From Devosia sp. (lineage in GTDB: Bacteria; Pseudomonadota; Alphaproteobacteria; Rhizobiales; Devosiaceae): 36,271 nt of DNA. A program made the position numbers and the translations under genes. Shown one piece after another: positions 1-36,271 of this stretch. The notes under the pieces are model-generated. The model searched no databases, was not told the DNA's origin, and was given only the letters and a program-made list of their open reading frames with translations. The stretch spans positions 1 to 36,271 of the forward strand of contig JAHCJW010000015.1 of assembly GCA_026126125.1 (NCBI GenBank), given 5' to 3'. Positions within the stretch are counted from its first letter, which is position 1; the number at the start of each line of letters is the position of its first letter.

Positions 1-4
1 GCTC

Positions 5-1927
5 TTACGCGCTCTCCTTGATGCGCACGGGAGAAGCCAGCAGGCGCAAACCGTTCAGCACCACCAGCACGGTCCCCCCCTCATGGCCGATCACCGCCAG
101 TGGCAGCGGCAGATCGAAGAACAGCCCGCCCGTGACCAGAACCAGCATCGCACCGATGGCGAATGTCAGGTTCTGTCGAATGATGGAGGCTGTCTTGCGG
201 GCCAGATCATGCGCAGCGGCCAGCCGCTCCATGTCCTCGGACAAGAGCGCAACGTCAGCCGCCTGAAGGGCGACGTCCGATCCGGCCGCACCCATGGCGA
301 TGCCGACATCGGCACGCGCCAGCGCTGCCGCATCGTTCACGCCGTCGCCGACAAAGGCGACCTTGCCAGTGCTCGCCAGCTCGCCAACCATGCGCACTTT
401 GTCTTCCGGCAGCATGTCGGCATGAACATTTTCAGCAGCCAGGCCCAGCGCCTCGCCGACACGCAAGGCGACCGGGCGGCGGTCCCCGGTCATCATCACG
501 ATCTTCTTGATCCCTCGATGGGCCAGAGCCGCAAGCGCCGCTCTGGAGGTCGCGCGGACCTGATCGGCGATGCTGACGGCGCCCAGAACCTGGGAGCCCA
601 GTCCGAGATAGATGATGGTCTGAGATGTTTCAGAAAGGCTGCTCAGTGCCGGATGGTCGAGAGAGGCGTTCATTTGCGCAGCCAGTCGCGGATTGCCGGC
701 CCAGAGCTGACCTTGCGCATGGCGGCCAACAATGCCGGCACTGGGCCGGTTGCTGACGTCATCGACCTGGGCAAACGCGATGCCGCGCTCGCTGACCTCC
801 CGCCGGATCGCTTCGGCGCTATGATGTTCTGATTGGGCTTCAAGCCCGGCGAGCAGCGAGAGAAAGCGCGCTTCATCGCCATCAAGCGCAACCACACCGG
901 TGACCGCCGCCCGCCCGGTGGTCAGAGTGCCGGTCTTGTCGAAAGCGAATATATCCACCGCCGCCAGCGTTTCGAGCGCCGCGCCGCCCTTGAACAATAC
1001 TCCGCTGCGAGCCGCAGCCGAGAGGGCAGACAAGATCGCAGCTGGCACCGAGATCACGATCGCGCAGGGGCTGGCGGCCACCAGCAGCGTCGCCGACCGA
1101 TACAGCGCTTCAGCCCAGGCCCGGCCCAGCCCGTAAAAAACCATGAACGCCAGCACGGCGCCAACGAGGACCGCAATAGTGTAGCGCTGGCCGAACCAGG
1201 CGCTGAACCGCTCGGAGGGCGCCTTGGCCGCCTGCGCCTGGGTCACCAGGGCGATCATTCGCGCAACCGTGCTTTCGGCAAGCGCCTTGGTCACCTCGAC
1301 CTCGACCACGCCGTCAAGATTGACGGTTGCCTCGAAAACCGGCGCGCCGGGGTCTTTGCTGACCGGCATGGACTCGCCGGTAATGCTGGCTTCATCGATG
1401 GCGCTATGGCCATTGACGATCGTCCCATCGGCGGGCACGCGGGCTCCGGGCCGAAGGATGACGATATCGCCCACCCGAAGCTGGCTCGCCGGGATTTCCT
1501 CGACGGCTCCATCGGCACTCTTGCGCAGTGCCGTTTCGGGCCGAAGCGCCATCAGGGCTTCGATGGCGCGCCGCGCCCGGCCCAGTGCACGTTCTTCAAG
1601 GGTGGTGGACAGGCTGAACAAGGTCAGCAGCACAGCGCCTTCGAACGGCGCGCCTACGGCCGCGGCCGCGACAGCCGCCACGACCATGAGCAGATCGATG
1701 TCCAGAACCCGCTCCTGCCACAAAGCCCTGAGCGCGCGCTGCGCGGCGGGAAAACCGCCTGCCAGATAAACCAGAGCCATACCCGGAACGGAAACCAGGG
1801 CCGGCAAGGCGCTTTCCAAAGGCAACAGACCGGCAATCGCCAGTACCATTCCCAGAACTGTCAGCCCGGTCAGAACAAGAGGAAGATCTGGCGCGGGGGA
1901 AAAGGATTTGTGAGTATCATCGAGCAT
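5..1927 (-). CDS. P1B-4-type heavy-metal efflux ATPase (CoaT/CtpD-like)
   Basis: A 640-residue P-type ATPase of the inner membrane that would pump a transition metal out of the cytosol using ATP. Visible motifs: TGES actuator loop (residues 183-186), SPC in the metal-binding helix (286-288), DKTGT phosphorylation site (330-334), GDGVND hinge (527-532) and HEGGT followed by NGLRLL in the last helices (615-630). In known families SPC plus HEGG(G/T) marks the P1B-4 subgroup (Co2+, also Zn2+/Fe2+), rather than the CPC of Zn/Cd/Pb or Cu pumps. There is no N-terminal HMA or Cys/His metal domain, also typical of P1B-4. The ATG at 1925-1927 is preceded by AGGA and GAGG elements. The stop lies 5 bp from the window edge, so downstream partners are unseen. 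The metal is inferred, not shown. Confidence 0.93.
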   Translation of the reverse strand: MLDDTHKSFSPAPDLPLVLTGLTVLGMVLAIAGLLPLESALPALVSVPGMALVYLAGGFPAAQRALRALWQERVLDIDLLMVVAAVAAAAVGAPFEGAVLLTLFSLSTTLEERALGRARRAIEALMALRPETALRKSADGAVEEIPASQLRVGDIVILRPGARVPADGTIVNGHSAIDEASITGESMPVSKDPGAPVFEATVNLDGVVEVEVTKALAESTVARMIALVTQAQAAKAPSERFSAWFGQRYTIAVLVGAVLAFMVFYGLGRAWAEALYRSATLLVAASPCAIVISVPAAILSALSAAARSGVLFKGGAALETLAAVDIFAFDKTGTLTTGRAAVTGVVALDGDEARFLSLLAGLEAQSEHHSAEAIRREVSERGIAFAQVDDVSNRPSAGIVGRHAQGQLWAGNPRLAAQMNASLDHPALSSLSETSQTIIYLGLGSQVLGAVSIADQVRATSRAALAALAHRGIKKIVMMTGDRRPVALRVGEALGLAAENVHADMLPEDKVRMVGELASTGKVAFVGDGVNDAAALARADVGIAMGAAGSDVALQAADVALLSEDMERLAAAHDLARKTASIIRQNLTFAIGAMLVLVTGGLFFDLPLPLAVIGHEGGTVLVVLNGLRLLASPVRIKESA

Positions 1928-1956
1928 TCCTGATCTTACCTCGCAAGTGCCGCTGC

Positions 1957-1972
1957 CATAAAGATTTTTATG
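1957..1972. promoter_or_regulatory. AT-rich palindrome upstream of the metal ATPase
   Basis: CATAAAGATTTTTATG is a near-perfect inverted repeat (6-bp arms, 4-bp centre) in an otherwise GC-rich region, 30 bp upstream of the ATPase start codon. Its position fits an operator for a metal-sensing repressor or an AT-rich promoter core. No regulator gene is adjacent in the window, so the assignment is tentative. Confidence 0.35.
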
Positions 1973-1978
1973 GATGCT

Positions 1979-2084
1979 AGAGCATGTCTTCCAAAAGTGG
2001 CCCAGGTTTCGAGATAAGACATGCGCCAGAACAAGGAGCCAAAGCGCCGGGCGCGAAGCTCAAACATCGCGACACGCTTTAAAA
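1979..2084. repeat. Palindromic intergenic repeat element, copy 1 (complete)
   Basis: The element has two hairpins in series. The first has perfect 9-bp arms, GCATGTCTT (1982-1990) and AAGACATGC (2016-2024). The second has AAAGCG (2041-2046) and CGCTTT (2075-2080) as outer arms. A related, partial copy lies at 27911-27950: over the first 37 positions (1981-2017 against 27911-27947) 30 bases match without gaps. The wording resembles a family of short dispersed repeats I recall between genes in Hyphomicrobiales. It sits between two minus-strand transcription units and does not look coding. Confidence 0.6.
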
Positions 2085-2130
2085 GGCGAGCCGCAAGCTT
2101 GGGACCACTCCTCGAGAAAAGCCGGCCGCC

Positions 2131-2164
2131 AAAAAACAAGGCCCGCACTTGCATGCGGGCCTTG
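2131..2164 (-). terminator. Intrinsic terminator of rpmJ
   Basis: An 11-bp perfect stem (2137-2147 with 2154-2164, core CAAGGCCCGC / GCGGGCCTTG) closes a 6-nt loop. On the minus strand it is followed directly by six T residues (2136-2131). It begins 24 bp after the rpmJ stop codon. Confidence 0.9.
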
Positions 2165-2188
2165 TGATCAGTCTCTCGGCAGGATCGC

Positions 2189-2314
2189 TTAGCCCTGACG
2201 GGCCTTGAAGCGCTTGTCCACCTTGTTGATGATATACACGCGCCCGCGACGGCGGACGAGCTTGTTCGCGCGGTGGCGCGTCATCAACGCCTTCAGCGAG
2301 TTGGTGATCTTCAT
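2189..2314 (-). CDS. rpmJ: 50S ribosomal protein L36
   Basis: A 41-residue basic protein beginning [15 protein letters not shown] and ending [10 protein letters not shown]. This is the form of bL36 usual in Alphaproteobacteria, in which some of the zinc-ribbon cysteines of other L36 proteins are absent; no Cys is present here. It is a structural protein of the large ribosomal subunit that contacts 23S rRNA. The ATG (2312-2314) follows a GAGGAAAAGACG ribosome-binding sequence. The gene is monocistronic, framed by its own sigma-70-type promoter (2370-2398), a leader hairpin (2341-2356) and an intrinsic terminator (2131-2164). Confidence 0.97.
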
Positions 2315-2340
2315 CGTCTTTTCCTCAAGTCAAACAAAAG

Positions 2341-2356
2341 GGGCGCCGAGGCGCCC
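2341..2356 (-). promoter_or_regulatory. Leader hairpin with T-rich tail in the rpmJ 5' UTR
   Basis: GGGCGCC and GGCGCCC arms (2341-2347, 2350-2356) form a tight stem. On the minus strand it is followed by CTTTTGTTTG, giving a terminator-like shape. It lies between the predicted transcription start (about 2363) and the rpmJ ribosome-binding site, so it could act as an attenuator or as a 5'-end stabiliser. Confidence 0.5.
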
Positions 2357-2369
2357 GAAAACTGCGATC

Positions 2370-2398
2370 TACATAGGGAAATTGCCCCCCGCTGTCAA
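2370..2398 (-). promoter_or_regulatory. Sigma-70-type promoter of rpmJ
   Basis: On the minus strand TTGACA (2398-2393) is separated by exactly 17 bp from TATGTA (2375-2370). This is a near-consensus housekeeping promoter about 55 bp upstream of the rpmJ start codon. Confidence 0.85.
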
Positions 2399-2500
2399 CG
2401 AGAACCGCGCAAGAGTTTTCATCATTCCCCATCACGGCACGACGCCAGTTAACCCCCGAGTGAGGCTTGCCTCCTATGATTGCGACGCCAAGGCGGGGGG

Positions 2501-3022
2501 ATGGACATGGCACAAGGCCCAATCGTCAAACACGGCGTTCTGATTGCCGATCCTGAATTCCACATGGCGTCGCTGATCGCCGCCATGTTGCGCGGTTTCG
2601 GCCACCAGATGGTAAGTGAAGTCAGCGATCTACGCCAATTGCGCAGCGCGCTGACCCTGCGCAGCTTCAGCCTGATCATTCTCGATGGCGGACTGGGCTT
2701 GCGCGGGCCGCTCGACACCGTGCGGCAGATGCGCACCGCCGCCGAGCATCCGAACCGCTTCACCCCGGTCATCATGACCTCCGCCGCGCCCGATGCCCAA
2801 CTGATCGCCAGGGCCCGCGACGCCGGAGTGACCGAATTCCTCCGCAAGCCGTTTTCGGCCACCGATCTGCAGGCCCGAATCGCCAGCCTCGACCTCAAGC
2901 CGCGCAATTTCGTCGAGGCCCCCGATTACGCCGGGCCGGACCGCCGCCGACGGCAACTCGATATCGGCGCCGCCGAGCAAAGAACGGAAGCGCAAGACAC
3001 GAAGAATTTGCCGGGAAACTGA
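2501..3022 (+). CDS. Single-domain response regulator (CheY-like receiver) with GPDRRR tail
   Basis: A 173-residue receiver-domain protein. Likely active-site residues are D17 (only one residue of the usual acidic pair is evident), phosphoacceptor D62 in LIILDGG, T93 in MTSA and K116 in LRKPF. The domain spans about residues 12-132. The rest is a polar tail containing YAGPDRRRR, a motif seen in many small alphaproteobacterial receivers. There is no DNA-binding or enzymatic output domain, so it probably acts by protein contact or as a phosphate relay. The ATG at 2501 directly follows an AAGGCGGGGGG purine run; the ATG at 2507 (two residues shorter) is better spaced from it and equally possible. 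No histidine kinase is nearby. Confidence 0.85.
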   Translation: MDMAQGPIVKHGVLIADPEFHMASLIAAMLRGFGHQMVSEVSDLRQLRSALTLRSFSLIILDGGLGLRGPLDTVRQMRTAAEHPNRFTPVIMTSAAPDAQLIARARDAGVTEFLRKPFSATDLQARIASLDLKPRNFVEAPDYAGPDRRRRQLDIGAAEQRTEAQDTKNLPGN

Positions 3023-3100
3023 ACCTGGCTACCCGCCCGCCCCTCAGGCCTGTGGGGGATTTAAGCCTGTCCTGGATGCCCCTCCTTCCCACGAGTCATT

Positions 3101-3167
3101 CCCGCGAAAACGGAAACCTCTGTTGGGAGGAAGAGCCGGGAGAAACGCCGGTCCCCGCTTTCGTGGC
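3101..3167. repeat. Imperfect inverted repeat in the gap before the PfkB gene
   Basis: The 219-bp gap 3023-3241 holds no convincing gene. It contains an imperfect inverted repeat, CCCGCGAAAACGGAAACC (3101-3118) against a sequence whose complement reads GCCACGAAAGCGGGGACC (3150-3167). It looks like a dispersed intergenic palindrome lying between the convergent response-regulator and kinase genes. Any termination role is a guess. Confidence 0.4.
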
Positions 3168-3241
3168 ACTGCCGGTTCTCTCGCCCCCTCGCCCTTAGGG
3201 GAGACGGGAAAGGAGGCGGCTCCATGCCAAATCCGACGCCC

Positions 3242-4144
3242 CTAGCGCGCCAGGAGGGCTTCGACCGCTTCCCGATCGGGGGAGCCCAGCCGGCCGCCGA
3301 AAATCGTGCATTTGAGCGCTGCCGCGGCGTTGGCGAAATGGACGGCATCCTCTATCGACCGCTTCTCGGCAAGAGCCAGCGTGAAGGCGCCGTGGAACAC
3401 ATCGCCGGCGGCAAGCGTATCGACGGCCACCACGGAGGGCGGTCGAGCGTGGCACACCTCGCGCTTGTCAAACCAATAGCAACCCTCCGCTCCGGCGGTA
3501 ATGGCGACAAAGCCGGGAAAGCCGCGGGCGAGGACCATCAGCGCGGCTGCCACGTCATCTTGCCCCGAAAGCTGCTTGGCGGCCGGCTCGGAAAACACGG
3601 AATGGCTCGCCAAACCCGCCAGTTCGTTCAGGACCTCCAGCGGGCCAATATCGCCATCCAGAACGCCGATCTTTCCGGCATCCCGGGCCAGCGCCAAAAG
3701 CCTGGCCGCCGCTTCGGGCCAGCGAATATCGACCTGCACCGCGTCGGCACTTGTGATTAGCGCATCCGGGATCCAGCTCGGATCGGCGCCAAGCCCATGG
3801 TCATAATAAGGCACGACCAGTCGCTCGCCCTCTTTATCAACGATGACGGCGCTGAGCGGGGTGGGAACACCGGCGAACCGGCGGACCTGGCCGCAATCGA
3901 CTCCCTCGGCCTCGACATCGGCCAGAAACCTGTCGCCATTCTGGTCATCACCGATACGTGCGATGAGGGTAGCGCGACCACCCAGGCGGGCCGCGGCAAT
4001 GGCGGCGCTCGTCGCCATGCCATGAGCGGCCTGCACCAGCCGCCTCGGCAGGATCTTGCCGGCACCCACGGGAAGCGCATCCACCGAAAAGATCATGTCG
4101 AGCGTGGCCGAGCCAGCAAAGACGAGGTGGGGAGAAGCGGCCAT
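3242..4144 (-). CDS. PfkB/ribokinase-family sugar or sugar-acid kinase
   Basis: A 300-residue cytosolic kinase of the PfkB fold. The N-terminal GSATLDM segment matches the substrate-side strand of the family. The C-terminal signature reads DTLAAGDVFHGAF (residues 242-254), with D248 as the expected catalytic base; the usual DTxGAGD has Ala in place of the first Gly. It is the last gene of the operon that starts with the tripartite transporter. Next to a DapA-like aldolase, a 2-keto-3-deoxy-sugar-acid kinase is a reasonable guess, but the substrate cannot be read from sequence. I prefer the ATG at 4144. A GTG at 4195 would add 17 residues and has a GGGGAGGGG tract 12 nt upstream, so the start is not settled. 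Confidence 0.82.
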   Translation of the reverse strand: MAASPHLVFAGSATLDMIFSVDALPVGAGKILPRRLVQAAHGMATSAAIAAARLGGRATLIARIGDDQNGDRFLADVEAEGVDCGQVRRFAGVPTPLSAVIVDKEGERLVVPYYDHGLGADPSWIPDALITSADAVQVDIRWPEAAARLLALARDAGKIGVLDGDIGPLEVLNELAGLASHSVFSEPAAKQLSGQDDVAAALMVLARGFPGFVAITAGAEGCYWFDKREVCHARPPSVVAVDTLAAGDVFHGAFTLALAEKRSIEDAVHFANAAAALKCTIFGGRLGSPDREAVEALLAR

Positions 4145-4251
4145 TTCGAAAGAACTCAGGCTTGTGCGGCGAAAGGGAGATGAGAGAAGCGGCACGGATT
4201 CACCGCGCCCCTCCCCTCGTCAACCCATATATCGATTACCGGCGTTTCGGC

Positions 4252-5130
4252 TCAGGCCGGCTTGCCATACTTGGCGTTCAACCCTTCGATCAGCGCCAGG
4301 GTGGCGGCGTCGGGCAGTCCGACGGCCATGCGGGCGTGACCAGCCGGGATGCCCTGCAGCCGCAGGCCGGTCTTGAGCCGTTCGATATCGCCGAGCAGCC
4401 CATCGACGGTTGCATTGACATCGTCCTGCAGCGCCGAGCGATCTTCGGTACCGGCGGCAATCGCTGCCGCCATAGCGACGAAAGGCTCGGGATAGACCGA
4501 GGCGATGCCGGAAATGACGCCATTTGCGCCCACCTGATCCAGCCGGCCGATTTCGCGGTCGGAACCGGTCAGGACCAGGAAATCCTCCGGCAGGAGCTTG
4601 CGATATTCACCAACGGTTTCGAGCGTCTCGCCGCTGATCTTGACGCCGATGATATTGGGCAGCTTCGCCAGCTCAGCCATCAGCGCCGGCGACACGGTGA
4701 CGCCGGTGCGGGCCGTGAAGATATAGACATAGACGCCCAGGCCGTCAGAGAGCTCCGACACGCGACCGTAGAACTGGCGGAGCGCATCATCGGTGGATGG
4801 CAGGAAATAAGGCGTGATCGCCGCGATATATTTCGCCCCTTCGCCGCGCGCCTGATGGATCAGCCGCTCGACCTGATGCAGGCTGGGCGCACCGACATGA
4901 ACCACCACCTGCTTGTCGCCCAGAAGATCGAGGCTGAGGCGGGTCAGCGCCTTGTGTTCCTCGATCGAAAGCGAGGGGAACTCGCCGGTCGTCCCGAGGA
5001 CGAAGGCGCCATCGACGCCCGAGGCGGCGCATTTGCGCAGTATGGCCGTGTTGCCCTCGCGGGAAATCTCGCCGTCCTCCCCGAAAGCAACGGGCAATGC
5101 GGTCAGGATAATGGGCTTGTTTGCAGTCAT
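4252..5130 (-). CDS. DapA/N-acetylneuraminate-lyase family aldolase or dehydratase
   Basis: A 292-residue (beta/alpha)8-barrel class I aldolase-family protein. The pyruvate-binding GTTGE motif is at residues 46-50, the Schiff-base lysine is K164 in IIGVKIS, and the catalytic tyrosine is probably Y136. The usual YNxP around that tyrosine is YIFT here, arguing against a true lysine-biosynthetic DapA. The family includes 2-keto-3-deoxygluconate aldolase, 5-keto-4-deoxyglucarate dehydratase and 4-hydroxy-2-oxoglutarate aldolase. Placed 17 bp after the transporter gene and before a PfkB kinase, it most likely acts on the imported acid or a keto-deoxy intermediate. The Shine-Dalgarno sequence is weak, suggesting coupling to the upstream gene. 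Confidence 0.85.
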   Translation of the reverse strand: MTANKPIILTALPVAFGEDGEISREGNTAILRKCAASGVDGAFVLGTTGEFPSLSIEEHKALTRLSLDLLGDKQVVVHVGAPSLHQVERLIHQARGEGAKYIAAITPYFLPSTDDALRQFYGRVSELSDGLGVYVYIFTARTGVTVSPALMAELAKLPNIIGVKISGETLETVGEYRKLLPEDFLVLTGSDREIGRLDQVGANGVISGIASVYPEPFVAMAAAIAAGTEDRSALQDDVNATVDGLLGDIERLKTGLRLQGIPAGHARMAVGLPDAATLALIEGLNAKYGKPA

Positions 5131-5147
5131 TTCATACTTTCAGGACG

Positions 5148-6644
5148 TTAGAGCGGTGCCTTGGCTTGCCGGGCACGCCGACGGGCGAGGATGGGAGCGG
5201 ACAGGGCGACGACAATCGCAATGCATGCCAAAGTCAGCAAAGTCGCTGAAATCGGCTTGTTGACGAGGCCCGCCGGGCCATCGATGAGCAGCGAACGGCG
5301 CAAGTTGGATTCCGCCAGCGGCCCCAGAATAAGCCCCAGAACGATGGGGCTGGCCGGTATGCCGCACCGCTTGAGCACCAGGCCGATCACACCGAAGATC
5401 AACATGATGCTGACGGTGAACATATTGTTGGTCGTCGCATAGGTGCCGACCAGACAGAAGACCAGAACCGTGGTCCAGATATAGTGGACCGGCATGTCGA
5501 GGAGCTTCACCATCATCGGCATGCGCACCAGGTTGATGGCAAGCGTGATCATCGTCGCCAGCACCATCAGCGCGGTGATGGTGACAACCAGGCTAGGCTG
5601 GTTGACGAACAGGCTCGGCCCGGGCTGAATCCCCCAGACGATCATCGAGCCAATCATCACCGCCATCACCGAATCGCCCGGAATGCCGAGCGCCATTGTG
5701 GTGGTCAGCGATCCGCCCAGAGTGGCGCTCGACGCGGTATCGGCCGCCGCGATGCCTTCGATATTACCCTTGCCGAAACTGGCCTTGGTCTTGGACGCCG
5801 CCTTGGCGCGGTCCCAGCCGAGAAGGCCGGCGATATCGCCGCCCGCTCCCGGAATGATCCCGACCACGAGCCCGACCAGGGCGGCAATCCCCGTGGGCTT
5901 GGCGATGCGCTTATACTCGTCCTTTGTCGGCCACCAGCGCCCGAGGGCGGAGATCGGTTTGACCTCGTGCGGGCGATGGGTGAGCAACTGGTCCAATAGT
6001 TCAGCAATGCCGAAAAGACCGATGATCACGGCGATGAAGTCGAGCCCGCTATTGAGATCGCGAATGCCGAAGGTGAAGCGCGCATCGCCGGTGATCGGGT
6101 CACGTCCGATGGTGGCGATGAACAGACCGATGACACCGGCGAGCAGTCCCTTGGCGATGGATTTGGACGAGATCGAGATCATGATGGTCATGGCCAGGAT
6201 CACGACCGCGAACATCTCGCTCGGACCGAATTTGAGCGCCAATTGCGCCAATGGCACCGAAGCGGTGGAAAACAGCACCATGCTGGCGATGATGCCGATG
6301 GCCGAGACCAGCGCCGAGACGATGAGCGCCAGGCCCGCCTGGCCGTTCTTGGCCATGGGATAGCCGTCGAACGTGGTGGCGATGGAGGCGGGCGTGCCCG
6401 GCGTATTGATGAGGATCGAAGGGATACGATCGCCGAAATTGGCCGCGACATAGATCGTCAGCAATACGGCCAGGCCCTGCACGGGCTCCAGCGTCATAGT
6501 GAAGCTCGAGGCCAGAGCCACAGCCATGGTCGCGGTAATTCCTGGGAACATGCCGACCAGCATGCCGATGATGACGCCTGCGCCGATGCAGAGCATGACC
6601 GTCGGCTCGAGGATAGCCATTATGCCATCGATGAAAGGGCTCAT
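5148..6644 (-). CDS. tctA: Tripartite tricarboxylate transporter, large permease TctA
   Basis: About 498 residues and strongly hydrophobic throughout, fitting the roughly 12-helix TctA permease. The conserved glycine/proline-rich region GMLVGMFPGITATMAVAL lies near the N-terminus, and GIIPGAGGDIAGLLGWD begins the matching second-half repeat. TctA forms the channel that moves the ligand delivered by TctC across the inner membrane using an ion gradient. The start MSPFIDGIMAIL was chosen because its ATG (6642-6644) overlaps the tctB stop as ATGA. An upstream in-frame extension exists but runs into tctB and is not protein-like. The ligand is unknown; members carry citrate, tartrate, aromatic acids and other carboxylates. 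Confidence 0.93.
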   Translation of the reverse strand: MSPFIDGIMAILEPTVMLCIGAGVIIGMLVGMFPGITATMAVALASSFTMTLEPVQGLAVLLTIYVAANFGDRIPSILINTPGTPASIATTFDGYPMAKNGQAGLALIVSALVSAIGIIASMVLFSTASVPLAQLALKFGPSEMFAVVILAMTIMISISSKSIAKGLLAGVIGLFIATIGRDPITGDARFTFGIRDLNSGLDFIAVIIGLFGIAELLDQLLTHRPHEVKPISALGRWWPTKDEYKRIAKPTGIAALVGLVVGIIPGAGGDIAGLLGWDRAKAASKTKASFGKGNIEGIAAADTASSATLGGSLTTTMALGIPGDSVMAVMIGSMIVWGIQPGPSLFVNQPSLVVTITALMVLATMITLAINLVRMPMMVKLLDMPVHYIWTTVLVFCLVGTYATTNNMFTVSIMLIFGVIGLVLKRCGIPASPIVLGLILGPLAESNLRRSLLIDGPAGLVNKPISATLLTLACIAIVVALSAPILARRRARQAKAPL

Positions 6645-7174
6645 AGCGGCACCTTGAGCAGAATTTGAAACAGGCCGTAGATGAACGCCGTGGTTACGAG
6701 CGGGAAGATGATGAGGCCCTTCCAGCTTCGCAATCCGAACAGCCACAACAGGGCGACGAGATAGAGCGCCGTTGCGACCAGATAGCCGGTTGTCCACCAG
6801 GCAAAGACATAGAGCGCGCTCAGCGCCAGCGCCGAGAGCATCCGCACCCAGCCGTCGCGATGGCTGCTTTCCAGATCATCGCGCCGCACGGTTTGCGCGA
6901 AAATGGAGAAGCACAGCAGGACGGTCGACAAGGCGATGGCGGCACTCGAAAGCAGCGTCGGCCACCATTTGGGATCCAGACCCCCACCGCCCATGCGCAG
7001 ATGGATATTGCGCGAGAGCACGAGCGCCAGCAGCGCGAGGGCCAGGGCGACGGACGCCGTGGCGATCTCCATGCGGCGCGAGGGCGATGCCGGCTGGTGC
7101 TCGTCACCGGCCGGTTCGTCCGGCAGCGCCTTAACGCCGCCGGACGATGCCGCGAGCTTTTCTTGCTCGGCCAT
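6641..7174 (-). CDS. tctB: Tripartite tricarboxylate transporter, small subunit TctB
   Basis: A 177-residue membrane protein with a polar N-terminal stretch of about 30 residues followed by four hydrophobic segments (beginning around ATASVALALALLALVL, and further ones to the C-terminus). This is the usual layout of the poorly conserved TctB subunit. It begins 4 bp after the tctC stop and ends in an ATGA overlap with tctA, so all three subunits should be made from one mRNA. TctB is required for uptake in studied systems, but its mechanism is not understood. Confidence 0.9.
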   Translation of the reverse strand: MAEQEKLAASSGGVKALPDEPAGDEHQPASPSRRMEIATASVALALALLALVLSRNIHLRMGGGGLDPKWWPTLLSSAAIALSTVLLCFSIFAQTVRRDDLESSHRDGWVRMLSALALSALYVFAWWTTGYLVATALYLVALLWLFGLRSWKGLIIFPLVTTAFIYGLFQILLKVPL

Positions 7175-7178
7175 TCGC

Positions 7179-8117
7179 TTAGTTCAGCACTTCGTCATAG
7201 CGTGCGGATTCGGCGGCCACGAAGGCCTCCCAATCGGCGCCGCTCTTGTACTGGGGCAGAATGCCAGCCGGGGTCACCGCCTCGAGGAAAGCGTCGGAAG
7301 CGGCGGCCTTGCGGATCGATTCTTCCAGAATGGCGCGAACGTCATCGGGGATACCGGCCGGACCATAGATGCCGCCCCAGGCGCCGAACTGCAGATCGAA
7401 ACCCTGCTCGGCGGCAGTCTGCACGCCCGGGAAGCGCGGATGGGCTTCATCGGCGAAGATGGCGAGAACCTTGAGCGTGCCATCGGCGAAGGCGGTTGCG
7501 GTTTCACCGGCACCGGCGGTCACCGCGTCGACGTGATTGCCGAGAGCGGCAGCGACGGCGGGCGCCCCGCCGTCAAACGGCACCGGGGTGATCTGCGCAC
7601 CGGTCATCTTGGCGAGGGTGAAAGCGGTTGCGGCGAAAGCCGAGGCAGCGCCCGAATTGGACACCGACAATTCCTTGGTCTTGGCAGCCTCGATGAATTC
7701 GGCGAGGTTGCTGTAGGGGCTGTTGGCGGCCACGGCGAGCACGACCGGGCTGTTCATAACCTGACCGAGATAGGTGTAGTCCGAACGATCGAAATCATAG
7801 CCGATATGCTCGGCAATGGCGAACTCGACCGGACCGAAGCCGATCGTATAACCATCGGCAGGCTGCTCGGCCACATGGGCGAAAGCGACGGTGCCCGAGG
7901 CGCCGGGGCGGTTCTCAACGATGACGCTGACGCCCAGATCCTTTTCGATTTCCGCCGCAATGGCGCGCGAGGTGCGGTCCGAGGCGCCGCCGGCTGCCGC
8001 CTGCACGACAAAGGTGATGTCCTTGGACGGGAAAGCGTCCTGGGCAAAGGCCGCGCCGGCAGCGACGAGGCTGATGATCGAAACGGCAGCGATGGTCTTG
8101 ATGAAGGGGGAATTCAT
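7179..8117 (-). CDS. tctC: Tripartite tricarboxylate transporter, periplasmic binding protein TctC
   Basis: A 312-residue extracytoplasmic solute receptor. A signal peptide covers about residues 1-25 (MNSPFIKTIAAVSII..., cleavage after AFA). The mature protein opens with FPSKDITFVVQAAAGGASD and contains VIVENRPGASGT, both hallmarks of the TctC/Bug family, which bind carboxylates through water-bridged contacts. It is the first structural gene of the operon, 66 bp downstream of the GntR regulator gene. A GGGAGAGAGAGAGACC ribosome-binding tract precedes the ATG. The binding-protein-first order agrees with its need for higher expression. Confidence 0.93.
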   Translation of the reverse strand: MNSPFIKTIAAVSIISLVAAGAAFAQDAFPSKDITFVVQAAAGGASDRTSRAIAAEIEKDLGVSVIVENRPGASGTVAFAHVAEQPADGYTIGFGPVEFAIAEHIGYDFDRSDYTYLGQVMNSPVVLAVAANSPYSNLAEFIEAAKTKELSVSNSGAASAFAATAFTLAKMTGAQITPVPFDGGAPAVAAALGNHVDAVTAGAGETATAFADGTLKVLAIFADEAHPRFPGVQTAAEQGFDLQFGAWGGIYGPAGIPDDVRAILEESIRKAAASDAFLEAVTPAGILPQYKSGADWEAFVAAESARYDEVLN

Positions 8118-8183
8118 GGTCTCTCTCTCTCCCAGTGATTGTTGTGGTTGTTGATAGATGTGGCGTGAAATCCTTTCGGGACG

Positions 8184-8885
8184 TCACGTTTGCGCTTGCT
8201 TGTTGCGTCTCCTCTCCAGGGCGCGTTCCCAGACAGTCACCATCCGCACCCGCGATCCTTCGAGGTGGTTGGCAAGTTCGGCCTCCGCCGCGTCAGGATT
8301 TCCGGCGCGGATCAGCTCGAGCAATTCCCGATGCTTGGCCGCGCTGTCGGAAAGATTCTGCTCCAGCGAAATGGTAAGGCGCAGCAGCGTCATCATGATC
8401 GGCTCATAGCGCCGCCACACATCGGCCAGCCGCTTGTGGCCGGACATCAGGCAGATCTCGTTGTGAAAGGCCACGTCCGCCTTGGAAAATTGGGCGGGAT
8501 CGTCGGTCTGGGCAGCGCGCTGCATCAGCTCGACCTGCTTTTCGATCTCGACGAACCGCCCACCCTCGGCGCGAGTGACCGCCAGCCGCACGGCCAGCCC
8601 CTCGATCGCGCCCCGCAGGGAATAAAGCTCGCTGATGCTCTCCTGGTCGATGCCGATAACGACCATGCCAGGGTTCTGGTTTTCCACCAGCCCCTCGGCC
8701 TGCAGCAATTGCAGCGCATCGCGCACAGGACCACGGCTGACGCCGAACTGCTCGGCCAGATCGGCCTCTATCAGCCGCTCGCCGGGAGCGAACTCGCCGG
8801 CCGCGATGGCGATGCGCAGCTCGGACGCGACGCGGGGACCCAGCGACTCGCGCTGCAACACGTTGATCGACATCCTCCTCGACAC
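8184..8885 (-). CDS. GntR-family regulator, FadR/FCD subgroup
   Basis: A 233-residue transcription factor. The N-terminal winged helix (about residues 15-80) carries ERLIEADLAEQFGVSRGPVRDALQLLQAEGLV, the GntR DNA-recognition signature. The remainder is an all-helical FCD effector domain. It is transcribed in the same direction as tctC and lies 66 bp ahead of it, so it probably controls the transporter-aldolase-kinase operon and itself. A perfect palindrome at 8911-8927, just upstream, is the likely operator. The GTG at 8883-8885 has GGAGG 9 nt upstream and is preferred. The ATG at 8873 has a purine run directly abutting it, which is too close. Confidence 0.9.
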   Translation of the reverse strand: MSRRMSINVLQRESLGPRVASELRIAIAAGEFAPGERLIEADLAEQFGVSRGPVRDALQLLQAEGLVENQNPGMVVIGIDQESISELYSLRGAIEGLAVRLAVTRAEGGRFVEIEKQVELMQRAAQTDDPAQFSKADVAFHNEICLMSGHKRLADVWRRYEPIMMTLLRLTISLEQNLSDSAAKHRELLELIRAGNPDAAEAELANHLEGSRVRMVTVWERALERRRNKQAQT

Positions 8886-8910
8886 CGGCTCCGTCCTCCA
8901 GTTCGGATTA

Positions 8911-8927
8911 CTGTTAACCGTTAACAG
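8911..8927. promoter_or_regulatory. Palindromic operator before the GntR regulator gene
   Basis: CTGTTAAC-C-GTTAACAG is a perfect 17-bp palindrome with one central base, 26 bp upstream of the GntR start codon. FadR-subgroup regulators commonly bind short palindromes of this size at their own promoter. No second copy is visible in the tctC upstream gap (8118-8183). Confidence 0.65.
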
Positions 8928-9041
8928 AGCAGATGGTCAAGCCTGGTCCTCGGCCATGGCGCTGCTTGTGGAAATTACGCGGTCACCGGACAGCCTGCCA
9001 CCCTCGGGCAGCAGGCCGTTTCACAGGGGTTCGCCAGGACG

Positions 9042-10493
9042 TCAGCTCCCCAGCCCACCGATGCAGGCATATTTGAGCTCGGTGAATTCGAGGATGCCGT
9101 GCGAGGAGCCTTCGCGGGAATTGCCGCTTTCCTTGACGCCGCCAAACGGCGCCAATTCGGTGGAGATGAGGCCGGTATTGATCCCGACCATGCCGTATTC
9201 CAGCTGCTCCATGACCCGGAACACGCGCGCCAGATCGCGGGAATAGACATAGGCGGCAAGGCCCGTCTCGGTATCATTGGCAGCCGCGATGGCTTCGGCC
9301 TCGCTGTCGAAGCGGAAAACCGGCGCCAGCGGCCCAAAGGTTTCTTCGCTGGCGACGGCCATGGCCGCAGACACCCCGGTCAGCACGGTGGGCTGGAAGA
9401 AAGTGCCGCCCAATTCATGCCGGCCACCGCCGGTGGCAATGCTGGCGCCTTTTGCCAGGGCGTCGGCGATGTGCGCCTCGACCTTGGTCACGGCTTCAGC
9501 GGTGATCAGCGGCCCCTGGCTCACACCTTCGGCAAATCCGTCCCCGACCGCCAGTGCGGCCACGCGCTGCACCAATTTTTCCACGAAAGCGTCGTGGACA
9601 CCGGCCTGGACGTAGATCCGATTGGTGCAGACACAGGTCTGACCCATATTGCGGTATTTGGAGAGCATGGCGCCGTCGACGGCGGCATCGAGATCGGCGT
9701 CGTCAAAAACGATGAAGGGCGCGTTGCCGCCGAGTTCCAACGCCACTTTCTTGACGGTCCCGGCCGCCTGCCGCATCAGGATCTTGCCCACTTCGGTCGA
9801 ACCGGTGAACCCGATCAGCCGCACGGCGGGATGGGAGGTCAGCACGCCGCCAATGGCCACCGCATCGCCGGTGATCACATTGACCGTACCAGCTGGAAAA
9901 CCCGCCCGGTGCGCCAATTCGGCCAGTGCCAGCGCCGTCAGGGGCGTTTCGGGCGCCGGCTTGACCACCACGGTACAGCCGGCGGCCAGGGCTGGGGCGA
10001 TCTTGCGCGTAATCATAGCCGCGGGAAAATTCCACGGCGTGATCGCGGCAACCACCCCAATGGGCTGGCGCAGCACCATGAGACGGGCATCGGTGCGGTG
10101 CGAGGGCAAGATCTCTCCGGCGACGCGCTTTGCCTCCTCGGCATAGAATTCGACATAGGATGCGGCATAGTCGATTTCGCCCAGCGCCTCGGCGAAAGGC
10201 TTGCCCTGTTCGCTGGTAAGGATCCGTGCCAGATCCTGCCGATTGGCCAGGATCAGGTCGAACCAGCGCCGCAATATCGCCGAGCGGTCCTTGGCGGTAC
10301 GCCTCGACCAGGGCGCAAAGGCGCTCCGAGCCGCCTCGACCGCCTTGGTCGCCTCCACAGCTCCGAAATTGGGCACCTTGCCGAGCACCGTGCCCGTGGA
10401 AGGATTGATGACCGGCAGGGTGCCTTCACCCACAAAGGCGCCGTCGCTATAGGCCTGGAACTTGAGAAGCGCAGGGTCGATGAGATCACGCAT
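9042..10493 (-). CDS. gabD: Succinate-semialdehyde dehydrogenase, NAD(P)+-dependent
   Basis: A 483-residue aldehyde dehydrogenase that oxidises succinate semialdehyde to succinate, the last step of GABA breakdown before the TCA cycle. Visible features: the cofactor-site motif PWNFPAAM, the FTGSTEVGK loop (229-237), the general base E253 in ELGGNAPF and the catalytic C287 in GQTCVCTNR. C289, two residues on, matches the nearby cysteine forming a redox switch in some GabD enzymes. The length is normal for GabD. The ATG follows AAGGAG. It lies 15 bp downstream of gabT in the same operon, which supports the substrate assignment over other semialdehydes. Confidence 0.93.
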   Translation of the reverse strand: MRDLIDPALLKFQAYSDGAFVGEGTLPVINPSTGTVLGKVPNFGAVEATKAVEAARSAFAPWSRRTAKDRSAILRRWFDLILANRQDLARILTSEQGKPFAEALGEIDYAASYVEFYAEEAKRVAGEILPSHRTDARLMVLRQPIGVVAAITPWNFPAAMITRKIAPALAAGCTVVVKPAPETPLTALALAELAHRAGFPAGTVNVITGDAVAIGGVLTSHPAVRLIGFTGSTEVGKILMRQAAGTVKKVALELGGNAPFIVFDDADLDAAVDGAMLSKYRNMGQTCVCTNRIYVQAGVHDAFVEKLVQRVAALAVGDGFAEGVSQGPLITAEAVTKVEAHIADALAKGASIATGGGRHELGGTFFQPTVLTGVSAAMAVASEETFGPLAPVFRFDSEAEAIAAANDTETGLAAYVYSRDLARVFRVMEQLEYGMVGINTGLISTELAPFGGVKESGNSREGSSHGILEFTELKYACIGGLGS

Positions 10494-10508
10494 GTCGATT
10501 GCTCCTTC

Positions 10509-11789
10509 TCAGGCCGCGGCGTCGGTCAGCGCCTTGCCGAGCAGGTCAAGACCTTCATCGAGCAGGGCATCGGAAATCGTCAGGGGATTGAGAATACGGA
10601 TCGTATTGCCATGAACGCCGCAGGACAAAAGGATGAGACCGCGCGCCAATGCCGCCTGCACCACGCGCTTGGTGGCCTCGGCATCGGGGATAGCGGGATC
10701 ATCCGCCCGCACGATATCGAAGGCGATCATGGCGCCAGGGCCGCGAATGGCTTTCATCGCCACGCTGTCGTTGCGGGCGGCGAAATCCTCGAGCGCCCGC
10801 TTGATGCGCGCGCCGATGACATTGGCTCGCTCAACCAGGTTTTCGTCCGCGATCACGTCGAGCACCGCCAGGGCTGCCGCGCAGGCCAGCGGATTGCCGG
10901 CATAGGTGCCGCCCAGCCCCCCGGGCTCGGCCGCGTCCATCAGCGCTGCCCGGCCAACCACACCGGAGAGCGGAAAACCGCCGGCCAGCGACTTCGCCAC
11001 GGTGATCAGGTCGGGTTCGACGCCGGAATTCTCGATGCCGAACATCTTGCCGGTGCGCGCGAAGCCGGTCTGGATCTCATCGGCGATCAACACGATGCCA
11101 TGCGTGTCGCAGAGCGCCCGCAACTGCTCCAGCAGCTCGACCGGCGCCGGCAGGAAGCCGCCCTCGCCCTGCACGGGTTCGATGATGATCGCAGCGACGT
11201 CGCTCGGATCGATATCGGCCCGGAACAACAGCTCGAGCGCGTTGAGGGTCTGCGCCACCTCGGTCGCCTCGGTCGGGAAAGGCAGGTGATAGATGCCGGG
11301 CGGCGAGATGCCGAATTTCTTTTTGTAGGGCGCAACCTTGCCGGTCAGCGCCATGGTCAGCGCGGTTCGCCCATGGAAGGCGCCGGTGAAGGCGATCACC
11401 CCGCCTCGGCCGGTCGCGGCGCGCGCGATCTTGATGGCGTTTTCCACCGCCTCGGCCCCGGTCGAGAACAGGACGGATTTTGCCTCGCCCGAAAACGGCG
11501 CGATGGCGTTGAGCCGCTCGCACACCGCGACATAGGGCTCGTAGGGCAGAACCTGGAAAGCGGTATGCGTATAGGCATCGAGTTGCGCCGCGACGGCGGC
11601 CAGCACGCGCGGATGGCGATGGCCGGTGTTGAGCACGGCGATGCCGCCGGCGAAATCGATGAAACGGCGGCCCTCGACGTCCCAGATTTCCGCCCCGTCG
11701 GCGCGCGCGGTATAGACGGGAAAGGCATTGGCGATGCCCCGAGGAATGGCGGTCAACCGGCGCGTGTGCAGGTCAGCATTGGTGGTCAT
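10509..11789 (-). CDS. gabT: 4-aminobutyrate aminotransferase
   Basis: A 426-residue class III, PLP-dependent aminotransferase that converts GABA and 2-oxoglutarate to succinate semialdehyde and glutamate. Key residues: D237 in LIADEIQTGF, which contacts the pyridine nitrogen, and K266 in TVAKSLAGGFPLSG, which forms the internal aldimine. EPVQGEGGF (204-212) and NTGHRHP are also typical. It is the first gene of gabT-gabD, with GGAGACGATC before its ATG, and is divergent from a LysR regulator. Pairing with gabD makes GABA (or a close omega-amino acid such as 5-aminovalerate) the probable substrate. Confidence 0.94.
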   Translation of the reverse strand: MTTNADLHTRRLTAIPRGIANAFPVYTARADGAEIWDVEGRRFIDFAGGIAVLNTGHRHPRVLAAVAAQLDAYTHTAFQVLPYEPYVAVCERLNAIAPFSGEAKSVLFSTGAEAVENAIKIARAATGRGGVIAFTGAFHGRTALTMALTGKVAPYKKKFGISPPGIYHLPFPTEATEVAQTLNALELLFRADIDPSDVAAIIIEPVQGEGGFLPAPVELLEQLRALCDTHGIVLIADEIQTGFARTGKMFGIENSGVEPDLITVAKSLAGGFPLSGVVGRAALMDAAEPGGLGGTYAGNPLACAAALAVLDVIADENLVERANVIGARIKRALEDFAARNDSVAMKAIRGPGAMIAFDIVRADDPAIPDAEATKRVVQAALARGLILLSCGVHGNTIRILNPLTISDALLDEGLDLLGKALTDAAA

Positions 11790-11860
11790 GATCGTCTCCG
11801 GATTGTTGCCCGAGACTAGGAAGCGTCATGGCCGGGACAAAGCAGGTCTTTTGCGCTATG

Positions 11861-11881
11861 GTGGTGCACCAGATGCACCAC
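11861..11881. promoter_or_regulatory. LysR-type operator between gabT and its regulator
   Basis: Perfect 8-bp arms GTGGTGCA and TGCACCAC flank a 5-bp centre (CCAGA). The site contains a T-N11-A core (T11865 to A11877), the signature of LysR-family boxes. It lies in the 103-bp divergent gap, 12 bp before the LysR start codon and 72 bp before gabT, so it could both activate gabT and limit the regulator gene. Confidence 0.75.
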
Positions 11882-11892
11882 ATGACAGCCCC

Positions 11893-12801
11893 ATGCCTCC
11901 CAAACAGCCATCCGCCGACCTGCCGCCCCTGGTGATGATCCGCGCCTTTGAGGCCGCCGGGCGCACCGGCAGCATGCGTCGCGCCGCCGAGGATATCGGG
12001 GTGAGCCATACCGTCGTCAGTCGCCACGTCCGCAATCTCGAATATTGGCTGGGTTGCCAATTGGTACGGACCGGGCCGCGTGGCGTGGAATTGACGCGGG
12101 AGGGCGAAACGCTGCTGGCCGCGGCCAGCCAGGGCTTTTCCATCATCGCCCGGGCGGCGGGAGCGCTGCGGCCGGGGCGCCAGCGCGGCCAATTGCGCAT
12201 CTGGTGCATCCAGGGCCTCGCCACGCGGTGGCTCACCCCGCGACTGTCCGAACTCGAGGCGGAACTGGATGGCGTCGAGATCGAGCTGCGCGCCACCGAT
12301 GCGCGGCCCGATCTCCCGCGCCGGCAGGCGGATATCTTCATCGGTTTCAGCGCCCTGCCCCACTTGCCCGATGGCGCGACGGCGCTGTTGCGCCCGCGCA
12401 TGTTTCCCGTCGCCAGTCCGGCCTGGCTCGAGCGGCATGGACGACCGCGCGATGTCGCCGATCTGGCGCAAATGCCCCTTATTCACGAGGGCAACCACCT
12501 GCAATGGACGAGTTGGTTCGAGGCTGCCGGCGTCCTCCCCTCCGCGCCGCTGAAAGGTCCGCGCCTGTCAGACGCCAGCATCGGCTTCGATGCCGCGTTG
12601 GCAGGCCAGGGCATTGCCCTGGTCAATAGCCTCATGGCCGCCGACGAGATTGACCACGGGCGCTTGATCGAGCCCTTCTCCACCCATGTGACCCTGGGCA
12701 GCTATTATCTGCTGGCCAGCCCGGCACGAAGCGGCGATCCCATCATCACCGCCTTCAAGGACTGGCTTGTCGCCAGCATAACGGCATCGGCGCCTGAATA
12801 A
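11893..12801 (+). CDS. LysR-family regulator, GcvA-like (probable gabTD activator)
   Basis: A 302-residue LysR regulator. The N-terminal winged helix-turn-helix (about residues 10-70) includes FEAAGRTGSMRRAAEDIGVS and VSRHVRNLEYWLGCQLVRT, the pattern of the GcvA/AmpR-like branch. The rest is a periplasmic-binding-protein-like effector domain. It is transcribed away from gabT with a clear palindrome between them, so it most likely responds to GABA or succinate semialdehyde and activates gabT-gabD. The ATG at 11893 (MPPKQPS) starts just before the DNA-binding domain. A longer in-frame extension to 11728 would run through the operator and into gabT and is rejected. Confidence 0.9.
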   Translation: MPPKQPSADLPPLVMIRAFEAAGRTGSMRRAAEDIGVSHTVVSRHVRNLEYWLGCQLVRTGPRGVELTREGETLLAAASQGFSIIARAAGALRPGRQRGQLRIWCIQGLATRWLTPRLSELEAELDGVEIELRATDARPDLPRRQADIFIGFSALPHLPDGATALLRPRMFPVASPAWLERHGRPRDVADLAQMPLIHEGNHLQWTSWFEAAGVLPSAPLKGPRLSDASIGFDAALAGQGIALVNSLMAADEIDHGRLIEPFSTHVTLGSYYLLASPARSGDPIITAFKDWLVASITASAPE

Positions 12802-12832
12802 GGGCAACCGGCTGACCTCAGGCCGGGCGCTC

Positions 12833-13882
12833 CTATTCCTCAACTTCCGACTGTTTGCGGAAAGCACTGGGTGTGGTTCCCGTCCAGCGCCGAAAAGCCA
12901 GTGTGAACGCTGTCGTGGATGAGTATTCGAGCAGACCCGCGATCTGGGAAATCGGCACGCCGGTTTGCGAGAGCATCTGCCGCGCCATCAACTGGCGTGT
13001 TCCATCGAGAACTTCGGCGAAAGAGGTTCCCTCCGCCGCCAATAGACGCTGCAGCTTTTTGGGGCTGATGCCCATGGAGGCAGCGATGAATTCCTTCGAG
13101 CACGACCCCGTGCCCATGATGCTCTGGATCGCCACCTCCACCGTTGCTCGCATCGTCTGATCGTAAAGCGGCATATGCTTGATCCGATAGCGGATGAAGT
13201 GATCGATCAGCGCCTTCAAGGACTTGAGCCTCTTGCTGGTCTGATTGGCGAGGAACCGCCGCTCGAACACGATATCGTTGTATTCGGTGTCGAATTGCAG
13301 GTCGCACCGGAACAGTTCCTCGTGCACGCCGGTGTCTGGGGGCCGCGGATGCTGGAAGCGGACCAGAACGGGATTTTCATGCCGCAGATCGGTGATCACC
13401 CGGGCCATATTGCAAATATTGCCGAGCATCAGTTCCATCTGCTGGCGCGGCGCCACGACCAGCGGGCTTTGCCAGAAGCGGAAACAGACATTGTCAGGAT
13501 TGGCGTCATCGACCAATTGCAGCGTATAGGCGTCGGTGTGGTAGCGCCAATAGCGCATGCTGTGCTCGATCCATTCCACACCCGTATCCACGATCTGCGC
13601 GATGAAGATGATAGGGCCGACATTGGGAAAATGCGGCGGGATGCTGCGCGCCAACTCCAGCCCCAAGGCGGGCATGCCCAGTTCAGTGGCGGCAAGCTCC
13701 ATCAGCACGCCATGGCGTCGCCACGAAATGAGCATGTCCGGATTGCTCAACGCCTCCAGCGGAATTCCGGCCCGCTCCAACAGCGCAACAGGATCGCCCC
13801 CGTTTGGCCTGACGAGGTTTGCAAATCCAAAGAGGACGGCCGCCCTTATGTAGGGCTCTCCGCGTATCGGACCAATATTCAT
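12833..13882 (-). CDS. AraC-family regulator with N-terminal ligand-binding domain
   Basis: A 349-residue regulator. The N-terminal part (IRAAVLFGFANLVRPNGGDPVALLERAGIP onward, about residues 8-190) matches the arabinose-binding-like domain found in OruR/ArgR-type AraC proteins. The C-terminal pair of helix-turn-helices runs from about residue 265 to the end and carries ISQIAGLLEYSSTTAFTLAFRRWTGTTPSAFRK. The ATG at 13882 has GGAGG 10 nt upstream and puts the domain at the N-terminus as in relatives. ATGs at 13927 and 14020 are open but less well supported. It is convergent with the LysR gene (31-bp gap). No obvious target is adjacent on its own strand, and the next gene is a divergent chemoreceptor, so its regulon is unknown. 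Confidence 0.88.
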   Translation of the reverse strand: MNIGPIRGEPYIRAAVLFGFANLVRPNGGDPVALLERAGIPLEALSNPDMLISWRRHGVLMELAATELGMPALGLELARSIPPHFPNVGPIIFIAQIVDTGVEWIEHSMRYWRYHTDAYTLQLVDDANPDNVCFRFWQSPLVVAPRQQMELMLGNICNMARVITDLRHENPVLVRFQHPRPPDTGVHEELFRCDLQFDTEYNDIVFERRFLANQTSKRLKSLKALIDHFIRYRIKHMPLYDQTMRATVEVAIQSIMGTGSCSKEFIAASMGISPKKLQRLLAAEGTSFAEVLDGTRQLMARQMLSQTGVPISQIAGLLEYSSTTAFTLAFRRWTGTTPSAFRKQSEVEE

Positions 13883-14349
13883 GAATGCCTGCCCTCCGGC
13901 CACGAGCGCCAATACTCCTCGTGACATAACGTCAGAATGCCGCCTCCAGATCAGACCGTATTGACCTCGGAAAAATATGGCCGGCAATCGAGAACGCTCA
14001 AGTGGTGGCGATACGCCCAAACTGACAGGGCAGATCCGATTCTGTGTCCCAAATTATGGATTTAATTGTCTCTGAATGAATATTTTATCTGCCTGCCAAC
14101 ATTGTTGATCAGCCCGGCTTTGAAATCCTAAAGTCCGTTCATCTTTCAATAATCATTCTCCCCCAGACAGGGCCACTCTGTTTCAAGGAAGCGGGATGCT
14201 GTCCGCGAAACCAGAGAAACCGGCGGGATGCGGGGTTTTCACCGTTCTCGAAACATCATGGCCGCGAACCGCACTGGGAATTGCGGGTTGGCAGCGGAAC
14301 ACTGATGTCAGTGATTGATAACGGCTCAAGGGACGCAAAGGGCTAACAG
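13883..14349. other. 467-bp divergent intergenic region (AraC gene / chemoreceptor gene)
   Basis: No convincing gene is visible. The region is more A+T-rich than its surroundings around 14040-14110, where promoters for either flanking gene could lie, but I cannot place -35/-10 boxes with confidence. An inverted repeat CACTGA-TG-TCAGTG (14300-14313) lies 36 bp upstream of the chemoreceptor start and could be a regulator site. Confidence 0.4.
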
Positions 14350-16517
14350 ATGTCAAAATTCAGATTTGGGATAAAAACCCGGCTCGGTGTCGGCTTCGGG
14401 TTCATGTTGGTGTTGATGCTGGCCTTGACCTGGATATCGATTGTCCAGGTCAATTCGCTCAACGCCAATCTGACCCAGATAAATGATATCAACTCCGTCA
14501 AGCAGCGCTATGCGATCAATTATCGCGGTAGCGTCCATGATCGGGCCATCGCCATCCGGGACGTGATCCTGCTCTCGGCGCCACAGCGGCAGGACTCCGT
14601 CGCGTTGATTGCCAAGCTCGCGGATGATTACACGCGCAGCGAGACGGCCATGACCCAGATGATCGGCGGGCCGGCCGGCGCGACCCAGGAAGAGCACCGC
14701 ATTCTGAACGACATCGCCGATATTCAGGCGCGCACCAATCCGCTGGTCACCCAGATCATCGCCTTGCAGGACGCAGGGGACAGCCGCGGCGCCATGACCA
14801 AGCTCATGGAGGTGCGTCCGCTGTTCGATGCGTGGCTGGGCGCCATCAATCAGTTCATCGACTATCATGAGGCGGTCAATCACACGATTGGCGACGAGGT
14901 CAGCAGCGCCGCCAGCAATTTCCAGACCTTGGCCCTGATTTCGCTGATGATTGCCCTGGGCCTCGCCGTAAGCGCGGCAACCCTGGTCAACCGGTCGATC
15001 ACCAAGCCTTTGGAAACACTGTCGGGCGCCATGCGGGGGATGGCCGATGGCGAGTATGATACGGTCGTGCCCCATACGAAACGCCGCGACGAAATCGGCG
15101 ACATGGCGGCGACAGTCGAAGTTTTCCGCCAGAACGGGCTCAAGGTCGCCGAGATGACGGCGCTCGAGGCCGGCCGCATCACCGAGGCGCTCGACGCCAA
15201 GGGACAGATCGACGCCGTCTCCAAGGCCCAGGCGGTTATCGAGTTCCGGCCGGACGGCACCATCGTCAAGGCCAACGAAAACTTCTGCCATGCTCTGGGT
15301 TGGGTTACAAGCACGATGAGATCGTCGGCCGTCACCACAGCATGTTCGTCGACGCATCCTATGCGGCGAGCCTCGACTATCGCCTCTTCTGGCAAAAGCT
15401 GGCCCAGGGCGAAAACCAGATCGCCGAATTCGACCGCGTGCATCGGGACGGCAGCACCGTCACCATCCAGGCCTCCTATAATCCGATCCTGGATGCGGAC
15501 GGCAATGTGACCAAGGTCGTTAAATTTGCGCTCGATGTCAGCGGCCGCAAGAAGGCAGTCTCCGCTTTGCGCGATGGCCTGATCAAGCTAGCCGGCGGCG
15601 ACCTCTCCGCACGCATCGACGAATCCTTCATCGACGAGTTCGATGACGTTCGCCATGCCTTTAACGACAGCGTGGGGCGTTTCGGTCGGATCATCGACGA
15701 GCTGCGTGCCACCTCCGGGGTTCTGCGCGACGTCACCGGCGAAATGCTGTCCGGGGCCAATGATCTTTCCGAGCGCACCAGCCGTCAGGCCGCCACGATT
15801 GAGGAAACCTCGGCGGCGGTGGAGCAGTTGGCGAGCGCGGTTGTCGACAACGCCAAGGCCGCCGATGCTGCCGCACAGAAGGCCCGTTCGGTCAGCCAGA
15901 CCGCAATGGCCGGCGGCGAGATCATGCACCGGGCCAATGAGGCTATGGATCGCATCACCAATTCGTCCGGCAAGATTTCCAACATCATCGGCTTGATCGA
16001 CGACATCGCTTTCCAGACCAATCTCCTGGCGCTCAATGCTTCGGTGGAAGCCGCCCGGGCCGGAGAAGCAGGCAAGGGCTTTGCCGTTGTGGCGGTTGAA
16101 GTTCGGCGCCTGGCCCAATCCGCTGCCCAGGCTTCCGCCGATGTCAAAAATCTCATCGAACAGAGCGCGTTTGACGTGACGGACGGCAGCAAGCTTGTCG
16201 CCGATGCGGCCTCCAAGCTCGAAGCCATGCTGCAGGCCGCACAGGAAAACGCCAAGCAGATCGATGGCATCGCCGTGGTCAGCCGGGAACAGGCCGCCTC
16301 GGTCGAAGAAGTGTCCATCGCGGTGCGCCAGATGGACGAGATGACCCAGCACAATGCCGCCTTGGTCGAAGAGACCAATGCCGCCATCGAACAGACGGAA
16401 AGCCAGACGGGCGAATTGGAGCGTATTGTCGCCGTCTTCCTCACCACCAAGGCCGACCAGACCAAGTTGTCGGGTTCGCCGCGCTCGGCCTATGCCGCTC
16501 CTGCCAACGCCGCATGA
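14350..16517 (+). pseudogene. Methyl-accepting chemotaxis protein (4HB/HAMP/PAS/MCP) broken by a 5-bp duplication
   Basis: The product would be a membrane chemoreceptor of about 720 residues signalling to CheA/CheW. The first frame (14350 to about 15300) holds an N-terminal helix GFMLVLMLALTWISIV, a periplasmic four-helix-like region, a second helix (ALISLMIALGLAVSAATLV), a HAMP domain (NRSITKPLETLSGAM...) and the start of a PAS domain. The second frame (from about 15306 to 16517) continues the PAS domain ([16 protein letters not shown]) and the MCP signalling domain, with the conserved tip [20 protein letters not shown]. The break is a tandem TGGGT TGGGT (15296-15305). Deleting one unit restores CTG GGT TAC AAG (LGYK) and a single uninterrupted frame. 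As it stands the product stops at 15510. A TTG at 15300 could start a soluble C-terminal piece. Sequencing error or a reversible slippage event are alternatives to a dead gene. Confidence 0.88.
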
Positions 16518-16523
16518 AAGAAA

Positions 16524-16554
16524 GTGGCTCCAGGGTTAAAAACTCTGGAGCCAC
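16524..16554. terminator. Strong hairpin after the chemoreceptor gene
   Basis: GTGGCTCCAG (16524-16533) pairs perfectly with CTGGAGCCAC (16545-16554). With inner pairs and one G-T wobble the stem reaches 14 bp around an AAA loop. It begins 7 bp after the chemoreceptor stop codon. There is no T run on the plus side; the minus-strand side continues TTTCTTTC. It is probably a terminator or mRNA-stabilising structure. Confidence 0.65.
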
Positions 16555-16636
16555 CAATATTGATCCGTTTCGGTTTGGTTTTTGGATTTCAGCCGATTTT
16601 CGGTCGGTTTGAAGCCTATGCGTGAGGAGAATTCCA

Positions 16637-18391
16637 ATGAAGGGCAGAGGACTGAACAGCATCCCCATCCGGTTTGCTGTGATGACGGCACTCACGGCGG
16701 CCCTTTGCGTCGCTGCTCAAATTTATCTCTGGGTCGGCATTGGCCATGAAGAGGCCGCTTCCCCGCTGGTCGCGATCATCGTTGTTTGCGCCATTGCCAT
16801 CCCCACCACGATTACCTGGGCGGCGGCCAGCAAACTGACCAGTCAGATCCGGGCGCTCCGCACCAGCACGGAAGCCATCGTGGCAGGGGACTTCGACAGC
16901 CCCGTCAGTGTCGATTGCGCCTGCGAAGTGGGTGGCCTGGCCGATAGCTTTCGCAAAATGGTCGGACGGCTCAACTCCAATATCCTGCGCATGAACATTC
17001 TCGCCTATAGTGATGCGCTGACCGGCCTGCCCAACCGGGTCGTGGCGACGCATATGCTCCACCACCTGACCGAGCCCGGCAATAACGGACAGGGCGCCAT
17101 CCTGTTCATCGACCTCGACGGCTTCAAGCAGGTCAACGACACGCATGGTCATGAAGCCGGCGACGAATTGCTCAAGCAGGTCAGTCTTCGCATTATCGAA
17201 CGGGGTCTGGGTCGAAGCCCGGAGCAATTGGACGCCTGCACGACGCCCTATGGCGAGCTATGCGAGCGGGCCCCGCAAGATATCGTCTTCGTCCGTTTCG
17301 CCGGCGATGAATTCGTGGCGCTGCTGCCCGATGTTACCGGGCTGGATGCGCTGGAAGCCGTGGCGACGGCGATTTTGACCTCGCTCAACGAGCCTTTCAT
17401 TATCGGGGGGAATGCAGTCAATATCAGTGCTAGTATCGGCATCGCCCGCACGCCGATCGACAGCAACAATCCGGCAGAATTGCTGAATTTTGCTGACATC
17501 GCCATGTATTCCGTCAAGGAATCGGGCCGAAACGGCTTCAAGTTCTTCGATCATTCGATGCGCGATCTGGTGGTCGAGCGCAACAGGATCGAATCCGATT
17601 TGCGGCAGGCCCTCGCCGGTGACGAACTGACCCTGCATTATCAGCCTAAGCTCTGCGCGGTGACGCAGGAGCTTGCCGGGGTTGAAGCGCTGGCCCGCTG
17701 GCATCATCCGACGCGGGGGATGGTTTCCCCGGGCACATTTATCCCCATCGCGGAGAAAGCCGGGCTTATGCCGGTCATGGGAGCGAGTATCCTTCGAACC
17801 GCCATTCGTCAGTGCCGGGCATGGCTGGATGATGGGATCAGACGCAAGGTCGCGGTCAATATTTCGCCCGCCCAGTTCGAAGACCCAAACCTGGTGCCCG
17901 AGATTTTGGCAATGCTGCGGGAACATCAGGTCGAGCCGGATCTGTTGGAGCTGGAAATCACCGAATCGATGCTGATGTCCGACTTCGGCGCCACCAGAGA
18001 TCGCGTCATGCAGCTGCAAAAAGCCGGGATAACCATTTCCATCGATGACTTCGGAACCGGCTTTTCCAATCTCGCCCAGCTGGCCAAACTACCGTTCAAC
18101 GCCATCAAGATCGATCAATCGCTGATTGCCGACATCGGCAAGAACGGAAAGAGCGAGAACATCGTCAAGGCCATCGTGGATATGACGCACGCGCTGGGAC
18201 ACAATACAATCGCCGAGGGCATCGAGACACCCGAACAGCTCAATTTCCTGCAACGGATTGGCTGCGATCAGGTGCAGGGCTTCCTCCTCGGCCGGCCCAT
18301 GCCCGCCGCAGAACTCACAGGCTGGGAGGAAGCGCGGTCGCAAAGCCCCGTCACCCAGATGCAGCAGCATATCGCCAATGCCCTGAGTTAG
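16637..18391 (+). CDS. Membrane HAMP-GGDEF-EAL cyclic-di-GMP enzyme
   Basis: A 584-residue protein with two N-terminal membrane helices (about residues 11-32 and 43-62), a HAMP linker (about 63-118), a diguanylate cyclase domain and an EAL phosphodiesterase domain. The cyclase signature reads AGDEF (222-226), a variant found in active enzymes. About 25 extra residues with two Cys (C201, C209) sit just before it. The phosphodiesterase has EAL (350-352), NISPAQF, ITESM and DDFGTG (470-475), so it looks catalytically complete. It may make or break c-di-GMP, with EAL activity the safer call. The ATG at 16637 has GAGGAGA 6 nt upstream; the GTG at 16622 is less likely. It follows the chemoreceptor gene, linking two motility/attachment outputs. 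Confidence 0.92.
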   Translation: MKGRGLNSIPIRFAVMTALTAALCVAAQIYLWVGIGHEEAASPLVAIIVVCAIAIPTTITWAAASKLTSQIRALRTSTEAIVAGDFDSPVSVDCACEVGGLADSFRKMVGRLNSNILRMNILAYSDALTGLPNRVVATHMLHHLTEPGNNGQGAILFIDLDGFKQVNDTHGHEAGDELLKQVSLRIIERGLGRSPEQLDACTTPYGELCERAPQDIVFVRFAGDEFVALLPDVTGLDALEAVATAILTSLNEPFIIGGNAVNISASIGIARTPIDSNNPAELLNFADIAMYSVKESGRNGFKFFDHSMRDLVVERNRIESDLRQALAGDELTLHYQPKLCAVTQELAGVEALARWHHPTRGMVSPGTFIPIAEKAGLMPVMGASILRTAIRQCRAWLDDGIRRKVAVNISPAQFEDPNLVPEILAMLREHQVEPDLLELEITESMLMSDFGATRDRVMQLQKAGITISIDDFGTGFSNLAQLAKLPFNAIKIDQSLIADIGKNGKSENIVKAIVDMTHALGHNTIAEGIETPEQLNFLQRIGCDQVQGFLLGRPMPAAELTGWEEARSQSPVTQMQQHIANALS

Positions 18392-18643
18392 GGGGGCTCT
18401 CCGGGAGAGAAGGAAACCCAAAATTTGATCGCATCAAGCTCACAAACCAATGTGTATCATGCACATTTCGTATTCGATGTGGTTTCGACGTCGCCGGCCA
18501 TCGAGGGGGTTCGAATCTCCCCGACTGCGCCCGCGGCACCATGGCCATGCGCCCATCTGTGGACAGCAATAATCTGACAACCCCTTGCCGGCATCGGTAA
18601 TATCACGCCAATCAAAAACGGAACGACTGGATGGAAACGACCG

Positions 18644-20053
18644 TCAGTCAGCGTGCGCGGCCGCCGCGGTTTCGGCGGCAATAATGCCGAAGATGCTGGC
18701 CTTCGAGAGGCCGCCGGAATAGCCGGCGAAGCTGCCGCCTTCGAGGCCGCCCGTCGTCGCGCCCGCGGCGAGCAGGCCCGCGATGGGGCGTCCGGCCTGA
18801 TCGAGAACCCGGGCCTTTTCGTCGGTCAGGATACCACCCATCGTATAGGTAAGACCCGCGCAGACCGGCATGGCGTGGAACGGACCCCGATTGATCGGCC
18901 AGGGCGTGTAAAGCGCGGTTGTGCGCGGCACGTCGAGGCTTGCGCCGGTCTCCAATGCGAGATTGTAGCGAGCGATTGTCTCGCCCAAACGATCGGGGGA
19001 AAGCGCAAGCCGGGTTGCCAGATCGCCAATGCTGGCGGCGGAGGTGATCCTCCCGCCAGCGGCGGGGAGATAGGGATTGGCCGGCAGCAGCCAGTTTCGC
19101 CCCGGCCCGTTCCAGATCGCCTCATCGAAGATCACATATGCCGAGAGCGGATCGGGCAGCCGGGCAATGGCGTTGCTGGCGCTGATACCCCCCAATCCTT
19201 CGTCGCAAAAGCGGTTGGCGTTGCCATCGACCAGGACGCCTGCCGAAGCCAGGGAGTCGAGTACCGGAAAGGGCCACAAACTATTATTTTCCATCGCGTC
19301 GCGATGGTGCAGGTGTCCGTAGAAAGCCTGCATGCCCACCAGTTGAGCGCCGATTTCGCGGGCCATGCGGATGCCAGAGCCTCGTCCAGTGCCGGCATTG
19401 CGCATCAATAACCGGTCGGGCGCCGCGCTCACGAATTCGGCCAGCAATGCCTTGTCCGCCTGGAAGCCGCCGTCGCACAGCACGACGACTGGCGCGTAAA
19501 GGTCGGTCTCGACCCCGCCATGCCGCACCACCACGCCTTCGCATCGCCCCGACCGCATGATGAGGCTCAGCGCCTCGTGCCCCAGTTGCAGGCGGCCGCC
19601 CCGATCCTTGAGCGCCTTGACCAGCGTCCTCAGCATCACGTCGCCCGCGCGGCCCCGCCAATGGAGACCCGTGCGGCGCACGCGCGGCGGGGCCAGCGAA
19701 AACTTGCGCAGCCCGTCAGGGCCGGCTTTCATGAAGGTCACGCCTTGGGCGCGGAGCCAGTCAATGGCAAACCGGGCCCGGTCGCCGAGCGCCGAGGCCA
19801 GCGCCGGTACGCCCTCGCCGCGCGTGACCCGCGCGACCGCGCGCGCAATGTCGTCGGCCGGACGAACCATGTCATCCATAGTGATATGGAACAGGCCACC
19901 CGAGATGCGGGAGTTGCAAGCGTAAAGCTCGTCTTCACCTGCCTCCAGAACGCAAACATCGAGGCCCAATTCGGCAGCGCGATTGGCCGCCGACAGTCCC
20001 GCCAGGCCCGCGCCCACGATCAGGATGTCGGCAATAGGGGCCGGCCGGCTCAT
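18644..20053 (-). CDS. FAD-dependent dehydrogenase/reductase (fumarate-reductase flavoprotein superfamily)
   Basis: A 469-residue flavoprotein. The dinucleotide-binding motif GAGLAGLSAAN begins about residue 14, NSRISGGLFH follows, and the C-terminal FAD region reads TYTMGGILTD...AGLLAAGATTGGLEGGSFAGYSGGLSKASIFG. These are the landmarks of the FAD_binding_2 superfamily: fumarate reductase, 3-ketosteroid delta-1-dehydrogenase, tricarballylate dehydrogenase TcuA. Proteins of this type insert or reduce a C=C bond next to a carbonyl or carboxylate. The substrate is not identifiable. The ATG at 20051-20053 overlaps the stop of the small membrane protein gene (ATGA). That coupling suggests a membrane partner, as TcuA has its membrane electron acceptor TcuB. 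It belongs to the IclR-cupin operon or lies just downstream of it. Confidence 0.88.
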   Translation of the reverse strand: MSRPAPIADILIVGAGLAGLSAANRAAELGLDVCVLEAGEDELYACNSRISGGLFHITMDDMVRPADDIARAVARVTRGEGVPALASALGDRARFAIDWLRAQGVTFMKAGPDGLRKFSLAPPRVRRTGLHWRGRAGDVMLRTLVKALKDRGGRLQLGHEALSLIMRSGRCEGVVVRHGGVETDLYAPVVVLCDGGFQADKALLAEFVSAAPDRLLMRNAGTGRGSGIRMAREIGAQLVGMQAFYGHLHHRDAMENNSLWPFPVLDSLASAGVLVDGNANRFCDEGLGGISASNAIARLPDPLSAYVIFDEAIWNGPGRNWLLPANPYLPAAGGRITSAASIGDLATRLALSPDRLGETIARYNLALETGASLDVPRTTALYTPWPINRGPFHAMPVCAGLTYTMGGILTDEKARVLDQAGRPIAGLLAAGATTGGLEGGSFAGYSGGLSKASIFGIIAAETAAAAHAD

Positions 20054-20274
20054 CGGGGCATCAACGCATCGGCAAGAATGCGCAGCACCTCGACATAGCT
20101 CTGGACGACCAGCCACAGCACCGCGCCGCCCGCAATGCCGGCGCCCAGCCAGAGCAACGATGCACCCTGCCAGACGAGAACGAGGCTTGCCAGAAGAGGC
20201 GCGAGGCCCAACAAGACAGCCAGGATCGCTCCCCAGCGCACAAGAAAGTTCACGACCGGATAGGATGGCAACAT
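20050..20274 (-). CDS. Small two-helix membrane protein coupled to the flavoprotein
   Basis: A 74-residue protein that I do not recognise. Two hydrophobic segments (about residues 10-36, AILAVLLGLAPLLASLVLV, and 39-60, LLWLGAGIAGGAVLWLVV) are joined by a very short turn. A C-terminal amphipathic stretch SYVEVLRILADALMPR follows. Its TGA overlaps the flavoprotein ATG in an ATGA junction, so ribosomes probably pass from one to the other. It lies 148 bp downstream of the cupin gene. The shape and coupling fit a membrane anchor or quinone-side partner of the flavoprotein, but that is inference; no heme-ligand histidines are present. Confidence 0.72.
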   Translation of the reverse strand: MLPSYPVVNFLVRWGAILAVLLGLAPLLASLVLVWQGASLLWLGAGIAGGAVLWLVVQSYVEVLRILADALMPR

Positions 20275-20422
20275 AGGATCAATTCTTCATTTCTCGACTT
20301 GCCGCGACGTCGGAAAACCTGACCGGCGAGCATGATGCGAGCACTATTTGGGCATGATCCGGCCTGCCACGGATCGCAGCAAGCCGGAATGGGGTGCGAT
20401 TTTCGGAAGGATGACGGAGCGC

Positions 20423-20845
20423 TCAGGCGCGCCGATAGCCCACAAGCGCGGCGTCATCGACGTCGGGCAGGTTGACGACGATATTTTCTGGCGTCCGCGT
20501 CGTCAGCCAAACGAGATCTTCGGTTGTGCTGAGATTGACCTCGACATGCGGCATGAAGGGGGGCACGAAAACGAAATCGCCTTCCACCATATCGACCCAT
20601 TCCGAATAGCCGGCGCCATAATAGATGCGCCCGTGGCCGCTGAGAACATAGCCGCCCGTTTCGGCTTCCCCATGATGATGGGGCAAGGAGCGATAGCCGG
20701 GCAGGTTGCTCACCTTGCCGAACCAGATCTTGGTCGCGGGCGTGTGCTGCGGGCTCACGCCGGAAACCCGGATCGCGCCACCGGACTGGCCGGTTTCGGT
20801 GTTTTCCTGACCCTTGCGGGTCACCACCGGCACAATTGCTGTCAT
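20423..20845 (-). CDS. Cupin-domain protein
   Basis: A 140-residue single cupin. The first metal motif reads PHHHGEAETGGYVLSGHG (about residues 55-72), giving the His-x-His...Glu...Gly pattern, and the second is GDFVFVPPFMPHVEV. The histidines and glutamate are intact, so a metal-dependent isomerase, lyase or small-molecule binding role is possible; many such proteins in catabolic operons remain unassigned. AAAGGAAAAGAC precedes the ATG. It lies 25 bp downstream of the IclR gene and is probably cotranscribed with it and with the membrane protein and flavoprotein that follow. Confidence 0.87.
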   Translation of the reverse strand: MTAIVPVVTRKGQENTETGQSGGAIRVSGVSPQHTPATKIWFGKVSNLPGYRSLPHHHGEAETGGYVLSGHGRIYYGAGYSEWVDMVEGDFVFVPPFMPHVEVNLSTTEDLVWLTTRTPENIVVNLPDVDDAALVGYRRA

Positions 20846-20870
20846 GTCTTTTCCTTTCGAGTGGACAGGT

Positions 20871-21674
20871 TTATTTCGTCGCCTCCGCCGCTTCGACGTC
20901 TTGGTGCACCGGTGCAGCTTTCGCCGTGGTTGCGGGGCCGTTCAGTTCCAGCATGATCCGGTCGGCAATGCCGACGATCTCGCTACGCACCGCAGCCTGA
21001 TCTGCCGCATCGAAGACCGGGCGGGGAATTGCGAAAACAATGCTGCCGACCACACGCTGATCAGCATCGAACAGCGCGGCGCCGACGCCGACCGAACCGG
21101 AGGCAATTTCCTCAAGCGTCACGCAGGCGCGCTGCTTGCGCAGGCGGGTCATATTCATACGAAACTGCTTCCAGTCGTCGCCGAGACCAGCCTGCCGAAT
21201 TTCGTCGACATGGCCCAGCATCAGACTGCGCAATTGATAGGGGGTCAGATTGGCCAGGATGACTTTGGCCATGGCGCCGTAGAACATCGGCAGCGGCTTG
21301 CCGCGCTCATATATAGGGTCGAGTGATTTATCCGGCCAGGTCGTATGCGAGCAGATGACCCGGTTGCCGTAGTAGCGCGACAATATCAGATTGTAGCCCA
21401 GCCGGGTACTGACCTCCACCATCAGCGGCTTGGCCACCGACAGCAGATCGTCCGAGCGCCGCTGCAAGCGGTCGAGTTCCAGAATACGCGCGCCAAGGCT
21501 GTAGGCGCCGCTCGATGACTGCACCAGAAGACCGGCATCCGTCAGGCTTTGCAGATAGCGATAGGCGCTGGAGCGCGAGGCCCCCGTCAGCGCCTCCACC
21601 TGGTCAGGGGTCACGACCGCTGTCTGGTCGTTGAACAGATTGAGTATCGATAGCGTCTTGTCGAGGCTGTTCAT
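20871..21674 (-). CDS. IclR-family transcriptional regulator
   Basis: A 267-residue regulator with an N-terminal winged helix (about residues 1-60, SLDKTLSILNLFNDQ...TGASRSSAYRYLQSLTDAGLL) and a C-terminal GAF-like effector domain (VSTRLGYNLILSRYY...GSVGVGAALFDADQRVVGSIVFAIP). IclR proteins usually control neighbouring catabolic genes in response to a pathway acid. It starts at the head of the minus-strand operon and diverges from the FAH-transporter operon, with nested palindromes in the 219-bp gap between them. The last 20 or so residues (TTAKAAPVHQDVEAAEATK) form a low-complexity tail beyond the domain. Confidence 0.9.
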   Translation of the reverse strand: MNSLDKTLSILNLFNDQTAVVTPDQVEALTGASRSSAYRYLQSLTDAGLLVQSSSGAYSLGARILELDRLQRRSDDLLSVAKPLMVEVSTRLGYNLILSRYYGNRVICSHTTWPDKSLDPIYERGKPLPMFYGAMAKVILANLTPYQLRSLMLGHVDEIRQAGLGDDWKQFRMNMTRLRKQRACVTLEEIASGSVGVGAALFDADQRVVGSIVFAIPRPVFDAADQAAVRSEIVGIADRIMLELNGPATTAKAAPVHQDVEAAEATK

Positions 21675-21805
21675 GCCACTCCTTTGCTCCGCGGTGCCGA
21701 ATTAGCCATTGCAGTCCCATTACCGACTAACACGCTTCCAGATCTTGTTCAGCCAGCGCGACCGACCTCGATCCGTACGGTTCACAAACACCCTCAATAA
21801 GAGAC

Positions 21806-21840
21806 TTGTATCAAATCCCACAATGTGAGACAAGATACAA
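21806..21840. promoter_or_regulatory. Nested palindromes in the IclR/FAH divergent gap (likely IclR operator)
   Basis: Outer arms TTGTATC (21806-21812) and GATACAA (21834-21840) enclose an inner near-palindrome TCCCACA-A-TGTGAGA (21816-21830, one mismatch). GAGAC..G.ATAC also recurs directly (21801-21812 and 21827-21838). The site is 54 bp upstream of the FAH gene and 132 bp upstream of the IclR gene, a good position for control of both operons. Confidence 0.65.
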
Positions 21841-21893
21841 ACTGCGTTAAATAGGAATAGTTAATATTCTAGGAAAACGACTGGGGAGACGCT

Positions 21894-22814
21894 ATGCGGT
21901 TCGTGGCATTGCAGGCTGGACATCAGATCCGAATTGGCGTCATCGAGGACGCCACCGTGCGCCTGTTGCCGTGCGCGGCAGGCGATCTCACCGACATCAT
22001 CGCGGCTGGGCCGGCCGGCATGGAGCGCGTGCAGGCCAGCCTCATGCTGCCTGACCTGCCTCGCCTTCCCCTTGCGGACATCGAACCACTTGCGCCGCTG
22101 ACCCGGTTCAGCCGTGACATCCTCTGCACCGGATGGAATTATCACGCTCACTTCGAGGAAAGCGTGGGCAAGCGAGGAGCGCAGGAAGTTGAGCGCCCCA
22201 AGGCGCCGACTTTCTTCACCAAGGCGCCGAGCGCGGTCATTGGTCCGCGTGATCCCATCGCTTTCGACGCTGGCCTTTCCCAATGCTGGGACTATGAGGC
22301 GGAAATCGCGCTGATCATCGGCCGCGACATCTTCAGCCCGACCGTCGCGGAGGCAGAGGCGGCCATATTTGGCTATTGCCTTGCCAACGATATTTCTCAG
22401 CGCGACCTCCAACGCCGCCACGGAGGACAATGGCTCAAGGGAAAAAGCGTGGACCGCACTATGCCGCTCGGCCCTTATGTCGTGACGGCCGACGAGATCG
22501 ACCTTTCGCAGGTGGTGCTCGAATGTCTGGTCAATGGGGAAACGCGCCAGCAGGCCCGGGCATCCCAGATGGCGTTCTCAGTGGGTGAGCTCGTCGCCGA
22601 ACTCGCCTTCGGCATGACGCTGCGTGCTGGCGACGTGGTCTTGACCGGCACGCCAAGCGGCATCGGCTCGGCCCACGAGCCCCCCGTTTATCTTTCCGAA
22701 GGCGATGAGGTGATCGTCCGCGCCACCGGCATGGGCGAATTGCGCAACGTGCTGCGCGCCGCCGACCTCGTCCGCAATTCTCCGGTCCCAGCGCGTCTTG
22801 TGGCCAACCAATAA
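21894..22814 (+). CDS. Fumarylacetoacetate-hydrolase-family protein
   Basis: A 306-residue FAH-fold enzyme; the family contains C-C bond hydrolases, decarboxylases and hydratases acting on 2-keto acids with a bound Mg2+ or Ca2+. Family marks include WDYEAEIALIIGRD (metal-site acid residues), GYCLANDISQRDLQ, KGKSVDRTMPLGPYVV and GDVVLTGTPSGIG near the C-terminus. The N-terminal 70 residues form the small variable domain. GGGGAGAC lies ahead of the ATG. It is the first gene of the divergent operon and probably performs a late step on a ring-opened or beta-dicarbonyl intermediate. The exact reaction cannot be told. Confidence 0.9.
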   Translation: MRFVALQAGHQIRIGVIEDATVRLLPCAAGDLTDIIAAGPAGMERVQASLMLPDLPRLPLADIEPLAPLTRFSRDILCTGWNYHAHFEESVGKRGAQEVERPKAPTFFTKAPSAVIGPRDPIAFDAGLSQCWDYEAEIALIIGRDIFSPTVAEAEAAIFGYCLANDISQRDLQRRHGGQWLKGKSVDRTMPLGPYVVTADEIDLSQVVLECLVNGETRQQARASQMAFSVGELVAELAFGMTLRAGDVVLTGTPSGIGSAHEPPVYLSEGDEVIVRATGMGELRNVLRAADLVRNSPVPARLVANQ

Positions 22815-23176
22815 TGCAAATCGAAGCGAGTGAGCCGATGATCGTCGAAGAACGAATTTATGTCCTGCATACCTGGGCAGAAATGTCGGAATATCTGCAA
22901 ATCTATGAAAATGAGGGCCTTCCGGCCCAGCGCCCGATTCTGGGCGGGTTTCTGGGCTATTTCACCACCGAGTTGGGCACGCAGAACCAATTGATCCATC
23001 TGTGGGGCTATGAAAGCCTTGATGACCGGGCGCGCCGACGGGCGCTGCTTGGCGCCGATCCGCAGTGGCAAGCCTGTCTCAAGAAGATCAGGCCCATGAT
23101 CATGACGATGGAAAACCGCATCATGTATCCGACCTCCTTCTCGCCGCTCCGGTCCTTGCCGGCGGCAGGGCAATAA
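22814..23176 (+). CDS. NIPSNAP-family protein
   Basis: A 120-residue protein with the ferredoxin-like alpha/beta pattern of the NIPSNAP family: EERIYVLHTWAEMSEYLQIYENEGLPAQ at the start, then LGYFTTELGTQNQLIHLWGYESLDDRARRRALL. Bacterial members are frequent in catabolic operons, but their biochemical role is not established. The ATG at 22814 overlaps the FAH stop by one base (TAATG), implying coupling. A second ATG at 22838 (MIVEERIY) would match the usual NIPSNAP N-terminus more closely. Confidence 0.82.
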   Translation: MQIEASEPMIVEERIYVLHTWAEMSEYLQIYENEGLPAQRPILGGFLGYFTTELGTQNQLIHLWGYESLDDRARRRALLGADPQWQACLKKIRPMIMTMENRIMYPTSFSPLRSLPAAGQ

Positions 23177-23250
23177 GGCTTGGCGTCGGGCCAAGGGCCT
23201 TGGCGCGACCAGCATCGAACAGCTGCGGACGACATCGCGGAAACAGGAAA

Positions 23251-23934
23251 ATGAACCTCAATTACTCTTTCCTAGCCCAACACATCCCCAAGCTGGTGGA
23301 CGGCGCCTGGATGACCATCGTGTTGTCATCCTCGTCCATCGCGCTCGGCTTCATCATCGGCACCCTGCTCGCGGTGGCTCGCAGATCGTCCTTTCCGGTG
23401 CTGCGGTTCCTGACCGCCGCCTATGTGGAAATCATCCGCAACACGCCGCTCCTGATCCAGATATTCCTGACCTTCTTCGGATTGTCGATGCTGGGACCAC
23501 GCCTGCCCGCGGCGCTCGTCGCGGTCATAGCGCTCACCATCAATACGGCGGCCTATAGCTCCGAAATCGTCCGCGCCGGCTTTGATTCGATCAAGCCGGG
23601 CCAGTGGGAGGCCGGCGAGGCGCTAGGGCTTTCCAGAGCCCAGGTCTATTGGCACGTGGCGCTGCTGCCGGCCATCGAGCGGGTCTACCCCTCCCTGTCC
23701 AGCCAGTTCGTTTTGCTGATGCTGGCCTCTTCGATCACCTCACAGATTTCGGTCGAGGAACTGACGGGGGTCGCCAATTATCTTCAGGCCACCAGCTATC
23801 GACCGTTCGAGACCTATACGGTGACCGCCCTCATCTATCTGGCGCTTTCCCTGGCGCTGAGGGGCGTGCTGTGGCTCGTCGGACGGATCATTTTCCCCCG
23901 CCAGCACAGGCTGCGCAAGGCGGTAACGGCATGA
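23251..23934 (+). CDS. Polar amino-acid-type ABC transporter permease 1
   Basis: A 227-residue inner-membrane permease of the HisM/GlnP type with about five hydrophobic segments. The EAA loop that contacts the ATPase reads GQWEAGEALGLSRAQVYWHVALLPAIER. The ATG at 23251 has AGGAAA in front; an in-frame extension back to 23065 overlaps the NIPSNAP gene and is not protein-like. The stop overlaps the next permease start as ATGA. The two permeases probably form a heterodimer. Confidence 0.92.
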   Translation: MNLNYSFLAQHIPKLVDGAWMTIVLSSSSIALGFIIGTLLAVARRSSFPVLRFLTAAYVEIIRNTPLLIQIFLTFFGLSMLGPRLPAALVAVIALTINTAAYSSEIVRAGFDSIKPGQWEAGEALGLSRAQVYWHVALLPAIERVYPSLSSQFVLLMLASSITSQISVEELTGVANYLQATSYRPFETYTVTALIYLALSLALRGVLWLVGRIIFPRQHRLRKAVTA

Positions 23935-24602
23935 ATATCCTCTTCAACCAGACCTATATCGGGTTCCTGCTGAATGGCGCTCTCTGGACAATTCTATTAT
24001 CCGCGCTGGCCTTTTTCTTCGGTGGCTTTGTCGGTGGTGCCATCGCTCTCATGCGCATCTCCCCGGCGCGCTGGGCCCGCTCCATGGCCACGCTCTATAT
24101 CCAGTTGATCCAGGGCACGCCGCTGATGGTGATCCTGTTTCTGATATATTTCGGCCTGCCGGCCCTGGGCGTGAACGTCTCGCCCCTCATCGCCGCCACG
24201 GTATCGATGACCATCTATGTCAGCGCCTATCTGGGCGAAATCTGGCGCGGTTCGATCCAGTCCGTTCCAAAGGAACAGTGGGAGGCCGCAGAGTGCCTGG
24301 CTCTCACCCGCACCCAGCGCATGACCCAGGTCATCCTGCCTCAGGCGGTTCGCATTGCAACGCCGCCGACCGTGGGGTTCCTGGTGCAGATCGTCAAGAA
24401 CACCTCGCTGGTATCGGTGGTGGGATTTGTGGAACTGGCCCGCTCGGCGCAATTGATCAACAACTCCACCTTCCAGCCCTTCGCCGTCTACATGATCGTC
24501 GCCGTCATCTATTTCGCCATCTGCTTTCCGCTCTCGATGCTGAGCCGCAAGCTTGAGGCCAGGACCGGCTATGCAGGCAAGAAACAAGGCCTTACGCCAT
24601 GA
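23931..24602 (+). CDS. Polar amino-acid-type ABC transporter permease 2
   Basis: A 223-residue partner permease with the same fold. N-terminal helices are followed by LIQGTPLMVILFLIYFGLP, the signature near the His/Glu/Gln permease entry, and the EAA loop EQWEAAECLALTRTQRMTQVILPQAVR. It overlaps its neighbours at both ends by ATGA, so permease 1, permease 2 and the ATPase should be made stoichiometrically. Confidence 0.92.
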   Translation: MNILFNQTYIGFLLNGALWTILLSALAFFFGGFVGGAIALMRISPARWARSMATLYIQLIQGTPLMVILFLIYFGLPALGVNVSPLIAATVSMTIYVSAYLGEIWRGSIQSVPKEQWEAAECLALTRTQRMTQVILPQAVRIATPPTVGFLVQIVKNTSLVSVVGFVELARSAQLINNSTFQPFAVYMIVAVIYFAICFPLSMLSRKLEARTGYAGKKQGLTP

Positions 24603-25353
24603 CCAATATTCCCAGCAGTTCCGGCACCACCCCGATCGTTTCCCTGTCCAATGTGGTGAAGCGCTTCGGCTCGCTCCTGGTTCTCAACGAAGTCTCGTTC
24701 CATCTCGACCGCGGCCAGGTGGCCGCCCTTATCGGGCGAAGCGGCTCGGGCAAGAGCACGGCTTTGCGCTGCATCAACCGGCTCGAAACCGTGCAGGGGG
24801 GACCATCGAGGTCTGCGGCCATCGGGTCAGCGATCCCCACATCAATCTGCGCGCCCTCAGGGTCGATGTCGGTATCGTGTTCCAGAGCTACAACCTGTTT
24901 CCACATCTGACCATCGAGCAGAACGTCATGCTGGCGCCCCGCTCGGTGCGCAAACTCGGCAAGGGCGAGGCCCGCGACCTCGCCCTCAAGGCCCTTGGTC
25001 AGGTCGGACTGGCCGACAAGGCAGGCTCATATCCCGAGCAGCTTTCAGGCGGGCAGCAGCAGCGCGCCGCCATTGCCCGCTCGCTGGCCATGCAGCCCAA
25101 GGTGATGCTGTTCGACGAGGTGACCTCGGCGCTCGATCCGGAACTGACCGGGGAAGTCCTCAAGACCATCGAGAATCTGGCGGCGGATGGCATGACCATG
25201 TTGATGGTGACCCATGAAATGGGTTTTGCCCGCCGCATCGCTGACAAGGTGATCTTCATGCATCAGGGCAAAGTGCGGGAGGAAGGACCAGCCTCCATCC
25301 TTTCAGAGCCAGCCACAGCCGAATTGGCGAATTTCATCGCCAGTGACTTCTGA
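24599..25353 (+). pseudogene. ABC transporter ATP-binding protein with a -1 frameshift in a G tract
   Basis: A GlnQ/HisP-type ATPase of about 251 residues for the flanking permeases. The first frame gives MTNIPSSSG...VVKRFGSLLVLNEVSFHLDRGQ, Walker A GRSGSGKST and ...CINRLETVQGG, then loses frame. A second frame resumes with GTIEVCGHRVSDPHINLR, the Q-loop FQSYNLFPHL, signature LSGGQQQR, Walker B VMLFDEVTSALDP and the switch His VTHEMGF. The join is a run of six G (24796-24801); seven would restore a continuous frame (VQGG-TIEV). Read literally, translation stops after 103 residues at 24910, without Walker B. All other transporter genes are intact, so a sequencing error, transcriptional slippage at the G run or a recent mutation are all possible. 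Confidence 0.88.
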
Positions 25354-25384
25354 AACCAAGAATACTCAATAAAGGGAGAGTAAG

Positions 25385-26194
25385 ATGAAGACCTCGAAGA
25401 TAGCCGCCTCTATCCTGGCTGGAGCCGCAATGGTGCTGGCCCTGTCGAGTACAGCGATCGCCGACCAATATGAGACGATCATGCAGTCGGGCAAGCTGCG
25501 CATCGCCACCGATTTCGCTGTGCCGCCCTATGGCATGCTCGACGCGGACCTCAAGCCGGTTGGCCTTGATGTCGAAGTGGCGCGCAAGCTGGCCGCCGAT
25601 TGGGGCCTCGAGCTCGAATTCATCGAGACCACCGGCTCCTCGCGCATTCCCAACCTTCTCACCGACAAGACCGACCTCGTCATCTCGTCGCTCTCGATCA
25701 CCCCGGACCGCGCCGAGGTCATTGATTTCAGCGCGCCCTATAGCGTGATCAATTCGGTCATCGGCGGCGCTGCCGACGACAAGGTCGCCGGCTGGGAAGA
25801 CCTCAAGGGCCGCGCCGTGGCCGTGGCGCGCGGCACGATCAATGACACCGACATCTCCGCCGAGGCCGACACCTACGGTTTCACGGTCACCCGCTACGAA
25901 GACGACGCGACCTTGATCACCGCCATCGTCAGCGGCCAATCCGACCTGATTGGCCATGCCGCAGCAACGCTGCTGCGCGTCAACGAGGCCGGCCCGACGC
26001 TGAAGTTCGAGCCCAAATTCGTCACCCGCGCCAGTGGCTTGGGTATCGGCGTGCGCAAGGGTGAGCCCGAATTGGTCAAGCACCTCAACGAATGGGTCGC
26101 CGAAAACATCGCCAATGGGACGCTCACCGAAATTACCGAGCGCTATACCGGCCTGCCGCTGCCCGAAGTCATGCCCGTCATGGCCAAGAAATAA
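25385..26194 (+). CDS. ABC transporter substrate-binding protein, amino-acid family 3
   Basis: A 269-residue periplasmic binding protein. A signal peptide occupies about residues 1-26 (ILAGAAMVLALSSTAIA then DQYE). The mature domain shows the family 3 pattern: GKLRIATDFAVPPYGMLDADLKPVGLDVEVARKLA, TDLVISSLSITPDRAEVIDFSAPY and WEDLKGRAVAVARGTIND. Family members bind polar amino acids, opines or small organic acids. It is separated by 31 bp from the ATPase gene and followed by a hairpin, a common arrangement that lets the binding protein be expressed more highly. AAAGGGAGAG precedes the ATG. The ligand is unknown; the neighbouring enzymes suggest a non-standard amino or carboxylic acid. Confidence 0.92.
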   Translation: MKTSKIAASILAGAAMVLALSSTAIADQYETIMQSGKLRIATDFAVPPYGMLDADLKPVGLDVEVARKLAADWGLELEFIETTGSSRIPNLLTDKTDLVISSLSITPDRAEVIDFSAPYSVINSVIGGAADDKVAGWEDLKGRAVAVARGTINDTDISAEADTYGFTVTRYEDDATLITAIVSGQSDLIGHAAATLLRVNEAGPTLKFEPKFVTRASGLGIGVRKGEPELVKHLNEWVAENIANGTLTEITERYTGLPLPEVMPVMAKK

Positions 26195-26204
26195 CCTTAA
26201 TAAG

Positions 26205-26230
26205 GGGCCGGCTCGCCACAGAGCTGGCCC
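26205..26230 (+). terminator. Intergenic hairpin after the binding-protein gene
   Basis: GGGCCGGCTC (26205-26214) pairs with GAGCTGGCCC (26221-26230) with one G-T wobble, closing a 6-nt loop, 11 bp after the stop codon. There is no T run, so it is more likely an mRNA-stabilising or partial termination element than a full stop. Confidence 0.55.
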
Positions 26231-26267
26231 ATCCCAATCATCCCGAGCCGACCCGAAGGAGATCGTC

Positions 26268-27377
26268 ATGTCCCCGCATGACCTAGACGCGCTGTTCGAG
26301 CCCCTAGCCCTTGGATCGCTGCGCCTGCCGAACCGCCTGGTCATGGCGCCGCTGACGCGCAATCGCGTTGGCGAGGATGGCGTGCCCACCTCCATGGTCG
26401 CCGACTATTATGCTCAACGCGCCACGGCCGGCCTCATCATCGCTGAAGCGACCCAGATTTGTCCCGAAGGCCAGGGCTATGGCCTCACCCCGGGCATTCA
26501 CACCCCCGAGCAGATTGCCGGCTGGCGCAAGGTCACCGATGCGGTGCACCAACGCGGCGGCCGCATCTTCCTTCAGCTCTGGCATGTGGGCCGCGTGTCC
26601 AATACTCTCATCCAGCCCCGCGGCAAGGCGCCGGTCGCACCCTCGGCGATCCGGGCGGAGGCCCGGACCTGGATTGCCGGCGAATTCCTGCCGACCTCGC
26701 AGCCCGTCGCCCTCGACATCGATGCTATTCCCGCTATCGTCGAGGCCCATGCACAAGGCGCCCGCAACGCGCTGGCGGCCGGCTTCGACGGCGTGGAACT
26801 GCATGGCGCCAATGGCTATCTGATCGATCAGTTTTTGCGCGACGGCTCCAACCAGCGCACCGATGCCTATGGTGGCTCCATCACCAACCGCGTGCGCTTT
26901 ATGTGCGAAGTGGTCGACGCGGTGACGCGCGCCGTGGGCTCGGGCAAGGTCGGTATCCGCCTCTCGCCGGTCACGCCATCCAATGGCGCTTTCGACAGCG
27001 ATCCGGTGCCGCTGTTCTATCACGCTGTGGAGAGCCTCAATCCGTTCAATCTGGCCTATCTGCATGTGATCGAAGGCGAGACGCGCGGTGATCGCAACTA
27101 TAATGGCGCGGTTGACTATGCCAAGCTGCGCCGCTCGTTCCGCGGTGCCTATATGGCCAATAACGGCTATACGCGGGAATTGGCCGCCGAGCGCATCTCA
27201 GCGGGCTATGCCGATCTTGTCTCCTTCGGCCGCTCCTTCCTGGCCAATCCCGATCTCGCCGAGCGCTTCCGGCAGGGACTGGACCTCAACCTGCCCGAAA
27301 ACGCCACGTTTTATGGCGGCGACCGGCGCGGCTATACCGACTATCCCTTCGCCGCCGGAGCGGCCGCCCCCGCATAG
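26268..27377 (+). CDS. Old Yellow Enzyme-family NADH:flavin oxidoreductase
   Basis: A 369-residue FMN-dependent (beta/alpha)8 ene-reductase of the NemA/OYE group. Landmarks: NRLVMAPLTRNR at the N-terminus, LQLWHVGRVS with the substrate-binding region, GFDGVELHGANGYLIDQFLRDGSNQRTDAYGGS (the class signature) and YADLVSFGRSFLANPDL at the phosphate-binding end. Such enzymes reduce C=C bonds conjugated to a carbonyl, carboxyl or nitro group. GAAGGAG precedes the ATG. It is in line with the transporter genes, 73 bp after the binding protein, and may work opposite or alongside the flavoprotein at 18644-20053, though the true substrate is unknown. Confidence 0.92.
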   Translation: MSPHDLDALFEPLALGSLRLPNRLVMAPLTRNRVGEDGVPTSMVADYYAQRATAGLIIAEATQICPEGQGYGLTPGIHTPEQIAGWRKVTDAVHQRGGRIFLQLWHVGRVSNTLIQPRGKAPVAPSAIRAEARTWIAGEFLPTSQPVALDIDAIPAIVEAHAQGARNALAAGFDGVELHGANGYLIDQFLRDGSNQRTDAYGGSITNRVRFMCEVVDAVTRAVGSGKVGIRLSPVTPSNGAFDSDPVPLFYHAVESLNPFNLAYLHVIEGETRGDRNYNGAVDYAKLRRSFRGAYMANNGYTRELAAERISAGYADLVSFGRSFLANPDLAERFRQGLDLNLPENATFYGGDRRGYTDYPFAAGAAAPA

Positions 27378-27433
27378 ATAGGCAGGCTGCCCTTCCCCAC
27401 TACCCTTGCCTCCTCGCTCATCGGAGACTTCCC

Positions 27434-27910
27434 ATGTCAGACCCGGCTATCGCCGTCCAACCTCATATCCTGCTGCTCCAGGGCCCCAACATGAACTATC
27501 TCGGCAAGCGGCAACCCGAGCTTTACGGCTCGACCACAGCCGCCCAGCTTGACGAGATCGTGCGTCAGCATGCAAGAGACACGGGATACCGGCTCAGCAT
27601 CTTCTACACCAACAGCGAAGGCGCCGCGCTCGATCGGATCTATGAGGCCGTCGAAAACGAAGGCATGGATGGATTGGTCATGAACCCGGCCTCATGGTCG
27701 GTCGGTGCGGGTGCCTCCATACGCTATTGCATCATGTCGGTGGCCAAGCCCTACGTAGAAGTGCATCTGCGCAACCAGTATGTCATGAAGAACGTCTCGA
27801 CTTTGGCCGATCTGGCCGTGGGCGTCGTGCAGGGCTTCGGGATCGATTCCTATCTTCTGGGGCTCGATGCCATGTACCGGCACCTGCTTCGCGGCAACGC
27901 TGCCAGCTAG
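27434..27910 (+). CDS. Divergent type II 3-dehydroquinate dehydratase-like protein
   Basis: A 158-residue protein with the flavodoxin-like fold of AroQ. Retained parts are LLLQGPNMNYLGKRQPELYG (R26 and catalytic Y31), the asparagine of VMNPASW (N84) and the histidine of VEVHLRN (H111). Changed parts: the usual NHEG is NSEG, the usual YSHTS loop is WSVGA (active-site His lost) and the REPFRHHS arginine region is QYVMKNVST. Biosynthetic or quinate-pathway AroQ enzymes keep those residues, so this protein probably dehydrates or hydrates a related but different compound. It is the last intact gene of the divergent catabolic operon, 56 bp after the OYE gene. Confidence 0.8.
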   Translation: MSDPAIAVQPHILLLQGPNMNYLGKRQPELYGSTTAAQLDEIVRQHARDTGYRLSIFYTNSEGAALDRIYEAVENEGMDGLVMNPASWSVGAGASIRYCIMSVAKPYVEVHLRNQYVMKNVSTLADLAVGVVQGFGIDSYLLGLDAMYRHLLRGNAAS

Positions 27911-27950
27911 ATCATGTCTCGCGAAAATGGCCCCGGTTTCGGGATAAAGA
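27911..27950. repeat. Palindromic intergenic repeat element, copy 2 (partial)
   Basis: It matches copy 1 (1981-2017) at 30 of 37 positions without gaps (shared CATGTCT, AAA.TGGCCC, GGTTTCG.GATAA). It lacks the right-hand arm AAGACATGC and the second hairpin, so it is truncated. It begins right after the stop codon of the AroQ-like gene and borders a decayed region. Confidence 0.55.
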
Positions 27951-27962
27951 AAGGGTGAGCCA

Positions 27963-28467
27963 ACGAAGATTTCCGTTCTCGATTCACTTGAACACGCGCC
28001 GGGAGAAAACAGCGCCGCAACATTGCAGCGCGCTATCGCCCTGGCCCGCGGCGCCGCACGTTTCGGGGACGCTCGCGGGGCCCTGGACCTGCGGCTGGCC
28101 TGTTCTGCCTTTCATCGCCCCGAACTGATGCCTGCCATCATTGCCGCCTACGGCGCCGCCTTTGTGCCGGCCGGGTGGGGCGGGCTGCGCCGAGCCGCAG
28201 GTGCTGATCGCCATAATGGGTTCCGTGGCGGCGACGCGGCAAGAGGCAGAATTGCAGGCCATGCCCATGCTCATGGCCAATGCATTGCGCCGCAAACAGG
28301 GCATCGTCCTGCCGCATCTGCCCGATACGGAGGCCTTCATTACCCATTTCGGCGGCGTCGTCCCGGCCGGGTCGGAACTGGCCAGCCGTTACATCATTGG
28401 CGGCATTGATAAGGTCTCCGCGCGGCTGCAACGGCAGGCCGAGGAGCGTGCGGGCGACCGAACCTGA
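27963..28467 (+). pseudogene. Remnant of an LLM-class flavin-dependent oxidoreductase
   Basis: Three segments of a luciferase-like monooxygenase are recognisable. The first, from 27966, reads KISVLDSLEHAPGENSAATLQRAIALARGAARFG, matching the usual N-terminus (LSVLD...A..LAR.AE.LG). The second is LRLACSAFHRPELMPAIIAAYGAAFVPAG, the loop and helix normally about 170 residues further on. After a frameshift near 28165-28190 the third, AEPQVLIAIMGSVAATRQEAE...SRYIIGGIDKVSARL, is the C-terminal region. So most of the barrel is deleted and the frame is broken. The codon before K is ACG where ATG is expected. It is fused at its end to an NsrR remnant. Confidence 0.7.
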
Positions 28468-28648
28468 TTTTGCCATGCTCAAATGTTTCGGCCAGGAGGA
28501 GCGAAATTGCTGCCTCTCGCCGGAATGCCAATTGTGCGGAATATTGGGCGGGACCCTGGATGCCTTCATGGCGGAGATGGACCGCCACACGCTGGGGGAT
28601 CTTGTGGTGAATCCCGCCTCCTTCGCAGTGCAGCGGCCGGCTGCGTAA
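28448..28648 (+). pseudogene. C-terminal remnant of an NsrR (Rrf2-family) repressor
   Basis: The frame from 28448 gives VRATEPDFAMLKCFGQEERN, then CCLSPECQLCGILGGTLDAFMAEMDRHTLGDLV. This corresponds to the NsrR cysteine region and C-terminal helix (typical pattern: EP.F..VECF....C...P.C.L...L..A...F...LD..TL.DL). NsrR uses these cysteines for a nitric-oxide-sensing Fe-S cluster. The N-terminal DNA-binding half is absent; the sequence upstream belongs to the LLM remnant. No start codon with a ribosome-binding site leads this frame. Confidence 0.68.
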
Positions 28649-28683
28649 TGGGGCATGCTGCGACATCTTGACCACCGCCCATA

Positions 28684-28706
28684 AACATGACTATGAAATG
28701 CATGTT
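28684..28706. promoter_or_regulatory. NsrR-box-like palindrome upstream of the Fec-type operon
   Basis: Arms AAACATG (28683-28689) and CATGTTT (28701-28707) flank an 11-bp A/T-rich centre. The 23-bp core fits the published NsrR consensus length and most positions (AA.ATG....AAATGCAT.TT). A TATATA sequence (28712-28717) immediately downstream could be a -10 box, so a bound repressor would block the promoter. It is 97 bp upstream of the permease start. The neighbouring NsrR remnant supports the reading. The rest of the gap 28649-28802 shows nothing else firm. Confidence 0.55.
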
Positions 28707-28802
28707 TTTATTATATAGCTGAACACGCCCATTTGCTGCGCCTTTCGATAGGCGTCGCTCCCGGACAAGTCAGATTTTACAACCGCCACCCAGAGTGACT
28801 CC

Positions 28803-29861
28803 ATGACTGATTTCGCGCCCGCCGCGAAACGGGCGAGCCCGCATGCGCGTATCGCTACCCGAAGCAGCGTCCTTGCCCCTGCCCTTATTGTCCTGCCGTT
28901 CATTCTGGCGGTGTTGGCGCTGTGCCTGGGGCGCTATGTCGTCAGCCCCGCCAATGCCCTGTCTATCCTGTTCAGTCAGATCCTGCCCATCGAACCCAGC
29001 TGGCAAGCGGTTGAGGAAACAGTCGTGCTCAATATCCGCCTGCCCCGCGTCCTGATGGCACTGGTCATCGGCGCCGGGCTGGCCGTTTCGGGCGCGGCGT
29101 TCCAGGGCCTGTTCGGCAATCCGCTGGTCAGCCCGCATATTCTGGGCGTGTCGTCAGGCGCCGGGTTCGGCGCTGCATTGACCATTCTCCTCTTCCGCCA
29201 TCTCGCCTTCGTGCCCGCCGGCGCGCTGATCTTCGGCATCGTCGCCATGATGATCGCCTTGTGGATTTCGCGGCGCGGCGGGCAGTCCTCGCTGTTCATG
29301 CTGATCCTGGCCGGTGTCATTACCGCCGCCATGTTCGAGGCGCTGCTGGCGCTGCTCAAATATGTCGCCGATCCCAACGACACCCTGCCCACCATCGTCT
29401 ATTGGCTGATGGGCAGCCTCACCGCCTCATCCTATGAGATGCTGGCCTGGGGCGTGCCGCTGATGGGGCTGGGGATCGCCGTGCTCTGGGCGCTGCGCTG
29501 GCGGCTGAACGTCATGTCGCTCTCCGAGGTCGAGGCCCGCTCGCTCGGCACCGACGTACAGAAGATGCGCTGGGTGGTCATCACCGCCGCCACCCTGGTC
29601 ACCGCCGTCACCGTATCGCTGGCCGGCATTATCGGCTGGGTGGGGCTGGTCATTCCCCATGTTGCCCGCATGCTGGTGGGCTCCAACCATGCCGCGCTCA
29701 TTCCGGCCTCCATGTCGATCGGCGCCATCTATCTGCTGGCCATCGACACCGTGGCCCGCACCGCCACCAGCGCCGAAATCCCGCGTTCCATCCTCCCCGC
29801 CGTGGTCGGCGCGCCGTTCTTCGCCTATCTGCTCAAACGCGCTAAGGGAGGCTGGTCATGA
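28803..29861 (+). CDS. FecCD-family ABC transporter permease
   Basis: A 352-residue inner-membrane permease of the BtuC/FecCD type with about ten hydrophobic segments. Family marks: IRLPRVLMALVIGAGLAVSGAAFQGLFGNPLVSPHILGVSSGAGFGA, LIPASMSIGAIYLLAIDTVART and the C-terminal GAPFFAYLLKR. It would dimerise and move an iron-siderophore, heme, corrinoid or metal chelate delivered by the binding protein at 30682. The ATG at 28803 has only a weak GAGTGA element. Its stop overlaps the ATPase start as ATGA. The substrate is not readable from sequence. Confidence 0.92.
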   Translation: MTDFAPAAKRASPHARIATRSSVLAPALIVLPFILAVLALCLGRYVVSPANALSILFSQILPIEPSWQAVEETVVLNIRLPRVLMALVIGAGLAVSGAAFQGLFGNPLVSPHILGVSSGAGFGAALTILLFRHLAFVPAGALIFGIVAMMIALWISRRGGQSSLFMLILAGVITAAMFEALLALLKYVADPNDTLPTIVYWLMGSLTASSYEMLAWGVPLMGLGIAVLWALRWRLNVMSLSEVEARSLGTDVQKMRWVVITAATLVTAVTVSLAGIIGWVGLVIPHVARMLVGSNHAALIPASMSIGAIYLLAIDTVARTATSAEIPRSILPAVVGAPFFAYLLKRAKGGWS

Positions 29862-30676
29862 GCCTTGCCATCCGCGATGCCAGTTATGGCCACAGGCCGG
29901 GCAAGCCATTATTCACCGGCCTCGACTTCGCCCTCTCCTCCGGCGAAATCATGGCCGTGCTCGGCCCCAACGGCGCGGGCAAGACCACCCTGCTCAACAC
30001 CATTACCGGCATGATGGCCTGGCAGCGGGGGGAAACGCTGGTCCATGGCAAGCCGCTCGCTGCCTATGGCGAGCGCGAGCTGTGGCGCCATATCGGCTAT
30101 GTGCCGCAGGCCCGCACCAATGCCTTCGCCTATTCGGTGCTGGACATGGTGCTGTTGGGCCGTTCGGCCCATCTGGGCACATTCGCCCGCCCCGGCGCCG
30201 AAGACATCGCCATTGCCCGCCGCGTACTCGCCCGGCTCGAAATCGCCCACCTGGAAAAAGCCTATTGCAACGCCATCAGCGGGGGCGAGCTGCAACTGGT
30301 GTTCATCGCCCGCGCTTTGGTGGGCGAACCATCGATCCTGTTTCTCGACGAGCCGGAATCGCATCTCGATTTCAAGAAGCAGCTTATTATCCTCGACATC
30401 ATCGAGCGCCTCGCGCGCGAAGACCGGTTGATCTGCGTGATGAACACGCATTTTCCCAACCACGCCCTGCGCATCGCCGACCAGGTGCTGATGCTGGGCG
30501 GTGACGGCACCCATCGCTTCGGTCCAACCACCGAAGTGCTCACCGAAGACGCCATCCGCGCCTGTTTCGGCGTCAATGCCCGTATCGACACCATCGACGC
30601 CGAGGGCCGCGCCATGCGCGCCATCTATCCGGTATCGCTGGACCGGACCCATAACCATTCCCAACCGGAGACCTGA
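29858..30676 (+). CDS. FecE-type ABC transporter ATP-binding protein
   Basis: A 272-residue ATPase. Walker A is GPNGAGKTT (about residues 35-43), the Q-loop is around IGYVPQART, the signature is ISGGELQLV, Walker B is SILFLDEPESHLDF and the switch histidine is in VMNTHFPNHAL. The LSGGQ motif reads ISGGE and the D-loop SHLD, as in FecE/BtuD-type proteins. It overlaps the permease gene by four bases and is followed 5 bp later by the binding-protein gene. It energises the importer from the cytosolic side. Confidence 0.92.
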   Translation: MSLAIRDASYGHRPGKPLFTGLDFALSSGEIMAVLGPNGAGKTTLLNTITGMMAWQRGETLVHGKPLAAYGERELWRHIGYVPQARTNAFAYSVLDMVLLGRSAHLGTFARPGAEDIAIARRVLARLEIAHLEKAYCNAISGGELQLVFIARALVGEPSILFLDEPESHLDFKKQLIILDIIERLAREDRLICVMNTHFPNHALRIADQVLMLGGDGTHRFGPTTEVLTEDAIRACFGVNARIDTIDAEGRAMRAIYPVSLDRTHNHSQPET

Positions 30677-30681
30677 ACCCC

Positions 30682-31749
30682 ATGTTCAAGCCATCGCTGC
30701 TTTCCATCCTGCTCGCCGGCACCGCGCTGCTGGCCAGCCCCGCCACGGCGCAGGAAACCCACACGGTCACCGACCGCATGGGCCGTGAGGTCGAGCTGCC
30801 GGTCGATATCGAACGGATCGCAACCGAGTTCCTGCCCTTCCCTTCGGCCTGGTTCATCTCCACGGGTTCGGCCGACGAGATCGTGGGCATGCACCCCGAC
30901 TCCATGCGCATGGCCGAGCGCGCCTTGCTGGGCCGTATTGCGCCGGCCCTGCTAGGGGCGGAGACCGGCTTCACCCAGGGCAATTCCGTCAATGTCGAGG
31001 AATTGCTGCGCCTCGCGCCGGACGTGTTCGTTTCCTATGAATCCATGCCGGCTATCGCCGATGTCGAGCGCGTCGGCATCCCGGTCCTGGCCATGGACGT
31101 GCTGTCCAATTCCGGCGGCAACGTCATCCAGACCTATAGCGGATGGATGGAATTGCTGGGCCAGGTCGCCGGACAGGAAGGCCGCGCCGCCGACATCATC
31201 GCCTATGCCCAGGACGCGCTGGAGCGCACGCGCACACGCATCGCCGCCATTCCCGAAGAGAGCCGCCCCGGCGCGCTGTTCTTCGCCCGCCTCGAGCAGA
31301 ATTCGCTCAAGATCAACGGCGCCGGTCATTTCGGCCATTTCTGGGTCACGGAGGGCGGCAATCGCAATCTGGCGCCGGATGGCATCCCGCCCTTGGCCGA
31401 TATCGACATGGAACAGATCTACGCCCTCAATCCCGAGGTGATGTTCATCTCCAATTTCTCGCCCACCAGCCCCGAGGATCTTTATGAAAACCGCGTGCCC
31501 GGCCAGGACTGGAGCCATGTCAGGGCGGTGCAGGACAAGCGCGTCTACAAGATCCCCGAGGGCATTTTTCAGTGGTATCCGCCCAGCGCCGATGCGCCGC
31601 TGATGCTGCAATGGATCGCCCAGGTAAGCCATCCGGACGTGTTTCAGGATTACGACATCCAGGACGTGATCCGCGATTACTACCACCGCTTCTACGCCTA
31701 TGAGCTGAGCGAGGACGACATCCAGCTCATTCTCAATCCCGAGTTCTAA
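30682..31749 (+). CDS. Periplasmic binding protein, FecB/BtuF-like family
   Basis: A 355-residue binding protein. A signal peptide covers about residues 1-23 (SLLSILLAGTALLASPATAQ). The mature protein begins HTVTDRMGREVELPVDIERIATEF, the usual start of periplasmic-binding-protein fold 2 proteins for iron chelates, heme or vitamin B12. Further marks: VNVEELLRLAPDVFVSYES and DWSHVRAVQDKRVYKIP. It is longer than the average FecB (about 300 residues), with an extra C-terminal stretch from residue 320 rich in D, Y and H (DYYHRFYAYELSEDD). A strong hairpin follows the gene. Confidence 0.9.
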   Translation: MFKPSLLSILLAGTALLASPATAQETHTVTDRMGREVELPVDIERIATEFLPFPSAWFISTGSADEIVGMHPDSMRMAERALLGRIAPALLGAETGFTQGNSVNVEELLRLAPDVFVSYESMPAIADVERVGIPVLAMDVLSNSGGNVIQTYSGWMELLGQVAGQEGRAADIIAYAQDALERTRTRIAAIPEESRPGALFFARLEQNSLKINGAGHFGHFWVTEGGNRNLAPDGIPPLADIDMEQIYALNPEVMFISNFSPTSPEDLYENRVPGQDWSHVRAVQDKRVYKIPEGIFQWYPPSADAPLMLQWIAQVSHPDVFQDYDIQDVIRDYYHRFYAYELSEDDIQLILNPEF

Positions 31750-31754
31750 TTCCT

Positions 31755-31778
31755 CTGCCCGCTCCCCGGAGCGGGCAG
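31755..31778 (+). terminator. GC-rich hairpin after the binding-protein gene
   Basis: CTGCCCGCTCC (31755-31765) and GGAGCGGGCAG (31768-31778) form a perfect 11-bp inverted repeat 5 bp after the stop. There is no T run, so it may stabilise the upstream message or reduce read-through into the FmdE-like gene rather than end transcription. Confidence 0.6.
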
Positions 31779-31804
31779 CCCTTATCATTCAGCGAGACCA
31801 GATC

Positions 31805-32422
31805 ATGTCCTTCCCGGTGTTTTTCAGCGCCGCCCCCGCCCTCACCCTGCGCGATCCGCTCGCCGAATTTCTCGGCACCGCCCCCGGCGGGGTCATCGAA
31901 TATCGCTATGAAGACGCGGTGCGGCTGGCGGGGCATTCCTGCCCGGCGGTGGCGGGGGCATGGCTGATGCTGGTCAACGGACTGGGCTATCTCTATGACG
32001 CGCAATTGCCCGAGCGCGGCGGCATCGAAGTGGCCATGCGCCAGGCGCGCGACCACGCCACCACCGGCGTGCTGGCTTCCATCGCCACCCTCGTCACAGG
32101 CGCGGCTCCCGAAACCGGCTTTCAGGGCATCGGCCCGGCGCACCGCTTCGCGCGCAAGGATTTGCTGGCTTTCGATACCGGGATCGAGGGCACGCTGGCG
32201 CTGCGGCGGCGCGATACCGGCAAGGGCGTGGCGGTTGACATCAATACCGACCGCGTGCCGCATGATCCGGCCACGGCCTGCCTGATGCCCAAGGCCGTTG
32301 GCGGCATGGCTTCACCCGACGAGCAGGCCGAATTTGCCCGCCTGTGGCAGGAGCGCGTACGCCGCATGCTGGTAGACCATCACGACGATCCCAAGCTGGT
32401 CCACCTCTATGACTGGAGCTGA
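31805..32422 (+). CDS. FmdE-like protein
   Basis: A 205-residue soluble protein. YEDAVRLAGHSCPAVAGAWLM (from about residue 35) resembles the N-terminal motif of the FmdE family (GHxCPG...), where His and Cys (here H44 and C46) are thought to bind a metal. The family is named after a gene of molybdenum formylmethanofuran dehydrogenase operons; its function is not settled. Members also occur next to metal-chelate ABC importers, as here. No signal peptide is apparent, so it is probably cytosolic. The family call rests on one motif and on context, so it is moderate. It overlaps or nearly abuts the DUF1971 gene. Confidence 0.62.
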   Translation: MSFPVFFSAAPALTLRDPLAEFLGTAPGGVIEYRYEDAVRLAGHSCPAVAGAWLMLVNGLGYLYDAQLPERGGIEVAMRQARDHATTGVLASIATLVTGAAPETGFQGIGPAHRFARKDLLAFDTGIEGTLALRRRDTGKGVAVDINTDRVPHDPATACLMPKAVGGMASPDEQAEFARLWQERVRRMLVDHHDDPKLVHLYDWS

Positions 32423-32426
32423 CGCC

Positions 32427-32717
32427 ATGACCAGCGATCGCCGCTGGCCCGAGGGTCTGGTGGCCTACAAGCGCACGCCGGACTTCACCGAAGCGACGGT
32501 GCCCGCCGGCCTGCTCAAGGCACATTCGACCAAGGCGGGCGTCTGGGCGCAGATCCATGTACAGCAGGGACAATTACGCTTCCGCGATCTCGAAACCGGC
32601 ATGGAAAGCCTGCTTGCGGTCGGCACCCATCGGCTTATCTTCCCGCAGGCTCTGCACGAGGTGGAGCCGGCCGGCAAGATGCAGTTTTACGTCGAGTTCT
32701 ACCGCGCCGCGACCTGA
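32427..32717 (+). CDS. DUF1971 (YeaR/TehB N-terminal-like) protein
   Basis: A 96-residue protein with a single cupin-like beta fold. SDRRWPEGLVAYKRTPDFTEATVPAGLLKAHSTKAGVWAQIHVQQG and LIFPQALHEVEPAGKMQFYVEFYR match the DUF1971 pattern (YK.TP.F.....P..L...H.TK.G.W..I.V..G.L......F.P...H.V). In Escherichia coli the relative YeaR is induced by nitrate and nitric oxide under NarL and NsrR control. The ATG at 32427, 4 bp after the FmdE-like stop, has GGAG 8 nt upstream; an ATG at 32409 would overlap that gene. It closes the operon that starts at 28803. Confidence 0.87.
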   Translation: MTSDRRWPEGLVAYKRTPDFTEATVPAGLLKAHSTKAGVWAQIHVQQGQLRFRDLETGMESLLAVGTHRLIFPQALHEVEPAGKMQFYVEFYRAAT

Positions 32718-32896
32718 AAGGCCCGGCGTGGTGAAATAGGGCAGTAAGGCGTGGAGCCAGTCGCCGAACGCCCCCGCCCAGAGCAATAAGGCGTTAAGGC
32801 CGGTCTCCCCATTGAGGGCGCCCTGCGGGGTCTCAAGAAAGCGATAGACCAACCGAGCGCTTCTCCTTGTACTGTGCATGGGCTGCTGAATAAAGC

Positions 32897-33967
32897 TCAG
32901 ACGTCAGTATCAACCGCGCAGATGTCGCTGTCGACCACGACGGCCGGCGCCCGGAGAACGAGGCGCACGCGCGCTCCGGGACGATAGGCGCAGAGGAATT
33001 CGGTATCGACCTGATATTGGTGTGTGCCGATCCTGACCCAATAGGTCACGTCGCGGCCCTTGAAGTCGCGTGCGTCGATGACCGCGTTGCACTCCTCGGC
33101 GCTTTCGAGGACGAGGTGCTCAGGACGAATGGAGAGGAGCACGCTGCCCTCGGCCGGTTCGGCCAGCGCTACGCGGCCGAGCGCGGTGTTGGCCATGTCA
33201 CCATCGGCCTCCCCGGCAATGAGATTGGTGCGCCCCAGAAAGCGCGCGACGAAAGCGCTGCGCGGCCGGACATAGACTTCCTCGGGCGCGCCGATCTGCT
33301 CAATGCGGCTACGCCGCATCACCGCGATCCGGTCGGCAAAGGACAGGGCTTCCTCCTGGTCGTGGGTGACAAAGATGGCCCCTACCCCGTTCTGCTTCAG
33401 CAAATCGCGAATCTCGCGGCGGGTGTTGTGGCGCAGGGCGGCGTCTAGGTTCGAAAAGGGCTCATCGAGCAGGATCAGGCGCGGACGGGCTGCGAAGGTG
33501 CGGGCGAGCGCGACGCGCTGCTGCTGGCCACCGGAAAGCTGATCGGGGAAGCGATCGCCAAAGCCGGCCAGCCCCACCATGTCGAGATAGCCGATGGCCG
33601 CCTTGCGGCGGGCCTTCCTGTCCGTGTCCCGGATGGCGAAGGCGACGTTATCGAGAACGGTCAGGTGCGGGAAAAGCGCATAATCCTGAAAGACGATGCC
33701 GATATTGCGCTTTTCGGGCTCGGCGCTGGTAATGTCCGCGCCATCGAGGCAGATGGTGCCGGTATCGGGGGTTTCGAACCCGGAGATCATGCGCAGGGTG
33801 GTGGATTTGCCGCAGCCCGAAGGACCGACCAGCGCGAAGATCTCCCCCGCCTCGACCGTGAAGCTGACATCGGCGACGACAGGTTCGGAAACGCCGGGAA
33901 AGGTCTTGCCGAGCGCCCGGACGTCGAGCAGTGGAGACTTGGCGGAGGCGTGATCGTGATTGTTCAT
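32897..33967 (-). CDS. fbpC: Ferric-iron ABC transporter ATP-binding protein
   Basis: A 356-residue ATPase. Walker A is GPSGCGKST (residues 48-56), the Q-loop FQDYALFPHL, the signature LSGGQQQR, Walker B LILLDEPFSNLD and the switch His FVTHDQEEAL. A C-terminal TOBE-type region follows (from about residue 240, including RPEHLVLES). This is the FbpC/AfuC arrangement. The start ATG (33965-33967) overlaps the permease stop by ATGA. No clear terminator follows; the 179-bp gap to the DUF1971 gene contains only a short palindrome (AGGGCGCCCT) and no convincing gene. Confidence 0.92.
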   Translation of the reverse strand: MNNHDHASAKSPLLDVRALGKTFPGVSEPVVADVSFTVEAGEIFALVGPSGCGKSTTLRMISGFETPDTGTICLDGADITSAEPEKRNIGIVFQDYALFPHLTVLDNVAFAIRDTDRKARRKAAIGYLDMVGLAGFGDRFPDQLSGGQQQRVALARTFAARPRLILLDEPFSNLDAALRHNTRREIRDLLKQNGVGAIFVTHDQEEALSFADRIAVMRRSRIEQIGAPEEVYVRPRSAFVARFLGRTNLIAGEADGDMANTALGRVALAEPAEGSVLLSIRPEHLVLESAEECNAVIDARDFKGRDVTYWVRIGTHQYQVDTEFLCAYRPGARVRLVLRAPAVVVDSDICAVDTDV

Positions 33968-35493
33968 CGCCTGCCTTCGTAACGCATGATGAGGCCGACA
34001 AAAAGACTGGAGAACACAACGAGCAGCGCGGCATAAGGCGCGGCTTCATAGAGCATGCCCTCGGAGGTATGGGCGAAGACGCGGGTTGCCAGGGTCGTGT
34101 AGCCGGTGGGGGCGAGAAGGAAGGTGATGGGCAACTCCTTGACCACCATGATGAAGACCAGTAACGCGCCCGCGACGATCGAGCGCCGAAGCCCCGGCAG
34201 GGTGACACCGTAAAAGGCCTGCCACTGTGTGTAACCGACCGAGCGCGCCGCTTCCTCGGTCCGCGAGCCCATCTGCAGGAGCGAGGAGCGGAGAGGTCCC
34301 ACGGTGAGCGCGAGAAAGCTCAGCGTATAGGCGAGGATCAGCAGCCCCAGCGTCTGATAGGCCCAGGGCATGACATTGAGCGCCATGAAGACCATCGCCA
34401 GGGCAAAGGCCAGCGGCGGGATGGCATAGCCGAGATAAACGAGGCGCGCCAGAACCGAGGCGAGGCGCGATGAGTATCGCACCGTGAGATAGACGACCGG
34501 CAACGCAAGGATAGCGGCAAGCACGGCGGCCGGCGCGGCGGCAAGCACGCTGCGCAGGAACACCTGCCGGAGATTTGCCCAGTCGAGCGAGGCGGGTGAG
34601 AGATTGAGCCAATAGGCGAGGATAAGCGCGGGGAGGCCCAGCGAGGCGCCATAGACCAATGTCAGGAACAGCCACGCCAATGGCCGCCAGCGCCCGAGCT
34701 TTGCTGGCGAAGGCTGACGGGCGACGCCGGTGCCGACCCGCGCATAACGGCCGCGGCGCGACAGCCAGCCCTCCATCACGATGAAGCACAGCGTCACCCC
34801 CATCAGCATCAGCGCCAACCAGGCGGCGTGGACCCGGTCGAAGGCTGAGGCGTATTGGGTGTAGATCGCGTAGCTGAACACCTCGTAGCGCATGAGGGCG
34901 ATGACGCCGAAATCCCCCAGCACGTAAAGCCCGATGACCAACCATCCGACGGCAAGCGCGGGCCAGAGATGAGGAAGCGTAATCGAAAAGAACGCATTCC
35001 AGCGCGAGCGGCCGAGGCTGCGGGCACTTTCCTCTAGAGCGGGGTCCATACCCATCATGGCGGCACGCAGGTTGAGGAAGAGATAGGGGAAGGTATAGAG
35101 CGAAAGTGCCAGCCCCGCGCCCCAAAGCCCGTCGGAACGCGGCAGGCGGACGCCGAACATGGTGCTGGCAAAGCCATTGTAGCCCGAGAGCCCGATCAGC
35201 GCATAGGCCATGACATAACCCGGCACGGCCAGCGGCAGGACGCCGAGGAAGGCGAGAGTCTTTTTATGCCTCAGGTCCGAATGCACCACGAGCCAGGCAA
35301 GCGGCATGGCGATGAGCGTGGTGATAACAATCACCAGCGCGGCGAGCGAAAGGGTATTGACCAGCAGCCAGAAATTGCGCTCACGAAAAACGATTTTCAG
35401 CAGCGTTTCGGGCTCGGCCTCCAAGGCGCGTAAGAGCAGATAGACGAGCGGAATACACATGCTCGCGCCCACGAAAATCGCAGCCGCGAGCAC
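33964..35493 (-). CDS. fbpB: Ferric-iron ABC transporter permease (fused two-domain FbpB)
   Basis: At least 509 residues, containing two tandem permease domains of about six helices each, as in FbpB/SfuB. The two EAA loops read MDPALEESARSLGRSRWNAFFSITLPHL and SRTEEAARSVGYTQWQAFYGVTLPGL. It forms the whole inner-membrane channel for Fe3+ delivered by FbpA. The start is uncertain. The GTG at 35491-35493 has poor signals, and the frame stays open and protein-like upstream (QRHRPPRLV). A CTG at 35547-35545 overlaps the fbpA stop as CTGA and would add 18 residues. Confidence 0.9.
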   Translation of the reverse strand: MLAAAIFVGASMCIPLVYLLLRALEAEPETLLKIVFRERNFWLLVNTLSLAALVIVITTLIAMPLAWLVVHSDLRHKKTLAFLGVLPLAVPGYVMAYALIGLSGYNGFASTMFGVRLPRSDGLWGAGLALSLYTFPYLFLNLRAAMMGMDPALEESARSLGRSRWNAFFSITLPHLWPALAVGWLVIGLYVLGDFGVIALMRYEVFSYAIYTQYASAFDRVHAAWLALMLMGVTLCFIVMEGWLSRRGRYARVGTGVARQPSPAKLGRWRPLAWLFLTLVYGASLGLPALILAYWLNLSPASLDWANLRQVFLRSVLAAAPAAVLAAILALPVVYLTVRYSSRLASVLARLVYLGYAIPPLAFALAMVFMALNVMPWAYQTLGLLILAYTLSFLALTVGPLRSSLLQMGSRTEEAARSVGYTQWQAFYGVTLPGLRRSIVAGALLVFIMVVKELPITFLLAPTGYTTLATRVFAHTSEGMLYEAAPYAALLVVFSSLFVGLIMRYEGRR

Positions 35494-35543
35494 GAGCCTC
35501 GGTGGGCGGTGCCTTTGCGCCGCCCCATTGGTCGCTAAACGGA

Positions 35544-36271
35544 TCAGAGCAATCCAACTTCCGTCAACAGGGCCAGTGTGCCTTCAAGATCGGAAATTTG
35601 GTCGATGTCAACAGAAGGGCTGATTTCGAGCAGCGTGCCGTAGGGCTCAAGCGTTGAGTTTTCGATGACGCCGGGAATGACCGGATATTCATTGCCCGTG
35701 GTGGTGATGAATTGCTGGGCGGGAACCGAGAGCAGGTAATCGATGAACTGGCGCGCCACGTCCTGATTGTCGCTGGCCGCGACGACACCGGCACCGGCGA
35801 CGTTCAGAAGGTTACCGATATCGCCGGCTTCGAAGTGCGTCTGGTCGACGGGAAATTCGGGGTCGGGACCGGTATAACGGCCCAGATAGTAGTTGTTGAC
35901 GAGACCGAAGTCGAAATCGCCATTGGCGATGCCCACGATCTGATTGCCGTTATTGTTGATTACGGTGGTCTCGTTAGCGATCATGCCTTCGAGCCATGCC
36001 TTGGCCGCTTCCTCGCCCTCGGTGATGCGGAAGGCGGTGACGAAAGCCTGGAACGAGCCATTGGTCGGTGCCCATGCGACGCGGCCACGGTATTCCTCGT
36101 TCACCAGATCCTTGATCGAGGCGGGAAGATCGTCTTCGCTGACGCGCTCGGTGGAGTAAACGAGGACGCGCGAGCGGCCCGACGTCGGAGCCCATTTGTT
36201 GGCCAGATTGCGGAAGGGCTCGGCAACGCCTGCGTTCACTTCGGCGGGGAGATCTGCGAAAGCGGGAGCAA
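35544..36271 (-). CDS. fbpA: Ferric-iron ABC transporter binding protein, C-terminal part (cut by window end)
   Basis: The C-terminal 240 or so residues of a periplasmic Fe3+-binding protein; the frame is open to the window edge (...APAFADLPAEVNAGVAEPFRNLANKW). Typical features are GVAEPFRNLANKWAPTSGRSRVLVYSTE, the tyrosine pair in LVNNYYLGRY that ligates iron in FbpA proteins, and EYPVIPGV near the C-terminus. The binding-protein-first order fits an fbpABC operon whose promoter lies beyond 36271. Confidence 0.9.
   Translation of the reverse strand, partial: APAFADLPAEVNAGVAEPFRNLANKWAPTSGRSRVLVYSTERVSEDDLPASIKDLVNEEYRGRVAWAPTNGSFQAFVTAFRITEGEEAAKAWLEGMIANETTVINNNGNQIVGIANGDFDFGLVNNYYLGRYTGPDPEFPVDQTHFEAGDIGNLLNVAGAGVVAASDNQDVARQFIDYLLSVPAQQFITTTGNEYPVIPGVIENSTLEPYGTLLEISPSVDIDQISDLEGTLALLTEVGLL

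Follow-up and report, generated by a model that had tools for sequence, protein, structure and literature searches.

Import systems that combine a FecCD-family permease with a Peripla_BP_2 binding protein otherwise transport metal chelates, B12, heme or oxyanions, and the YeaR protein of E. coli presumably belongs to the DUF1971 family. The yeaR gene is under NsrR control according to the accessible text of PMC5320621, and the E. coli NsrR site table there, in the part available, names neither an FmdE-like gene nor a FecBCD importer. For proteins of the FmdE family (PF02663), the accessible text of PMC2954224 indicates that most of the genes adjoin metal-ion transporter genes, and leaves the role of the family beyond methanogens unsettled despite solved structures.

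Here we analyze a 36,271-nucleotide stretch of Devosia sp. DNA (the window) in which these elements occur together. The initial annotation had regarded their combination as undescribed, a claim that stands in part. Both the location of FmdE genes beside metal-ion transporters and the control of yeaR by NsrR were already known (available text of PMC2954224 and PMC5320621), whereas no report of FmdE together with NsrR was found in the open-licence PMC literature. That literature also held nothing on topic, by title, for FmdE with nitric oxide (NO). Additional searches gave nothing on topic for fetABCDEF or for DUF1971 with denitrification, and nothing on topic for Hdf among the matches listed. 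The window shares with the E. coli NsrR regulon, as in yeaR-yoaG, a 23-bp operator of 11-1-11 form, an NsrR-type repressor gene that adjoins the operon in relatives of the window and, if YeaR is a DUF1971 protein as we presume, a DUF1971 gene within the operon.

A five-gene operon with a divergent FmdE-like protein

The operon spans positions 28803-32717 and encodes, in order, a permease, an ABC ATPase, a binding protein, an FmdE-like protein and a DUF1971 protein (Table 1). Each of the five is an open reading frame, two gene pairs overlap, and the intergenic gaps are at most 55 bases. The gene order proposed in the initial annotation is borne out by family profile matches and this tight spacing, with the FmdE-like match lying below its cut-off.

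Table 1. Features of the operon and of the region upstream of it
Feature	Position	Strand	Basis
C-terminal fragment, LLM-type oxidoreductase (debris)	28141..28467	+	TIGR03558 positions 211-298 of 325, 18.1 bits, weak
nsrR remnant, last 66 codons	28448..28648	+	residues 79-143 of NsrR; PF02082 model positions 78-130
NsrR-type operator (predicted), 11-1-11 palindrome AACATGACTATGAAATGCATGTT	28684..28706	+	23.5 bits
-10-like element TATATAGC	28712..28719	+	read from sequence; putative function
FecCD-family permease	28803..29861	+	PF01032, 282 bits
ABC ATPase	29858..30676	+	PF00005, 99 bits
Periplasmic binding protein, MolA/CeuE/YiuA group	30682..31749	+	PF01497 (Peripla_BP_2), 68.9 bits
FmdE-like cytoplasmic protein, divergent subfamily	31805..32422	+	PF02663, 18.8 bits
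DUF1971 protein (YeaR/TehB N-terminal type)	32409..32717	+	PF09313, 76.7 bits; cut-off 23.1

The FmdE-like protein falls short of the Pfam cut-off for PF02663 (22.9 bits), which is passed by its homologues L136 (23.2), L137 (26.3) and L138 (30.0) and not by L179 (17.4). Its profile detected solved structures by sequence only at E values of at least 0.11 when built from 3 rows, and matched none when built from 39 rows. The FmdE core fold is nevertheless present in the AlphaFold model (models were based on 39 and 17 alignment rows). For comparison 80 of 118 relatives were kept, and the 39 rows comprise 37 of these 80 named loci together with the window protein and its paralogue. When positions were paired by eye with structure 2glz, the metal ligands His15, His17, Cys19 and Cys55 corresponded to A42, H44, C46 and T86, such that two of the four ligands are missing. 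H44 and C46 are kept in all 39 rows, while no row has His at the place of A42 or Cys at that of T86. Within the family, 3d00 likewise lacks two metal ligands. The only cysteines of the window protein are residues 46 and 159, too few for the zinc finger of some family members. Relative to the PF02663 proteins in the available text of PMC2954224, the window subfamily is alike in its fold and in the location of its gene beside an importer, and differs in the two changed ligand places and in NsrR control.

Operator and nsrR genes in the Devosiaceae

The initial annotation had also described a 23-bp palindrome near the NsrR consensus before the operon and a broken nsrR coding remnant upstream, and had named loss of the palindrome from orthologous promoters and lack of co-occurrence with NsrR as grounds against NsrR control. 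Both features were confirmed, and both expectations of conservation hold in relatives. Scored with a matrix of 20 E. coli NsrR sites from the literature, the palindrome reaches 23.5 bits. An equally good hit arose once in 200 order-1 simulations of the window (about 0.005 per window by chance), and for the 300-bp promoter in which the palindrome lies P was 0.0003, the lowest value that 3,000 simulations allow. AACATGACTATGAAATGCATGTT is the single match in the window when up to 3 mismatches are allowed, in a scan with the pattern shifted by one base. The distance from the end of the operator to the permease start is 96 bp. The -10-like TATATAGC follows the operator closely, and the -35 position would be within the palindrome. 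Both the operator and the TATAG of TATATAGC are kept in the promoters of the orthologous operons of the two other Devosia genomes in which the operon was found (L037 and L038). Across the whole genome the operator pattern occurs in 3 places, the window box among them, with the specificity partly built in as the pattern was composed after both boxes were seen. The third place, on C248, precedes a LacI-type gene by about 100 bp and was rejected as an NsrR site in favor of what is probably the operator of another regulator. A chance origin of the window palindrome was rejected on the basis of this genome scan, the matrix score and the promoter simulations.

The nsrR remnant retains the cluster cysteines and lacks the DNA-binding half. 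Its identity to intact NsrR is 74% for the L037 protein and 59% for that of L005, a paralogous locus in the same genome, with similarity beginning at residue 76 (28439) in a whole-genome search. The oxidoreductase fragment before it is out of frame, with a 3' end that overlaps the remnant in a three-frame reading. In contrast to the window copy, nsrR is intact upstream of the same operon in both L037 and L038. The L005 locus, on contig C157, has the order nirK-nnrS-nsrR-FmdE-DUF1971, and its NsrR is full-length with three cluster cysteines (Cys 91, 98 and 104). The genome has only two other long relatives of this protein, 37% and 30% identical. Since the window copy is broken, NsrR from this second locus would regulate the operon in trans.

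An FmdE-like gene was found in 4 of 136 Devosiaceae genomes, for five genes in total. All five are located behind nsrR, intact in four cases and a remnant in one, and each gene or its presumed operon is preceded by a box scoring 19.3 bits or more; for L179, whose neighbours include Nfu/FeS_assembly_P, the operon start was taken as 5880 and is likely 5897, with the box less than 300 bp upstream either way. NirK scored over its cut-off in all four genomes (a partial hit in G1056) versus 53 of 136 overall, for a chance of about 0.02. No NorB was found in this genome at E 1e-25, and cNorB showed no enrichment in FmdE-like genomes (10/31 versus 12/35 genomes of the same phylum without a listed FmdE-like match, not class-matched). 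Only 3 of 136 Devosiaceae encode a close counterpart of the importer's binding protein, so the importer is an add-on and not part of the core. Box conservation, the adjoining intact nsrR and the paralogous locus together make the predicted NsrR-type control of the operon well supported at the sequence level.

FmdE-like loci outside the Devosiaceae

NO or denitrification markers lie up to 9.3 kb away in only 37 of 80 named FmdE-like loci, many of which end early at contig ends; neighbours were counted by tblastn since the ORF caller missed FmdE in 15 of 82 loci. A scan of the 300 bp preceding FmdE in 81 loci identified NsrR-type boxes of up to 6 mismatches in 4 loci (0.6 expected) and FNR-type sites with at most one mismatch in 4 (0.5 expected), so most copies, betaproteobacterial above all, show neither in that interval. 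In the Ciceribacter locus the 300 bp preceding nsrR contain no box, and a 19.4-bit site is located 640 bp upstream of nsrR. No good site precedes FmdE in the alphaproteobacterial loci L054, L076 and L081 (best anywhere in the locus 14.0, 18.6 and 9.9 bits), and L138 has no NsrR-type site of 9 bits or more.

In Azospirillum a hemerythrin gene adjoins the FmdE-like gene and nirK. Paracoccus and Bosea loci of the order TonB receptor - Rrf2 - FmdE-like - DUF1971 - SsuABC-like - NnrS share the NsrR-like/FmdE/DUF1971 core with the window, and differ in the type of importer and in an NsrR homologue that keeps only one of three cluster cysteines. Neisseria gonorrhoeae, in an iron-type transporter locus that we take to be fet, has an FmdE-like gene within a FecCD/Peripla_BP_2 system, preceded by a TonB receptor gene and a binding-protein gene. 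Unlike in the window, the gene sits between the permease and the ATPase, and no NsrR-type site above 10.9 bits was present in the 12.6 kb scanned.

Cargo, regulation and proposed role

The solved proteins closest to the binding protein are 4ovk, for which no ligand is named, MolA (3psa), CeuE (4ino) and YiuA (6b2x). Heme or B12 import was rejected, as binders of these ligands rank lower and no Rfam match to a cobalamin riboswitch, an element that some B12 importers lack, was present in 26000-34000 at the gathering threshold. Import of a metal or cofactor followed by handling by the FmdE-like protein, as first suggested, is plausible, with molybdate, iron or nickel chelates and sulfur compounds as candidate cargoes. 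The MolA likeness is what a MolBC-A-type molybdate or tungstate importer would show, and such a system might be raised during NO or nitrate respiration to feed molybdenum-cofactor enzymes. MolA binds molybdate (available text of PMC4031551), and MolBC-A, CeuE and YiuA importers share the FecCD permease and class III binding protein with the window; the window protein is only 22-24% identical to their binding proteins in structure alignments, and we consider this cargo unlikely. Transport of a sulfur compound or other organic ligand, with the metal-type fold incidental, seems distinctly unlikely. Its appeal is that in sister loci the same core is joined by an importer of SsuA-like (sulfonate) type, in L037 beside the FecBCD one, yet the SsuA_fam scores of 42 and 41 are far below the 163.5-bit cut-off and the known FecCD/Peripla_BP_2 cargoes are of another kind. 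Additionally, the nearest relative in a plasmid collection, from Treponema (43% identity), adjoins nifH/nifDK-like genes, although this is a single case; a nifH/nifDK-like enzyme and SsuABC serve isethionate use in Rhodobacter capsulatus, according to the accessible part of PMC11423573.

With respect to regulation, a reading of the operon as a typical siderophore importer controlled by iron through RirA, with a palindrome that is not an NsrR site, is highly improbable. The short remnant does score better as RirA than as NsrR in NCBIfam (34 versus 22 bits), as does the Paracoccus regulator L135 (108 versus 100). Against this, the intact L005 NsrR has NsrR as its best NCBIfam model (139 versus 113 bits for RirA), though below the 182-bit equivalog cut-off, the operator fits NsrR sites, and the paralogue is located with nirK and nnrS. 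The RirA (IRO) box is TGA-N9-TCA, and by eye the palindromes of the window, L005, L037 and L038 instead have TGA-N9-GCA or -ACA. We also doubt that the operon has escaped NO control to become constitutive or decaying. The window nsrR has lost its DNA-binding half, and the window operon carries a single binding-protein gene against two each in L037 and L038; however, all five reading frames are open, the operator and TATAG are kept, and a complete NsrR is encoded elsewhere in the genome.

We tentatively favor an NsrR-repressed operon that is released by NO, with an importer probably for a small iron chelate and with the FmdE-like and DUF1971 proteins acting in iron-centre repair. NO from the cell's own NirK or from neighbouring cells would damage the Fe-S cluster of NsrR, lifting repression such that a MolA/CeuE/YiuA-class importer and the two cytoplasmic proteins are made together. 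The cargo would most likely be a small metal chelate, probably of iron. The FmdE-like protein may take or re-load this metal via its His44-Cys46 site, with the DUF1971 protein working beside it, and NO-hit iron centres would be repaired or replaced. In favor of this account are the conserved operator, the nsrR link, NirK in all four Devosiaceae genomes with an FmdE-like gene, the metal-ion transporters beside most FmdE genes, and iron-related neighbours in L179, Azospirillum, N. gonorrhoeae and, as a TonB receptor, Paracoccus. Counting against it are the unnamed ligand of 4ovk, molybdate binding by MolA, the two missing metal ligands of the FmdE-like protein, the lack of NorB enrichment, the limited share of loci with NO or denitrification markers (37 of 80), the single cluster cysteine of the Paracoccus and Bosea NsrR homologues, and the rarity of close forms of the binding protein in the Devosiaceae. 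A more specialized role, in which the pair serves specifically to handle NO-modified iron, is something of a long shot. The His-Cys pair would take up or strip nitrosylated iron, and NsrR would couple the pair to whichever importer the lineage has (FecBCD, or SsuABC-like with a TonB receptor) for replacement of the lost metal. The subfamily would then have given up a four-ligand zinc-type site, and the copy at the Neisseria iron transporter would be an equivalent component that answers to a different switch. If true, this would constitute an unrecognised arm of nitrosative stress defense common to denitrifiers, ammonia oxidisers and gonococci.

The conserved NsrR operator, together with nirK, nnrS, hemerythrin, Fe-S assembly and iron-type transporter neighbours across several lineages, provides a testable setting for the FmdE-like subfamily, namely NO and metal supply. 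The operon also gives DUF1971 proteins a partner, makes Paracoccus and Devosia available as harmless model hosts, and predicts an effect of NO on metal uptake in denitrifiers.

Probable NsrR-type control of the window operon

The initial annotation, which saw an NsrR-like palindrome before an operon joining a FecBCD-type importer with FmdE-like and DUF1971 genes, proved right in its observation; NsrR control is the best-supported part of its interpretation and highly probable. The palindrome, whose position had been given exactly, scores 23.5 bits with a matrix derived from 20 E. coli NsrR sites out of the 27 listed in PMC5320621. The E. coli sites themselves score 14.6 to 36.9 bits, and an equally good site occurred in 1 of 200 simulated windows. 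When a 23-bp pattern, drawn up with the window and paralogue boxes already known, was run over the 3.9-Mb genome with up to 3 mismatches, it matched at 3 positions: the window box, its counterpart upstream of the second FmdE-like gene, and a site in front of a LacI-type gene. The reversed pattern matched nowhere. The box and the TATAG directly 3' of it are the most conserved stretch of three aligned Devosia importer promoters, a pattern such as a repressor covering the -35 region would leave.

The broken NsrR remnant reported upstream of the operon has 66 codons, keeping the cluster cysteines and lacking the DNA-binding half. The region around it resembles the scar of a deletion or a join made in assembling the draft genome, which has 302 contigs. 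Elsewhere in the same genome, contig C157 encodes a single close relative of full length; nirK at that locus scores 536 bits against TIGR02376 (cut-off 296). The full-length relatives that rank after it share 37% and 30% identity with the C157 NsrR. Since the window nsrR is broken and its full-length relative resides at this nirK/nnrS locus, control of the window operon, if there is any, is probably exerted in trans. No paper combining FmdE with NsrR turned up in the open-licence literature searched.

Features of the window and of related loci
Sequence	Position	Strand	Feature
Window	27910-28660		crowded broken-gene pieces (LLM oxidoreductase, nsrR)
Window	28684-28706		NsrR-type palindrome
Window	32897-36269	-	convergent ABC importer: TOBE ATPase, two-domain permease, SBP_bac_6 binding protein
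C157, same genome			nirK, nirV-like gene, nnrS, then ~1.2 kb on nsrR, box, FmdE-like, DUF1971
C248, same genome (G000)	45180-45202 (= L141 1501-1523)		AT-rich NsrR-box-like palindrome ~100 bp upstream of LacI-type gene
L179, Devosiaceae			box, DUF2249, protein without Pfam match, gene with two DUF2249/TusA-type domains, Nfu/FeS_assembly_P protein, nsrR, FmdE-like
L039, Bosea	8451-8897		NsrR-like regulator with only Cys91 of 3 cluster cysteines
L135, Paracoccus	8590-8997		NsrR-like regulator with only Cys91 of 3 cluster cysteines
L114, Paludibacterium	8867-8987		three strong NsrR-type sites and a perfect FNR-type site upstream of FmdE-like gene
L137, Neisseria gonorrhoeae	5986-6612		FmdE-like gene
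L138, Azospirillum sp. TSH58	4662-10196		nirK - FmdE-like - hemerythrin
L185, Treponema saccharophilum plasmid pTS1	3518-9814		nifH and two nitrogenase-component-1-like genes directly 5' of FecBCD-type importer

Conservation of the operon and its box

Scanning named genomes yielded 118 relatives; 80 loci from among them were retained. The conserved palindrome and adjoining intact nsrR that the initial annotation had proposed to look for are both present at two Devosia loci (L037, L038), followed by FecCD, ATPase, two binding proteins, FmdE-like and DUF1971; further along, L037 also carries nnrS in convergent orientation and an SsuA-like importer. Loci of Bosea (L039) and Paracoccus (L134, L135) combine nsrR-like, FmdE-like and DUF1971 genes with a TonB receptor, an SsuA-like importer and nnrS. 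Despite the same NO-type locus, the L039 and L135 regulators may sense something else. Among nine alphaproteobacterial promoters, chosen with most of their scores already known, eight reach P <= 0.002 with their best site (the window, the paralogous locus L005, L037, L038, L039, L179, L066 and L135) and L136 has no such site. Upstream of FmdE in four further alphaproteobacterial loci (L054, L076, L081, L138) there is no good site, and L085 has a weak one (14.9 bits).

The FmdE-like protein and the importer cargo

His44 and Cys46 are invariant in 39 aligned FmdE-like sequences, as are Arg71, Arg117, Arg135, Asp137, Trp181, Gln182 and Arg184. When the metal site described in passages of PMC2954224 is paired by eye with the alignment columns, the first-histidine place is occupied by Ala, Thr, Cys or Ser, and the second-cysteine place by Thr, Val or Asn. 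Judged from this alignment, the group is a subfamily with an altered metal site.

The cargo is likely a metal or metal chelate; iron in particular is a less probable, though quite conceivable, candidate. The best solved relatives of the window binding protein are 4ovk (ligand unnamed), MolA, YiuA and Helicobacter CeuE; the top relatives are thus molybdate, iron-siderophore and nickel binders, interspersed with a few whose ligand is unnamed. According to the same passages of PMC2954224, most PF02663 genes adjoin metal-ion transporter genes. The Neisseria FmdE-like gene sits within an iron-type locus (TonB receptor, binding protein, FecCD, ATPase); its record is filed as a plasmid, yet at 2.17 Mb is of chromosome size. 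Import of heme or B12 was rejected, as those binders rank lower as structural relatives and no riboswitch lies nearby. The convergent importer gives scores with iron(III)-, phosphonate- and molybdate-type models, each of them below the cut-off of the model.

Within the plasmid collection the nearest binding-protein relative (43% identity) is that of Treponema saccharophilum, beside nitrogenase-like genes; this importer is flanked on its other side by a further binding protein (35%). Alphaproteobacterial relatives, among those aligned and the matches listed, are 26-31% identical. The cassette may thus come from an anaerobe.

Distribution and the link to NO

Few genomes of the order have a match to the FmdE-like gene (3 of 297, one a 53-residue piece only). 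It is equally scarce in a draw from the class, where the window's own genome is the 1 of 385, but a draw from the phylum gave a larger share (43 of 398). It occurs in 4 of 136 Devosiaceae genomes, all with NirK (one match partial) versus 53 of 136 overall (chance 0.02). The close form of the importer binding protein (E near 1e-208) is found in 3 of these 136, with a distant relative in ten more.

By tblastn, DUF2249 (19), Rrf2/NsrR (12), NnrS (8), UbiT (8), hemerythrin (5), FecCD (4) and DUF1971 (3) lie within 4.5 kb of the 80 named loci, and 43 of the 80 have none of the NO markers within 9.3 kb. The Azospirillum locus neighbours NO-reductase-looking genes (annotated cbb3-type oxidase subunit, cytochrome c, NorQ-family) and hmpA. 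A search of the window's own genome at E 1e-25 detected no cNorB, and a comparison of genomes with and without FmdE-like showed no link to cNorB (10 of 31 with, 12 of 35 without). Given these marker counts and the cNorB result, the link to NO is only suggestive outside the alphaproteobacterial nsrR-linked group, and within that group it is firm.
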